A stretch of DNA of 64,000 nt from Prorocentrum cordatum (taxonomy: Eukaryota; Sar; Dinophyceae; Prorocentrales; Prorocentraceae), in assembly GCA_963575745.1 (NCBI GenBank), contig CAUYUJ010009424.1, forward strand, positions 66,001-130,000, in the 5' to 3' direction. A program made the translations under genes and the position numbers. Shown piece after piece: positions 1 to 64,000 of the stretch. Position 1 is the stretch's first letter, and each line of letters begins with the position of its first letter. Under the pieces are notes generated by a model. The model saw nothing but the letters and a program-made list of their open reading frames with translations. It ran no database searches and was not told the DNA's origin.

Positions 1-2
1 CT

Positions 3-1535
3 GGCCATCTCGACCCGCAGCTTGGTCTATTCAGGACGGTTTCGCCTACTACTTCCCCTTTGGCTGTGCTGGTGTGTGCGTCCATCACAATGGCGATGGA
101 TGGGGCATTCGAGTGCTTCGACGTAGCGACTGCGTTCCTGTCCGGGCTGAAGCTGGAACGGGAGCTGTATGTGAGGGCTCCTAAGGACGGGCTTCCAGCC
201 GTCGACGGTGCTGGATGGCCAGCCGTGCGACCTTATGCGTTGCTCCGCTTGCTGAAAGGGGCGCACGGTTTGACGGAGGCGCCTCGGTTGTGGTATCTCC
301 GAGCCCGCCAGGTGTTGACGGACGAGGTCGGCTTCGTGGAGCTGCGCTGTGCTCGAGCTGTCTTCGTTTATCGGATGAACGATAAGTTGATTGCTATGTT
401 GACCTTGCACGTCGACGACGGCATGCTGTTTGGAGACCCGCACGACCCCCAGTACCAGGAGGTGAAGGCGAACATCAACAGTCGTTTCAACATCAAGCAC
501 TGGAAGGAGGGCAACGACAAGGAGGCAGTCGCCTATCTCGGTGAGGAGTGGTGGCGCCACCCCGATCACATCGAGATCAGCATGCACGAATACATCGGCA
601 AGCTGACGAAGCACCCCCTTGCAAGGGGTGACGACGAGGAGCGGGAGATGACTCCCGAGGAGCACCACGACTTCCGGAGCCTGCTCCAGAAGGTGCGGTG
701 GCCTGTCGCACGCGTGGTGCCACAGCTCGCGTATAGCGTCTCGGCGCTCGCACAGAAGGATCCGAAAGGTCGGAGGTTACTGCACCTGCGAGTGCTCAAT
801 GACATCATCGACCGGCTTCAGGACTACGACAAGAGAGGTCTGGCGACTCTCCGGATCCGTTGTGTGGACATCGAGCGCTTGCAGGTGCTCACGCTCATGG
901 GCGCTTCGTTTGCGAAGGAACCCGGCTGTAAGAGCCAGATGGGGTTCATGAGTATGATTGCGGATACCCGAGTGTTGAAGGAGCTAACTGTATGCTGTCT
1001 AGTGGAGTTTCAGAGCAGTACTATTACACGAGTTGTTGGATCTACGATGGCCGCAGAGTCTGCGGCTATGTCCGTGGCTTTGGATCGGCAGCTTTACCTC
1101 AGGCTGCTGATTGAGGCAATCTTGCACGGGGAGCCGCCCTTGCAAGGGGACTGGAGGCTGGCGCTGAAGGTTCCAGGGGCGCTCGTGACGGATGCGAAGT
1201 CGCTCTACGATCACACGTCCAAGATCGGCTCGATGCCGGTGTCTCGGCAGACCCTCATTGACTTGTTGGTGGCCAAGGATTTGATAGAGCAGGAGGCCAT
1301 CAAGTTCAAGTGGCTGCCTAATAGCCACATGCTAGCGGACGTGCTGACAAAGGCCGTGCAGCCTAACGGGGTGCTATCGCAGTTCCTCCGCCACGGACTG
1401 TTCAGCATGGTGCCTACCGCTGAGCAAGAGGATGAGGAGGCACACCGTCTGCGGCTGCGCCGCGGACAGCGTGAGAGAGCCAAGGAGCGGAAGGCCCAGC
1501 GTCGGGTCGCCGTTCCAGGGCCTGCGAGCCCGTGA
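3..1535 (+). CDS. Copia (Ty1) polyprotein, RT and RNase H part, 5' truncated by window edge
   Basis: The reading frame is open from base 3 to the TGA at 1533-1535, so the protein starts before the window. Residues numbered from base 60 show the Copia RT: an RTVSPTTS segment just before, the motif A region FDVATAFLSG, the fingers/palm segment LLKGAHGLTEAPRLWY, and LHVDDGMLFG carrying the catalytic DD. A Ty1-type RNase H follows, with TDAKSLYD and the usual ending HMLADVLTKAV. The enzyme copies element RNA into DNA in the cytoplasm and degrades the template RNA. Gag, protease and integrase would lie upstream, outside the window. About 490 codons have no internal stop, so the copy is not old or is under constraint. 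The basic tail after the RNase H (RRGQRERAKERKAQRR) is unusual. LTR ends could not be identified. Confidence 0.87.
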   Translation, partial: GHLDPQLGLFRTVSPTTSPLAVLVCASITMAMDGAFECFDVATAFLSGLKLERELYVRAPKDGLPAVDGAGWPAVRPYALLRLLKGAHGLTEAPRLWYLRARQVLTDEVGFVELRCARAVFVYRMNDKLIAMLTLHVDDGMLFGDPHDPQYQEVKANINSRFNIKHWKEGNDKEAVAYLGEEWWRHPDHIEISMHEYIGKLTKHPLARGDDEEREMTPEEHHDFRSLLQKVRWPVARVVPQLAYSVSALAQKDPKGRRLLHLRVLNDIIDRLQDYDKRGLATLRIRCVDIERLQVLTLMGASFAKEPGCKSQMGFMSMIADTRVLKELTVCCLVEFQSSTITRVVGSTMAAESAAMSVALDRQLYLRLLIEAILHGEPPLQGDWRLALKVPGALVTDAKSLYDHTSKIGSMPVSRQTLIDLLVAKDLIEQEAIKFKWLPNSHMLADVLTKAVQPNGVLSQFLRHGLFSMVPTAEQEDEEAHRLRLRRGQRERAKERKAQRRVAVPGPASP

Positions 1536-1593
1536 GGTCCTGATTGCAGTTGCTGATGGACCTAGTGAGGGCTACGGTGATGTATGCATATCC

Positions 1594-1797
1594 TTTGAGT
1601 TGATAGTCTGGAATGGTGGATACAGACATTCATATTCTTATATTTATATGTTGGGCCTCAGGCCGCACTTTGCTTGAGGCGTTTCATGCTTATCTTTTGA
1701 GTTGACAGTCTGGATTAGTGAATCTAGACATTCATATTTTATATTTATGTCTTGAGCCTCAGGCCGCATTTGCTCGAGGTGTTTCGGCCTATGGGCT
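1594..1797. repeat. Two tandem copies of a 102-bp unit after the Copia ORF
   Basis: The segment starting TTTGAGTTGATAGTCTGG at 1594 recurs at 1696 with point changes. Both copies contain ACATTCATATT, a TTATATTTAT stretch and CCTCAGGCCGCA. The position just behind the RNase H ORF suggests the 3' untranslated part or LTR of the Copia element, but no second LTR is available to prove this. Confidence 0.75.
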
Positions 1798-3260
1798 GAC
1801 ATGCATTATAATTGCGTGCAGCGTTTCCCTTTTCGAAGGGGGCGGCATCGGGGCAGCATTGTACTCACCCAGTGTGAAGAGTGCACTCCCCTGCCCCTCT
1901 GCCGCCCGTGCTACCGTGTGTGCATCATGTACACGCTTGTCTTGTTTTGTGGCATGCACGCTGCCCGCCGCTGTTTTGGCCCTAGTCCTAGGGCCCTGGG
2001 ACGCACCCGCAGTTTTGACTGCCGCGCAGTCCGAGCTAAAAGAACTGCACTGGCAGCTGGTACGCAACGTTGCTTGTTGCAGGGCGTTCACGTTTTTGTG
2101 TTCTGGTGCGCCACTGGCTGCCTCCGCTGCAAGTCAGCGGCGGCCTGGGAACCGCGTCGCCTTCCAGCGCGAGCCGGGCGTCGCGCCAAGGGTGCGGGCC
2201 GATAGCCCTCTGTGCCCACGTTCTATCCCTGCTCCCGTCCTGCCGTGTCCCTCCTCCCTTCCCTGCTTGCCCTCCTCGTCCCTCCCCCGCCCCCCCCCCC
2301 CAACCCTACTGGGAGGGCGAAGGGCGGAGGTGTCCGACTCAGAGGGCGCCGCCGGCTCGCTCCCGGGCGGGCCTCGGGCGACGGGCCCCCGCGGAGAGGG
2401 GCGAGGGACGAATGAGGGAGAGGGGAGGAGGGGGGAGGGAGCACGGAGGAGGAGGGTGCAGGAACGGGAAGGGGAACATAGAGACGGGGGTCGAACGGAC
2501 GAGGAGGGGGGGGGGAGAGGGAGGAGGAGGGATGGATGGAGGGGGTGGAGGAGTGGGGAGGGGGAGGGAAGAGGAGGAGGGATGAGCAGGGAATGGGGAC
2601 CAGGGGGGAAGCAGGAGGGAGGAAGGGCGAAGAATTGAGGCAGGCAGGGCGGACGCAGGAGACTGGAGTTAGCAGAGCCAAATCGAAGCTACGAAAAGTC
2701 AGATTGGAGATTATCAGCTCGGCACTGGGAGTAAAAACACCAACACTGGGACTCGACCCGAGCGGAATTGGATACCAGCGAAATTTAACTACATCGCATA
2801 ACATCGACATGTAACAGCGGTAGCTCATGTCTAGTTCTCAGTTAAACTTTGCTCCAGTCATGGGGTCCTTGGCTCCAGCGTCTTTGTGCTGATAATCATT
2901 GTCATTGTTTCTAGGTCGTTTCGGTATCGCTGCGTTTCACCGTGCACTTCGTCCCTCCTGCCTGTCTCCCTCCCTCCTGGAACGTCCCTGCTCTATCTGC
3001 TGTCCTTTCTCCTTCCTGCGTGCCTTCCTGCGCTTCCCCCCTCCCGCCCTGACCCCGCCTTTCTCCCTTCCCTCTCCCCTCCCAGCTCCCGTGCCCTTTG
3101 CGCTGTGGGACGACGGACGGACGACGTCGGTCAAGCACCCTTCCAGCGCGAGCAGCCCGTCACACCCCGTCTGCTTTTAGATGTTGCCGTCTTGTTTTCT
3201 ACCGCCCATTTGCTTCTCCCTTTCGCCCAGCGGGCCAGTGCCTGGGCGCAGCGGCGCGCC
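1798..3260. other. No gene seen; GC-rich low-complexity DNA
   Basis: This stretch contains a C-rich run near 2285-2305, a G/A-rich tract at about 2395-2640, and pyrimidine-rich sequence at about 2940-3100. Open frames here are compositional: they overlap on both strands and show no recognisable motif. Confidence 0.6.
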
Positions 3261-3261
3261 C

Positions 3262-3565
3262 AAAAGGGCCAGCCAACAGTAGTCGCCCAAGTGTACGCCA
3301 ACGGTTGCCGCCAAAACTGTCACCAGAACGGGGGGCCAGCACCTTCGCCAAAACACCGAAACTGACATCCCAAAGTTTCGGCACCTTTATGGAGGCCAAG
3401 ACAGCCCATGCCCAGCACGTTGTCCAGAAGTGCCGCAAGGTTAAAAGCAATACAGATTCCTGTCTGGAGGGCTTTCTGGATGACTCCCCCCAGCTTGGGA
3501 GGCACCTTTTGGCGTAAGTTTTGGCGCGCTCTCTGGGCGACTACTTCTGGCTTGCCCAGTTTAGT
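3262..3565. repeat. Imperfect inverted repeat, possible MITE-like element
   Basis: The left arm (about 3262-3350) reads GGGCCAGCCAACAGTAGTCG and then CCAA- and GCCAAAAC-containing sequence. The right arm (about 3470-3565) holds the reverse complement of a related sequence, including CGACTACTTCTGGCTTGCCC and TTTTGGCG. The arms are diverged, roughly two thirds alike by eye, and the spacer is about 120 bp. No target-site duplication was resolved. Confidence 0.45.
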
Positions 3566-4197
3566 TCGTTGTTCTACGGGGGGGTGAGCACCGAGGCTTC
3601 TCAGCGCGAGTGGTTGGTGCCGGTCGCGCAGGGTCCGCGCGTTCCTCGTGCGCCTTGCCGAAGCGGTCACTACCAGGAAAGCGAACGCCCGCAGAGAGGA
3701 GCCCCGGCGCTGAACAGATCCGTGATGCGGAGAGACATCCGCCGTCAAGATACTGTGAGCCTATGCCAGTGCGAGGCGACCGCCACGTGCAGACCACTGT
3801 TCAAAGGCCCACTCGATCACGCGGTCGCTGGCCTGATCATTCATGTTCCACACCAATGGAGGGGCAACCGAAGCCACTCCTGCACGTATACCCTTGATAC
3901 AGACGATGATGCAGAGGAGGGCCACAACGGCCCCGACTCGTTTGGTCGAACTTGCATGCACCCACTTCCAACAACTTTTATGGCCACAACGGCTTGACCT
4001 GCTCTCCCCGACATCGGTGAAGGACAGGTTCGAGAGCCGAAGAGACCATTGGTCTATTGCCTTCCCCAAGGGGCGCTGAACGACACACTCCACAGCATAC
4101 CACCAGCGGGAACAAGCGAAGCTTCTGCACGCCTCAGCATTTGAGCGCAACGCTCTAAACCTCCCCCGCCTGGCACGAGCTCGATCCGGGCGGCGAC

Positions 4198-4889
4198 GAA
4201 TGATGGTGATGATGATGATGATGTTGATGATGATGATGCTGATGATTATGGTGAGGCTGACGATGATGCCGATGATGGTGCTGTTGATGATGATACTGAT
4301 GATGATGACGACGATGCTAGTGGCGGTGGTGGTGATGATGCTGAGCAGGATGATGATGGTGATGATGATGATAGTGGTGTTCGTGGTGATCATGATGATC
4401 GTGGTTGTGCTGTGGATGATGATGATGCTGATGATGTTGCTGATGCGGACGGTGCTGATGCTGATGGGAATGATGATGATAACGAGAGTGGTGGTGGTAG
4501 TGAAGATGATGATGGTGATGACGATGCTGCTGATGATGATAGCTGTGGTGATGATGATGATGATAGTGGTGGTGATGGTGCTGATGTTGATAGTGGTGGT
4601 GGTGATGATGACGATGAGGATGATTATGATAGACGTCGTCTGTGGATGATGCTGCTGATGATGATACGCGTGGTGATGATGATGCTGATAGTGGTGGTGA
4701 TGATGATTACGTTGGTGATGACGATGATGACAGTTGTGATGAGGATGATAATAATTATAGTCGTGGTGGTGGTGACGGTGATGATGACAACTTTGGTGGT
4801 GATGATGATGATGATGATAGTGATTATTATGGTTGAGATGATGATGGTAATGCTGATGATGATGACAGTTGTGGTAGTGATGATGACGC

Positions 4890-4950
<61 letters not shown>

Positions 4951-6307
4951 AGTGTTGGTGGTGATGATGCCGATGATTATGATGATAGTAGTGGTGGTGA
5001 TGATGATGCTGATGCTGATGATGACGATGGTGCTAGTGGTGGAGGTGATGATGATGGTAGTTGCGATGATGAAGATGATGATCTTGATAATGCTGATGCT
5101 GCTGATGATGCTGATGGTAGTGATGGTGGTGTTGCTGTTGCTGATTCTGATGATGACGATGGTGATGCTGCTGCTAGTGGTTGTGAGGATGATGCGGCTG
5201 ATGATGATGACTATGCTAGTTGTAGGTGGTGATGATAGGTGTGGTGGCGGTGATGGTGATGATAGTGGTGGTGGTCTTGATGCCGATGCTGGTAGTGATG
5301 GTGATGATGGTGATCATCATGATGATGGTTGTTGTGATGATGACGCTGCTGATGATGATTTGGTGGTGGCGAAGGTAGTGAAGATGATGCTAGTGCTGAT
5401 GCGGCTGATGGTGGTGATGCTGCTGATGATGAGTGTGATGCTGATGATGATGATGATGACAGTGGTGGTGGTGGCGGTGATGATGAATATCGTGGAAGTT
5501 GTGATGATGATAATGATGATAGTGGTAGTGGTGATGATGCTGATGAGGGTACTATTGGTTTCGATGGTGATGATCCTGATAGTGGTGATGCTGATGAGGA
5601 GTCTGATGCTGAGTCGGATGATGGTGCGGCTGCTGATGATGATGGTAGTGGTGATGATGATGCTGACGAGAATGATCGTGGTGGTGGTGGGGATGGTGCT
5701 GCTGATGATGCTGTGGTGGTGCTGCTGATTACAGTGGTGGCGGTGATGATGCTGATGGTGAAGCTGATGATGGTAGTGGTGGTGCTAACGATGCAGATGA
5801 CGATCCTGATGATGAGGATCGTGGTGGTGATGATGATGATAATGGTGGTGATTTTGATGATGATGATGATGGTGATGCGTCTGATGATAATGATGATGGT
5901 GATGATTAGGATGATGATGGTCATGATGACCTTGATGATGATGGTCCTAGTGGTGGTAGTGGTGATGCTGCGGATGATAATGAGGATGATAGCGGCGGTG
6001 GTGATATTGCTGCTGCCGATGATGATGTTGTTGATGATGATGATGATCGTGGTGGTGGTAGTTGTTATGATGATGATAGTGGTTGTGGGGGGGGTGGTTA
6101 TGATGATGCTCATTATGACTATAGTGACGATGACTCTGATGACGATGCTGCTGATGACAGTGATGATGCTTCTGATGCGGATGATGCTGATAGTGATGAT
6201 GATGCTGATGGTGATGATTGTGATCATGATGCTGATTGTGATGCTTATGATGGTGATGCTGATGGCAATGGTGATGACGCTGAGGATGACCATGATAGTG
6301 GTGGTAG

Positions 6308-6360
<53 letters not shown>

Positions 6361-6686
6361 GTGATGCTGCTGATGATGATAGTGGTGGTGGTGATGCTGC
6401 TTCTGCCGGATATGATGATGGTAGTGGTAGTAGTGGTGGTGGTGATAATGCTGATTTTGATAGTAGTGGTGGGGATGAACATGATGACGATGAGGGTGAT
6501 GATCGTGTTGATAATTATGATGATGTTGATGATGACAGTGGCGATGTTTCTTAATGGTGATGATGGTGATGCTGATAGTGGTGATGATTAGGATGAGTAT
6601 GATGATGGCGATGGTGATGTTGATGGTGATGTTGCTGAGTGATGGTCCGTGATTGGTGATGATGTTGTTGATGATGATGCGAATGC

Positions 6687-6721
<35 letters not shown>

Positions 6722-6765
6722 GTGATTGTGATTGTGGTGTTGGTGGTGATGGTGATGATGATCAG
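4198..6765. repeat. Degenerate (GAT)n microsatellite block, about 2.6 kb
   Basis: Almost the whole stretch is built from triplets GAT, GGT, AGT, GCT, TGT and CGT, with pure GAT runs at about 4890-4950, 6310-6360 and 6690-6720. Long open frames in both directions are by-products: poly-Met, poly-Asp or poly-His/Ile depending on frame. The Asp-phase frame is broken by small indels every few hundred bases, so I do not call a protein. Confidence 0.95.
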
Positions 6766-6970
6766 ACGATGAGGAGGAGGAGGGGCAGGAGCAGGAGGAG
6801 GAGCAGTTGGAGGAGGCAAGGTAGGTGCGCTCGCGTCATGTCTGACGTCCTACCCCTCCCTCCCATCCCTTATCATGGCGTAGATATCCTCTCTATCCGC
6901 ACAAGCGGACGTCGTAGTATGGCGTGGCATTACATGGCATAGCATGGTGTTGAAGATCCACGCGTAGCAT

Positions 6971-7690
6971 GACATAGCAGGGCGTGGCGACGCCCCAGTG
7001 GGGGGCGGGCTTCTGCGGCCCAACAGTCAACGAAACGACATTGAATGTGTAATCATTTCCGATTGTTCTTCGGGAGACCATTTTCTAAATTTTGGGACTT
7101 ATTTGGAAGAACCGACGACCATGCCGTGGCATGGCACTGGAAATAATGACGCCAGCGCTGCAGCAGGAGCACGATTCGGAACGAGCGGACGCGCGGAAAT
7201 GAGGCCAGCGCTGCAGCGGGAGCACGATTCGGAACGAGCGGTAGCCCGAAAATGAGGCCAGCGTTTCCGTGAGAGCAGCATTTTGAACACAAAATCCAAG
7301 CGCGGACGCGCGGAAATGAGGACGCATAGCCTGACATAGCGTGGCGTGGCGACGCCCCAAAGTGGGGGCTTCTGCGTCCCCAAAGATCAACGAATCGATA
7401 CCGAATATGTAGTCACTTCCGTCGGTTTTTTCTGGGGGGGGGGGGGGGGGGGCGGGGCATTTTTTAGATTTGGAGCTTATATTTGGAAGGACCGACGACC
7501 ATGCCGTGGCATGGCACTGGAAATGATGACGCCAGCGCTGCAGCAGGAGCACGATTCGGAACGAGCGGAAGCGCGGAAATGAGGCCAGCGCTGAAGCGGG
7601 AGCACGATTCGGAATGAGCGGTAGCCCGAACATGAAACCAATGCTTCAGCGAGAGCAGCAGTTTGAACAACACCCCAAGCGAGAACCCAA
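6971..7690. repeat. Tandem duplication of a 360-380 bp unit with inner 51-bp repeats
   Basis: GACATAGCRKGGCGTGGCGA starts copies at 6971 and 7333. The ACCGACGACCATGCCGTGG segment is at 7111 and 7491. The shift grows from 362 to 380 because of a G-run at about 7433-7452 in the second copy. Inside each copy, GCCAGCGCTGCAGCRGGAGC plus ACGATTCGGAACGAGCGG is itself repeated at about 51-53 bp spacing. Confidence 0.88.
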
Positions 7691-7799
7691 CTCCCGGGAA
7701 TCCTGTGTGTAAAAAACCAGTACGTCGTGAGGGGGGGCGAGTATTTCCCGGACGCCACCAGGAGAGAGAGGAGAGTATTCATATTGTGTAATTGTAGAA

Positions 7800-8530
7800 C
7801 GAGGGGGAGGAGCAGGAGAAAGGATGGACGGAGGGAGGGAGAGAGGGAGGGCGGGAGGAGGAGGAGGTGGAGGAGGCGGAGGAGGAGGAGGAGAAGAGGA
7901 GGACGAGCAAGGTGGTGAGAGGCTGCCACCGCGGCCGGAGGAGAATGTGACGCGGAACGCCAGCGCCTGTGGCGGCCGCGCGCGCACGGCGACCGTGACG
8001 AGTAGAAGGAGGAGCAGGAGCAGGAGGAGGACGAGGACGAGGAGCAGAAGGAGGAGGAGGAGCAGGAGGAGCAGGAGCAGAAGGAGGAGGAGGAGGAGAA
8101 GAGGAAGGAGGAGGACGAGGACGACGACCCCGACGACGGACGTCGACGACGATGACGACGACGACGGTGGTGGCGACGACGACGACGATACCGACGACGA
8201 CGATGACGACGACGACGACGAAGTTGACGACGACGACGACGCCGACGACGACGAAGATGTCGATGACGACGACGACGACGACGGCGGCGACGACGACGAT
8301 ATCGACGACGACGACGACGACATCGACGACGACAACGATATAGACGACGACACCGACGACGACGACGACGGCGGCAGCGGCGGCGGCGGCGACGGTGACA
8401 GCGACGGCAACGGCAATGGCGACCTCGAGGATGTCGACGACGCCGACGGCGACGGCGACGGTGACGACGGCAGTGGCCTCGACCTCGGCTCCGATAGCAA
8501 TTACGACCTCGACGCCATCGACGGCGACGA
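7800..8530. repeat. GGA-rich tract passing into a degenerate (GAC)n block
   Basis: From 7800 to 8120 the + strand is almost all purine (GGAGGA and variants). From 8120 to 8500 it consists of GAC/GGC/GAT triplets. One frame reads Asp/Gly-rich for over 300 codons and continues a little past the repeat, but no domain is visible. Confidence 0.85.
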
Positions 8531-10490
8531 CGAGGGCCGAAAGTGGGAAGGATCGAGAGAGGACGATGTTCGACAGCGTATCCCCTTCGTCTGGATACGG
8601 CCCGCCCATTGTTGGCTCCCGGGCGAGTGCGGTCAACGCGGTGGCGAGCGACATATCCATATCCAACCCCCAGCCACCCTGTTTAGGTTTGCTCTGAACA
8701 TCTTTCGCCCCCCCCCCCCTGTCTTCCACACGGATGGGGACCCCGGGAGGGTAACCGTAGGAAGCGGTAGCTGCCATGTAGACGCGGGTGGTCGTAGGTG
8801 ATGAAGAGGAGTGATGATCAGGATGTGGAGCTCTGTTGGCAGTACATTGCCGACGAGCCTTGTACGGTAGTGCGCGCTGCCCCATCTCAGCTTGCTGATT
8901 GATGTGGCCCGTCGAGGGTTTCGGTCCTGGCTGCTCGGTCGGGCCTCTTGTTCGCTTCGCTCTGGGGTCCTTGGTCCGTCCTTCGTTTCCTTTCGGACCC
9001 TTGGGCCCTCGTTCGTTCGGAACTTCACGGAATTAGGGCATGACGCTGACCCACGCACAAATCAGAAACACATCCATACCCATGGCCTTGGGGCTGGGCC
9101 CCTAGGACGCGACCCCGTGGCTGCGGGGCGTCTTTTCGCGGATGCCCCGCGAGGAACATATCCATCACGGCATCGCGCCCTGGACTCCAGACTGCGAGGG
9201 CATGGATATGGATACGTCCGCTGCTCGTGAATTTCGGTGTCCCAAGGCGACGCTCAGCTGGGGCGCCGCAGGCCCGCCGCCAGAAGACACCAGCCCTCGT
9301 GTTGCCGACGTCGCAACCTTCTCGTGGCGCCCGCCGGCTCTTCATACTGAGCCATTTCGTGACGGCCCCGAGGCCGAAACCTTCCAAAAGCTGGGCGTCG
9401 CGATTTTTTGGGCGCCGCCGGGATCTGAAGGGATTTCGAGCCATGGCTCGGGTCTCCGGCGGCCGTTCGGAGCGATCCGGGCATCCCCAGACCGCTCTCG
9501 GCGAGGCGCAGCCTGCTGGAAAGCCTCCCGAGGCTGGAGAACCTCCAGGAGCCGACGAGAAAACCCGAACACTCCAGCTTCGAACCTCGAAGGCTGGCCG
9601 TCACGAGTCTTGTTGCGTCGCCTGGACCTTCGGGGAGGGTCCACCGCTCCTGGGGCTTGCGCCGCCCCAGCGGCGGTGGTGCGGCACCAGCGCGGGCGTT
9701 CGGGGTCAAGCGCCGCCAATGGCCAATGGCCCCGAATCGGCCAGCACCGAGCTATCTTCGCGAATTACACGTAGGCACGCCAAAGAAGAAGTTCGTTTCC
9801 CACGGGTGCCCAACAAATTGTCTGATCGCCCGACGGGCCCGCAGAGCCCTGAGGCACCATGCGAAGCTTAGAGTCGACGGAGGACGTGCCCCTCGATTCT
9901 GATGGCAAGATTTCTCATCGCACCTGCTGGCTGGATGTAGCAGAAAGTCGGGACGGCTCAGTGTTGAAAGGTCCGGGGCTGGGATTCATAAATTTCCACA
10001 GCCTGGGGCACCGATCTCCCTGGACCTCAGGAGGTGGTGGGTATGGATGTGTTCGGCCCCCTTGGGCCCAAGTGTAACGATATCCACCGCCCCCACCACT
10101 CCCGTGGAGGCGGAAGTAAAACGGGGCAGAGCGAAGCCGGCAGAAGTACGACGTAAATCAAAAGTCGGCCTTCCAAGGGATGCACATTATTTTCGGATCC
10201 AGGGTCTGGAGCCAGCCAATTATGCAGCGGCGTGCAGTGCAGTGCGCGGCTCTCTCTTCAGATTTTGCGCGCCGCGGGGCAGAGGAGTGCTGAACTCCGT
10301 GCGGGGCGTGATAGGCGCGAAGGGTGTGCCGACATGGGCGTGGGCCCACATGCGAACACGCCCGCTGCGCAGTCTCTGGAGCTCCATTAGAGACATCTGT
10401 TCATCCACCCAAGGGATAACACGTGTTACCCCCCCTATCCCCCCGCCCCCCCCTGTAACGGTAACACCTTGGCCCGGTCCAGTGCGCGAT
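8531..10490. other. No gene recognised; GC-rich unique or old repeat DNA
   Basis: Several overlapping frames of 110-215 codons exist on both strands, none with a recognisable motif or consistent composition. Short words such as ATCGCGCCCTGG near 9172 and CATGGATATGGATAC near 9202 recur in variant form near 25300-25430, hinting at an old dispersed repeat. Confidence 0.5.
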
Positions 10491-10497
10491 CCCAGGC

Positions 10498-10760
10498 AGC
10501 CTCGAGCTTGTGGTGCACGCGGGCACTATTTGTGCCGCGGTGCACGCGGGCGTGCACTATGGTGTGCGCAGGCACTGCGGTGTACACGGGCGTTGTGGCG
10601 CACACATCTGTCGTTGTATCAGCAGCTGTGGTGTACACAGGCATAGTGGGTGTATGCAACATTGTGGTGTACACATCACAAGCACTGTGGTGTACACGGG
10701 TGCCGCGATGTACACAATCGCTGTCGTGCGCAAAGTCGCTATGATGTAAACGTGCGTTGT
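10498..10760. repeat. Degenerate 25-30 bp minisatellite (GTGTACACGGGC type), block 1
   Basis: The phrase GGTGTACAC or GGTGCACGC, followed by GGGC or AGGC and then a GTTGTGG-like tail, recurs at irregular 24-32 bp spacing. Frames on both strands are short and repetitive. Confidence 0.65.
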
Positions 10761-11185
10761 GGGTAATCATGTACCCACGCATCTCTTCCTAATGTTTCCT
10801 TCTCCTACCTCGTCATTTCGTCCTCCTCGTCGTCGTCGTCCTCTCTGCGCATACAGGACGCGGGCATTGATGATGATGATGAGGAGGAGGAGGAGGAGAA
10901 GGCGGAGGAGGAATAATAATATAGGTGTGCGCAGGCTGTGCGTGGTGCATCACGCAGATCCATTGGCGGTCTCGTGTACGGATTCCTGCAGCGAACTTCT
11001 TTTAGATGAGGGCGTGCACCGTGGCAGTGCTCTTGGAGAAAGAGCGCGGGCCCCGAGCTGTCGACCCCATTGCGGGGTTTCTTTTACTCAATTTGCTTAT
11101 CCTGCTGGTGCTGCTGTTCCTCCTGCTCCTCCTGCGTGTATTCCCTCGGCTGACGCCGCTCCGCGCGCCCCCAAGCCGCGTGGTG
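10761..11185. other. Spacer between two minisatellite blocks
   Basis: The stretch holds short GTC and GGA runs (about 10815-10840, 10870-10910) and a CTCCTGCTGG-type run near 11100-11140. No coding motif was seen. Confidence 0.45.
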
Positions 11186-11610
11186 TTGCGCGCAGTTGCC
11201 ATGACGTGCGCAGTCGCTATGGCTTACACAGGCGTTGTGGGCCCAACATGTCCGAGCGTTCCTTAGGCCAGAAAATCAAATATCCACTATCAACTCAGGT
11301 ATTGAATTTGATACGTTTGGGGCCCCAGCGGTTTTACGAAGTTTGGTTCCGTCGGTACCTTCAGGTGTGCGCAAGCTTTGTGATGTATGCAGTCACTGTG
11401 GCGCACATGGGGGTGCTGGAACAGCAGCTGCGGTGCACGCAGGCGCCGTGGTGCGCACGTACAGTTTGATGTACAGAGACGTTGTGGCGCACGCGGATGT
11501 TATGGTGTATACAATCGCCGTGGTGCAGACGTACCATTTCTGTAGTTGTCCTGGTGCACAGGCGTTGTGGTGCACAGATTCCGTGTTGTGTGCACATGCG
11601 CTGCGGGCTT
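11186..11610. repeat. Degenerate 25-30 bp minisatellite, block 2
   Basis: This is the same degenerate phrase as at 10498-10760: GTGCGCAGTCGCTATGG, GGTGCACGCAGGCGCCG, TGTACAGAGACGTTGTGG, GGTGCACAGGCGTTGTGG and similar. The two blocks are separated by about 430 bp of other sequence. Confidence 0.6.
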
Positions 11611-13158
11611 GGACGGCGACGACAACGACGACGACGCCGACGACGACGACGACGACGACGTCGACGTAGGCGGCGCGCCTCGGGGGGTGCGCGCCGCGGC
11701 CCCCCTTACCATTGCCCCCTCCACCGCCCCCCCCCAGGGTAACGCGTGTTATCCCCAGGAATAAAAACAAATGTCTCTTACGGGCATGGTCCGCGTGAGA
11801 CTTGTGAGCCGAAGTGGGCGGTCTTACGCGTGCGAGCGCTCCAGGTGGGGCCTCAGGTGGAGCTCCTTGTTGGGCGCGATCCGCGTAGTTGGGTGCGCCG
11901 ACATGTACAGGGTGCGGACGCTGCCCCTGGGGCCGAAGGCCGCAGGTGGACCCCCTCCCCCGCACGGGGGTCGGGGCGCATGTTGGAGAGGGCCAGGCTT
12001 GACATGCGGAGAGCACGGGCAGGGGGGGCGGGTAAGCGGAGCAGGGGAGGGGGAAGTGGAGCAGGGAGGAGGAGTCGTGCGCGCGGCGAGGGCCGGGGAG
12101 CAGGCCGCGGCGCGAAGCCGATACGAGGGATGGGGCCGACAGTCTCCGGGGGACAGTGCATGGAACCAAAACGAATTTGAACCTTCACACACACTTGAGA
12201 GAACTGTCTATCCCCCCAGTCAATGTTGGTTTTCGCATGGGCGGTGGATTGAGGGTTCGGAAATTTATGTCCACCTGTGCCCTCTCCATTACCGCACGCT
12301 CTGTATGAAGTTTTGGGGGTCTGGGGGGGCATCTTGCGCCGCAGGGTTCGAACTTTATGGCCATGGACGGGACTGAGCGGAGGCCGCTCAGGGCCGACCG
12401 GTTCACGCGGTGCCGGGGACCAAAGCCGACTTCGTCAGGGCAGGGATTCGAAACCCGGGTGAGATACAGTAGACACATCAAGCACGACATCGGCCTACCA
12501 GCAGATGCCCCACGGAATCCTCCTATCCCCCGAATGTCCCAGGCTCCCACGGAAGTGTTGTGGTACCCTAGGACACGCAACTCTCGACGAAGGATTGTCA
12601 TCAGGATTGTGCCCTCGGCGAGTGCCCTTCTGGATATGCGTGCGACGGGTGGCCTCCGGATGTTCTGGTTGTGTGTTGCAGCTTGATGTGTTTCCAATTT
12701 TCTTGGAACTGGAATTCTTATCGTATGTGTCTGCTGTACGGACGGGCTCCCGTTGGCGGGGAGGTGTCCGGACCTGCCGATCCCCTGATCGCAGAAGGCA
12801 CTCTATACATTACCACCATGGCTGGCCAGGGCTATCCTGGGCGTTTGGGGTGGTGTGCAGGCCCTCCCTGGCCTCGGCCTAGGGAGCGTGTGCACCATGG
12901 GTCCAGCCGTGTGATCCGATATCACAAGAACAAAACAAAACATGGTGAAAAGTCACGACCCGAGCCCCGGCCCTCATCCTCTGGGGCTTTTCTCCAGCGG
13001 CATCGATCAGGGAGGGACCCGAGGGCCAGAATCTGGGCGAAAGCGCCGATGTGAGCAGAGAGTGACGCTCAGACCTCCGGGTGAGGATGGCCTTGGCCAG
13101 GCATGCTGGCGGTGGTGTCTGGGCGCCCTCTGCGTGTCCAGGGGCCCAGGGCCAGTCT
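11611..13158. other. No gene recognised
   Basis: A short (GAC)n run lies at 11613-11665 and C-rich runs at about 11700-11740. The remainder looks unique and GC-rich, with overlapping frames of 110-200 codons and no motifs. Confidence 0.5.
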
Positions 13159-13335
13159 CCTTAGAATTAAGTCGGGCGTGTCCCTCTACAGGGGGAATAT
13201 TCCAAAATAGTGTAAACATAGTCTGGGGACGTTTTTTTTTTGCCTATTTTTGAGTATTTGGGGGGTATTGTTCCGTATTCTATATTTTTCTCCCGAAATC
13301 CCTCTGTAGGGGGACACGCCCGACTTACCTTAGGA
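13159..13335. mobile_element. Short MITE-like element with 28-bp TIRs and likely target-site duplication
   Basis: The left terminus at 13168-13195 starts TAAGTCGGGCGTGTCC. The right terminus at 13300-13327 is its reverse complement with two differences over 28 bp. The flanks are CCTTAGAA (13159-13166) and CCTTAGGA (13328-13335), a 7-of-8 match expected of a duplicated target. The 105-bp interior is AT-rich with T and G runs and has no ORF, so transposition would need an enzyme encoded elsewhere. Short TIR elements of this kind also act as introners in some dinoflagellates; here no splice role can be shown. Confidence 0.78.
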
Positions 13336-13527
13336 GCCGCGGACACGCGTGGGGGTGTCTCCTGGCGGCGTGGCAGGGGCGGAGGATGTGCTGCGGAGCC
13401 TCGGTGGCCGCTGCCACGTGGTCATCGGGTGCGAGATCGTGTGCCCTCGGTGGCGCAGCGGCCGCAGCCGCGCTGGCCCCGAAACCGCATCGGCTCGGAG
13501 AGGAAGCAACTGCACAAGCATGAGTGT

Positions 13528-13662
13528 TCGGAAATCCGCGCATGTTTCTCGAATCGGCGCTGGGCCCCCCTCGCTGTCGCGCGGAGCGCGCCACGGGCGG
13601 CGCTGGAGGCACCGCCAGGGGGTCCCAGCGCCGATCAAACAAATCCGCGCGGACCTCCGAAA
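13528..13662. mobile_element. MITE-like element, family member 1 (GATCGGCGCTGG termini)
   Basis: The arms at about 13528-13570 and 13618-13662 are inverted copies of each other over about 43 bp, with several mismatches. They share GGTCCGCGCGGATTT and ATCGGCGCTGGG with the element at 60178-60301. There is no ORF. Independent copies 46 kb apart support a dispersed family rather than a chance palindrome. Confidence 0.68.
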
Positions 13663-13739
13663 TGTCACGTTTTTTTTGTTTTCTCTTTCTTCCTCTCCAT
13701 ACATAACACACATAGTTTTATATCTATAGATGTATGCAT

Positions 13740-13800
13740 ATGTATTTGTGTATATATATATATATATTAATAGGTCTCTCTCTCTCTCTCTCTCCATTGC
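13740..13800. repeat. (TA)n and (CT)n microsatellites
   Basis: A TATATA run at about 13750-13768 is followed by a CT run at about 13773-13795. Confidence 0.85.
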
Positions 13801-13835
13801 TGCCGTGCGACATTTCGACAAGAGGGTCGCATCGG

Positions 13836-13925
13836 GGATGCCGTGGTCGGCGTTTTGGGGCAGCGCGCCGGATTCTTTGTTTTTGCCAGGTCTGGGGCCC
13901 CCTCGGGGGCTCCAGGCCGTGGTGC
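13836..13925. repeat. Short dispersed segment also present near 17117
   Basis: CCGTGGTCGGCGTTT is exact at both sites (about 13840 and 17120). Both then read G-rich sequence, CGCGC and a GCCAGGYCTGGG box. Only two copies were seen, so the nature of the segment is unknown. Confidence 0.4.
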
Positions 13926-14099
13926 TCTGCGCTCTCTCGCCCTGGCTGCGGGCAGCGCCAGCGTCGAGAATTTCCTCCGCGCGCACACGGACGTGTTCAA
14001 GCCCTGGGGACCAAAGATGTCAGTATCCACTGCCTCCTTGGGGTCCTGGGAGGTCTGTTCCCAGAGCGTTGGTTGTGTTCCCAGCGCGTCTCGCAGACG

Positions 14100-14545
14100 A
14101 CGGTATCGTGGTGACGTCGACAACGTCAGACACGATGATGGTAGTAGCGATGCTGGTGACGATGGTGACGATGACGACGGCGAGGCCAGTGACGGCGCCG
14201 ACTCTTCTGGCGCCGGTGAAGATAATGACGTCCACATGTCGGTGATGAAGGTTTTTGAACGATTTCGACATGCGCGCGCGGCCGACGGGTGCAAGTGGCT
14301 CGCGTTGTATTACTTGACAGGGATCACCCCCCCTCCTCCCAGCAAGCGCGCAATGGCGTTCGAATGGTTCCGACATGCGCGCGCGAACGGTCCGCTCAGT
14401 CGCATTGGATGCACATGTTTAGAAACTGATGGTTTCCGTAAGAACTCGCAAGGGCGCGCTCAGATCCTTATGACAAAAACAAGGTGTCACACCAGCTGTC
14501 ATTTTGAATATTCACATTGGCAGAATGGACCGTCTAGAGGCACCC
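14100..14545 (+). repeat. Partial copy of the dispersed 1.1-1.5 kb hairpin-repeat family
   Basis: The GATGGTGACGATG-type section, then GTGATGAAGGTTTTTGAACG and a CGACATGCGCGCGCG box, match the order found at about 40850-41030 and 58560-58740. This copy is diverged and lacks the usual start of the unit. Confidence 0.5.
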
Positions 14546-14810
14546 TCTAGCCACGCCTTCCAGAGTCCCAGAATCCTTTTAGCATCCCTCTAGAGCCCAT
14601 CTCTAGATCCCTCTTCTAGAGGGCTCTTTACCCTTAAAGCCATTTGAAGCTGTCTATAGCCGTTCAGAGAGACTGAATTGGCTATGTGTCTTTTCGGCGC
14701 GTCCGAGATTCCCCGCATATCACTTCATGTCTGATCTGCTCCTTCTGAGAGCTCGCGCATCCTGTGGCCCCTTAGAGACTTCTGCAGCCCGAACGCGCAG
14801 ACAAAAAACA

Positions 14811-14935
14811 TAGCCTGGCGTAGGACCCAAGCATATGCAGCTGCGAGTGCCGCGAGGGAGATGAGACGAAGGAGGGGGCGCGCAAACTCCAAGTAGCGCA
14901 CGCGGTATAACCTGCTGCCACGAAGCGAGTGAAAG
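14811..14935 (+). repeat. Leader that precedes the 89/90-bp satellite array
   Basis: TAGCCTGGCGTAGGACCCAA and a CATATGCAGCTG-type word lie next to this array. Close versions lie next to the other two arrays, at 41476-41510 (+) and 38900-38935 (reverse complement). The leader and the satellite therefore move or were duplicated together. Confidence 0.65.
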
Positions 14936-15620
14936 GTGTGCCGGCATGAGTCGGGAGGACTCCTGCGAACATCGCCACTGGGGCCTTCCGTGGAGCTCTC
15001 TATAGGGCCACGAAACGTATGAGGTGTGTGCCGGAATGAAGCGGCGGTGCCATGCGGACGCTCCCGCTGGGGCCTTCGGTGGGGCTCCCTATGGGACCAC
15101 GAACCGTGGGCGGGGTGTGCCAACATAGGGCGGCGGTGCCATCTGGACGCTCCCGCTGGGGCCTTCGGTGGAGCTCCTTATTTGGCCACGAGCCGTGTGA
15201 GGGGTGTGCCAAAATGAGGCGGCGGTGCCACGCGGACGCTCCCGCTGGGGCCTTCGGTGGAGCTCCCTATGGGCCCACAAACCGTGTGAGGGGTGTGCCA
15301 AAATGGTGCGGCTGTGCGTGTGAAGGGTGTGCCAAATGGGGCGGCGGTGCCATGCGGACGCTCCCGCTGGGGCCTTCGGTGGAGTTCCCTATGGGGCCAC
15401 GAGCCGTGCGAGGGGTGTGCCAACATAGGGCGGCGGTGCCATCTGGACGCTCCCGCTGGGGCCTTCGGTGGAGCTCCCTATGGGGCCACGAGCCGTGTGA
15501 GGGGTGTGCCAAATTTGGGCGGCGGTGCCACGCGGACGCTCCCGCTGGGGCCTTCGGTGGAGCTCCCTATGGGGCCACGAGCATTGTGAGGGGTGTGCCA
15601 AAATGAGGCGGCGGTGCCAT
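14936..15620 (+). repeat. Satellite array 1, 89-bp unit, about 7-8 copies
   Basis: GGCCTTCGGT occurs at 15071, 15160, 15249, 15371, 15460 and 15549, with a variant at 14982. That is an 89-bp period with one 33-bp partial duplication at about 15290-15335. Each unit carries TGGAGCTCCCTATGGGGCCA and GTGTGAGGGGTGTGCCAA. Related 90-bp arrays lie at 37121-38510 in reverse and at 42050-43128 forward. Confidence 0.93.
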
Positions 15621-15960
15621 GCGGTTGAAGAAACACTGTTGGACACCATTTGTTCCAGGAATATCGATCTTGACACCCGTGCGAGACTTACGGTTTTCGA
15701 AAGGTTTCGGCATGCACGCGCTGCGGCGCGCGTGTGTGAATTTTGTAATATATGTTGGAAGGGAATGTTGGATTCGTTATGACAAGCCAATGTGTGCGCA
15801 TAGTAGTATTCGACAGAGATCCGGGGGGCGATACGGGTTCCCCTCGGATGTTTTGAATTCATTTTTAAGCTTTACCATGCGGCATATGCATTTATTTACT
15901 AAACCATCCCAAGGGGAAACGATAAACTGGGGGCGGCTGTAGTTTTATTTATTTTTGGGG
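15621..15960 (+). repeat. Diverged tail of the dispersed hairpin-repeat unit
   Basis: A variant hairpin core (TTTCGGCATGCACGCGCTGC) is followed by GTGTGCGCATAGTAGTATTC and a G-run with CGATACGGGTTCCCCT. This is the order seen at 57950-58130 and 33070-33240. Confidence 0.55.
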
Positions 15961-15989
15961 TGAATATATATGGTGGAAGATAAATTTGC

Positions 15990-16250
15990 AATCGATGTGG
16001 GGTCCAGCGACGACGTGCGACGAGGCGGCGACGAGGCAGCAACGGCGACGGCACAGCCGCCAGACCGACCCGCAAACCCAGACGACGGGGCGGTGACGAC
16101 GCGGCGACGGGGCGGCGACGGCGACGACAGCCGCCAGACCGACCCGCAAACCCAGACGACGGGCGGCGACGACATAACCGCCAGAGCGACCCGCACTCCC
16201 AGTCCCTCAGCAAACGCATGAGACCCCCTAAATGCAAACCGTGTTCGGGG
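15990..16250 (+). repeat. Dispersed GC-rich minisatellite with conserved 3' flank, copy 1
   Basis: CCGCCAGACCGACCCGCAAA plus CCCAGACGACGGGGC is repeated about three times with CGGCGACG spacers. The flank contains TGAGACCCCCTAAATGCAA. Copies with related flanks lie at 23725-23990 (reverse) and 59877-60150 (forward). Confidence 0.62.
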
Positions 16251-16433
16251 AATTTATGCATATTTGTATTTACTGTATATAATACACATACATGGCGACA
16301 TTGTTTTATACCATAAAAGGGCACACACATGTGTCTATATGTACAAATGTGTGTTTATGGTCTATGCGGATGGGGGGAGATGGAGAGAGAGAGAGGGAGA
16401 GAGAGAAAGAGAAAGAGAGAGAGAGAGACACAG

Positions 16434-16724
16434 GAAGGAATTATCATGATTTCTGGTGAAATGTTCCGGAGGTATCAGCACGACGAGGTCACGTCTGCGG
16501 CCCTGGCAGAGACGATGTCGCTGCTTGCGGGGGCAGACGGTATCTGCCTCTTCGCGTACGAGTTTCGCGAAGGTCTGTTGGGAGACTTTGAGTTTTTCGA
16601 CCGCGTGAACGAGCGATTCAATGTTGAAGTGGAGTCGCTTGCTCCCTATGGGTTTGGAGCACAACAGAGAAGCGATGACATGGATCGCTTACTGTACGTT
16701 TACCGGCCTACGAGTGTCGCCTAG
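16434..16724 (+). CDS. Likely last exon of a METTL21-like (Methyltransferase_16 family) lysine methyltransferase
   Basis: The frame from the CAG at 16431-16433 to the TAG at 16722 encodes 96 residues. They begin EGIIMISGEMFRRYQHDE and continue with a segment ending in CLFAYEFREGLLGDFEFFDR, then a run containing VNERFNVEVESL, and finish DRLLYVYRP. Small-protein lysine methyltransferases of this family end in the same way: a strand with an acidic residue, a helix, a strand with a YExRE-like turn, an FF helix with RF, and a final strand in YR. The SAM-binding half (motif I) is not visible upstream in the window, so the remaining exons are distant, lost or unrecognised. A GA-rich tract sits directly before the proposed acceptor instead of pyrimidines, which weakens the splice call. 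The exon could be a pseudogene fragment. Confidence 0.5.
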   Translation, partial: EGIIMISGEMFRRYQHDEVTSAALAETMSLLAGADGICLFAYEFREGLLGDFEFFDRVNERFNVEVESLAPYGFGAQQRSDDMDRLLYVYRPTSVA

Positions 16725-18190
16725 CCGTGGCGCGACAGGAGGTGCCCGATTGGAGCGCAGCACAGAGTCTCTCAAATTATGACTTCGTGCCCACATCGCA
16801 TCCTCCATCTGCGCCCCCTCCCTCCTCTCCACGTCCTAAGTGTGAGGTTGCGATGACGTCCTCATCCGTCCATTTTCCTGCTCCTTGCAGTGTCCTGCGT
16901 CTTTCCTCTTTGCTCTTTCCTCCCCCGTTCGCCCCCGTGGATCACGCTGGTGGTATACATCGTACGCGCGCACTTAATCATGGCTGGGGCATATCAGCGC
17001 ACGCTCGGGCAATATCCGTACACATACGCGCAGTCTCACTCGCTAGCGCGTAGCCGCGCATCAGTAGAGTATGTATGGATGCCAGCAGAACTGTCGGTCG
17101 ATTTGAGTCAAGTTGAAATTCCGTGGTCGGCGTTTCTGGGGGATCGCGCTGTTTCGGCCAGGCCTGGGACTCCAGAAGGGCCTGAACACCGGGTATTCCC
17201 TGAACAGACCCCGACGTCCACGCGCAAATACACGCTTGCCCTGTGAATGGGCGCTGCGCCATACGGTAAGACATCTTGGTACAATAATCTATAATGAGCC
17301 CATCTTTCGTCGAGTCTGAGCTTTAAAAGGTGCCCCAGGGCTGTGCCGCCCCCGTCGGGCGATGCGGATATCATTATCGGTTTGCACGCGTTGGCAGGCC
17401 AGTTTCCCATGTGGTTTGCCCACCGTATCTCATGCACACTTCTCAGACGTTCTAGGCTGGCGAAGTCGCAAAGTTGGGCCCGGCCAGTTCTACTAGTTAC
17501 CTGCCCGCTTGACCGCGCCGCACCGTCCTCCGCCTGCCAGCCCCTGCCCTGGATAGCATGAGCAGGGGTCAGATGGGAGGGAGGAGAAGGAATAATAACA
17601 ATAAGAAGAGGAGGAGGACGAGGAGGAGGATTAGGACCAGAGTCATTCCAAGATGTACCTACGTTGCAACAGTGCACCCTCCCGTCACAAGTTCCCTCCT
17701 AAGTTAGTCCTCACAAGCAGTCGTTTTCACTGCACGAAGCGTTCCAGTTCACTGCAGGTTGTTTTCCTCTTTCCCCCTTCTCTCTCTCTCTCTGTCTCGT
17801 TCTCTTTTCTTCGTCTTTTCTCTTACGATTTTCACCGTAGGGATGATGCACATGGGGCGTACTCGCTCCCCCTCAGCTGTGGCGTGTCGTTCTCCCCTTT
17901 CCTCTCCCCCCTCTCTCTCTATCCCTCTTCCCCTCTGGGTGCCGCTGTGCGTTCCTGCACATCATAAGTGGCCGTTCGGGCCGCAGGGGATCTTCGCACA
18001 GGGCCCTGGCCCATGCTCCGTTTTTCCCGTCCCTCTTTCCTCTCCGATGCTCGTGAACATCGGGGGCCCCCAAACGGGGTGGTGACCACACCGTGTGGTG
18101 AGTCGGTGTGGACTCGGGGTCAACACACGGTTTTGGGACTCGGGCCGCTTTCCGAGGACGTCTCGGGCGACTGGGGCCTCCGGGGTCCCA
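16725..18190. other. No gene recognised
   Basis: The stretch holds a partial repeat of 13836-13925 near 17117-17200, a GGA run near 17600-17635, CT-rich stretches at about 17770-17830 and 17890-17940, and otherwise unique-looking sequence. Frames are under 190 codons with no motifs. Confidence 0.5.
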
Positions 18191-18195
18191 AGGCC

Positions 18196-18263
18196 GTGCG
18201 GTGACGGACCGTGCGGTGAGGTCTTGGGGGATTTCGAAGTCACCGCACGGTCTGTCACCGCAG
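18196..18263. other. Strong hairpin: 24-bp stem, 20-nt loop
   Basis: 18196-18219 (GTGCGGTGACGGACCGTGCG and on) pairs with 18240-18263, with two mismatches. The stem itself is a near repeat of GACCGTGCGGTGA. No neighbouring ORF explains it. Confidence 0.75.
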
Positions 18264-18439
18264 CGTTTCGGGATTCTAAACAACAGTGGCGTGTCGGCGG
18301 ACTCTTGCCACCTGTCTCGGGTGGCTCACGGAAACCAGCTGCAGGGTGGAGTGCCCGAGTGAAAACGCCAGTACGCGAGGCGGCTGCCTTGGACAGCGAG
18401 AGCCCACCCCACTCCATCATTCGAGTGGTGAAGGCCTGC

Positions 18440-19140
18440 GAGAGAAGGTGATGGGCCTGTTTTCCATTACCACCACCACCACCACCACCACCACCATAAG
18501 TTGGAGGGGGGAAGGAGGAGGAGGAGGAGGAGGAGGAGGCGGAGGAGGAGGAGGAGGAGGAGGACCCCCTCCCCCTCCAACCTATGATGGGTGTGGTGGG
18601 GAAGCAGGGCCATCGGAAGGTGTGACGCGACAGCCCCGCGCTGGGAGGAAGCCGCCCTCCGCCCGTGCAGAGCTGCTGCACCGTCTCGGAGGGCGCCGGT
18701 GGCGAGAGCACGAGTCTGAAGGCGTGATGGTTTCCTCCTCCTCCTCCTCCTCCTCCTCAGTCCTCCTCCGTCCGTCCGTCCGTCCGCTTGCCTGCTGCAG
18801 GTTCTCGAGCCAGTGTGCGTGGCACGGGGGTGAGATCCGCACGGCGAAGGCGGCCCTCCTTCCGATCCGTCTGGCCACTGGAGTGGTTCCAGGTGCGGGC
18901 TCGCAAGCGGCAGCGAGGTCTGGAGCGAAGCGCCCGTCGCGGCCCATATGGGTACGCCGGGTGGAGCGGCAGGATCGGGGAGCTTCTTATAAGGAAGAGG
19001 GGTGGTGTGGAGAGAGAGGAGGACCGAGAAGGAGGAGGATCGATGAGGAGGAGGAGGAACGAGGACCGAGGACCGAGGGCCGAGGGGGAGGAGGAGGAGG
19101 AGGAGGAGGAGGAGGAGGAGGAGGAGGAGGCCCGCTCCTC
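18440..19140. repeat. (CAC)n and (GGA)n low-complexity tracts
   Basis: A CAC run lies at 18470-18495, GGA runs at about 18515-18562 and 19025-19128, and a TCC run at about 18733-18775. The Gly/Glu- and Ser/Pro-rich frames here are compositional. Confidence 0.85.
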
Positions 19141-19319
19141 CTGCCCGTCTCCGCGCTTGGCGCCTGCCACGGGGGCGCGCTCTCGACGGGAGGCCAGGCC
19201 TTGTTGCACCTCTCGTGCCGCGGTGGTGTTTGGGAACGGCTGCTCGTAATTGTCCCATCGCCGAGGGCCTCTGGAGGCCTCTGAGGGCTTTCTCTGGGAC
19301 AGGGGAGGGGCGTTTCTTG

Positions 19320-19545
19320 TTGTTCGTCTCCCTTTTTTTGTTCTCTCTCTCTCTCTATCCCTTTCTTTCTCTCTGTCTCCTTTTCTCTCTCTCTCTTTCT
19401 CTTTGTCTTTCTCTGTCTTAGTATCAGTCTCTCTTCCTCCGTCCTTCCTCTCTCTCCCTCTCACTCTCTCTTCTTTGTGTTGGCCTCGCTCTCTCTCTCT
19501 CTCTCTCTCTCCCTCTCTGTCTCTGTTTCTCGATTTATCTTCGCC
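19320..19545. repeat. (CT)n microsatellite, imperfect
   Basis: About 220 bp of CTCTCT with TTT and CCT interruptions; the longest pure runs are near 19485-19512. Confidence 0.92.
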
Positions 19546-19564
19546 TCTCCGTATGACTTATGTT

Positions 19565-19744
19565 CAAAGGTATTGTTATTAGTGTTGATATTATTCGTAC
19601 CAGTATTATTGTTAGTATGATTATTAGTACTCTTATTATTATCATTACTTTTAGTGTGTTAATACTAGTGTTAGTATCAGTGCTATTATTATTGCTATTA
19701 TTTTTATGCGTACTATTATTATTATCATAATTATTCGCATTGTT
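19565..19744. repeat. AT-rich tract of ATT triplets
   Basis: The stretch is dominated by TTATTATTATTATCATTA-type sequence with scattered GTATTAG words. There is no coding signal. Confidence 0.75.
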
Positions 19745-19766
19745 ATTACATATGTATGTATGTATG

Positions 19767-19799
<33 letters not shown>

Positions 19800-20215
19800 G
19801 TGCATACGTGCATACATGCATGTATGTATGTATGTATGTATGTATGTATGTATGTATGTATGTGTGTATATATGTATGCATGCATGTATGCATGTAAGTA
19901 TGTGTGTTTGTATGTAGGTACGTATGTAATTAGTGTATGTAATGTATGGCATACTATATGTATGTATGTATATGTATATGTATATGTATACGTATCTGTA
20001 TAGGTATATGTATATACATGTGTATGTGTACATGTATATACATATGTATTTGCATATGTATATGTATCTGTATCTGTATATGTATATGTATATGTATATT
20101 ATATGTATATGTAAATGTATATGTATGTGTAAATGTAACTGTATATGTACAGGTATATGTGTATGTATATGTATATGTATATGCATATGTATATGTATAT
20201 GTATATGTACTTGTG

Positions 20216-20256
<41 letters not shown>

Positions 20257-20282
20257 GTATGTGTATCTATATATATGTATTG
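19745..20282. repeat. (TATG)n and (TATATG)n microsatellite
   Basis: GTATGTATGTATG runs (19750-19870) pass into TATATGTATATG runs (19965-20280). Confidence 0.95.
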
Positions 20283-20369
20283 AATCGCTTCGCTCATTCC
20301 GCCGGCTTGCACGGCCTCATCTTTGCCGTTTGCCCGAGAGCTCGTTGTCAATGCGGCGCTGTTGGGGTC

Positions 20370-20965
20370 TCTTGGCAGACGTCTCGGGAGCCTTCTGGAG
20401 GCAATTTTGAAGCCTCTTGAGGCCTCTTGTGGGCCGTTTCCGGGCCCTTGGGACCTCGTTTTGGGCCTCTTGGGGGCTTCTTGGGGTCTCTTGGGGGCTT
20501 CTTGGGGGCCTGCTGGAGGTCTCGGAGGTGCTCCGTAGGGTGGAAAGATTGAAATGTCATTTCGAGTTCCCCCTCTTGGGCCCCTCTTGAGGCCGTCTTG
20601 GGCCGTCTTGGGCGCCTCTTGGGCAGTCTTGGGGCCCTCTTGGGCCGTCTTGGGGCCCTCTTGAGCTCTCTTGGGCCTATCTTGGGGGCTTGTTGGGCCG
20701 TCTTGGGGCGATCTTGGGGGCCTCTTGGGCAAATTTGAACGCTGTGAACCCCCAGACGTCGCATATGTGAAAAAATACGTTTCCCGAAGGGAATGTGACG
20801 ATTTTTGCTTGTTGGGGCCCTGGGGCACTCTTGGAGAGCCTCTTGAGGCTCTCTTGGGGCTTCTTGGCGGCCTCGACGGCCGTCTGAAGGCCATCTTGGG
20901 CGTCTTGGGCCGCTTGATAGGTGACCCGGAGCGCTCTTGGACTGCCTTGGAGGCCTCTTAGGGCA
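20370..20965. repeat. Degenerate CTTGGGG minisatellite
   Basis: Words such as GGCCTCTTGGGGGCTTCTTG and GGCCGTCTTGGGG follow each other at about 10-13 bp steps. On the minus strand they read as Pro/Lys/Ala/Gln-rich peptide (PKTAQEAPKRPQEAPKRP type) with no stop for over 150 codons. Two unique islands (about 20535-20570 and 20725-20815) split the block. Confidence 0.75.
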
Positions 20966-21654
20966 TTCTTGGCGCGCTCTGGGGGCCCTGAGAGACCGCG
21001 CCCAGGAGGAAAACCATCTCTGAGTAAAGGGTGGCCAGGCTGCGCCCGGGCGGCGGTCGGGGTACTTTTCGCCGCGGGGCCCTCAGGGGCCGCCCCGCGC
21101 GCGCGAGCTAGAAATAGTGTTAACCAGTTACCGGAGATCTTTGCACGCCTCTGGCCCGTTGGGCCGGCGAATTTCGTTATGTCTCGATCTCTCTCGATGT
21201 GTACATATCCCTCGCGCTCGTTGTGATTTAAGTATGATCTCTCTCCCTCTCTCTCGTTCTCTCTCTCCCTAACTCCACTTATGTGGTTCTCGCTCTCTTT
21301 CACTCCCGCGATATCTGTCTCTCTCGCTCTCCGCCGTTCCCATCCCCTGTCTTCCGAACATGTCAGCGTTTGCCAACAAGTCGTAGGCGTTCAGTCTTGT
21401 GACGATGCTGCCACTGTGGTTGTGTGGAAGACATATCGAAGGCGGCATCGACCATATCATCTCCCGTGCCCCTAATGCGTGCACGAGTTGCTGTAGCACT
21501 TGCTCCATTCGTGCTTTCAGACTAGATGCCAATGGTCGATCCTGTACGCGCATCGGTATCAACATGCGTAGAGAGAGCATACCTGCTACGGTGACGAATC
21601 AGGGTTCAAGCATTTTGAGAGTACAGCTGTGAGAGCTGTGTGTGCTCGGCAGCC
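20966..21654. other. Upstream region of the FkbM-like gene
   Basis: CT-rich microsatellite stretches lie at about 21190-21330, followed by unique sequence to the gene start. The frame of the gene is closed by a TGA at 21616-21618. Dinoflagellate mRNAs usually receive a trans-spliced leader at an AG; several AGs lie between 21618 and 21654 (for example GAGAG and TACAG), and none can be preferred. Confidence 0.4.
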
Positions 21655-22899
21655 ATGGGTGCCCAGAGGCTGCACCAGCCGCTCTCTCGTTTCACTCAGC
21701 GGCAGCGTGATGCGTGCATGCGTCGTTTCGAGAGGCAAGATTTCGCGGCAGACGGGTTCAAGAGTGATTGGATGGGCACGGAAAATTTGTCGGTCTATGT
21801 TGCGTGCTTGTACAATTTGCGCACCAGGTGGAGGTCGAACCGCAAAACTATCCAAGTGGGTGGTGTGCACTACCCTACGTTGATCGTGTCGAATCATCTG
21901 TCTCCGCCGGTGTCGGCAAGCAGTGCTCAGTGGTGTTGGCTCGATAATCGCGGCGAGCCTAGCGGTCTGGATGCCAAGCTTTGCTGCGATACGCAGACCT
22001 ACGGTGCAAGCGGTTTAGAGAGTTGTTGGGACGGCTATTTCACATTCGAGCTCTGTTGTCGTGGGAATGTTGAATTGTACGAGCTGCCCCACTTCTTTGT
22101 CGCTCCAGCGATGGATGTCAATGTAGGTAACGCGGTGAGACAGCTAGGCACATTCGATTTGGGTCAGTCCTATGCACTGCAGACACTTTGCCACAGCGGT
22201 GACACTGTATTGGATATTGGTGCCAATGTCGGGGGATTCACTGTTCCGCTTGCTGAGCGTGTTGGGCCGCAAGGCAAAGTGCACGCTTTTGAGCCCTTTC
22301 GAAAAGTGTTCCAGCATCTGAATGCCAACGTGGCGCTGAATGGTTTGACAAACGTTTTCACACATCAAGTTGCTTTAGGAACAGAGCGCAAGACGTTGGA
22401 GATTCATGCCCCTGATCTCACCATTTTCAATTTTCCATCCGCTATTAGAGTTGTGGAGCAGCTGCGTCCGGATGATGCTGCCCGAAATGCAAACTTGAGA
22501 TACGAGAAGGAACTCCAAGAGATAGATGTGAGGCCGTTGGACAGCTTCCAATTTGCAGGCAGCATTCGTCTTATCAAGATAGATGTTGAATTCATGGAGC
22601 TCCAGGTGATCCTCGGTGGCCGAGACACCATACTGCGGCACAAGCCAGTGATTTGGGTAGAGAACGAGCCATTCTTCGATGACCCTCCTGACCGAACGCT
22701 TGTGAACATGATGTCCTCTGAGTTGGGCTACGAGTGCCGCCCAGTAGCGAAGCTCGAGCTACTTTGCGTACCTGGCGACTATGGCGAGGGCCAGGGGAAG
22801 CTGCCCCGTGGCTTCCACAGAGTCTTCCGGCACCTCACAGGACAGGCCCAGGATGTGAATCTCTGGGGAGCCTTGGCCGAAGTGGATGGGCATTCCTAG
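21655..22899 (+). CDS. FkbM-family SAM-dependent methyltransferase, single exon
   Basis: The first ATG in the open frame is at 21655, and the 414-residue product ends at the TAG at 22897-22899. A Cys/Trp-rich segment at residues 124-135 (CWDGYFTFELCC) precedes the catalytic domain. The SAM-binding motif I is VLDIGANVGGF at about 185-195, followed by HAFEPF and a VALG turn. The family-specific segment IKIDVEFMELQVILGG is at about 307-322, where the usual DVEG becomes DVEF. FkbM enzymes methylate hydroxyl groups on sugars, polyketides or glycolipids; the substrate here cannot be told. There are no membrane helices or clear signal peptide. The gene is intact and intron-free, unlike the exon fragments around it, so it may derive from a retroposed mRNA. 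It is the best-supported host gene in the window. Confidence 0.87.
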   Translation: MGAQRLHQPLSRFTQRQRDACMRRFERQDFAADGFKSDWMGTENLSVYVACLYNLRTRWRSNRKTIQVGGVHYPTLIVSNHLSPPVSASSAQWCWLDNRGEPSGLDAKLCCDTQTYGASGLESCWDGYFTFELCCRGNVELYELPHFFVAPAMDVNVGNAVRQLGTFDLGQSYALQTLCHSGDTVLDIGANVGGFTVPLAERVGPQGKVHAFEPFRKVFQHLNANVALNGLTNVFTHQVALGTERKTLEIHAPDLTIFNFPSAIRVVEQLRPDDAARNANLRYEKELQEIDVRPLDSFQFAGSIRLIKIDVEFMELQVILGGRDTILRHKPVIWVENEPFFDDPPDRTLVNMMSSELGYECRPVAKLELLCVPGDYGEGQGKLPRGFHRVFRHLTGQAQDVNLWGALAEVDGHS

Positions 22900-23724
22900 A
22901 ATGAGTAATCTTGATGTTATAACACTCGGTGGCATGGCAGCTTGCGAGACCGCCACGTCTGGCATCATAGTGGATTGGCCTTGCGAGCACTTTTTTGTGG
23001 TCATCTGAGGGTGCGGGAGAGTGCAAAAGGTTCTTCGCTCTAGCGCATACGACCTCGAGTGATCATATACGTCTTGCCCATTGCGAGTGAATCTGCTACC
23101 TCTGGTTGGTTCCGCAGCCAGATTCGTTCGATGAGCCCTCGTGGCTGCAAGTCTTGCCTCAACGCGTAGGTCTGTTTCATTCAGTGATGATGTCATTATC
23201 GCTTGTTGCACCTGTATTGTTTTGACATTGTTGATGCGTCTTCTGGTTTGCAGGATTGAGTCTGTTCCACCGAGGTCTAATTTCGTCTGCCCACGGGGCT
23301 TAGGTGGCAGTGTATTTCCATCCCTCCAGCTTCCTCGGGGAACACCTCTGGTTTGTGGGGATCCCCCCAAGTCACCGCTTCCGTGGCTCGCGCTTGGCTT
23401 CAGTCTTCTTTCACAGTACGGTTGCTTACGTCTTTGCCGCCTTAACGTTGTTCTGGCTCACTTATTTTCGCCTATCGCTTGTATTCAGCATCGACTACAC
23501 TTACCTTGCCAGTGCCATTATTTCACATACCTTCAGCTTCATTTATCTTATATGCATAGTTTCCCGATGGCTTACTCATCGTTTCCAAATGAGCTGGCCT
23601 TCAGCTCGCTTGCAGCATATATTGGGCTTTCCTGTAGCCAGCGTTGATCTTGTCGTTCGCAAGTTGGCTTGATTGCAGTTGTTGTACATCGATTTCCTTT
23701 TAGATTGCCTGCAGCTTGCCTTTG
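22900..23724. other. No gene recognised downstream of the FkbM-like gene
   Basis: The sequence is moderately AT-rich and unique-looking. A frame of 168 codons (23141-23647) is Leu/Ser-rich with no motif and looks compositional. Part of it may be the 3' untranslated region of the FkbM-like gene. Confidence 0.45.
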
Positions 23725-24000
23725 ATTCTCCAAGCATTGCTTCCACTTAAGGGCTCTCATTTCGTTTCTGAGGAACTGGGCCTGTCCGTCGGTCTGGTAG
23801 CTATGTGGTCGCCGTCGCCGCCCCGTCGCCACCTCGTCGCCGCCCGTCTTCTGTCCTGCCAGTCGGTCTGGCAGCCATGTGGTCGCCGTCGTCGCCCCCA
23901 GGGCTCTGGGCCTGCCCGTCGGTCTGGCGGATGTGTTGTTGCCGTCGCCACCCCGCCGGCCCCATTCCCGCCCGTCGCCGCTGGCTCGTTGCATTGCACC
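23725..24000 (-). repeat. Dispersed GC-rich minisatellite with conserved flank, copy 2 (reverse)
   Basis: GTCGGTCTGGYAGCYATGTG plus GTCGCCGTCG occurs about three times; this is the reverse complement of the 15990 and 59877 copies. The flank at 23725-23762 reads, in reverse complement, GAGAGCCCTTAAGTGGAAGC, matching the flanks of the other copies. Confidence 0.62.
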
Positions 24001-24830
24001 ACCCTCCGTTGCCTTGCGATCGCATTGCATGGCATTTGCATCGCATTGCGTTGATTTGCACTGGCTTTGCGCGAAGTAGATTGCACCACATGGGTTGCAC
24101 CACCTAATTGACCCGCGCAGATAGTAAGCCATCATTCTTTGAGGTCCACGCTGGCTGGAGAATGCTTCTGGCTTGGAATTGTCTTGTCTGCGGGAACTGT
24201 TATCGCAAGAGTTTCGATTGTCCTCAGCTTGCCTGTCGCTTCCCTCTGCTTGTAGCTTACCTTTAGCTTGTCCTCATATCGTGTCAACTTGCTTATTGTC
24301 TCTACTTTGCATTTTGGCCTGCATTCTCCTTCGCCTTCCCTGAATATTGCATCTCGATGCCTTGCACCTTGCCTTTAGGCTGCCTTTAGCCTGCCTGTAA
24401 GAGTTGCTTATTGTGTCGGTCGATGCTGCCCTTAGTTTGCTCTGTGCTGGACTCCAGGTTGATGTCATTCATTTTGCTGTTGCCTAATTTCTGAATGCCC
24501 TCAGCAATCCTTTATCTGTCCTCAATATGGTCTTAGTTTGCCTCTCGCGCGCCTACAGTTCTCCTTTCGGCTGCGTTTGACGTGCTCCCGCATCCTCTAT
24601 ATTGATGGTTATGTTGCGTATGAGTTGTTTCGGCGCGCGCTGACATTGCCTTCCAGCATGCGTCTGTGGTTCCTTTTACTTGATTGCAGCTTTGTGGCCT
24701 CGTGCCATCTTACCCTTAGCTTGCCTGTGGGTTGTCTTCCGCTGTCCCCCGAGCTGGCCCTTTGCTCGCCTTCTCTTACCTTCAGCGTGCTATGAGCTTG
24801 CTTTTTAAGCTCGACTATACCTTGCTTCTA
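24001..24830. repeat. Degenerate TTAGCTTGCC minisatellite-like stretch
   Basis: Words such as CAGCTTGCCT, TTTAGCCTGCC, CTTAGTTTGCC and TTAGCTTGCC recur every 10-40 bp. No clear unit length was found. A short block based on GCATTGCA occurs at about 24015-24052. Confidence 0.45.
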
Positions 24831-25624
24831 ACTTGCCAAGTCGGCTCTTGACAGAAGAGTGAGCATCCTGACTGGGGTCGCGCTGGGTTAATTTGTTGCT
24901 ACAGCAGGACAAGTATCGCCGCGAGCTGCGGTCGTTGTCTCCATGCCCCTGTCTTCCATCCCCCTAAGATGCCGTCGCCTGCGTTTCATTGCTGTGGGCG
25001 GCGTTCTGGAATAGCCTCCTTCCCCCACCCCTTTAGTTCAGTCGCAGTGGTGACGCGCGCGCGCTCTTGCGTGGCCCTGCTGCAGTCGACGGCGTGGGCT
25101 GCGCACACCCCTGCTCACCGTGGCTGGTGCACCGACCGCGCCCAGGGCCATGCCTAGCCCGCGCGCTGCAGCCGCCGCCGTGCGGCGGCCGCGATGGGCG
25201 TCGGGGGCCAGCGCCGCAGGCGGCGCGGCCATGTCCTGCGGAGGTGGGTGGCGTCTCAGGTCCACCGCCAGAAGATGTCCATATCCGCCGCCTCGGGATC
25301 GCGCCCTGGGGGTTCGGGGAGTGGCGGCTGTGGATGTCTGCTTGCCCGCACGGGCGGATGTCCACATCCACCGCGCCCTGAGTCCCTGAGACACGACCCT
25401 GCGGCAGTGGATGTGGACATACTCCCCAGACATCTGGCGCTCCAATCCTTTCGATGCGTGGAGCCCCGGAGATCTGGACCACTTCCCGAGGGCCAGCTTT
25501 TCATCCTGAGTAGTTTTTTTCCCCCACTGTGGCCGCTTCAGGGCCCCCAGAGGCCGAAAATTACCCAAAACCGGCCGCGCCATCTTTTTTCGAAGCTACG
25601 GGTCTCTGTCTGGTGGCCCATCAG
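24831..25624. other. No exon recognised upstream of the SET-domain exon
   Basis: The stretch is GC-rich. Short words ATGTCCACATCCACCG and GTGGATGTGGACATAC near 25360-25425 are inverted copies of each other. Earlier exons of the SET-domain gene may be here but were not recognised. Confidence 0.4.
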
Positions 25625-25835
25625 GGGGGCTGGCTGTCCGACAAGATCGGCATCCGCCGCGGCGGCGGGCGCGACAGCGGCAGGGGCGTCTTCGCGACCG
25701 CGGACGTTCCGCCTGGTGAGGCGCTGGTCTCGCTACCCCCGCGGGCCCTGCTGCTGAGCGAGGAGGCGACGCGGGACGTGCCCTGCAGTCAGGCCATCGC
25801 CGCGCACTTCGCTGGGGAGGGCGGCGCCGGCCCGA
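25625..25835 (+). CDS. SET-domain protein, exon A (start of the SET domain)
   Basis: After the CAG at 25622-25624 the frame encodes WLSDKIGIRRG, then RDSGRGVFATADVPPGEAL, then VSLPPRALLLSEEA. This order (RGVFAT, then PGE-L, then LP and LL) is the N-terminal end of SET domains of the SETD3/SETD6/Rubisco-LSMT class, which methylate Lys or His in proteins using SAM. The frame stays open past 25835, but the residues then stop looking like a SET domain. Similarity resumes, in the right order and on the same strand, at 60816-60990 and 62293-62400. Both exon edges are estimates. The alternative is a lone exon of a decayed gene. Confidence 0.6.
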
Positions 25836-26394
25836 GCGAGAGGCACGTTCACGGCGTCTTCAGCATCATGGTCCTGTTTACGCCTCTTAGATGGGGTCGG
25901 AGTAAATGGGTTCGGAGGATCGCGCCGCATCGCCGACCCTCATCCACTCGGGCCCCATCGAGGAGGCTTCCATCGCTGGACGAGGGAAGAATGCCGATAC
26001 CGCCGCAATCCATAATCCCCCTCGGCGCCACGGGTGGATTCGCCTCGGAAGGCTGGTCCGGACGCATTCCATGAGAGGCACGTCCACGGTGTTTTCATCA
26101 TCATCTCGAAAACACATGTTAGCCAGCGTGGGCCCCCAACCAGTGTGTTTCTAGCAATACAACCTGCGTGGGCGCATTTTATATTGTGCAATCGATGCTG
26201 TGAAGTCTACGATGTGCAGCATATGCCTTGCAATCTATGCAGTCCTCTCTGTATGTGTATATATATATATACATATCCGTAAAAGGGATTCGCCCCCTGC
26301 CGCCGGCCCCCTCTCTCGGAGAATGGGCCATGGCAGAGCGAAGTCATGAGGCTTTGGCTTTGGCGTGAAGCAGTGTCGGGACCTATTTGTTTTT
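25836..26394. other. Intron-like sequence after SET exon A with a 36-bp direct repeat
   Basis: GAGAGGCACGTTCACGGCGT at 25836 and GAGAGGCACGTCCACGGTGT at 26071 begin near-identical 36-bp stretches 235 bp apart. The segment at about 26022-26060 (CCACGGGTGGATTCG and on) resembles 60400-60432, shortly before SET exon B. A TATATA run lies at 26258-26275. Confidence 0.5.
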
Positions 26395-26545
26395 CGACCC
26401 TGACCCTGCCGATCTACGTGAGGGGTGCCGCCGAAATTCAGAAATGCGGCAAATCCCTTCTGTTTTTGGACCCTGACCCTACGGGTCTGCGTCAGGGGTG
26501 CCACCGAATTTCAGAAATGTTTCAAATCCCATGTGTTTTTGGACC
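26395..26545 (+). repeat. 73-bp minisatellite, left block (about 2 units)
   Basis: GACCCTGACCCTGCCGATCT and GACCCTGACCCTACGGGTCT lead two units that also carry GAGGGGTGCC or CAGGGGTGCC and TTCAGAAATG. This is the same family as the 30885-31595 array. Confidence 0.8.
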
Positions 26546-26546
26546 A

Positions 26547-26568
26547 AGCTTGGCTCAAGCTTGGCTCA
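26547..26568 (+). other. Possible spliced-leader relict (two TTGGCTCAAG copies)
   Basis: TTGGCTCAAG occurs twice in a row, 11 bp apart, shortly before the LINE. The dinoflagellate spliced leader ends in the same 10 bases, and tandem truncated leaders are known marks of retroposed trans-spliced RNAs. The following AGCTCAGG triplication shows that simple tandem slippage is also at work here, so the call is weak. Confidence 0.25.
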
Positions 26569-26702
26569 AGGCAGCTCAGGAGCTCAGGAGCTCAGGAGAT
26601 GTACCCCCTTAAATTCCCGATCGCACCTGTACCCCCTTAGTTTCCTCGCTCCCATACTGTATCGTCCATTCCTCGTGCACTGTTTTGCGCAAGCCTTTTG
26701 TC

Positions 26703-27858
26703 ATGACGACGAACACCCGGCGTCCAGGCACTCCAGTGCGCGGAGTGTTAGGCGAGGCGTCATCGAGTGCCTCTGCAGCTGCGTCGATTGCGCCGCCCAC
26801 GCCAGTCTCAGGACAAGCGGGCTCGTTTGTCCAGTCCGTTGCACCAGATGGCCGGTGACGACGATGACGTTGGAGCAGCGGTGGCAACAGCAGGCATTGT
26901 GGATGAGACGGCCAGGGTGTTTTTCAAGGAGAATGTCACTAACGAGTCGATTGCAAAGTTACTTGCTATGAACTTGAAACCTTGAAACCTCTCATTTCGG
27001 ATGCTCGTACGTTGCAAGATGATGTCGCTCGCACCGAGAAGAACTTCGACAATATGAGTGCTGAGGTAGACGCTCGTTTCGAATCTGTGGAGTCGGACAT
27101 GAAGGCCCAAAATATACAAATGGAGGAGCTACATGCCGCTTTGTCGAGGGGCGTCTCAGTGCAAGTTCGGTCTCGGGAGCCACGAAGCCGGACAATGGCA
27201 ATGATATGGAGGCCGAGCTCAACGCCAAGATTGCTAAGCTCGAGGCTCAGCTTGGCAAGTTCAGCCATAACTCGTTCACAGCTGTCTTCGGTGGCCTTGG
27301 CGGTGAGTGGAGCGAGGCTGATGTTCACAAATGGTTGTGCAACGTGCTCTCTGCTGGTGGGGGACCTGTCCCAGCCTCAGTTTTTGGGAAAAAAGGTCTT
27401 TCAATGGTTTGTTGTTTGCCCAGTTCTCAACAGAGGCAGAGAGAGAGACAGCGCAATTCATGAGATCAGGGACAACGGCCATGAATGGAACTGTACTCGC
27501 GTGTGGGCTCACATCGATCGTCCTTTGGAGGAGCGTCTTCCCGAGGCGTTCACTTTTGCCGTTAAAAAGGTGATGGTGGAATGGGGATGGTCGAAAACTG
27601 CTCTTTGGGTGGGTCGCGATGCGGCCACGCTCTTTCTTGGCGCAGAGGAAGTTCTTTCCTCCATGGTTCGGGCCGGCACTTTCGAGATCGACTTCGGAAT
27701 CGGTTGGCAGGAGGAGCTTCGTTCCGAAGAGCTTGACAACATGTTCTCGAAGGCCAAGGAAAAAACTGAACAACAAGCAGCAGCAGAAGTGCAAACGGCA
27801 CCAGAAAGGCATCACCAAGGGCAAGGGCAAGGGGAAAGGAGCATCCAAAGGACGGTAG
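26703..27858 (+). pseudogene. LINE ORF1 remnant, coiled-coil protein with several frameshifts
   Basis: The reading runs through at least three frames. ATG at 26703 starts a Ser/Ala/Pro-rich segment; then comes DDDVGAAVATAG to about 26985; then a coiled-coil-like segment containing DDVARTEKNFDNM and MEELHAALSR; then (27206) EAELNAKIAKLEAQLGKF and FGGLGGEWSEADVHKWL. The last part (27400-27858) contains RVWAHIDRPLEERLPEAF, a WGW pair and FEIDFGIGWQEEL. ORF1 proteins of LINEs bind the element RNA and chaperone it. The shifts show that this copy cannot make the protein. Boundaries are approximate. Confidence 0.55.
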
Positions 27859-30659
27859 GGACAGCACCGATCGGACGAACAATGCAGCTTCACAGAATTC
27901 AATATTTATTGCAAGAATGTGCATATACACAATTCCGACAGGCAAGCACAACTTTCGGGCGAATTAGAAGGTATAGCATGGGACTTTATTTGTTTATCGG
28001 AGGCGCGTGCCAAGAATGACGATGTGGGCTCGGACGGAGAGCGTCGTTTGATCACGGCTTTGGGAAAACAAGCATGTGCCGGCACCGCTGTGGTGATTCA
28101 CGCCAGACATGCCGATGTTGTTCGGGGTTTCCGCTCTCGCAACGGGCGGGTCTTAGCAGTTGACGTGCGTTTGCAGGTTTTCCTTTTGACAATAATTTCA
28201 GTGTGTATGCCTCATGCCGGGCATCCGTACGACGAGCTTGCGCAGTGCTACGTCCATCTGCAGAAGGAGCTAGACATTGCGCGCGGCGGGAGGACACGCG
28301 TGATCATTGGCGGAGACTTTAACACCCAGAACGACGTCGGACGGCGAGGGTCTCTGCCCCAGGAGTTCTTTCAATCCAACAACATGGTGGCGGGAAATGT
28401 GGTGGACCCAGTAAATGACGATCTGAATGCGCAGTGGGCGTTCGAATCTTCGTTGGGACTCAAGCGGCGTATTGATTACATATTTTGCGATGATCGTTGG
28501 ATCCCGTTGTCTCGTTGTCCTATTCGGAGTCTTGATATGGGTTTTGACCATCGGGCTGTGCATGCCATCTTTCGCCATTCTCTGCCCAAGCAGCGCAAGC
28601 AGACGAACGGGCAGCTTCGTCGAAGATGGGCGCCTACGCTCGGGCCAGATCGTCGCGACCATAAGCGCGAGGCTCTGGTGGGAGATCATTTGCAAAATTC
28701 AGGTGCGTCTTTGAGAGACGTCGAAACTGCTGCGACAGCAGCGGCAGCTGAAGCCGCAACGCATCAACTTCCTGATGAACGACGGCCTTGGCGAGAACAC
28801 GCAGTTCAACATCTTTGCGAGAAGAGGCGGGGGACGACCAACAATGTCGAGAGGGCGCACTTGTCCAACGTGATCGACGAGGAACTCCGGAAACACATGC
28901 GAAAGTATCTCGACGACCAGGCGCAACGGCAGTTGGAGAAATTCACGGGCATCAAACACCTACCTCGTCTTCGCATGTCCCCCGCTCAACAGAGCCGCCG
29001 GCGCCCGGTTGCAGCCGACGCATTCCGTGCATCCTTGCAGGAAGCATTCAAAACTGACAGCGCGCAGCCACGAGGCGATCGGTCTAGCTCTTACTGCAAC
29101 AGTGGTTCGCACGACATTCCTGATTTTTCCCTTTCGGAAATCAAGGGCGCTATGGCGCGGATGGGGCGAAGCGCGTGCGCAGACAGGGCAGGGGTCACTC
29201 TTGAGATGTTCTTGCGCGGGGGAGACGTCTTGAACGATGCGTTGCTGGAAGGCCTGAATGCAATTCTCCGTGCCGGATTCATGGGGCGAGCTTGGCGAGA
29301 GACGTCCCTCGTGATGCGACGGCGAAGAATTGGCGCCCAAATCTGGTGCTTCGCATCGCGTGCAAAATCTTTTCGAGGATGATTTTTCGAATGATTACGG
29401 CTCATTGTCGACGCCGAACAGCCGGAGGATCAGGTCGGTCTCAGACCGAAACGATTCGTAGATGATGCATTTGTCGCGCTGGAAGAAATTTGCTCCAAAT
29501 GCTGGGAGTGGGCGAAGCCGATGTGGGTAGTCAGTATCAATCTTACCAAGGCCTTCGATCGCATCGATCACCACTCTCTGTTTGAGGTGCTGGACCGGCA
29601 AGGTGCCCCCGAGCCATGTCTGCGGCTTCTCTCCGACGTTTACGACCATCAGGCAGGCGTGGTCAACGGCAGTGGGCCTTTCGACATCACGCGCGGGGCG
29701 AAACACGGCGACGCCTTGTCATCGTTTTTGTTCCATGCCGGGCTGGGGGGCGCGATCCGGCGTTTCAAGAGCCGCTTCCCTGACAGTGGAATCGACGTGG
29801 GAGGGCCAGAGCGACTGAGCAACATTCGCTATGCGGATGACATTTTCCTACGCGGGAATTCGGCGGATGAGTGCGCCGCGATGCTCCGAGCGTTGATCGA
29901 CAGCTTGCCGCGCGCGGTCTGTTGTTGAACGCCATCAAGACAAAGGTCTGCACCAATGACATTGCCTGTGCCTGCGCGGAACAGCCAGTCCCCTTTGGTT
30001 TCGACGGCCATGATTTGTTTGTGATGAATAAGCACGACTGCCACAAGTACCTTGGCAAGAAGTTTAGTGGCGATGTGAAGGAGCGGCCCCTGCGCAACCT
30101 GAACTACCGCTTGGAATGCGCATGGAGCAAGTATCATGCACACAAACATGTATTGTTGAACAAGGCAATATCGTTGAAGTTACGGTTGAAGTTGTTCAAC
30201 GCGGTTGTCGCGCCGACCGCTGTTTTTGGCCTGGTGACTACTGCTTTCGCCCAGCAGCAGCGCGACATAATAGCATCAATGCGTATGCAGATGCTTCGCA
30301 AGATTTTTGGTTTCAACCAATTTCCAACAGAGTCTTGGGAGGACGCTGGCAGACGGTGCAAAGAAAAAATACGACATGCATTGTCAATTATAGATGTTCC
30401 GGATTGGGTCGCGTGCATCGACCGTGCACGTTGGCGGTTGTTGACCAGAATCGCGGCGCATCCTTGCAGCTGGCCGCACCAAGTGTTGGCGTGGACCCCA
30501 CAAGGATCTGTTCGGCGACGCGGTCGTCCGAAAACCCGGTGGACCGACAGCGCGTCTGCTTTCTGCGCGGCAAGGAAGAGCGGACTTTGGCACAAACATT
30601 CCGAGAGTTTTCACGAAAGAAGTGGTCCATGCTGGAGAAAGAGTATTTTGAGTGCATGA
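27859..30659 (+). pseudogene. LINE ORF2 remnant: APE-type endonuclease and reverse transcriptase
   Basis: The frame opens after a TAG at 27856. Its first 350 codons match an exonuclease-endonuclease-phosphatase fold: DFICLSEARA, VIIGGDFNTQ, RRIDYIFCDD and DMGFDHRAVHA. The linker and fingers follow to 29382, where a shift occurs. RT continues in another frame from about 29400 with DQVGLRPKRF, the motif A segment SINLTKAFDRIDH, a motif B-like GAKHGDALSSF, and the catalytic RYADDIFL near 29830. A second shift at about 29890-29910 leads to the thumb (GLLLNAIKTKV, HKYLGKKF) and a C-terminal part ending near 30659 (RRRGRPKTRW). The enzyme nicks target DNA and primes cDNA there. At least two frameshifts make this copy dead. 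It lies on the + strand, between blocks of one minisatellite. Confidence 0.87.
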
Positions 30660-30884
30660 ACAACTGATTTCCGTCACCCTCCCCCCCTCACCTCCCCCTC
30701 CTTCTTCCCTCTTCCTCCCGTCCCCCCAAGCACGCCTGTCAATGCTGCATCCGATTTTTCTAGTTCGCCGCCAGCGTTGCTCGCCATGGCAGGCCTGTTT
30801 TACAGTTTCGCCGTCCTCACGAGTGGGGCGTGACGCTTTGAGGCGTCCGATCGGACCTTTGCTTTGCTTTTTGCTTTTGTGTTT

Positions 30885-31595
30885 TTGGACCCTGATCCCG
30901 CCGATCTGCGTGAGGGATGCCACCGGATTTCAGGAATGTTGCAAATCCCACGTGTTTGTTGGCCCTGACCCCGCCGATCTGCGTGAGACGTGTAACCGAG
31001 TTTTAAACATGCGGCAAATCCCATGTGTTTTTGGACCCTGACCCCGCCGATCTGCGTGAGGGGTGCCACCGCATTTCAGAAATGTGGCAACTCCCAAGTG
31101 TTCTTGGACCCTGACCCCGCCGATCTGCGTGAGGGGTGCGGTGCCACCGAATTTCAGAAATGTGGCAAATCCCATGTGTTTTTGGATTCTGACCCCGCCG
31201 ATCTGCGTGAGGGGTGCCACCGCATTTTTAACACATGCGGCAACTCCCATATGATTTTGGACCCTGATCCCGCCGATCTGCGTGAAGGGCGCCACCGAAT
31301 TTCAGAAATGCAGCACATCTTTTTTGTTTTTGGACCCTGACCCCGCCGATCTGCGTGAGGGGTGCCCCCGAATTTCAGAAATGTGGCAAATCCCAAGTGT
31401 TCTTGGACCCTGACCCCGCCGAGCTGCGTGAGGGGTGCCACCGAATTTCAGAATGTGGCAAATCCCGCGTGTTTTTGGACCCTGACCCCGCCGATCTGCG
31501 TGAGGGGCACCACCGGAAATTTCAGAAATGTGGCAAATCCCATGTGCTTTTGGACCCTGACCCCGCCGATCTGCGTGAGGGGTGCCAATTTTTAC
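30885..31595 (+). repeat. 73-bp minisatellite array, right block (about 10 units)
   Basis: GACCCTGACCCCGCCGATCT leads units at 30888, 30961, 31034, 31107, 31185 and on to about 31553. The spacing is 73-78 bp, and each unit contains TGCGTGAGGGGTGCCACCGA and TTCAGAAATGTGGCAAATCC. Differences between units are few, so the array is fairly young. Confidence 0.96.
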
Positions 31596-31836
31596 CCGTC
31601 CAGGAATTCTGAGAACTTTCCCGGGGGGTGCTAACCAGAGCGGTTTTCGGCTCCCCCCCCTCGCGCGGACAGTCACAATTTACAGTAGAAAGCAGAAAGC
31701 AGTATTGTAACAATGGAAACTGGAAACTGGAACTGGCGAAGGGAGTAGCAAGCCTAACCCTCGCAACCTGATGGCCCCGCAAGGGGGCCGGCGGATATGT
31801 ATTGCCGTTTATGCGATGCAGTCTATGTGGCGCAAT
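31596..31836. other. Spacer before the large tandem repeat
   Basis: A C-rich run lies at about 31650-31660 and GAAACTGGAAACTGG near 31710. No coding signal was seen. Confidence 0.4.
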
Positions 31837-32573
31837 CAATCTTGACCGTCTTGAAGCTGTCCTCTCCACTGCTCGTGCAAACATCCCACCCTCCCACCCG
31901 CAACTTGGTCGCAAGACCTCTTCAGACAAGACCGTGACGGTAGGTACCACATGTCACTTGGCCACGACACCGACGCCGACGACGACAGCGACATCGACGA
32001 CGACGGCGCCGCCGACAGCCACTGCGACGACACCGACGACGTCTCCAATGTTTTCGACGACAACGACGACGGCGACACCGACGACGACGACAAAGACGCC
32101 GACGACGACGACGAAGACGACGACGACGTCGCCAACGGAGACGACGGCGAGGGAGGAGAAAAAACGACGACGGCGACAACGACGACAACGACGATGGAGG
32201 AGGAAGGACGGCGACGACGCCAACGACGAAGAAGGAGGAAGGACGGCGACGCCGACGACGACAACGACGAGGGAGGAGGGAAGACGACGACGACGACAAC
32301 GACGACGAAGACGACGACGACGGCGACGAAATAGGAGGGACGACGACGAGACGCCGACGACGGACGACGACGACGAGGGAGGAGGATAACGACGAGGGAG
32401 GAGTGAAGACCACGACGAGGACGACGACGACGACGACGGCGACGAAATAGGAGGGACAACGACGAGACGCCGACGAAGACAACGAGGGAGGAAGGACGAC
32501 CACGGCGACAACGACGACGGAAGCGACGACGAAGCCAAGACGACGACGACGACGACGACGAGGAAAGACAGAA

Positions 32574-32618
<45 letters not shown>

Positions 32619-33346
32619 GGAGGAGGGAGGACGATGACGACGACGACGACGCAAGAGCGCGCGCGCACACTTTTGTTGAAAACCCGTGTTGCGAAACCTT
32701 GTGTTTTTGTATGTTTTTTTGGACGCACGATTTCGAAATCCTTCCGAAACCGGAGGTTTTTGAAGGATTTCGGCATATGCCCGCGACGACGCGCGCGTCT
32801 GCACTTCGTCCTATTTTTTGCAAAGGATTCTCGCGACGGCACACGCGCAAGGGCGTTCGACAGATTTCGACATGCGCGCGCGCGCGAAGCCCGTTTGGTA
32901 CATAGCATTTTGTGAAACTCTTGGAAAACCTATGGTTTTCTTCGGATTTTGCAAGAGTTCGCGCGTAAGCTTTTTTAGCAAATCAGTGTTGCGAAACCAT
33001 GTGTTTGTATATGTTGTTTGGGAAATTCAATTTTGAAATCTCTCCGGAACCGAAGGTTTTTGAAGGATTTCGGCATGCGCGCGCGACGACGCGCGCGTGT
33101 GCACTTCGTCCCGTTTTTTGCAAGGGATTCGTGAAAAAGTGCTATGTTAGAACAAAAAATGTCCCCGCATAGTGTTATTTGACAGGGAACCGCAGGGGGG
33201 GGGGGATACCGGCTTGGCTGGGATGGAATGAGTTCATATTTAGGATGGACATGTGGTCAGAATCATATGTGATTTGCAGCACGCGCGGGGGAGCCGATAA
33301 GTCCGGGGGGGGGGATAGAATGTATTATTCTTTTAGAAAGGAGAAT
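31837..33346 (+). repeat. Large tandem repeat, copy A (1.51 kb)
   Basis: The unit starts CAATCTTGACCGTCTTGAAG, then CCCACCCGCAACTTGGT, then a degenerate (GAC)n block (31965-32645). The tail carries TTGTTGAAAACCCGTGTTGC, two hairpin cores (about 32770 and 33071, CATGCGCGCGCGACGACGCG and variants), CATAGTGTTATTTGACAGGG, a G-run, CATATTTAGGATGGACATG and TTTTAGAAAGGAGAAT. Frames in the GAC block are Thr-, Asp- or Arg-rich by composition only. Confidence 0.93.
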
Positions 33347-34083
33347 CAATCTTGACCGTCTTGAAGCTGTCCTCTCCACTGCTCGTGCAAACATCCCAGC
33401 CTCCCACCCGCAACTTGGTCGCAAGACATCTTCAGACAAGACCGTGACGGTAGGTACTGCATGGCACTTGGCCACGACACCGATGCCGACGACGACAGCG
33501 ACATCGACGACGACGGCGCCGCCGACAGCGACTGCGACGACACCGACGACGTCTCCAATGTTTTCGACGACGACAACGACGACGACGACACCGACGACGA
33601 CGACAACGACGCCGACGACGACGACGAAGACGACGACGACGTCGCCAACGGAGACGACGACGAGGGAGGAGAAAAAACGACGACGGCGACAACGACGACA
33701 ACGACGATGGAGGAGGGAAGACGGCGACGACGCCAACGACGAAGAAGGAGGAAGGACGGCGACGCCGACGACGACAACGACGAGGGAGGAGGGAAGACGA
33801 CGACGATGACAACGACGACGAAGACGACGACGACGGCGACGAAATAGGAGGGACGACGACGAGACGCCGACGACGGACGACGACGACGAGGGAGGAGGAT
33901 AACGACGAGGGAGGAGTGAAGACCACGACGACGACGACGACGACGACGACGGCGACGAAATAGGAGGGACAACGACGAGACGCCGACGAAGACAACGAGG
34001 GAGGAAGGACGACCACGGCGACAACGACGACGGAAACGACGACGACGCCAAGACGATGACAACGACGACGAGGAAAGACAGAA

Positions 34084-34118
<35 letters not shown>

Positions 34119-34844
34119 GGGAGGAGGGAGGACGACGACGACGACGACGCAAGAGCGCGCGCGCACAATTTTGTTGAAAACCCGTGTTGCGGAACCTTGT
34201 GTTTTTGTATGTTTTTTGGACGCACGATTTCGAAATTCTTCCGAAACCTACGGTTTTTGAAGGATTTCGGCATGCGCGCGCGACGACGCGCGCGTGTGCA
34301 CTTCGTCCCGTTTTTTGCAAGGGATTCTCGCGACGGCACACGCGCAAGGGCGTTCGACAGATTTCGACATGCGCGCGCGCGAAGCCCGTTTGGTAGCATT
34401 TTGTGAAAATCTTGGAAAACCTATGGTTTTTTTTTCCAGATTTCGCAAGAGCTCGCGCGTAAGCTTTTTTTAGCAAATCAGTGTTGCGAAGCCAGGTTGT
34501 TTTTATATGTTTTTTTGGAAATTCAATTTTGAAATCTCTCCGGAACCGAAGGTTTTTGAAGGATTTCGGCATGCGCGCGCCACGACGCGCGCGTGCGCAC
34601 TTCGTCCCATTTTTTGCAAGGGATTCGTGAAAAGTGTTATGTTAGAACAAAAAATGTCCCCGCATAGTGTTTTTTACAAAGGGAACCGCAGGGGGGGGGA
34701 TACCGGCTTGGCTGGGATGGTATGAGTTCATATTTAGGATGGACATGTGGTCATAATCATATGTGATTTACAGCACGCGCGGGGGAGTCGATAAGTCCGG
34801 GGAAGGGGGGGGATAGAATGTATTATTCTTTTAGAAAGGAGAAT
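33347..34844 (+). repeat. Large tandem repeat, copy B (1.50 kb)
   Basis: Copy B is nearly identical to copy A over its whole length, including the pattern of imperfections in the GAC block. Hairpin cores lie at about 34271 and 34571. Confidence 0.93.
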
Positions 34845-35935
<1,091 letters not shown>

Positions 35936-37020
35936 ATTCACTTGCGAACTTGAAGTTGTCAACTCCGCTGCTCGCGCAATCGTCCCACCCACCCACCCGC
36001 AACTTGGTTTGCAAAACTCATGCGGGACCGAGCACAGATATCGCTCCGGGGTCGTCTTGGAGCCCTCGGGTGCGTCTCTAGAGCGCCCCAAGAAGGACGG
36101 AGAAGCAAAACGGCCGACGACGACGACGACGACGACGACGGCGGCGACGACGACGACGCCGACGTCGACGACGACGAAGACGAAGACGCCGACGCCGACG
36201 ACGACGACGAAGACGACGACGACGTCGCCAACGAAGACGACGACGAGGGAGGAGGGAGGACGACGACGGCGACAACGACAACGACGACAACGACCACAAC
36301 GAGGGAGGAGGGAGGACGGCGACGACGCGAACGACGAAGAAATAGGAAGGACGGCGACGCCGACGACGACAACGACGAGGGAGAAGGGAAGACGACGACG
36401 AGACGACGACGACGACAACGACGACGACGACGGCGACGAAATAGGAGGGACGACGACGAGACGCCGACGACAGACGACGACGACGACGACGACGAGGGAG
36501 GAGGAGGAAGGACGACCACGGCGACAACGACGACGGAAACGACCACGACGCCAAAGAGGACGACGACGACGAACACGAGGAAAGACACAGGACGACGTAG
36601 GCGACGACGACGACGACGACGCGGGAGGAGGGAGGACGGCGACGACGACGACGACGACAAAACGCCGCAAGAGCGCACGCGCACGCTTTTGTGGAAAATC
36701 CGTGTTGCGAAACCTTGTGTTGTTGTATGTTTTTGGGACGCGCGATTTTGAGATCCTCCCGAAACCGGGTTTTGAACGATTTCGGCGTACGCGCGCGACG
36801 ACGCGCGCGTCTGCATTTCGTTTCATTTGTTGCAGAGGGTTCTCGCGACGGCGCACGCGCAAGGGCGTTCGACAGATTTCGACATGCGCGCGCGACGCCC
36901 GTTTGGTAGCATGTTGTGAACATTTTGAAAAACTAATGGTTTTCTTAAGATTTCGCAAGAGCTCGCGCGTAAGTTTTTTTTTTTTTGAAAAAAAACAGCG
37001 TTACGATACCATGTGTGTTT
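35936..37020 (+). repeat. Large tandem repeat, copy D, left part
   Basis: The head (GCGAACTTGAAGTTGTC), a GAC block (36115-36660) and a hairpin core at about 36785 are present. The copy is interrupted at about 37020 by a linker and satellite array 2, and resumes near 38936. Confidence 0.85.
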
Positions 37021-37120
37021 TGTGTTTTTCCCAACCATCCTGTGGTGTTGGGTCCTCGTTTTGAAGAGACGGTGGTCCGCGTCTCCTCCTCTCCTCTCCT
37101 CTCCTCTCCTCGCCATCCTC
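37018..37120. repeat. Junction segment shared with 57731-57790 in reverse
   Basis: TGTTTTTCCCAACCATCCTG, GGGTCCTCGTTTTGAAGAG and ACGGTGGTCCGCG reappear as the reverse complement at 57731-57790. It is followed by a CTCCT run. Confidence 0.75.
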
Positions 37121-38510
37121 CCATTTCGGCACACCCCTCACACGTTTCGTGGCCCCACAGGGAGCTCCACCGAAGGCCCCATGGCTGCCGTCCGCATGCG
37201 TCCCGCACACCCATTTCGGCACACCCCTCACACGTTTCGTGGCCCCATAGGGAGCTCCACCGAAGGCCCCAGTGCTGCCGTCCGCATGCGTCCCGCACAC
37301 CCATTTCGGCACACCCCTCACACGTTTCGTGGCCCCATAGGGAGCTCCACCGAAGGCCCCAATGCGCGGCTGGCTGCCGTCCGCATGCGTCCCGCACACC
37401 CATTTCGGCACACCCCTCACACGTTTCGTGGCCCCACAGGGAGCTCCACCGAAGGCCCCAGTGCTGCCGTCCGCATGCGTCCCGCACACCCATTTCGGCA
37501 CACCCCTCACACGTTTCGTGGCCCCACAGGGAGCTCCACCGAAGGCCCCAGTGCTGCCGTCCGCATGCGTCCCGCACACCCATTTCGGCACACCCCTCAC
37601 ACGTTTCGTGGCCCCATAGGGAGCTCCACCGAAGGCCCCAGTGCTGCCGTCCGCATGCGTCCCGCACACCCATTTCGGCACACCCCTCACACCCCTCCAC
37701 CGAAGGCCCCACACGTTTCGTCAGCCCCATACCCAGCTCACAGGCTCCCGAAGGCCCCATGCTGCCGTCCGCATGCGTCCCGCACACCCATTTCGGCACA
37801 CCCCTCACACGTTTCGTGGCCCCATAGGGAGCTCCACCGAAGGCCCCATGGCTGCCGTCCGCATGCGTCCCGCACACCCATTTCGGCACACCCCTCACAC
37901 GTTTCGTGGCCCCACAGGGAGCTCCACCGAAGGCCCCAGTGCTGCCGTCCGCATGCGTCCCGCACACCCATTTCGGCACACCCCTCACACGTTTCGTGGC
38001 CCCATAGGGAGCTCCACCGAAGGCCCCATGGCTGCCGTCCGCATGCGTCCCGCACACCCATTTCGGCACACCCCTCACACGTTTCGTGGCCCCACAGGGA
38101 GCTCCACCGAAGGCCCCAGTGCTGCCGTCCGCATGCGTCCCGCACACCCATTTCGGCACACCCCTCACACGTTTCGTGGCCCCATAGGGAGCTCCACCGA
38201 AGGCCCCATGGCTGCCGTCCGCATGCGTCCCGCACACCCATTTCGGCACACCCCTCACACGTTTCGTGGCCCCACAGGGAGCTCCACCGAAGGCCCCAGT
38301 GCTGCCGTCCGCATGCGTCCCGCACACCCATTTCGGCACACCCCTCACACGTTTCGTGGCCCCATAGGGAGCTCCACCGAAGGCCCCATGGCTGCCGTCC
38401 GCATGCGTCCCGCACACCCATTTCGGCACACCCCTCACACGTTTCGTGGCCCCACAGGGAGCTCCACCGAAGGCCCCAGTGCTGCCGTCCGCATGCGTCC
38501 CGCACACCAG
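37121..38510 (-). repeat. Satellite array 2, 90-bp unit, about 15 copies, with a 180-bp higher-order period
   Basis: CCATTTCGGC recurs at 37121, 37211, 37301, 37400, 37490, 37580, 37670, 37788 and then every 90 bp to 38418. From 37788 on, two unit types alternate strictly: one with CCCATAGGG and CCCATGGCTG, the other with CCCACAGGG and CCCAGTGCTG, giving a 180-bp higher-order repeat. Because 90 is a multiple of three and the unit lacks stops in several frames, frames of up to 617 codons run through it on both strands. I read these as by-products. Confidence 0.96.
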
Positions 38511-38935
38511 GTGTGTGGCGTGCCGACATGGGCGTCGCGGCGCGCGGGCGCTGCCGTCGGGGTTCCCAGGGAAGCCCCCTGCAGAGGCGACGCTCAGAGT
38601 CACGAGTACCGAGAGTCACGCAGACCCAAACTGTTCACAGTCGTATACATACATTTACACTGGGCGTATCCATGCACGCATTCATGCGAATAGAATCAAT
38701 CGCGCGCAGATTCATTCATAATCAGACTCGCTCGCGATCCGACTCGCACGCGCTCAAGCTTTCATATTCGGACCTATCGTCTTCGTTCGTGTTGTGTACA
38801 CTGCCACGCATTTCGGCACACCCCTCATACGGCTCGTGGCCCCATAGGGAGCGCCACCGAAGTTGATATTCACAATTGCGGTACTCTCAACTGCATATGG
38901 TTGGGTCCTTCGCCAGGCTAATTTTGTGGAAACTA
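38511..38935 (-). repeat. Left linker arm of a large inverted repeat
   Basis: The segment is the reverse complement of 41471-41870 with moderate divergence. Shared words include GGGCGTCGCGGCGCGCGGGC, CAGACCCAAACTGTTCACA and GGTTGGGTCCTTCGCCAGGC. A lone satellite unit lies inside at about 38805-38862. Confidence 0.85.
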
Positions 38936-39249
38936 GATTGCGAAATCCTTCCGGCACCGAAGGTTTTTGAAGGATTTCGGCATGCGCGCGCGACGACGCG
39001 CGCGTGTGCACTTCGTCATTTTTTTGCAAGGGATTCGTGAGAAAGTGTTCGGTTAGAACAAAAGATGTCACCGCATAGTGCTTTTTCCACAAGGGAACCT
39101 CAGGGGGGGGAACCCGGCCCCCCCGGGATAGTGTACTGTCATATTCAGGATGGACATGTGGTCAGAATCGTATCTGATTGACATACCCGAAAGGGGGGCG
39201 ATAACGCCGGGGGGGTGGTAGAGTCTCTTTTCTTTTTAGAAAGGATAAT
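38936..39249 (+). repeat. Large tandem repeat, copy D, right part
   Basis: The hairpin core at 38981 is followed by the usual tail: CGCATAGTGCTTTTTCCAC, a G-run, CATATTCAGGATGGACATG and CTTTTTAGAAAGGATAATT. Confidence 0.85.
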
Positions 39250-40547
39250 TGATTTTTACCCATGATTTGACACATCCCACGCTCTTGCAAACATCCCACC
39301 CACCCACCCGCAACTTGGTTTGCAAAACCTCTTAAAACCGACTACGACGACACCGACGACAACGACTACGACGACACCGACGACGTCTCCGATGATTTCG
39401 GCGACGACAACGACGCCGACGACGACGAAGACGACGACGACGCCAACGAAGACGACGACGAGGGAGGAGGGAGGACGACGACGGCGACAACGACGACAAC
39501 GACGACAACGACGACAACGAGGGAGAAGGGAGGACGGCGACGACGCGAACGACAAAGAAATAGGAAGGACGGCGACGCCGACGACGACGACGACGACGAG
39601 GGAGGTGGGAAGACGACGACGAGACGACGACGACAACGACGACGACGACGGCGACGAAATAGGAGGGACGACGACGAGATGCCGACGACGGACGACGACG
39701 ACGACGAGGGAGGAGGAGGAAGGACGACCACGGCGACAACGACGACGGAAACGACCACGACGCCAAAGAGGACGACGACGACGAACACGAGGAAAGAAAC
39801 AGGACGACGTAGGCGACGACGACGACGACGCGGGAGGAGGGAGGACGGCGACGACGACGACGACGACGCCGCAAGAGCGCGCGCGCACGCTTTTGTTGAA
39901 AATCCGTGTTGCGAAACCTTGTTTTATTGTAGGTTTTTTGGACGCGCGATTTTGAGATCCTTCCGAAACGGGGTTTTGAACGATTTCGGCGTACGCGCGC
40001 GACGACGCGCGCGTCCGCATTTCGTTTCAATTTTTGCAGAGGATTCTCGCGACGGCACACGCGCAAGGGCGTTCGACAGATTTCGACATGCGCGCGCGCG
40101 ACGCTAATTTGGTAGCATGTTGTGAAAAATCTTGAAAAACCATTGTTTTCTTCAGATTTCGTAAGAGCTCGCGCGTAAGCTTGTTTAGCAAATCAGTGTT
40201 ACGAAACCATGTGTTGTTGTATGTTTGTTTGTGGAAACTCGATTGCGAAATCATTCAGGCACCGACGGTTTTTGAAGGATTTCGGCATGCGCGCGCGACG
40301 ACGCGCGCATGCGCACTTCGTCACATTTTCTGCAAGGGATTAGCGAACAAGTGCTATGTTAGAACAAAACACCGCATAGTGTTTTTTTCAAGGGAACCTG
40401 AGAGGGGGGGAACCTGGCCACCCGGGGATAGTGCACCTTCATATTTAGGATGGGCATGTGGTCAGAATCATATATGACTTACATACCCGAAAGGCGGGGC
40501 GATAACGCCGGGGGGGGTAGAGTCGATTCTCTTTTTAGAAAGGAGAA
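39250..40547 (+). repeat. Large tandem repeat, copy E (1.30 kb)
   Basis: CCCACCCGCAACTTGGT is followed by a GAC block (39345-39870), hairpin cores at about 39990 and 40287, and the standard tail ending TTTTTAGAAAGGAGAATC. Confidence 0.9.
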
Positions 40548-41470
40548 TCAATCTATGGGGCGCATTTCAAGTTGACGATCTTGAAGTTGCCACTCGCTCA
40601 AAAATCGCACCCACCCACACGCAAGTTGGCTTGCGAGACCCATGCGGCGGCGATTGCGATGAGTGCATGGTGTTGGCTGGTGTGTCTCTGTGGCCGCGCT
40701 AGCCCGCACATGCTCGCGCGCGCAGCGGCCAGCTAGTTTGGCGCGACCGACGCGGCCGTGGTGGCGCTGACCGATGGGCACATCCCAGTGGGCACTTCAC
40801 TGCGATTCGGCGACTTCGGCGGGCGCGGTATCATGGCAACGTCGACGACGTCATTCTCGGTGATGATAACAACGGTGTTGGTGACGATGATGGCAGCGGC
40901 GACGGCACGGCCAGTTACGGCGCCGATGCTGGGCACGCCGACGACGATGACGGCGTCCTCGCGTCGGCGATGATGGTTTTGGAAGGAGTTCGACGTGAGC
41001 GCGCGGCCGGCGCGCGAGAGTGGCCCGCATAGTATATTTGGACGAGGGTCGTCCCCCAGCAAAGCGCGCGCGCAAGGGCGTTCGAATGCTTTCGGCATGC
41101 GGCGCGATTGGCTCGTTTGGCGGAAATCAATGAACATGTTCAACAACAACTTACGGTTTCATTGAGGACTCGCAAGAGCGCGAGCGCCGTTCTTTTGAAA
41201 ACTGGTGCTGCGAAACCATTGTTTCTATTATTTTATTTTTTCTCGCCTGTCCTTTGTAGATTGTGAAATCCTTACGACGCCGGCAGTTCTCTAAAGGATT
41301 TTGGCATGCGCGCGACGACGCGCGCGCATGCACTTACTTGCATTTTTTGCGAACGGTTCTCGCGGCAGCACGCGCGCAAGGGCGTTCGAACGGTTTCGAC
41401 ATGCGCGCGCGCGAAGCCCACTTGGTAGCATTGCGAGAACATGTATAACATCTTTTTGCACATAAGAGAT
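40548..41470 (+). repeat. Large tandem repeat, copy F, diverged
   Basis: The head is GACGATCTTGAAGTTGCC, but in place of a GAC block it has unique-like sequence at about 40620-40990. That sequence is also found at 58330-58740 (GCGGCCAGCTAGTTTGGCGC, CGGGCACTTCACTGCG-type). A hairpin core lies at about 41305. Confidence 0.82.
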
Positions 41471-41870
41471 AACAAATAGCCTGGCGAAGGACCCAACCAT
41501 ACGCAGTTGTGAATACCGCAGTTGTGAATATGTTATTCGGTGGCGGTCCCTATGGGGCTACGAACCGTATGGGGGGTGTGCCGAATTGTGTGATAGGGTA
41601 CACAACACGAACGAAAACGATAGGTCTGAGTATAAAAGCTTGGGCGCGGGCGAGTCTAAGCGCGAGCGAGTCCGATTCTGAATGAATATGCGTGCGGTGG
41701 ATTCTATTTGCATGACTGCGAGCATGGAGTCGCCGACTGTACATGCATACGAGTGTGAATGGTTTGGGTCTGCCTGGCTCTGAGAAATCGCGACGCTGAC
41801 CGTAGCTTCCTGGGAACCCCGGCGGCAGCGCCCGCGCGCCGCGACGCCCATGTCGGCGCGCCCCACACGA
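41471..41870 (+). repeat. Right linker arm of the large inverted repeat
   Basis: It is the reverse complement of 38511-38935. It starts with TAGCCTGGCGAAGGACCCAA at 41476 and has one satellite unit near 41540-41590. The part next to the array (41871-42049) has no partner in the left arm. Confidence 0.85.
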
Positions 41871-42049
41871 GGATCGCGCCCGCTTCCTCCCCTTTTTTCC
41901 TTCCTCTTTGCCCGCGCAGTCCAAAGTTCAAGGCTGCGGGCGCCACGCTACGCGGAACCCCCGCGACGCGCGCAGGTCGGACGTCGACGACGGACGACGA
42001 CGACGACAAAGAAATCGGCCCTAAGGAAGCTGTCGGGACCACCTGTTCC

Positions 42050-43128
42050 TTACGGGGCCACGAAACGTGTGAGGGGTGTGCTGAGGTGGGTGTGCGGGAC
42101 GCATCCGGGCGGCACTACTGGGGCCTTCGGTGGGGCTCCCTATGGGGCCACGAAGCGTGTGAGCGGTGTGCCGGCCGAGTTGGGTGTGCGGGACGCATGC
42201 GGGCGGCGGCACTGGGGCCTTCGGTGGCCGAGATGGGTGTGCGGGACGCATGCGGCCAGCAGCACTGGGGTCTTCGGTGGAGCTCCCTGTGGGGCCACGA
42301 AACGTGTGAGGGGTGTGCCGAGGTGGGTGTGCGGGACGCATGCGGGCGGCGGCACTGGGGTCTTCGGTGGAGCTCCCTATGGGGCCACGAAACGTTTGAG
42401 GGGTGTGCCGAATTGGATGTGCGGGGCGCGTGCGTCCGGCGGCACTGGGGCCTTCGGTGGAGCTCCCTATGGGGCCACGAAGCGTGTGATGGGTGTGCCG
42501 AAATGGGTGGGCATGCAGGACGCATGCGGCCAGCAGCACTGGGGCCTTCGGTGGAGCTCCCTATGGGGCCACGAAGCGTGTGATGGGTGTGCCGAGATGG
42601 GTGTGCGGGACGCATGCGGGCGGCGGCACTGGGGTTTTCGGTGGAGCTCCCTATGGGGCCACGAAACGTTTGAGGGGTGTGCCGAGGTGGGTGTGCGGGA
42701 CGCATGCGGGCGGCTGCACTGGGGTCTTCGGTGGAGCTCCCTATGGGGCCACGAAGCGTGTGATGGGTGTGCCGAGATGGGTGTGCGGGACGCATGCGGG
42801 CGGCGGCACTGGGGCTTTCGGTGGAGCTCCCAGGGGCCACGAAACGTTTGAGGGGTGTGCCGAGGTGGGTGTGCGGGACGCATGCGGGCGGCGGCACTGG
42901 GGTTTTCGGTGGAGCTCCTTATGGGGCCACGAAACCTTTGAGGGGTGTGCCGAATTGGATGTGCGGGACGCGTGCGGCCAGCAGCACTGGGGTCATTCGG
43001 TTGAGCTCCCTATGGGGCCACGAAACGTGTGAGGTGTGTGCCGAGTTGGGAGTGCGGGACGCATGCGGGCGGCGGCACTGCGGCCTTCGGTGGAGCTCCC
43101 TATGGGGACACGAAACGTGTGAGGGGTG
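42050..43128 (+). repeat. Satellite array 3, 90-bp unit, about 12 copies
   Basis: The CTTCGGTGG box is at 42125, 42219, 42272, 42362, 42452, 42546, 42636, 42726, 42816, 42904, 42994 and 43085. That is a 90-bp period with one truncated unit and small indels. Units are less alike than in array 2, and their orientation is opposite. Confidence 0.95.
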
Positions 43129-43700
43129 ATGGTGTTAGTGACGGCGATGATGGTGACGATGATGGTGATGATGACGGGAGGAGGCTTTGACTATACTTAG
43201 CTCGTTGCAAGTTAGCTTGAGCGCAGCGGCCAACAGGACTGGCACAGGCTGCACACGAGAAGCCCGAGAGCATGGACGCTGAGCTGCTTCCGCTCTCGTC
43301 CCGAAAACTGTCAGGAGAGAGGTATTGGCGCTGAGGGAGGAGAGGAGAGGTATCATTACGAATGAGGAAGAGATAGCAGCGCCGTGCGAAGAGAGACATC
43401 AGCGGCACCCTGCTTCGTTGCCCATAGAAGGGCAGCCCTCGATGCAGAGAGCAGTGCGAGGCAGGAAAAAGAAAAGACCTGCCTGGGAGTGCCTTCCGAA
43501 TTTCGGGCTGCTATAAAGAAGGAAGAGCTGGACGGAGGGCCAAAATGGCCAGGCCGCATTGCGGCTGTCCAAACCTCCAGGGGAGGAGATCTGGACTGAA
43601 GGAGGAGCGAGGGAAGTCGTAAGAGGCGGGAGAGGAAGAAGGGCCGGAATGGCATGGCCGTGTTGCAGGGCGTACGCTGCAGCTGAGAGGCCTGTACGGG
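43129..43700. other. Boundary zone between satellite array 3 and the retroelement tail
   Basis: A GATGGTGACGATG-type run (43130-43180) is followed by unique sequence. Frames are below 145 codons on either strand with no motifs. Confidence 0.4.
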
Positions 43701-44895
43701 CCGACCGCGGCGGGGAGGTGGGTGTGCCTGGGCGCTAGCCGAGACCAGACAACAGAGACCCACCTCCGTGTGGCCCCTCACAGGCACACAGGGACCAAGG
43801 GGACCATGCTACACCTGGACGAGGGCCAGAGAGACAAGCCAAGGCCAGTTCCGCGTTCCTCCCACGAGGCACATATGTTTGCCGAGGCCTTGCTTCAGCC
43901 GCACAGCCAAGACGCACTGGGGCATGGTGCCTGTCTGCATATATGGCACCTTCGCTGGCCGCCTTAGCCGAGAGTTACTCGGCGGGGCTGTGCTGTAGCA
44001 TCGTCGAGGTATTGAGCTGCCAAGGTGAACCAAGAGTATTAGGCCAGCTCGCCACCTAGGAGACTCAGCCGTGGCGAGTCTGCGAATTGCTGTGTGAGCA
44101 AGCCGATCGCTGTATAGCGAGGCTGCTAAGAAGTGCCGCGTTGGCCCCACTCCTGCGGCAAGGTGAAAGGTCGAGCCCCTGATTGGCAACGACTCTTGCA
44201 CAGGCCCTCCAAGGGGGGCCGGTAAAAAGCAGAGTGACTAGGTGGGCTGCCGAGGTATGTATTAGGCTGGCCCCGCCCCTGTGTGGCGCATGACGGTTGC
44301 ATCATGGGCGCCCATCCCATATTACCCGAGATGGTGCCGACTGGATGCCGCACAGTTAAAGGCCTTACGGGCGCTGAAAGAGATGCAGCTGCAGCTGAAA
44401 GGCCTGCGCGGGCCGTCCGCGACGGGGAGGTGGGTGTGCCTGGGCGCTAGCCGAGACCAGACAACAGAGACCCACCTCCGCGTGGCCCCTCACAGGCACA
44501 CAGGGACCAAGGGGACCCTGCTACACCTGGACGGGGGCCAAAGAGATGCGTCGGGGCAGAGGCCACGTTCCTCTCATGAGGCACGAGTCTGCGAATTGCT
44601 GAGTGGGCCAGCTGATCGCTGTTTAGCGAGACTGTTAAAATGTGCTGCGCTGGCTGCACTAGTGCAGCAAAGTGAGAAGTCGCGCCCCTGAGTGGCGACT
44701 ACTCCTGGACAGGGCCCTCTAAAAGAGGGGCCGGTGGAGAAAAGAGCGCTAGGTGGGCTGCCGAGGTAAGTATTAGGCGGACGCCCCTGTGTGGCACATT
44801 TACGGTAGCGCCATGGGCACCCATCCCATATTGGCTGAGATGGTGTCGAATGGTGCCGCAAGAGCTGCAGTGAGAGTGTGCACCTGAAGGCCTCA
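43701..44895 (-). repeat. Duplicated modules with hairpin-forming boxes behind the retroelement ORFs
   Basis: Module 1 at about 43714-43840 recurs at 44426-44560, a 712-bp shift (GGAGGTGGGTGTGCCTGGGC, GACCCACCTCCG, CACAGGCACACAGGGACC). Module 2 at about 44068-44351 recurs at 44583-44865 (GAGTCTGCGAATTGCTG, AGGTGGGCTGCCGAGGTA, CCCATCCCATATT). In module 1 the boxes GGAGGTGGGT and ACCCACCTCC can pair (43714-43723 with 43758-43767; 44426-44435 with 44470-44479). The modules probably belong to the 3' untranslated end of the minus-strand element. Confidence 0.75.
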
Positions 44896-44992
44896 CTGCA
44901 GCGGAATGTATGCCGGCTTGGCCGGCCTTAAATTGGAGACGCGGTGTCTCCTTTATAAGAGTTTGGCTTGATTAAAGAAGGCTTGGGCTGAA

Positions 44993-45048
44993 TAGGTGGC
45001 GGGCTGCAGGCAAACCAGGATCTGCGCAGTGTGCTAACCCACCACCTA
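44993..45048. other. Hairpin, 13-bp arms (TAGGTGGCGGGCT)
   Basis: 44993-45005 pairs with 45036-45048, with two mismatches and a 30-nt loop. It is related to the hairpin at 45219-45298. Confidence 0.65.
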
Positions 45049-45218
45049 TGCGTGAGGACTCGGCCGTGGCGAGTCTGCGAATTGATATGTGTGAGCGGCG
45101 CTTAGCCGCCTCACTGTTAGCGGGAAGGGCTGGGCGCTGCTAGACTCGCGTGGCGTACAACTCAGCTATGCAGGGCGGCTCGACCGACCTTGAGTTGGAG
45201 CGGCATGGCTCCAGCTGT

Positions 45219-45298
45219 TTAGGTGGTGGGCTGCCGAGGTGGAGATAAGACGCTGAAAGGATGTGGAAAGGAAAGTATTGGGCGAGCCCACCACCTAA
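45219..45298. other. Perfect 14-bp stem hairpin (TTAGGTGGTGGGCT)
   Basis: 45219-45232 and 45285-45298 are exact reverse complements, with a 52-nt loop. The stem ends about 80 bp from the last stop codon of the minus-strand ORF series. Confidence 0.75.
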
Positions 45299-45379
45299 GT
45301 ATGCCCGCTGCTAGTGGCGCCGAGGTCGCTTAGGACGACCTAAAAGGGCGCTGACTGATGCGTCATTAGCGTGGCCCGC

Positions 45380-45922
45380 TCAGGCGCTGAAGGGCGACGG
45401 GTTGAGAGTGCGGGCGGCAGCCGAGAGCGCCGAGAGACCTGCCGCTGTCGCCGCCGCACGCGCCTGGGCCTCTTGCGCGGCAGCCTGCTGCTGGTTGTAG
45501 TGGCTCCCCAGCATGGCCTCCACCTCAGAGATGGTCGCCAGGCCTGGGGTCTCGATCCACTCCCAGTCCCAGGTTTCGACGACCTGGCCGTCGATGACGT
45601 CCAGCGACTTGAGCTTCCAAACGAACGGGTATAGCATGCCGTTGGGCATCTTCCATTCGCCCGGGCAGGTGGAGGGCCACCACTTTTTGAACTCGCGCGT
45701 GGCGGCCGTGTATTGGGAGCCCTGCCAAGCCGAACCAGCATAGGTGTCCCCTGTGAGGCCGAAGAGCTCCCGCGTGTCAGGCGACGCCCTGCTGGCCTCG
45801 GCCGCTCCCGCCTCCGCCGCGGCCGCAGCGGAACCACCCGCGGGAGGCATGGGCACCATGGCGGCGTGGGGCGCGCTGAGAGAAGGGGGGGAGTGCCGAG
45901 GAAGCAAAAAGAAATAGCCCAT
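45380..45922 (-). CDS. Retroelement accessory ORF (180 aa), function unknown
   Basis: The ORF starts at ATG 45922, 30 bp after the stop of the preceding ORF. An Ala-rich N-terminal part leads to a compact segment with many aromatics (EFKKWWPSTCPGEWKMPNG, VWKLKSLDVIDGQVVETWDW, EWIETPGLATI), followed by an Ala/Gln helix-like tail (YNQQQAAAQEAQARAAA). The Trp-rich part looks like a folded domain, but I do not recognise it. It is the last ORF of the series, and its tight spacing suggests that it is translated from the same RNA. The frame is intact. Confidence 0.6.
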   Translation of the reverse strand: MGYFFLLPRHSPPSLSAPHAAMVPMPPAGGSAAAAAEAGAAEASRASPDTRELFGLTGDTYAGSAWQGSQYTAATREFKKWWPSTCPGEWKMPNGMLYPFVWKLKSLDVIDGQVVETWDWEWIETPGLATISEVEAMLGSHYNQQQAAAQEAQARAAATAAGLSALSAAARTLNPSPFSA

Positions 45923-45952
45923 AAGCCAACGGCGGCCAGATGTGAGTGAAAC

Positions 45953-47121
45953 CTAGCTGGCCTGTGCTAGCATCTGTGTGAGGAGGACCCTCCTGACGGG
46001 CCGACTGATGCACGCCTGGCCTGGTGCGGAGTCTATAGGGATGAGGATGTTGCCGCTACGCATGTTGACCCGCAGCGCAAGGCCGGTGCGGTATGGTATG
46101 CCCGTGCCAAATAGGATGGGCCGTGCATCCATCTCCTGAAGGATGGGGAGGTGAAAAATGCGCGGCCTTTCCACAGAGGATGGCAGCCTGGTCTCCTGCC
46201 CATGGAATTGCTCCATTAGGAGCCCTACATTGATGGGCAGTGGGGACCAGAGCGAAATGGGGCCTGTCGTTATCACTACCATCCACTGCACTGCTGTAGG
46301 CGGTGGTGGCGCTGCTTCAGTGGGGGCGCAGCGGAAGTCACCGTGCTCGAACTGCGGCAGGTGCTGCGCCTCTGGGGTCGGCATGGCCTGAGGGATTAGG
46401 GTTCGGGGAGGCGGAGGATTCGAGCGAGGTGGGACAACGGGAGGCAGAATGGCCGAACCATGATCATGGCTTGGAAGTCTATAAGGATGGGGCTGCCAGC
46501 CGCTGCATCCTGCAAAAGCTTGTGAGGGCTGAGGGAGGCCTGCTCCCAGGCCCCCGATTGAAGTAGGACCAGAAAAAGTTGGTTCGGCACGTAAACTGAA
46601 ACTAGCCCTATGGTGGGTGAGAAACGGGCATCGTAGGGACCGTCCCCCGCAGCACATTGGGGGTAGATGTGGAGTAGGTTGGGGGAGTTGGCCTCGCGCC
46701 AGCGGCCGTGCCAGCGCTCGAGTGTGCGATTAACGGCCTTGGGCAAATCTAAGTGAAGCAGAGGGCCCACGACGGAGCGCGCGTGTGGCCATGTGGGCGG
46801 CCCGCTCTCGAGCTGCCATGTGGCTTGCCACTGGGGTGCCGCATTATGCTGGTACACCGTGGTGGGAGACAGAATGAGTGCGTGGCGCCTTGCGCCGCCG
46901 CTGAGAAAGCGGTAGACTTGCTGGTGAGCCAAAAGAAGCCGCTCAGCAAGATGCTTCCATAAGGAAGTCGAGCGAGAGGCTAGATGCGCGCTGCTTCGCG
47001 GAGCTAATTGTTGCCCGGGGTACACCTCAGCAGCTGGCACGTCCTCGTCTGCATCGGCGTTGTCCAGGCTACTGGGCTCGCTCCTCATGGCCTGATGGGG
47101 ATGAGGCAGGAAGGGGAGCAT
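45953..47121 (-). pseudogene. Retroelement accessory ORF with one frameshift, function unknown
   Basis: ATG at 47121 opens a 241-codon frame to 46396, and a second frame is open from before 46657 to the stop at 45953. Reading the first frame to about 46440 and then the second gives a continuous protein of about 380 residues. It includes WKHLAERLLLAHQQVYRFLS, FSPTIGLVSVYVPNQLFLVL and SPILIDFQAMIMVRP in the first frame, then a Pro-rich hinge and LPINVGLLMEQFHGQET, LFGTGIPYRTGLALRVN and SGNILIPID in the second. Two similar hydrophobic strand-rich halves suggest a folded protein, perhaps an internal duplication. No family was recognised. The shift could be a decay mutation, a sequencing error or programmed frameshifting. 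Confidence 0.55.
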
Positions 47122-47178
47122 ATAGAGGAAAGAGGGAGAGGTTAGGCTTAGGCTGGGGGCTAGCTGCCTGGCAAGGGT

Positions 47179-48471
47179 CTAGCGCCTGGCAGCCTCTCCT
47201 CCTTCATGAGGTTTGCGCGGCCTCCTGGGCGACAGACGCTGACCGCAATGCGAGAGGCTTTCGCCATCTCGCAATTGCATCTTGAGGCGCTCCCTGTGTA
47301 TCCTGTCGATACGGAGCTGGTCCTGCCTATGCTCTTCTTTGAGCTGAGCAATTTTATTCTCATGCTCCTTGAGAAATGCGCTGCGCTGTTCGTCCGCTGC
47401 TGCGGCTGACGCAGCTGCAGCTGCGACTGTAGGCGGCAGGCGCGTAGCTACATGGCCAGAATGGTGAGACTTACGAGCCTTGTGATGCCTTGTAGGAGGT
47501 GAGGCTGGTGACGAGGCCGGGCCGTGGGAATCCTGCGGGCTGCTTTGAGCCTCTACTGGATCTCGGCGCTGTGGCATAGGCTGCTCGTCCGAGGCTGCAT
47601 CAGACGCTTTGGCAGGCGAACTTGAGCGCTGTGCTGCATGGGCCGCGCGGTGCGCCTTGGCCTTGCGAGCTCTATGGTGCCTAGGGGGAGGAGAGGCTGG
47701 AGGTGTCGGCGTGCCGAGGGACTCCTGCGGGCTGCTATGTGCCTCAGCAGATTCCCTGCGTATTGGCGCAGACTGTTTGAGCGCGCTTTTGCGCGGCTCG
47801 TCGCGTAAGCGCGAATTATGGGCCACCTTGGGGGGCTTGGCTGAGAACTCGTCCGCAAATGAGACCTGCTTGCGCTTGCGAGTTGCAGAGGCGCGGGGCG
47901 CAACTGACTGTTCCGCCGGCTCTGGAGAGTCGAGCGGAGGAAATGGTGAGGAGGCAGAGGAATATGAGGCGTCGTCCACCTGATCCAGCCTTCTAGGCGA
48001 TGCTGGGGGACTAGAAGGCTTGCTTGGCTGGCTCTTGAATGGCGCAGCTTTGCGGGACTGTTTGCGAGGCTCGCGCAGGGGTGGAGGCGAGGTGCACGCT
48101 GAAAGGGGGGGAGAAAAAGGAGAAGCTGCCTGGCCTATCCAGCCTTCCGGAATGGCTGCTTTAGCAGGCACCCTGGGATGCTCTGGGGGCGGCAAGGGAG
48201 GCAAGGCTGGCGGAGGTGGCGGAGGGCGAAAAGTGGCCCCGTAGATGTGCCTGCCTCGACCCATGGGGGGGCCGCTGAAATCGCCAGGCGGCCGCGGGGG
48301 ATCTGAGGCAGGTGGGGTGCTGGACAGAGAGCGCTGCACCGCTTTGGCTACCTGGGCGAATTGGGCAGGCGAAAGGAGGGGTGGAGGAGCTGAGGCGGAC
48401 CGAAATTGGCCCGGTGGGGGATGCTTAGGCCTGGCTTCACGCGGCACCAGCACCCATGGCCGTCTGGACAT
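47179..48471 (-). CDS. Retroelement accessory ORF: Pro/Ser-rich basic protein with C-terminal coiled coil
   Basis: ATG at 48471 lies 14 bp after the stop of the previous ORF and gives 430 residues. The frame is open further upstream, but that part overlaps the previous ORF. Most of the protein is Pro/Ser/Lys/Arg-rich and disordered in appearance. An internal duplication pairs RRESAEAHSSPQESLG with RRDPVEAQSSPQDSHG, each followed by PPRHHRARKAKAH or PPTRHHKARKSHH. The C-terminal end (FLKEHENKIAQLKEEHRQDQ) is a short coiled coil. The basic, disordered character would suit RNA or DNA binding, which is inference only. The frame is intact. Confidence 0.6.
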   Translation of the reverse strand: MSRRPWVLVPREARPKHPPPGQFRSASAPPPLLSPAQFAQVAKAVQRSLSSTPPASDPPRPPGDFSGPPMGRGRHIYGATFRPPPPPPALPPLPPPEHPRVPAKAAIPEGWIGQAASPFSPPLSACTSPPPLREPRKQSRKAAPFKSQPSKPSSPPASPRRLDQVDDASYSSASSPFPPLDSPEPAEQSVAPRASATRKRKQVSFADEFSAKPPKVAHNSRLRDEPRKSALKQSAPIRRESAEAHSSPQESLGTPTPPASPPPRHHRARKAKAHRAAHAAQRSSSPAKASDAASDEQPMPQRRDPVEAQSSPQDSHGPASSPASPPTRHHKARKSHHSGHVATRLPPTVAAAAASAAAADEQRSAFLKEHENKIAQLKEEHRQDQLRIDRIHRERLKMQLRDGESLSHCGQRLSPRRPRKPHEGGEAARR

Positions 48472-48485
48472 GGGAGGGATGCCAG

Positions 48486-49061
48486 CTAAGCGTCGAAGAT
48501 GTCGGCGTTGAAGTCCTGCGGGGCGGGCGAGGCGGGGCGCCACATGTGAGAGAAGGAAATTCCCGTGAGCGGGACGGGTCGTGCCGCTTGACGGGAACGT
48601 TCGGCCCTGATTTGCCTGGCCCGCTCCCTATTGCACTGGATGCGCCTTTTCTGATCCAGAGTTAGGGAAGGCGGGGGTGGCGGCGGAGGGAGGGTGGAGG
48701 GAAAAATGGGGGCTGTGCCCAAAAAGTGCATGGCCTCTTGTTCCGCTTCCGAGTCCTGATCTGCGGGATCAGGCTGCTCGTGAGCCTCTGCGGGGAGGTC
48801 GCTATGGCGCCGCGGCTCGCGGGGCCTGGAGAGAGCCAAAAGCCTGCGGAAGCGGTCCAGCTCCCCATCTACCTTGGCACGGGTGCGAGGGGCGGAGGAA
48901 TCAACAAAGTCGGGGCCTAGCCACAAGTCGCTGGTCATGGAAGCGGAGAAGCGGAGGAGGGGAGCCAGGACCGAGGGGTCCGACTGGGGAAGAGGATCTT
49001 GCGGGTCGTCAACCAATGGTAAAATGACGTCCTGATATATAGCCTGGGCGAGACTTCGCAA
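48486..49061 (-). CDS. C-terminal continuation of the RT-methyltransferase polyprotein (frameshifted)
   Basis: This 191-codon frame starts within the end of the methyltransferase-like domain. RSLAQAIYQDVILPLVDD is the likely continuation of that domain after a shift near 49065-49090. The rest includes DFVDSSAPRTRAKVDGELDR, an acidic stretch, a Pro run, and a basic helix (QKRRIQCNRERARQIRAERS), ending FNADIFDA at 48486. The ATG at 49061 is probably an internal Met. Confidence 0.6.
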   Translation of the reverse strand: MRSLAQAIYQDVILPLVDDPQDPLPQSDPSVLAPLLRFSASMTSDLWLGPDFVDSSAPRTRAKVDGELDRFRRLLALSRPREPRRHSDLPAEAHEQPDPADQDSEAEQEAMHFLGTAPIFPSTLPPPPPPPSLTLDQKRRIQCNRERARQIRAERSRQAARPVPLTGISFSHMWRPASPAPQDFNADIFDA

Positions 49062-51001
49062 AGGGCAGAAGGATAGGTCTTTTTGTCAGCAGTGAAAAAG
49101 CGGTCATTCTCGTCCTTACCTAGAAGTGTACGATGTGACCCCCGTGGGTGCGTGCACCTGGTCCCTTGGGGACGGTTATTTAGGAGCTCTGGGAGCGAGG
49201 GAAGACGTAGCGATAGCAAGCGCGTGGGGGCTTTGCCGAATTCGTTAGGAGGTCGGCAAGACGGCTGGAACATGCACTGGTCGATGTCCGTGGTGCGGAC
49301 AGCCGGAGCAGCAGCCAGGGCCATTAAAGGTCTCCAAATCCAGCTAGGCTGCGCCCTGGGTTCCCAGTGGGCAGGGCATGGATGTTCCATCCATGCCGAG
49401 GTGCCCATTTCCAAATGAGCGGCAAAAAGTAGAACCAATGAGGCGAGTAGCAAGTTGGCAATCTGCAGTTGGCGGGATTGCTTGGGAGTTGCGTTGGGGA
49501 TGCCCCAGTAGTGCTCGGCAGTGCGCAGCGGCGGTGGCCCGTTGGGCTTCCATCGGGCCGCGCAAAAGGTTTCGCACGGCGGGCCCCCACCTGGAACAAC
49601 CACTCTGCCGGCATAAATATGTTGTTGCCATAGCTTAATGGTCTCCGACTTGGTGAGATCGCCCAAGTCGGGGTCGATAGCAATATCGACCGACAGTATA
49701 TGTACCTCTATGGAGGGGTCAGGCGTAAAAGATTCCAGGTGATGCTGGATATCTCCTTCGCGCCTGCGGCCAGAGAAAAGATTGAGGATGAAAATTTCCT
49801 TGCGCCTTATACGGGCTGGAATTTCTCTGGTCGATAGACCAGAATACTCGTCTGGTTGGAATGGCCATTCAGGCAACGCAGGGAGAGGAGGAGGTAGTGC
49901 CGGAGGGACATCGGCGGGAAAAAGTAGAGCGACGGCTGCAGAGTCCAGCGCGCAATCTGTAGCCGCCATTATGGCGCGCGCATCTGCTTGAGACAAGTGT
50001 TTGGCAAAGTCACGAAAGTGTTGTGTGGTGGCGCGCTTGGCACGATGTGCCGGTATTGCCACGCGCCATCGACCTACGCCCGACTTTACTTGAAGCTTGG
50101 CATTTTCGCAGCGTTGCATAGCAAGCGCTGTGATTTGCTCTTGAGGTAGGCGTTGGGAATGGCAGAGGAGGTAGAGAGCACATATGAAGGAGTCGAAACA
50201 GAGGTGCTGCATGAGACTGGCGCGTGAGCCAAAGGGGAGGCTACAGGCCGGGCACACCTGGGTGTCCGGTACTAGGCCCTTGACCCTGTGGGACAAGGTC
50301 CAATGCGCCTGGGCAACGTGTTGCTTTAGCCCTCGAAATTTTAAAAATGTGCGCGTGCACCATGGACAAGTGAGCACCGTTGGATAGTGCGCTGCCACGC
50401 GTTGCTGCTCGATCGGGTGCTGTACATGGTCCGTCGGCAGGGGGATCCCACATGGGACAGCAATGGTAAAAAAGTGCTTGGCAGCTGCCTCAGCGAGTGC
50501 TGCGCGAGCGAAATGCTGCGCCCCCGCTGTAAGGGCGCTGCGAATTCGGCGCTTCCATCCTGTGTGGGACTGGAGAGCTAGGGCCTCCCACTGGTCCAGG
50601 TGCGACACTGGCGAGGGCATTTGTTCAAGATTGGCAGAAAATTCGCCCAGCCACTGCAGGTCTTTCTGCACCAGGGCAAGCCACGAATCCGGGACGTCTG
50701 CGGCTAGTTTGGCCAGCAGGGAGGTGAGGTGCGGAGGTCCCGTGCGGGGGAGTCTGCCAAAGAGGCGCAGACGCATTGCACTAAAGATATGCGGTAGAGG
50801 GGGTCTGCAGACCTTGGCCAGGATAAATGAGTCTCGCTCTGCCGTGCTGTCGCACCTTGGGAGGTGGAGCAAGCGCCTGTACATTCTCATGAGTTCTCCT
50901 TGTAAGGAGACCTTTGTGCGGCCCAGTGAGCAATGGCCAAACAGCTGCATTAAAAAGGCGGGAAGAGAGGATGAGGGAGTCCAGTAAATGCAAGTGCTCA
51001 T
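48935..51001 (-). CDS. RT thumb, C2H2 zinc fingers and cytosine-methyltransferase-like domain of the retroelement
   Basis: The first 20 residues are out-of-frame sequence. From GELMRMYRRLLHLPRC on, the frame continues the RT of 50781-54164 after a shift at about 50890-50940. Residues 210-235 form a C2H2 finger (LTCPWCTRTFLKFRGLKQHV, then H), and 247-275 a second, imperfect one (VCPACSLPFGSRASLMQH). Residues 403-645 look like a Rossmann methyltransferase: ILNLFSGRRREGD (motif I-like), ILSVDIAI, a GGGPPCETFCAARW loop resembling motif IV of C5 cytosine methyltransferases (PPC), and WMEHPCP where ENV would be expected. A conserved tail follows (DIDQCMF, APTRLLSLRLPSL). If active it would methylate DNA or RNA at cytosine, but that is unproven; the target-recognition part is not recognisable. 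Retroelement capture of cytosine methyltransferases has been reported in dinoflagellates. Confidence 0.72.
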   Translation of the reverse strand: MSTCIYWTPSSSLPAFLMQLFGHCSLGRTKVSLQGELMRMYRRLLHLPRCDSTAERDSFILAKVCRPPLPHIFSAMRLRLFGRLPRTGPPHLTSLLAKLAADVPDSWLALVQKDLQWLGEFSANLEQMPSPVSHLDQWEALALQSHTGWKRRIRSALTAGAQHFARAALAEAAAKHFFTIAVPCGIPLPTDHVQHPIEQQRVAAHYPTVLTCPWCTRTFLKFRGLKQHVAQAHWTLSHRVKGLVPDTQVCPACSLPFGSRASLMQHLCFDSFICALYLLCHSQRLPQEQITALAMQRCENAKLQVKSGVGRWRVAIPAHRAKRATTQHFRDFAKHLSQADARAIMAATDCALDSAAVALLFPADVPPALPPPLPALPEWPFQPDEYSGLSTREIPARIRRKEIFILNLFSGRRREGDIQHHLESFTPDPSIEVHILSVDIAIDPDLGDLTKSETIKLWQQHIYAGRVVVPGGGPPCETFCAARWKPNGPPPLRTAEHYWGIPNATPKQSRQLQIANLLLASLVLLFAAHLEMGTSAWMEHPCPAHWEPRAQPSWIWRPLMALAAAPAVRTTDIDQCMFQPSCRPPNEFGKAPTRLLSLRLPSLPELLNNRPQGTRCTHPRGSHRTLLGKDENDRFFTADKKTYPSALCEVSPRLYIRTSFYHWLTTRKILFPSRTPRSWLPSSASPLP

Positions 51002-54000
51002 GAAGCCAGGTACTGGAAGAGTGGCGCAAAAATTGCCTGGCTAGATTACGCCAGCTGGGGGCCGCCTCCGATCGCCCGTGGGCGAGTTCGGGGCCTATAC
51101 TGCCCTTTTCGTCCAGGTGTGTGCCTAGATATGTGTATATTCTGGCGAAGTGGAGGGAGAAAGGCGAATGCCCTAGAGCAGGTGAGACTAGCATGTGCCC
51201 ATTGAGCCCTTGGGGGTCCCAGAGCTTGCGGCGAAGGGATATGGAAGCTTCCCCTCTAAACTGAAAAAGGCACATGGTTTTGTTGGCTTGAAACTTTAGC
51301 TTGATGCCTGAGAGCGCGTAGGCTTCAACTATGGTGGCCATTAGTGCGGGCATGGCGTCAAATAGCTCCTTAGTGGGACCAAGGAAGGCAGATGCACCAT
51401 CATCGAAAAAGCATGAGTCCAGATATTGGTGCACTTCTGTCTCTGCGGAGGCAATATTGTCCTTGTGATGAGCGAAAAAAGAGCGCGGGGCATCCTTGTT
51501 CACCTGGACATTGAGAATAAGGTGTGCAAGCGGTGATTCGGTGAGCTGCTTGACAGCTTCGTTGTTGGCTCGGGCCATGAGGAAGTTGAAAAGAACATCT
51601 CCGAGCTGCTGTCCTGGGATGGTGCCACGTAATGTGAGTGCAACCCCTGAGGCTCCCGGGTAAAAGGCCCAAGTATGCTCGTATGCAGCCGAGATTTGAG
51701 CATGGAGATGCGGGGGGAGACCAGCCTCCTGCAGAATAGGAGGGGCAGAGAGCAAGTGTCTTATTAGTTCTTCCCCTGTCTCCTGAGGGAGATCAAGGGA
51801 GGCAACTAAGTAGTAGAGGTCGGCTTGTTGCGAGTCGCAGTAAAATATGAGCTGCCGGAGGGCCCTGTAAAAGGCTGAGACAGCGTCTATAAATATGTAC
51901 GCTGAGGAAATACGCAGGCTATTTGCGTAGGCTTGGTGCGCTAAGACCGCGAGCGTGGCGAAATCTGTGCCCCGTCCAGCAATGCCGCCTGATTGCGAGG
52001 CGCCTGCCATGGGAGGAAGATATTCCACCAGTTCTTTACGCAATAGGGCACGATGCCGCTTGGAGGAGTGGGGGGAGGCCATTACCGAGCGGGAGTTGGC
52101 CATTATGGCCGGATTGCCTTTACCCTTAAAAATGTCGAAATTGTATCCTCCCCGCCAAGCCAGCGGTTCCTCAAGGCGCACCTGCGCCTTGAGGTGGACA
52201 GGGTAATACTGCTTCGCAAGTAGACGGTGAAACGACTTGACAAAGGCTCCTTTGAAGCCATCCACACTGGCTGCCGAGTCTGGGGTTCTGGCATAGGCGC
52301 GCTCGATTTGCGCTAGGGAGAAAAGGGAGTATGGAGGGGGAATATCCACAGTAAGGTCAGCGGGCAAATACGATGCACTAGCGTCGTAGGCCTTGGCATG
52401 TTTGAGCGGAATAACCGCGCCATGCTCCTGTCGAGCAAAATGGGATAGCCACGTGTCGGCCGCTTGGGTGGCGTCCACCACGAAGGTGCCCGCTGCCGTG
52501 GAGAGGATAGGTAGGGGAGAGGAGCGCAGCTTCTTTTTGGAGCCCACGCCCAACGTGCGTAAGCGCGCAAAGGCAGTGCGTTGTTGTGAGGTCTGCCATG
52601 CCTCGTGAACTTCGGCAGCAATGCCTTGTAGGTGAAAGGCGGCATCCAGGTCGACGGAGCACCGTACAGCCTGAGTGAATTGGGCAAGGACGATGGCCCT
52701 GATGGCGCTTGCGCGTGCGCGTAGCTGGATGGCAGCCGCGTGTGCGGTACCTATGGTAGGCGCAGAGCAAGCATGAGGGAGACGGGTTTTAGCAACGCGA
52801 GTAGGCGAGGATGCTAGAAACTGATACAAGCAGGCCATGCGAATTCTGGGCTTCCATTTAATGGAGGCATTAGGGTCAGCCATGCTGGCCCGCATGCCGC
52901 GGAGAGCAGCGCCGAGCTCCGCAAGTTCGGCAAAAGCATTATTGATTGCGGGCATCATCGAGAGCTCTTCGTGATGGCGCAATGCCGCTTTAGGACGTGT
53001 AAATGCTTGCCTGGATCGCACATATCGCTTCCATGCCGCGATAGCTGCCAGTAGGAAAAGATTGCGTGCTTCCTGTTGAAGCGTGTCGGCTTGGCTGACA
53101 GTTAAAGCTCTGGCATCCATGAGCCTAAGGGTGGCCATGGAGACGCGGGAATTGGAAGGCGCGCGACCTGTAGACGTGCGGGGTTGGGGAAATGCCTGTA
53201 GCATGGCGTTGCGCGCCTCCCTGTGTAATATGAGCGCGTGGTCTGAGGCATGCAGGTCGAAAGTTAAAGTTTCAGGGGGAGGCGAGAAAGTGTCTTCAAA
53301 AAGCTGTCTGGCCGACGGGTCTAGGTATGCATTGGGGTCGTGCAGAATACGCATGACCTGGCGTCCCTGGTCCTCATTAGGTCGGAGCTGCAGCTTGAAT
53401 TGGCATAATAAGCACGGAACAGCGTGGTCTAACACTGCGAGTGCTAGAGAAAGAGAATACTTGACTTCGCATTCGTTGGCAGAGGCACCTAAAGGTATAG
53501 CTATATAGTCCCTGCGCTTCCAGTGCTGTTTGAAAGCGGGGTCACGTGCTGGCGCAATCCATGCGCCTGCCCCCATAGGGTGTGGCACAAAGGTGGCCGG
53601 CAGCCAGAGCTTAGATGCAAGTAAGAAGCGATGGAAAAAGGAGCCAGCCGTGTTAACTTGCTCCGCGTGTTGTGGGCCAGTGGCCGCTGATGTTTGCGCG
53701 CCCACTGCAGCATTGGAGTCCATTAGGACAATAGTAGGCGTAGGCTGCGGTAAAATATGGTCGTGCACATGTCTAAGGTGCTGCCACCATACGACCTGTT
53801 CGTGGAGAGGACGCCCTGAATGATGAGCATGTGCCACGAGGATGCTGAAACGTAGGCCGTTCTGACTGATGACTGCCGCAATAATGCGCGGGTCTTGGTG
53901 TACAATACGCACGCTGTGAGACTTAATAGGGAAAGTGGGAATGCCTTTGGCATTGGGAAAAACGGGCGTGGTAAGGTTGACCCATAGCGCACAGCCGCAG

Positions 54001-54164
54001 GCATGAGTTCCAGCCTGAGACTTTGACAAAAAGACTACGTACGGGGGAACCTGGCGCTTGCCAGAGCCCGTGTCTGTGACTCGCGTCTCTTGCATACCGA
54101 TAACGTCGAGCCCGTTGCGTTGAAAAGCGGCGGCCAGTTGGTGGAGGCGTCCTTTGACGGCCAC
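50781..54164 (-). CDS. Retroelement APE-type endonuclease and reverse transcriptase
   Basis: This is the longest clean frame of the element (1127 codons). Residues 1-255 are an endonuclease-exonuclease-phosphatase domain: IGMQETRV (catalytic E26), VLMDSNAAVG (D149), KRRDYIAIP and LDHAVP. Its first strand, LASANILSLS, lies in the neighbouring frame upstream (54215-54250), so the frame really begins before the ATG at 54164. RT spans about 600-1000: DIFKGKGN, SQSGGIAGRG, motif A YIFIDAVSAFY (D760), motif B RGTIPGQQLGDVLFNF, and motif C CFFDDGASAF (D921, D922), with FFDD in place of the common YADD. The frame leaves the true RT thumb at about codon 1075. All core catalytic residues are present. 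Confidence 0.85.
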   Translation of the reverse strand: MAVKGRLHQLAAAFQRNGLDVIGMQETRVTDTGSGKRQVPPYVVFLSKSQAGTHACGCALWVNLTTPVFPNAKGIPTFPIKSHSVRIVHQDPRIIAAVISQNGLRFSILVAHAHHSGRPLHEQVVWWQHLRHVHDHILPQPTPTIVLMDSNAAVGAQTSAATGPQHAEQVNTAGSFFHRFLLASKLWLPATFVPHPMGAGAWIAPARDPAFKQHWKRRDYIAIPLGASANECEVKYSLSLALAVLDHAVPCLLCQFKLQLRPNEDQGRQVMRILHDPNAYLDPSARQLFEDTFSPPPETLTFDLHASDHALILHREARNAMLQAFPQPRTSTGRAPSNSRVSMATLRLMDARALTVSQADTLQQEARNLFLLAAIAAWKRYVRSRQAFTRPKAALRHHEELSMMPAINNAFAELAELGAALRGMRASMADPNASIKWKPRIRMACLYQFLASSPTRVAKTRLPHACSAPTIGTAHAAAIQLRARASAIRAIVLAQFTQAVRCSVDLDAAFHLQGIAAEVHEAWQTSQQRTAFARLRTLGVGSKKKLRSSPLPILSTAAGTFVVDATQAADTWLSHFARQEHGAVIPLKHAKAYDASASYLPADLTVDIPPPYSLFSLAQIERAYARTPDSAASVDGFKGAFVKSFHRLLAKQYYPVHLKAQVRLEEPLAWRGGYNFDIFKGKGNPAIMANSRSVMASPHSSKRHRALLRKELVEYLPPMAGASQSGGIAGRGTDFATLAVLAHQAYANSLRISSAYIFIDAVSAFYRALRQLIFYCDSQQADLYYLVASLDLPQETGEELIRHLLSAPPILQEAGLPPHLHAQISAAYEHTWAFYPGASGVALTLRGTIPGQQLGDVLFNFLMARANNEAVKQLTESPLAHLILNVQVNKDAPRSFFAHHKDNIASAETEVHQYLDSCFFDDGASAFLGPTKELFDAMPALMATIVEAYALSGIKLKFQANKTMCLFQFRGEASISLRRKLWDPQGLNGHMLVSPALGHSPFSLHFARIYTYLGTHLDEKGSIGPELAHGRSEAAPSWRNLARQFLRHSSSTWLHEHLHLLDSLILSSRLFNAAVWPLLTGPHKGLLTRRTHENVQALAPPPKVRQHGRARLIYPGQGLQTPSTAYL

Positions 54165-55113
54165 GCCTGTAAGTCTGGCTCTTTGGGAGATGCGCGAGGC
54201 AGGAGTGAGAGAGAGAGAGAATGTTGGCTGAGGCTAGCCTGAGACAGCATGATGCCGTGGCGTCTGCGATCGGGGCTGCCTCTTTGAAGAGACCTGGAAA
54301 AACATCAGCAAGCGAGGTGCGCGGGGGGAGAGGAGGATTGAGGCTAACTTGATGGTTTGGCGGGTAAAGCGCACGCTGTTGCTGAGGCAGGCACTCAAGC
54401 CAGAGCCATTCCAATATATGCGCATTGTCTTGGAGAAAGCTCATGAGGGGCGGGAGAACTGGCGGAGGTAGGAGTGCGAGGGAGTAAAGTCTGGCGACTG
54501 TGTCAACCATTTCGTTGAGCGGGTCGGCTTGGTGACCGTGCACGTGCTGCCATGTAAAGTGGCGTTTTAGGCCCAGTACCTTGCATAGACTGTCGAGGCG
54601 GCTTCTATGCTCCATTAGTGGCTCAGCCACTGTGCCGCCTTTGGCGGTGGCGACAACATCCATGTTGTCTGAGTGAAAGGTGATAGGAACGGCGGGAGGG
54701 AGGGGGGGCTGTAGAGCCCATAGCGCCGCCCAAGTGGCGGCATCGAATTCCGCTTTAGCGGAGACTCTATCTGCTCCCATAGTCTCCGGGGTGGGACACC
54801 CTAGGAATCCTAGAAAGTGTCGAGTGCCGTTAAGCCATGCAAAGACCAGAAAAGCCCACGCTGGTGGGCCAGCAAGATCTCCTTTGGAGGCCCCTCCGCT
54901 GGCGTCGGTATATATATCCGCGGAGTCAAAAGCCGCGTAGGGAGTATCAAAGACAAAGCTGTGCCATGTGGGGATGGAGGAGGAGTGGAGGGCTGGAAAG
55001 ATGACATCGAAGTCCCTGACCAGCTGTATGGAGGTAGCCGTAAGCACCGGTAGCATCCACCTCATGGGCGGGAGAGGGCTGCGGCGTATACCTTGCCGCC
55101 CCCCCAGGTTCAC
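53923..55113 (-). CDS. Retroelement RNase H domain leading into the endonuclease
   Basis: A GTG at 55113 overlaps the TGA of the preceding ORF (GTGA at 55110-55113). Residues 65-210 carry an RNase H with all four acidic positions: ADIYTDASGG (D70), VSAKAEFDAATWAAL (E122), TFHSDNMDVV (D149) and HVHGHQADPLNEMVDTVA (D204). At 293 the first strand of the endonuclease (RLASANILSLS) begins in the same frame. A shift in a (GA)7 run at 54207-54220 then moves the true reading to the frame of 50781-54164, and this frame ends in nonsense at 53923. RNase H removes element RNA from the cDNA hybrid. Its place ahead of the endonuclease is unusual: in I, R1 and Tad type LINEs it follows the RT. Confidence 0.8.
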   Translation of the reverse strand: MNLGGRQGIRRSPLPPMRWMLPVLTATSIQLVRDFDVIFPALHSSSIPTWHSFVFDTPYAAFDSADIYTDASGGASKGDLAGPPAWAFLVFAWLNGTRHFLGFLGCPTPETMGADRVSAKAEFDAATWAALWALQPPLPPAVPITFHSDNMDVVATAKGGTVAEPLMEHRSRLDSLCKVLGLKRHFTWQHVHGHQADPLNEMVDTVARLYSLALLPPPVLPPLMSFLQDNAHILEWLWLECLPQQQRALYPPNHQVSLNPPLPPRTSLADVFPGLFKEAAPIADATASCCLRLASANILSLSHSCLAHLPKSQTYRRGRQRTPPPTGRRFSTQRARRYRYARDASHRHGLWQAPGSPVRSLFVKVSGWNSCLRLCAMGQPYHARFSQCQRHSHFPY

Positions 55114-57482
55114 CCGTGGGCAGTGTCCGGGGGGGCGACCTGAAAAACCGTGCCGTCGCGCGCTGCCTGGGCTAAATCGTCCTGAGCAGCTTGTGCCGCG
55201 TGGGCCTCGGCTTCAGCACGGAGGTCCGCAGCCTCTGCTTCTGCCATTGCATCTGCAGGGCTGCGTGGGGTGGACGAGGCGGATGCCCCTGCACGTGCCT
55301 TTGGCTCATCCTCGGCTGTCTCGGGCTTGGGGCGCCGTGATCCGCGAGGGCTCTTGCTGCGTGCTGACTGCCTAGCTACAAAATCTTCCTCGCTGATGCC
55401 TGATAGCGCGCGCTGCTCGGTCTGACCCGCACGTGCGGGTCTGCCCCTGGCCTGCGCGCTTGCGCTGCGGCGGGGGGATGCCATGGAAACTGGCTCGCCT
55501 TTTTCATCGGAGAGGTCCCGCCCAATCTGGCTGGCAGAGCGGGTAGGTGGGGGCATGCCGCTGGGATCCTCTACGGAAGCTGATGCCGGGCTTTGCTGAT
55601 TGATAGCGTCTTCCCTAACTGAGCTATCTTGAAACGAGGGCGCAGTGGTGATCGCCTCCCCTGTCGGCGACTTGGGCACTGGCGCTGGCCCGGGTTTGGG
55701 CACGAAACCTAGGCGGAATAACGGGCCTGCTTTGGGGGAAGCGCGGGCCTGTTCACATCCTAACGGCGCTGTGGTCCCCCCTCGGACCGTAGCGCCGTGG
55801 CTAGGGGCGGCGGCTGGCACTAATTGCCCGGCCTTGATCTGTGAGACTAGGGTTTCTACTGAGTTGCGCATGGCTTGGGCCTGGGAGTCAAAATTTGCCT
55901 TAATGGTGGCAACTTCCCTGGCCATGGCCTCGGCGTTGCTTTGCATGGCCGCAGAGAGTGATGTGATGTAAGGCTGTTCCAATCCTTGGATGCCTGGAAT
56001 GGGCGCTGGGCAATGGAGGAGTGGGGGAGAGGTCGGCGCTGCCGTGAGGGGCGTTGCCGTTCCCAGGTCATGTGGGTCGGCTTGCTCCTCACCTGTATGC
56101 GTTGCAGAGAGTGTCGCAGTGCGCTGTACTGCACCCGGCTCCTCCGTCGCGTCCCCCATCATGAGCGAGTCAGTGATGGCGGCGACTGGCGGTGCTTGCG
56201 ACTTGAAATAAGCTAGTAGCATGGCAGCCTGGCTGAGGTCCGCTTGTGCGGTCTGAAGGGCCAGGGCAATGTTGCGCACGTGCTCCTCCGCCTGCGTTTG
56301 TTTGGCTGCCAATTGCTCACAATTGGCCTGCAGGGAGGCCACCACGTGCTCTTGCTCGCTAATCTTGGCCAGCGGATCCCTCGCGTTGGCCAGTTGAAAA
56401 TTAACTAGTGAAATCTCCTTACGGATCTCGGTGATACGCATATCGGAGTGTCCTAGGAGAGTTGAGGCCCTAAGCTGCAGGATTAGTGCCTCCTTGCTCA
56501 TTGCAAGGGCCTTGCGGTGCTCCAGCAGGCGGTCGGGCTCAAGCGGGGGGTAAAGCCAGGCTGAGTGAGAGTGCGCCTCGTCTGGGGTAAGGGTAGGGCA
56601 ATGCGCTGTGAGCTCCGCCTCCGAGAGTTCGGTGGCGGGATCCAGCGCACCAAGCGAGGCAGAGGCCTGTTCGGCCGCGAGGAAAGGAGACTGCTGTACA
56701 GAGGTAGGGCCGAAGAGTGTAGGGGGAGTGGCCACGCCGTCTTGAGGAGGCGCAAAAGGGGAAGGCAGTGACTGGGGAGACTGCCCTATGATGCCTGTGT
56801 CCTTGGCCCCGTGTGGGGTGCCAGGAGCCTTCAATGGAGGCTGCTCCCCGTCTCTGCGCTGGTACTCGCGAGCTCTGCGAGCGTCGTCCTTCTCTCGCTT
56901 CTTGCGCTCCTTGTTGGAGATCCCAGCCTCTTGGACCGCATGATCTCCTGGGGGCGCGGGGAGCAGGCCGTATTCCGCTGCCCATGCAGCCACCTGGTCG
57001 AAGGACGGCGCACCTGTCGGTGCGGGGCCCTTGCCCTGGTGCGCCCCCCCCGTGCTGCCTGAAAAGGAGCGAGGGCCCTTGTGGCCCGGCCCCGCGCCTC
57101 CATCATGCAGGGGCCTGTGCTGCCCCTGACCTTTGACTGGGCCGACCTTCGCTTGTTGGTGACCTGCGGCCCGAGTTGGAAAACAGTTGGGACATGAGGC
57201 ATCCAAAGTGGTATTGGCCCGGCCACATTGCAGGCAATGCCAGAACTCGGGCGGGGCGCTGCCTTTCTGGTGCACTGGCTGCTGGGGTGGAGGAAAAAAG
57301 TCCAAGGGCAGGCGCGTGGCATAAAGAGACGGTGAGGGAGGGGCAGCCAAGCGCTGGGTGGGAGAAGTAGCCATGCCGTGCTGCTGCAGCCCAGATAATG
57401 GCGCATGCTGAGGGGGTAAGGTAGGAGGAACAGCACCTTGCTGGGGGATGCCCTGAAAGGAGTGGTGCTGTGAAAGCATCAT
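55110..57482 (-). CDS. Retroelement ORF1 (Gag-like) with RanBP2-type zinc finger and coiled coil
   Basis: The frame is open from 57917, but its first part runs through a dispersed repeat and a poly-T tract. The ATG at 57482 (MMLSQHHSFQG) is the first plausible start, giving 790 residues. Residues 81-100 form a Zn-ribbon of RanBP2 type (FWHCLQCGRANTTLDASCPN, then CF). A Gly/Lys-rich stretch follows, then a basic KERKKREKDDARRAREYQRR helix. A long coiled coil (about 375-470) contains ITEIRKEISLVNFQLANA and EQLAAKQTQAEEHVRN. The C-terminal third is Ser/Pro/Arg-rich with an Ala/Glu end. It would bind the element RNA as a Gag or LINE ORF1 does. Its stop overlaps the GTG of the RNase H ORF, consistent with frameshifting or re-initiation. 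There are no internal stops. Confidence 0.78.
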   Translation of the reverse strand: MMLSQHHSFQGIPQQGAVPPTLPPQHAPLSGLQQHGMATSPTQRLAAPPSPSLYATRLPLDFFPPPQQPVHQKGSAPPEFWHCLQCGRANTTLDASCPNCFPTRAAGHQQAKVGPVKGQGQHRPLHDGGAGPGHKGPRSFSGSTGGAHQGKGPAPTGAPSFDQVAAWAAEYGLLPAPPGDHAVQEAGISNKERKKREKDDARRAREYQRRDGEQPPLKAPGTPHGAKDTGIIGQSPQSLPSPFAPPQDGVATPPTLFGPTSVQQSPFLAAEQASASLGALDPATELSEAELTAHCPTLTPDEAHSHSAWLYPPLEPDRLLEHRKALAMSKEALILQLRASTLLGHSDMRITEIRKEISLVNFQLANARDPLAKISEQEHVVASLQANCEQLAAKQTQAEEHVRNIALALQTAQADLSQAAMLLAYFKSQAPPVAAITDSLMMGDATEEPGAVQRTATLSATHTGEEQADPHDLGTATPLTAAPTSPPLLHCPAPIPGIQGLEQPYITSLSAAMQSNAEAMAREVATIKANFDSQAQAMRNSVETLVSQIKAGQLVPAAAPSHGATVRGGTTAPLGCEQARASPKAGPLFRLGFVPKPGPAPVPKSPTGEAITTAPSFQDSSVREDAINQQSPASASVEDPSGMPPPTRSASQIGRDLSDEKGEPVSMASPRRSASAQARGRPARAGQTEQRALSGISEEDFVARQSARSKSPRGSRRPKPETAEDEPKARAGASASSTPRSPADAMAEAEAADLRAEAEAHAAQAAQDDLAQAARDGTVFQVAPPDTAHG

Positions 57483-57730
57483 CGCGGCCTTGTGCACCCT
57501 TAAAAGCGTGCGGGCGTTGGCGCGCTGCTTGCGCGCTCTACGATGAGGAGCGGGCTCGTCACGAGGCCGCTGGGGATTGGAAGGAGGAGAGTAGGCAGGC
57601 GTCGCGCCTGTCGGATGGCGGCCCGATAGGGCGTCGCAGCGGGGATCGGCGCGGAACCGGTTATGCAACCGCTCGAGCCAAACCTGACGGGAGGAGGAGT
57701 AGGGAGGGGGGAAAAGAAGAGGGAGGGAGG

Positions 57731-57800
57731 ACGCGGGGACCGTCTTTTCAAAACGAGGACCCAACAACACAGGTTGGTTTGGGAAAAACAAGCATAAAGT
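57731..57800 (-). repeat. Junction segment, reverse copy of 37018-37080
   Basis: CCGTCTTTTCAAAACGAGGA, CCCAACAACACAGG and TTTGGGAAAAACA are the reverse complement of the sequence at 37018-37080. A GGAGG run lies beside it, as a CCTCC run does in the other copy. Confidence 0.78.
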
Positions 57801-57817
57801 ACAGCCCGCGCGCAAAC

Positions 57818-57865
<48 letters not shown>

Positions 57866-58219
57866 AAAATCCGTGTTGCGAAACCAGGTGTTTTGTTTTC
57901 GTTGGTTTTTCGGACATTAGGTTTTGACATGTTTACGGCACCGACCAGTTTTGAAGGATTGCGGCATGCGCGCGCGACGATGCGCGCGTGTACACTTCGT
58001 GCAATTTGTTTCGAAGTGTTGTTGGGAACGGGTGGTTTTTGATAAACGAGTGCGCGCGCATAGTACCTGTTGCAGAAGATGGCGGGGGGGGGGTCGATAC
58101 CCGTTCCCCTGAGATGGCACGAAGCCATGGCTAGGATGGACGATGGGCCAGAATCATATGTACATTGCAGTGCGGAGAGGGGGGGCAATAATCCCGGGGG
58201 GGGATTTTTCCAGAAAGGA
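57801..58219 (+). repeat. Dispersed hairpin-repeat unit, 3' part, with T45 tract
   Basis: T45 lies at 57820-57864, just before GAAAATCCGTGTTGCGAAAC. The hairpin core is at about 57963 and the usual tail (GTGCGCGCATAGTACCTG, G-run, GATACCCGTTCCCCTGAG) follows, ending TTCCAGAAAGGAGAA. Confidence 0.88.
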
Positions 58220-59019
58220 GAACGCATTTGGGGCAAGTCTTCGTTGGGCAATCTATGTGGCGCAAGTGATATTAACAGACGAGCTGACACGTCCCATGTT
58301 CTTGCAAACAGCCCACCCACCCACCCGCAATTTGGTTTGCAAAACCAATGCGGTGGCGATTGCGATGCATGCTTGGCGTTGGCTGGTGCATCTTTGCGTC
58401 CGCGCCAACCCTAGCACTCGCGCGCAGCGGCCAGCTAGTTTGGCGCCACCGACGCGGCCGCGGTGGCGCTGACCGCTGGGCTCATCCCAGCGGGCACTTC
58501 ACTGCGATTCGGCGACTTGGGCGGGCGCGGTATCATAGCAACGCCGACTACGGTAGACACGATGATGATAGTGGCGATGCTGGTGGCGATATACGCACCG
58601 ACGAAGGCGCGGCCAGTGCGGGTGCCGATGCTGATCGCGCCGGCGACGATGACGGCGTCCTCGCGTCGGTGATGAATGTTTTGGAAAAAGTCCGACATGC
58701 GCGCGAGGCCGACGCGCGACAGTGGCCCGCATAGTCTTCTTTGACACGGCTCGTCCCCCCCCCCCCAGCACGCGCGCAAGGGCGCGCGAATGGTGTCGGC
58801 ATGCGGCGCCAGAGGCCCGTTTGGCATAACTCCATTAAAACATTTTTTCTTTTTTAAATATTTTTCTGACGAGTTCTCATGAGCGCGCGCAGTTTTTTTT
58901 GAAAACTGATGGTGCGAAATTATATGTGTTTGCATTTTTTGTTTGACATGAAATCGCTGCGACACCGAAGGTCTTTGAATGATTCCCGCATGCGCGCGCG
59001 ACGACGCGCGCGTGCGCAT

Positions 59020-59072
<53 letters not shown>

Positions 59073-59440
59073 AAAGGGTTCTTGCGACGACACGCGCGCA
59101 AAGGCGTTCGAACGATTTCGACATGCGCGCGCGAAACCCTTTTGGTTGTATTTTCATGAACGCGTTGAAGAACCAGTGTTTTTTTTGTCAAGTGTTCCCC
59201 AAAACGAGCTCGCGTTTATTTATTTTAATATATGGAGTATCCGTGTTGCAAAACCATGTGTTGTTACATGTTCGTTGGACACTCGTTTTTGCAATGTTTC
59301 CGAAACCGAAGTTTGTGAAGGATTTCGGCATGCGCGCGCGGCGACGCGCGCGTGTGCACTGCGTTCCATTTTTGGGATGTGGTTCCAGAACATTTATGTT
59401 TTGTATAAACGAGTGCGCGCGCATAGTCTGTTTTGCAAAG
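58220..59440 (+). repeat. Dispersed hairpin-repeat unit, with T50 tract
   Basis: CCCACCCGCAATTTGGTTTG leads a unit whose 58330-58740 part closely matches 40620-41030. Hairpin cores lie at about 58985 and 59331. T50 (59021-59070) sits where other copies have a short T run after the core. Confidence 0.88.
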
Positions 59441-59583
59441 GATGGCGGGGTGGGCGAAATCTGCTGGAGTGGGATGATGTGAGTTCCTATGTGGGATGGG
59501 ACGATGGTGCAGAATCATCTGTAAATTGCAGCACAAACAGATGTATCGTTAAAGCCGATGTTATATATATATATATGAGTATG

Positions 59584-59623
<40 letters not shown>

Positions 59624-59876
59624 AGGGATCCTACGTTGTGTGATATAGTTTTACAAAGGATGGCGGGGTGGGCGAAATCTGCTGGAGTGGGATGGTGTGA
59701 GTTCCTATGTGGGATGGGACGATGGTGCAGAATCATCTGTAAATTGTATCACAAACAGATTTACCGTTAAAGCCGATGTTATATATATATGAATATGTAT
59801 ATGTATGTATGTATGTATGCGTATATATATATACATATATATATAAAAAGGATCCTATGTTGTGTGATATAACGGC
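59441..59876 (+). repeat. Tandem duplication, 218-bp unit with (TA)n
   Basis: GATGGCGGGGTGGGCGAAAT starts copies at 59441 and 59659. Both contain GATGGTGCAGAATCATCTG, AAAGCCGATGTTATATATA, a TA-rich run and GGATCCTAYGTTGTGTGAT. Confidence 0.93.
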
Positions 59877-60165
59877 GGCGAGCGACGACGGCGGCGACGG
59901 GGCGGCGGCAGCGACATCATAGCTGCATGAGCGGCAAACAGGCCCATATGACAGGCGGCGGCGAGGCGGGGACGGGGCGGCGACGGCGACAACATAGCCG
60001 CCAGAGCGGCGGACACGCCCAGACGACGGGCAGCGATGAGGCGGCGGCAGGGCGTTGACGGCGACACCACATCCGCTGGAGCGGCAGACGCGCCCACTGA
60101 CTTCCTTAGTGGAGAAGTGAAGACCCCTTAAGTGCAAGCACTGTTTGTGGTAAGGCAGCATAACC
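59877..60165 (+). repeat. Dispersed GC-rich minisatellite with conserved flank, copy 3
   Basis: The GCCGCCAGAGCGGCGGACAC, CGCCCAGACGACGGGCAG and GGCGGCGACGGCGACA phrases match the 15990 and 23725 copies. The flank GAAGACCCCTTAAGTGCAAG matches theirs. Confidence 0.65.
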
Positions 60166-60177
60166 CTAATTTCTCGT

Positions 60178-60301
60178 AGGTCCGCGCGGATTTCTTGGAT
60201 CGGCGCTGGACCCCCCTGGCAGCGCCTGTGCCGCCGCCCCTGGCGGGCGGAACCCGCCAGGGAGGGTTTCCAGCGCCGATCCAAGAACCCTGCGCGGACC
60301 T
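60178..60301. mobile_element. MITE-like element, family member 2 (GATCGGCGCTGG termini)
   Basis: The arms at 60178-60216 and 60262-60301 pair over about 38 bp (AGGTCCGCGCGGATTTCTTG and GATCGGCGCTGG). An inner perfect palindrome lies at 60237-60262 (CCCTGGCGGG and CCCGCCAGGG). It shares its termini with 13528-13662. There is no ORF and no clear target-site duplication. Confidence 0.75.
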
Positions 60302-60815
60302 TTGATAATTATGTGAATTTAGTTTTTTGCTCCTGTACGATGGCCCTCGGAAGAGGAAAACCATACTGATACCGCTGCCTCCCCCCCCCGCCACGGGCGG
60401 ATTCGTTTCGAAATGCTGGTCAGAGCGCGCCCCTGGAGGAGTCCTGGGCGTGGCGGTATCGGTACCTGTTTGTCTCCCGAGGTCCTCCTGCTGGATCAGC
60501 TCGACAACCAGTCTTCGCGCTGCGCCGGGAGGGGACAAGCGCCTGGCCACGCTCGATCCTCCAGGGGGTCCCGAGCTCGGGTCAAAGTCGGTCCCGGACC
60601 CCTCCGGGGGTCCAAACGCACCAAGTTTCCGAGCTGCGCCTAGCCGTCGCGATGAGGGCCCCCCCCGAAGGCGAACGACCGTTGTCTCAACTGGCCCTCC
60701 TCTGACTCCCACCTCCGATCCAGGCTCGCGCGCTTGATTTCCCCATGGGCCAGCCCGCCGTCCAAGCTCAGTACCAAGCGGCCCAGGCCTGGGGCGGATC
60801 CACCAGGAGGCCCAG
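60302..60815. other. Intron-like sequence before SET exon B
   Basis: The stretch is GC-rich. 60400-60432 resembles 26022-26060 behind SET exon A. No exon was recognised; a frame of 136 codons (60327-60737) is Pro/Arg-rich without motif. Confidence 0.4.
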
Positions 60816-60990
60816 GCCCGAGGAGGGCCTTATGGAGGCGCGGCGGCGGTGGGCGCCCTCCTCCCTCCCGGGCTTCGGGCCGTACTTCGACGACCTCCGG
60901 ACGCACTGGACGCCCGCGGCGCGCTCGCGCTTCCCGCTCTTCTGGCCGCGGGAGCTGCGGCGGGAGCTGCAGGGGACGCTGGCGCTCAGA
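60816..60990 (+). CDS. SET-domain protein, exon B
   Basis: The frame encodes LMEARRRWAPSSLPGFGPYF, then DDLRTHWTPAARSRFPLFWP, then RELRRELQGTLALR. The pattern of an aromatic plus PYFDDL, FPLFW and EL-ELQGT is the hallmark of the inserted region of SETD3/SETD6/LSMT-type SET domains, directly after the part coded by exon A at 25625-25835. The segment containing the LA-LL-E helix between them is missing or lies on an unseen exon. The edges are estimated from CAG at 60813-60815 and the loss of similarity after LALR. Confidence 0.62.
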
Positions 60991-62292
60991 GGAGGAAGAG
61001 GCTCCGATGCCGCTACCCTTCCGTCGCCGCCAGAGGCCGGGGTCGCCTCGAACTCCCGGCCAGGACGTGCCCCGGGAGAGGGCCGTGGAGTAGCGGCAGC
61101 AGTGTCGTTCTGTTGTTCCCTCAGGCGCTGGACGTCTTCACAGTCGGGGAGCAGGGCGTGGCCCGGGAGCCCTCGCGGGGCGGGCGATGGACTCGAGGAG
61201 GATGGTCGGGAGGTGTGCGTGTGCAGAGAGAGAGAGAGAGACAGAGCGAGAGAGATAGAAAAGGAAAAAAGAGAAAGAGAGAGAGAGAGAGACAGCATCC
61301 GTGGTATTGCATTGGCCTCCGAGATGAGGATCCTGCATCCCTCTTCCTTCTGAAGTCTTGGTGCTTTGCGTATCCCCGCCCCGTCGAGCGAGAAGGCTTG
61401 GGCCGGTGCACGATTGAGCACACTTGACGCATCTCGCCAATCATGCCGGGGACGCCACGCACGGTGCCCGCGTTGGCAATCCGTGTGGTCTGTGCCAGCA
61501 GCTACTCCGGGCTACTTGGCCTGAGCGCGCGCCTCTCTCCTTGCCCTGTCACGCGGCCGCCCCTTTCCTTTTGCTCCCGCCCCCTGTGCACGATGAGCGA
61601 CCATGCGTGGCCTGGCTTCCGCAGCCTGCACTGCACACGCGCACACATGGCTTCACAACGGCTCGCGGTGCCTGATGCCGCCCGCGCGCGCCCTCCCAGC
61701 CAATCCTCAGCCGGCCCAGCCGCCGCGGCCGTCTGCGCTGCTCCCAGTGCCCAGCGCGGCCCGCCGGCTCTGCAGTCGCGCTCGCGTCCACCAGCGCTGC
61801 CAACAAAAAGTGGCCCGGCTTCCCGGCCGCGCTGAGCGACCGCCACCGCTGCGACCAACACTTGTGTCAGCAATTCCACCATCCTCGTCCAGATTATGTG
61901 TGTCTAACGGCCTCACCGTTCGTCAGCGTGGCCCGATGATGCGGCGTCGGAGAAACGCTTGCATCTCGAGGCGTCGCGCAAGCTGAAGATTATGAATGCG
62001 GAGAGCTTCGGTCGGTAGCTCTTCAAGCTGACCGTGTCGTACTTCCCTGAGCTGTCGCGAATAATAGTTACAATGTGCACAGTAAGAAGGGGACACCCTC
62101 CTCTGCTATCTCGGCGACGCATCGCCACGCCAAACTCTAGACAGCACTCCAGAATCACCGGGGCAAGCTTTCTTGGAGGGCGCGCAGAAGCATCACTGGT
62201 GGAAGGATGTGCCACTGTGTCGCGATTCGCCTCGTCTGGGGGGGATGGAGAACACAGGCGTGCGATCCCGTGCTTGCCTCGGCGCCACCCAG
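60991..62292. other. Intron-like sequence between SET exons B and C
   Basis: The stretch contains a (GA)n microsatellite at 61225-61295. A pyrimidine-rich tract before CAG at about 61108-61122 could be an acceptor (the following frame reads ALDVFTVGEQG), but no SET similarity was seen there. Frames at 61424-61986 have no motif. Confidence 0.4.
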
Positions 62293-62400
62293 GAGTACGA
62301 GCTCCTCGGCCGGCTCTGCCCGGAGATGGTGGCCAGGCGCTCCCTGGAGGAGTACCGGAGTGCCTGGTGCTTGGCGACGCGGGCCGTCGTCACGGCCATT
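62293..62400 (+). CDS. SET-domain protein, exon C
   Basis: After the CAG at 62290-62292 the frame reads EYELLGRLCPEMVARRSLEE and then YRSAWCLATRAVV. SETD3/SETD6/LSMT-type proteins have this helix pair (Y-L, then SLE-Y-AW, then a residue pair before the SRAF-type strand) after the LQGT region, so the exon follows exon B in the right order and strand. The catalytic NH and Tyr motifs would come later and were not found before the window end. Past 62400 the frame becomes a hydrophobic GTC-rich run, probably intron. Confidence 0.5.
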
Positions 62401-63130
62401 GTCGTCTTTGTCGTCGTCTACGTCGCCGCCACCGTCGTCGCGGCCATCCATCGCGGCCGCCGCTGCCGCCGCCCCTGCCGCCGCCGTCATTGTTGTAGTC
62501 TCCCTCCTCCCCCCTCCTGCTTTTCCCTCGTGCCCCTTACCCTTCTCCTCATTCTCCTCCTCCTCGTCCTCTCTCGCTCCTTCCTCCTGCCCCCTGTTCT
62601 GGTCGTCGTTGTCATCGTCCTCCTCCTCCTGCTCCTCTGTCCTCTTGGGCATGGGCCTACCTCAAGACCTTGGCTGGTGCGTGGGCCATCTCAGCCCGGA
62701 TCCCAGCCATGACTCCTCGGGCATGCTTTTTTGGGTGTGAACATCCAGCCCGAGATGACTTCAGCCACTACCTTTTTTTGCCCTCGCCTGCTTCACCTCC
62801 TTGCCCTACCTCGTAGTCACCTCCCCGCTTCCCCCATCACCCGCTTCGGACTGGGGGAATATCCAACCATGAGCAAACCCAAACGGAAATATCCAAACGG
62901 ATATATCCACGGACCCATTAGCATCATGTTGTTCTCTTGGCATTTCAAATCCATCACAAGCTCAAGGCAAAGTATGATGCGCTAGGGAGAGTTCCAGTCA
63001 CTCCCACATTTCAGAAAATCATCCGGGCATCAGCGAAGGCCGCCATTGGCTACTGAGCCCGCTGCCGCGCCGTGCTCCAGACTCATCGGTACAGTCACTA
63101 CTCCTCTGCGCACGGGAGCGTGCGCGCGGG
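62401..63130. other. No exon recognised; CTC/GCC low-complexity and unique sequence
   Basis: GTCGTC and CTCCTC runs lie at about 62400-62640. Further on, GAATATCCAACC, GAAATATCCAAAC and GGATATATCCACGG (62855-62915) repeat a short word. Confidence 0.45.
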
Positions 63131-63351
63131 GGGAGGAAACGGAGGGAGAGAGGGATGGAGGGATGGGAGAGAGGGATGGAGGAAGAGAGGGAGGGAGGGA
63201 GGGAAAGGAGGAGGAATAAGACAAGGATGAAGAGGAGGAGGAGGAGGAGGAGGAGGAGACGGAGGAGGAGGAGGAGGAGGAGGAGACGGAGGAGGAGGAG
63301 GAGGAGCATTAGAGGGAGGAGGATGAGGAGGAGGACGAGGAGGAGGAGGAG
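63130..63351. repeat. (GGA)n tract before the LINE fragment
   Basis: The stretch is nearly all purine on the + strand, with GAGGAGGAG runs at 63230-63350. The Glu/Arg-rich frame through it is compositional. Confidence 0.9.
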
Positions 63352-64000
63352 GAACACCAAGGTTTGGACGGACTGGGTCAACAGCTCCCTGGCGGTTGGT
63401 GGCGGAGCCGTGTTTAAGTACACCAAAGAACCTGTTGGTTGGGCTCCCGACACCACTGGAGTTTCTGGAGGTCCCGCAGGCCAGGTCGACACCGTCGAAA
63501 GCCTCGTCGAGGACTGGAAACAAATATGGCACGAAGGAGAGCCCAGCCGCCTCACTGCAGAGCACCTTGGAATTCTTCCCCTTGGAGAAGCCCCGCCAGC
63601 CCCCACCCTGGAGCAAGTCAAGGGAGCCCTCAAAAGGTTCAAGAGAAAAACTGCAGTAAGATCTGCCAGGTGGAGCCCCGCAGCGTTGAGGAAGCTCAGT
63701 GACCAGGCCCGCGAGGTGTATGGTAAGTTTCTTTCGCGTATCGAGTCGCATTTGCTGTTTGCAGTGCCGTGCGACGTCTCGTTGCTGGCTTTTCTGAACG
63801 AGCCAGATGGCGGCAACATGCCGACTTGTATCCTCACGACGGCGATCCGTGTCCTTGGGCGTATTCGTCGGCATGAAGCAGCAGCATGGGGGCGCGCACA
63901 TCAACTCAAATGTACTTATGGGTCCAAAGGGCAAAAACTGTGAACGAACGATATGGCAACAAACAACAGCATACGAACCAGCAAGACGAGTGAACGAATC
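63352..64000 (+). pseudogene. LINE reverse transcriptase, N-terminal part, frameshifted, cut by window end
   Basis: The frame reads TKVWTDWVNSSLAVGGGAVF, VESLVEDWKQIWHEGEPSR, then TLEQVKGALKRFKRKTAV, RWSPAALRKLSDQAREVYG and LNEPDGGNMPTCILTTAIR, ending at the TGA at 63941-63943. This is the linker and first fingers of a LINE RT (PDGG in place of the usual KPDGG, then the ILTT strand). A one-base shift in the CAAAAAC run near 63931-63936 restores similarity: CERTIWQQTTAYEPARRVNE runs to the last base. The element therefore continues beyond the window. It is a different LINE from that at 26703-30659. Confidence 0.8.

What the first reader, a model, noticed from the sequence alone, without database searches (positions are those of the whole stretch)
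45380..57482. A 12-kb minus-strand retroelement with a new-looking domain order
Read on the minus strand, the order is Gag-like zinc finger and coiled coil, RNase H, APE endonuclease, RT (FFDD), two C2H2 fingers, a cytosine-methyltransferase-like domain, then three accessory ORFs. LINEs with RNase H carry it after the RT; here it precedes the endonuclease. The RNase H keeps D70, E122, D149 and D204, and the RT keeps both DD residues. Together with the C-terminal additions this looks like an undescribed or poorly described LINE lineage.
Basis: partly seen in the sequence, partly recalled or inferred. Interest (0 to 1): 0.87.

Follow-up and report, generated by a model that had tools for sequence, protein, structure and literature searches.

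The report
14-kb dinoflagellate LINE with front-end RNase H
This is a multi-copy jumping gene (a LINE retrotransposon) of a dinoflagellate alga whose enzyme parts come in an unusual order, with RNase H in front of the DNA-cutting domain, and some of its copies carry the alga's own RNA leader tag, which may help show which element makes the alga's many RNA-derived gene copies.

Summary
The window holds one non-LTR retrotransposon insertion, 43185-57685 on the minus strand (14,501 bp), flanked by a perfect 12-bp target-site duplication. ORF1 (zinc-finger motif) is followed by ORF2 with RNase H, APE endonuclease, RT, two zinc fingers and a MTase-like domain, then four further ORFs. The window copy is frameshifted, but another genomic copy reads the whole ORF2 series in one 2,240-aa frame, and a protein from another public contig fuses RNase H to endonuclease in the same order. 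dN/dS of 0.11-0.16 in the enzymatic domains indicates selection. The flanks read are CT-rich; nine places in the genome have the end of the dinoflagellate spliced leader exactly at the element's 5' start, so its RNA has been trans-spliced. The only precedent seen for RNase H upstream of RT is oomycete Utopia, which has another endonuclease. Weak points: the RT escapes the Pfam profile, the methyltransferase label rests on motifs alone, no RT tree could be made, and transcripts were not seen. Verdict: a real, apparently undescribed LINE lineage; new variant of a known kind.

The parts
43185..57685 (-). Complete LINE insertion (14,501 bp), from AGGTTTGGCTCGAG... to ...AGTATAGTCAAAG
   Evidence: Boundaries by comparison with other genomic copies and exact coordinates
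57686..57697 (-). Target-site duplication, 5' copy (CCTCCTCCCGTC)
   Evidence: 0 of 100,000 flank shuffles gave 12 matching bases, 1 gave 11
43173..43184 (-). Target-site duplication, 3' copy (CCTCCTCCCGTC)
57483..57685 (-). 5' untranslated leader, 203 nt; in copy C16322 the first ATG after the element start is that of ORF1
   Evidence: copy C16322; window ORF1 starts with the same MMLSQHHS
55110..57482 (-). ORF1, 790 aa, Gag-like: zinc-finger motif within 57123-57302
   Evidence: dN 0.0332, dS 0.1435 (ratio 0.23) between window copy and C16322; no Pfam family over cut-off
48486..55065 (-). ORF2 (2,240-aa stop-to-stop frame in copy C16322, first ATG 49 codons in), interrupted by frame changes in this copy near 54.2, 50.9 and 49.1 kb
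   Evidence: P0004, P0001 and P0003 cross the three interruptions in one frame
54481..54933 (-). RNase H domain (D, E, D, H, D) near the N-terminus of ORF2
   Evidence: PHROG_531 E=4.6e-6; PF00075 below cut-off; residues kept in the sequences held
53390..54245 (-). APE-type endonuclease
   Evidence: PF03372 24.7 bits, cut-off 24.5; catalytic E in 33 of 33 sequences
51141..52271 (-). Divergent reverse transcriptase, motif A FIDAVSAF, motif B GTIPGQQLGD, motif C FFDD
   Evidence: Read from sequence; D and DD in 32 of 32 sequences; weak collinear match to other LINE RTs; no Pfam RVT_1 hit
50190..50380 (-). Two zinc fingers (C2H2, then C2HC-like)
   Evidence: PF13894 and PF23320 E about 1e-4 but below their cut-offs; PHROG_9259 E=7.6e-4; PF13894 precomputed for the homologue P0001
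49061..49795 (-). MTase-like domain: LFSGRRREGD, SVDI, GDL, GGGPPCET, MEHP
   Evidence: Motifs only; no Pfam match, no meaningful PDB match, AF2 model useless; conserved in P0002 and P0003; dN/dS 0.106
48486..49061 (-).
   Evidence: Continuous with the MTase-like domain in P0003 and in copy C16322
47179..48471 (-). ORF3, proline-rich
   Evidence: No stop in three copies, dN/dS 0.353
46396..47088 (-). ORF4; ATG preceded by pyrimidine tract and CAG at 47092-47094
   Evidence: dN/dS 0.284, three copies
45953..46384 (-). ORF5; ATG preceded by pyrimidine-rich stretch and CAG at 46388-46390
   Evidence: dN/dS 0.389, three copies, one with a stop
45380..45859 (-). ORF6
   Evidence: dN/dS 0.171, three copies
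43185..45379 (-). 3' untranslated region with internal tandem duplications

Best explanation
It is one copy of a multi-copy, APE-type non-LTR retrotransposon (LINE) of a dinoflagellate, with ORF2 ordered RNase H - APE endonuclease - RT - zinc fingers - MTase-like domain, preceded by a Gag-like ORF1 and followed by four small ORFs. SHOWN from sequence: it integrates as one 13.9-14.5 kb unit with 12-bp target-site duplications in CT-rich flanks; a 5'-truncated copy exists; the coding domains carry the mark of purifying selection; copies exist whose 5' end is the spliced leader joined to the first G of the element. INFERRED: ORF1 packages the RNA; the APE domain nicks the purine-rich strand of a GGAGG-like tract; RT primes first-strand synthesis there (target-primed reverse transcription); the N-terminal RNase H removes template RNA; the zinc fingers hold RNA or target; the MTase-like domain may modify the new copy or the RNA. 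The CT-rich target together with the element's own leading AG would rebuild a 3' splice acceptor, so that each new copy can be trans-spliced again.
For: 12-bp duplications in 4 of 5 copies with both ends held, 8 bp of low complexity in the fifth. Genome search with the EN-RT protein: 41 scored of 7,320 candidates, 89-100% identity, four with a 2,240-aa frame and no stop; one of these read through RNase H, EN, RT, fingers and MTase-like domain to the end of ORF2. P0004, from another public contig, fuses RNase H (60% id) to EN (68% id) in one ORF. dN/dS: RNase H 0.160, EN 0.131, RT 0.106, fingers 0.124, MTase-like 0.106. Leader-element junction (last 15 nt of the leader) at 9 places, control 0; in C2683 the full leader was read. 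8 of the 9 lie 7.8-7.9 kb upstream of a scored MTase-like match on the same strand (coordinates, compared by hand). 54 places with the exact 5' end, control 0.
Against: The RT is below Pfam detection and both AF2 models failed (pLDDT 32.9 and 32.2), so RT and MTase identities lean on motifs. dN/dS copies were drawn from the best matches to EN-RT or the MTase-like domain, which lowers the values of those domains; two copies were also picked for their long ORF2 frame. Of the 54 exact plain 5' ends, only 3 coincide with leader-tagged places, so most copies show no full leader end. The nicking strand, TPRT and the roles of ORF1 and the extra domains were not tested.
Confidence: 0.85

Rival explanations
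1. Composite of nested elements: RNase H and Gag from one retroelement, EN-RT from another, accessory ORFs from host or a third element.
For: The domains lie in different frames in the window.
Against: One 12-bp duplication around the whole unit; one 2,240-aa frame in another copy; RNase H-EN fusion in another source.
Confidence: 0.02
2. A lineage already filed in Repbase or a similar library under an existing clade, with the RNase H position noted or overlooked there.
For: Repbase is not held and dinoflagellate LINEs are abundant; I recall predicted Symbiodiniaceae proteins with a similar RT-finger-MTase-like tail (recall only, from no call).
Against: Ten paper searches showed no description of RNase H-APE-RT in the listings and passages seen; most subscription journals are not in the library.
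Confidence: 0.3
3. The MTase-like domain is not a methyltransferase but another Rossmann-like or novel domain that shares short motifs by chance.
For: No Pfam match, no NCBIfam or PHROG match in its part of the ORF, no meaningful PDB match; PPCE instead of the recalled PPCQ; one copy has R for C.
Against: Order of FSG, SVD, GDL, GPPC and MEHP; the Cys is kept in 10 of 11 sequences and in P0002; selection as strong as on RT.
Confidence: 0.45
4. The leader-tagged 5' ends descend from one tagged ancestor rather than from repeated trans-splicing.
For: Only 9 exact tagged ends were found.
Against: The 9 carry three different bases (T, C, A) at the variable position of the pattern, i.e. more than one sub-family, and 8 sit before separate copies on different contigs.
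Confidence: 0.15

Closest known systems
APE-type LINEs with RNase H (I group: I, Ingi, Loa, R1, Tad1 and others, as listed in PMC4640811)
   Same: APE endonuclease, RT and RNase H (PMC4640811 lists the clades; their general order is recalled); target-site duplication
   Different: Here RNase H precedes the endonuclease; RT is beyond Pfam detection; extra MTase-like domain and four downstream ORFs; about 14 kb long
Oomycete Utopia (PMC4640811, passages read)
   Same: RNase H upstream of the RT, a position called unique there
   Different: Utopia uses a restriction-like endonuclease after the RT and an archaeal-like RNase H with R at the fourth position; here APE before the RT and H at that position in 27 of 28 sequences
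SymbioLINE-Dnmt and SymbioDIRS-Dnmt3 of Symbiodinium (PMC5890265, passages read)
   Same: Dinoflagellate retrotransposon with a cytosine-methyltransferase(-like) domain
   Different: There the DNMT is mostly in an ORF upstream of the RT ORF, or in a DIRS element; here a much more divergent domain lies after the RT in ORF2
Ordinary LINEs of the same genome (L001-L008 and window 26943-30656)
   Same: APE then RT; collinear RT blocks
   Different: YADD or FADD at motif C; RT found by Pfam RVT_1. The stretches held of L001-L008 begin inside the endonuclease, so an N-terminal RNase H was not checked there

Membership tests
Non-LTR retrotransposon (LINE), APE type | Reverse transcriptase | tested here: inconclusive
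   Motif A, B and C residues invariant in 32 of 32 sequences, dN/dS 0.106; weak profile similarity, E-values for a two-target or one-pair comparison; no Pfam RVT_1 hit
Non-LTR retrotransposon (LINE), APE type | APE endonuclease N-terminal to RT | tested here: met
   PF03372 24.7 bits over cut-off 24.5 in the RT ORF
Non-LTR retrotransposon (LINE), APE type | No long terminal repeats | tested here: met
   Repeat search of 43000-60000 (15 direct families) found none joining the two ends; one weak 28-nt pair (75%) has its second copy outside the element
Non-LTR retrotransposon (LINE), APE type | Target-site duplications and 5'-truncated copies | tested here: met
   12-bp duplications in 4 of 5 copies; copy C12002 truncated 5' with its own duplication
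I-group LINE with RNase H | RNase H C-terminal to the RT | tested here: not met
   RNase H near the N-terminus of ORF2 and before EN in P0004
Oomycete Utopia | RNase H upstream of RT | tested here: met
Oomycete Utopia | Archaeal-like RNase H (R at fourth conserved position) | tested here: not met
   H in 27 of 28 sequences, R in 1
Oomycete Utopia | Restriction-like endonuclease, insertion into U2 genes | tested here: not met
   APE found; insertions read lie in CT-rich sequence; no RLE-specific or U2-specific search was run
SymbioLINE-Dnmt | DNMT domain in an ORF upstream of the RT ORF | tested here: not met
   MTase-like domain follows the RT in ORF2; not detected as DNMT by Pfam
C5 cytosine methyltransferase | AdoMet-dependent MTase fold with motif IV Cys | tested here: inconclusive
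   Cys in 10 of 11 sequences; no profile or structure support
Named RT clade | Position in an RT tree | not testable with these tools
   No reference set of LINE RTs held

The most novel reading that the evidence does not exclude
A LINE clade built around spliced-leader trans-splicing: it inserts behind CT-rich tracts so that target plus its own AG form a splice acceptor, its six ORFs are released as separate leader-capped mRNAs from a polycistronic transcript (ORF4 and ORF5 start just after pyrimidine-CAG), and the same machinery produced the leader-tagged retrogenes of dinoflagellates, whose maker one review calls unknown (PMC6050394).
Probability: 0.2. Interest if true: 0.88.

Novelty: new variant of a known kind. 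Interest (0 to 1): 0.72.

Why it matters
RNase H upstream of the RT was called unique when found in RLE-type Utopia (PMC4640811). An APE-type LINE with RNase H in front of the endonuclease shows that the module can sit on either side of the core. The element also carries a selected MTase-like domain and four extra ORFs. Its leader-tagged copies show that leader-capped RNA of an autonomous-looking LINE has been reverse transcribed and inserted in a dinoflagellate. A review called the maker of dinoflagellate retrogenes unknown and favoured Ty1/copia (PMC6050394); a later paper argued for LINEs from their proximity to tagged insertions (PMC10235124). This element makes the question testable: do leader-tagged retrogenes show the same 12-bp duplications, CT-rich targets and 3' junctions?

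Tried and rejected
Structure prediction failed twice: MTase-like domain with 3 sequences (pLDDT 32.9) and RT alone (pLDDT 32.2); no fold search was run on such models. Protein search for the RT region found nothing among 7,993 scored candidates. Four viral-contig scans gave no relative. Profile alignment (hhalign) of EN-RT with ordinary LINEs matched only EN. The ORF1N row of the dN/dS script is invalid because of a wrong frame and was replaced. Nested elements were considered and rejected (see rivals). A search for diverged families (P0002), one for leader junctions before GCCATG as at ORF4/ORF5, one for CT-rich tracts before leaders in general, and one of the own genome with the RNase H protein were asked for and never answered, so polycistronic trans-splicing and the retrogene link remain untested. 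Papers: passages read in PMC5890265, PMC6338049, PMC4640811, PMC11453091, PMC5348765, PMC6050394, PMC12014239, PMC3229502, PMC10235124; all others only as search listings.
Full report
WHAT IS THERE. On the minus strand the window holds a complete retroelement insertion at 43185-57685 (14,501 bp). Its limits come from comparison with other copies in the same genome: similarity to copy C16322 starts and stops at these two points. The last 12 bases before the element equal the first 12 after it (CCTCCTCCCGTC), and 0 of 100,000 shuffles of the flanks gave such a match.

DOMAINS. ORF1 (790 aa, 55110-57482) has a W-x-C-x2-C...C-x2-C motif; no Pfam family passes its cut-off. The APE endonuclease just passes PF03372. 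The RT shows FIDAVSAF, GTIPGQQLGD and FFDD, but Pfam RVT_1 is silent; against ordinary LINE RTs of this genome the similarity is weak and collinear (BLAST E 0.041 and 0.21; hmmsearch E 0.0016 for two targets and hhalign E 0.006). Then come a C2H2 and a C2HC-like finger (Pfam matches below cut-off) and a domain with LFSGRRREGD, SVDI, GDL, GGGPPCET and MEHP that resembles C5 methyltransferases by motif only; Pfam, PDB sequence search and structure prediction gave no support.

THE READING FRAME. In the window the ORFs are split, but relatives cross the breaks. P0004, from a 1,836-nt public contig, joins RNase H to endonuclease in one frame (60% identity over 186 aligned positions and 68% over 155); these values lie outside the 89-100% range of the scored genomic copies. 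P0001 joins the stretch after the RT motifs to the fingers. Copy C16322 has the whole series in one 2,240-aa stop-to-stop frame, with the first ATG 49 codons in. The EN-RT search scored 41 of 7,320 candidate places, 89-100% identical; four have a 2,240-aa frame without stop, and 9 of 41 contain at least one stop. The MTase-like search scored 146 of 10,204 candidates. Candidates that were not scored are not counted as copies. The window copy is thus a decayed member of a multi-copy family whose closest scored relatives are 98% identical over EN-RT.

SELECTION. Mean pairwise dN/dS (Nei-Gojobori) among 41 sequences offered (L009-L038, L043-L050, two long copies and the window, some held twice; a sequence counted for a domain only if one ungapped stretch covered at least 85% of it; ratios from distinct sequences, given as distinct of held): RNase H 0.160 (23 of 28), EN 0.131 (29 of 33), RT 0.106 (28 of 32), fingers 0.124 (30 of 37), MTase-like 0.106 (10 of 11), ORF2 tail 0.261 (10 of 11), ORF3 0.353, ORF4 0.284, ORF5 0.389, ORF6 0.171 (three copies each), ORF1 0.23 (two copies). 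Sequences with a stop: EN 1, RT 4, fingers 3, ORF2 tail 1, ORF5 1, the other valid rows none. The copies were picked by similarity to EN-RT or the MTase-like domain, which lowers the value for those domains; RNase H, fingers and ORF3-6 were not in the queries, though the two long copies were also chosen for an unbroken ORF2. RNase H residues: first D in 26 of 28 (two not covered), E, D and last D in 28 of 28, H in 27 of 28; RT D and DD in 32 of 32; MTase-like Cys in 10 of 11 (held sequences, repeats included).

INTEGRATION. Five copies have both ends held: 12-bp duplications in four, 8 bp in the fifth, which is low-complexity. One of them (C12002) is 5'-truncated, as usual for LINEs. The flanks read are pyrimidine-rich (judged by eye), so the presumed first nick lies in GGAGG-type sequence. 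The 3' end is AGTCAAA with 3-6 A and no long tail. Of 12 copies whose 5' region was looked at, 9 are readable across the start: 8 begin AGG next to the flank and one (C2683) has the complete spliced leader there; C6613 lacks the motif, and the flanks of C14077 and C15738 read N.

SPLICED LEADER. The last 15 bases of the leader joined to the element's first G occur at 9 places in the genome and the reversed control at none; the full leader was read in one of them. The plain 5' end occurs at 54 places, control 0, 3 of which coincide with tagged places; both patterns allow no mismatch, so both are lower bounds. No leader was found in the window itself (0 matches with up to 3 mismatches). For 8 of the 9 tagged places an MTase-like match lies 7.8-7.9 kb downstream on the same strand, the distance found in copy C16322; the ninth (C16519) is not in that capped list. 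So leader-capped RNA of this element has been reverse transcribed and inserted. In the window copy, C16322 and C16133 the AG before the first G is outside the duplication, so it belongs to the element; target pyrimidines plus this AG look like a splice acceptor. Equally, AG could be what is left of a truncated leader, which ends in AG; PMC3229502 (passages) describes how a new leader is spliced at the AG of an old one. ORF4 and ORF5 also start just after pyrimidine-CAG, which suggests, but does not show, separate trans-splicing.

COMPARISON. RNase H upstream of an RT has been described in oomycete Utopia, where it was called unique (PMC4640811, passages); that element differs in endonuclease and RNase H type. 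Dinoflagellate LINEs with a DNMT are known (PMC5890265, passages) but carry it mostly upstream of the RT ORF. Ten paper searches showed no report of RNase H-APE-RT order in what I saw of them. A 2018 review says it is unknown which retroelement makes the leader-tagged retrogenes and favours Ty1/copia (PMC6050394, passages); a 2023 paper argues for LINE-mediated insertion near tagged sequences (PMC10235124, passages). This LINE is a concrete candidate with its own tagged copies.

LIMITS. RT clade placement, the MTase fold, transcripts and the retrogene link were not tested. The species is inferred, not named by any search.

Noticed in passing
26943-30656 (+): A second, ordinary LINE with APE and RT pieces (AFDRIDH, YADDI), broken into several frames.
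   Followed up: partly
3-1532 (+): Open frame resembling a Copia-type pol (recalled motif FDVATAFLSG), near the window edge.
   Followed up: no
31834-40554: Several copies (about 72-91% alike) of a dispersed repeat with long A/T runs; similar short repeats flank the element at 57.8-59.5 kb.
   Followed up: no
37120-38508 and 42223-43128: Tandem arrays of about 90-bp units in inverted orientation to each other, the second ending right beside the LINE's 3' end.
   Followed up: no
43676-44716: Duplications spaced about 510 and 712 bp inside the LINE's 3' untranslated region, making this copy longer than copy C16322 (13,905 bp).
   Followed up: partly
L001-L006: Ordinary LINEs of the same genome with equal long open-frame lengths (1,328 or 1,347 aa) in several copies, probably young.
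   Followed up: no
P0001 (protein from a public contig): Its frame seems to change at the start of the MTase-like domain, so this relative is also a decayed copy or uses a shift there.
   Followed up: no
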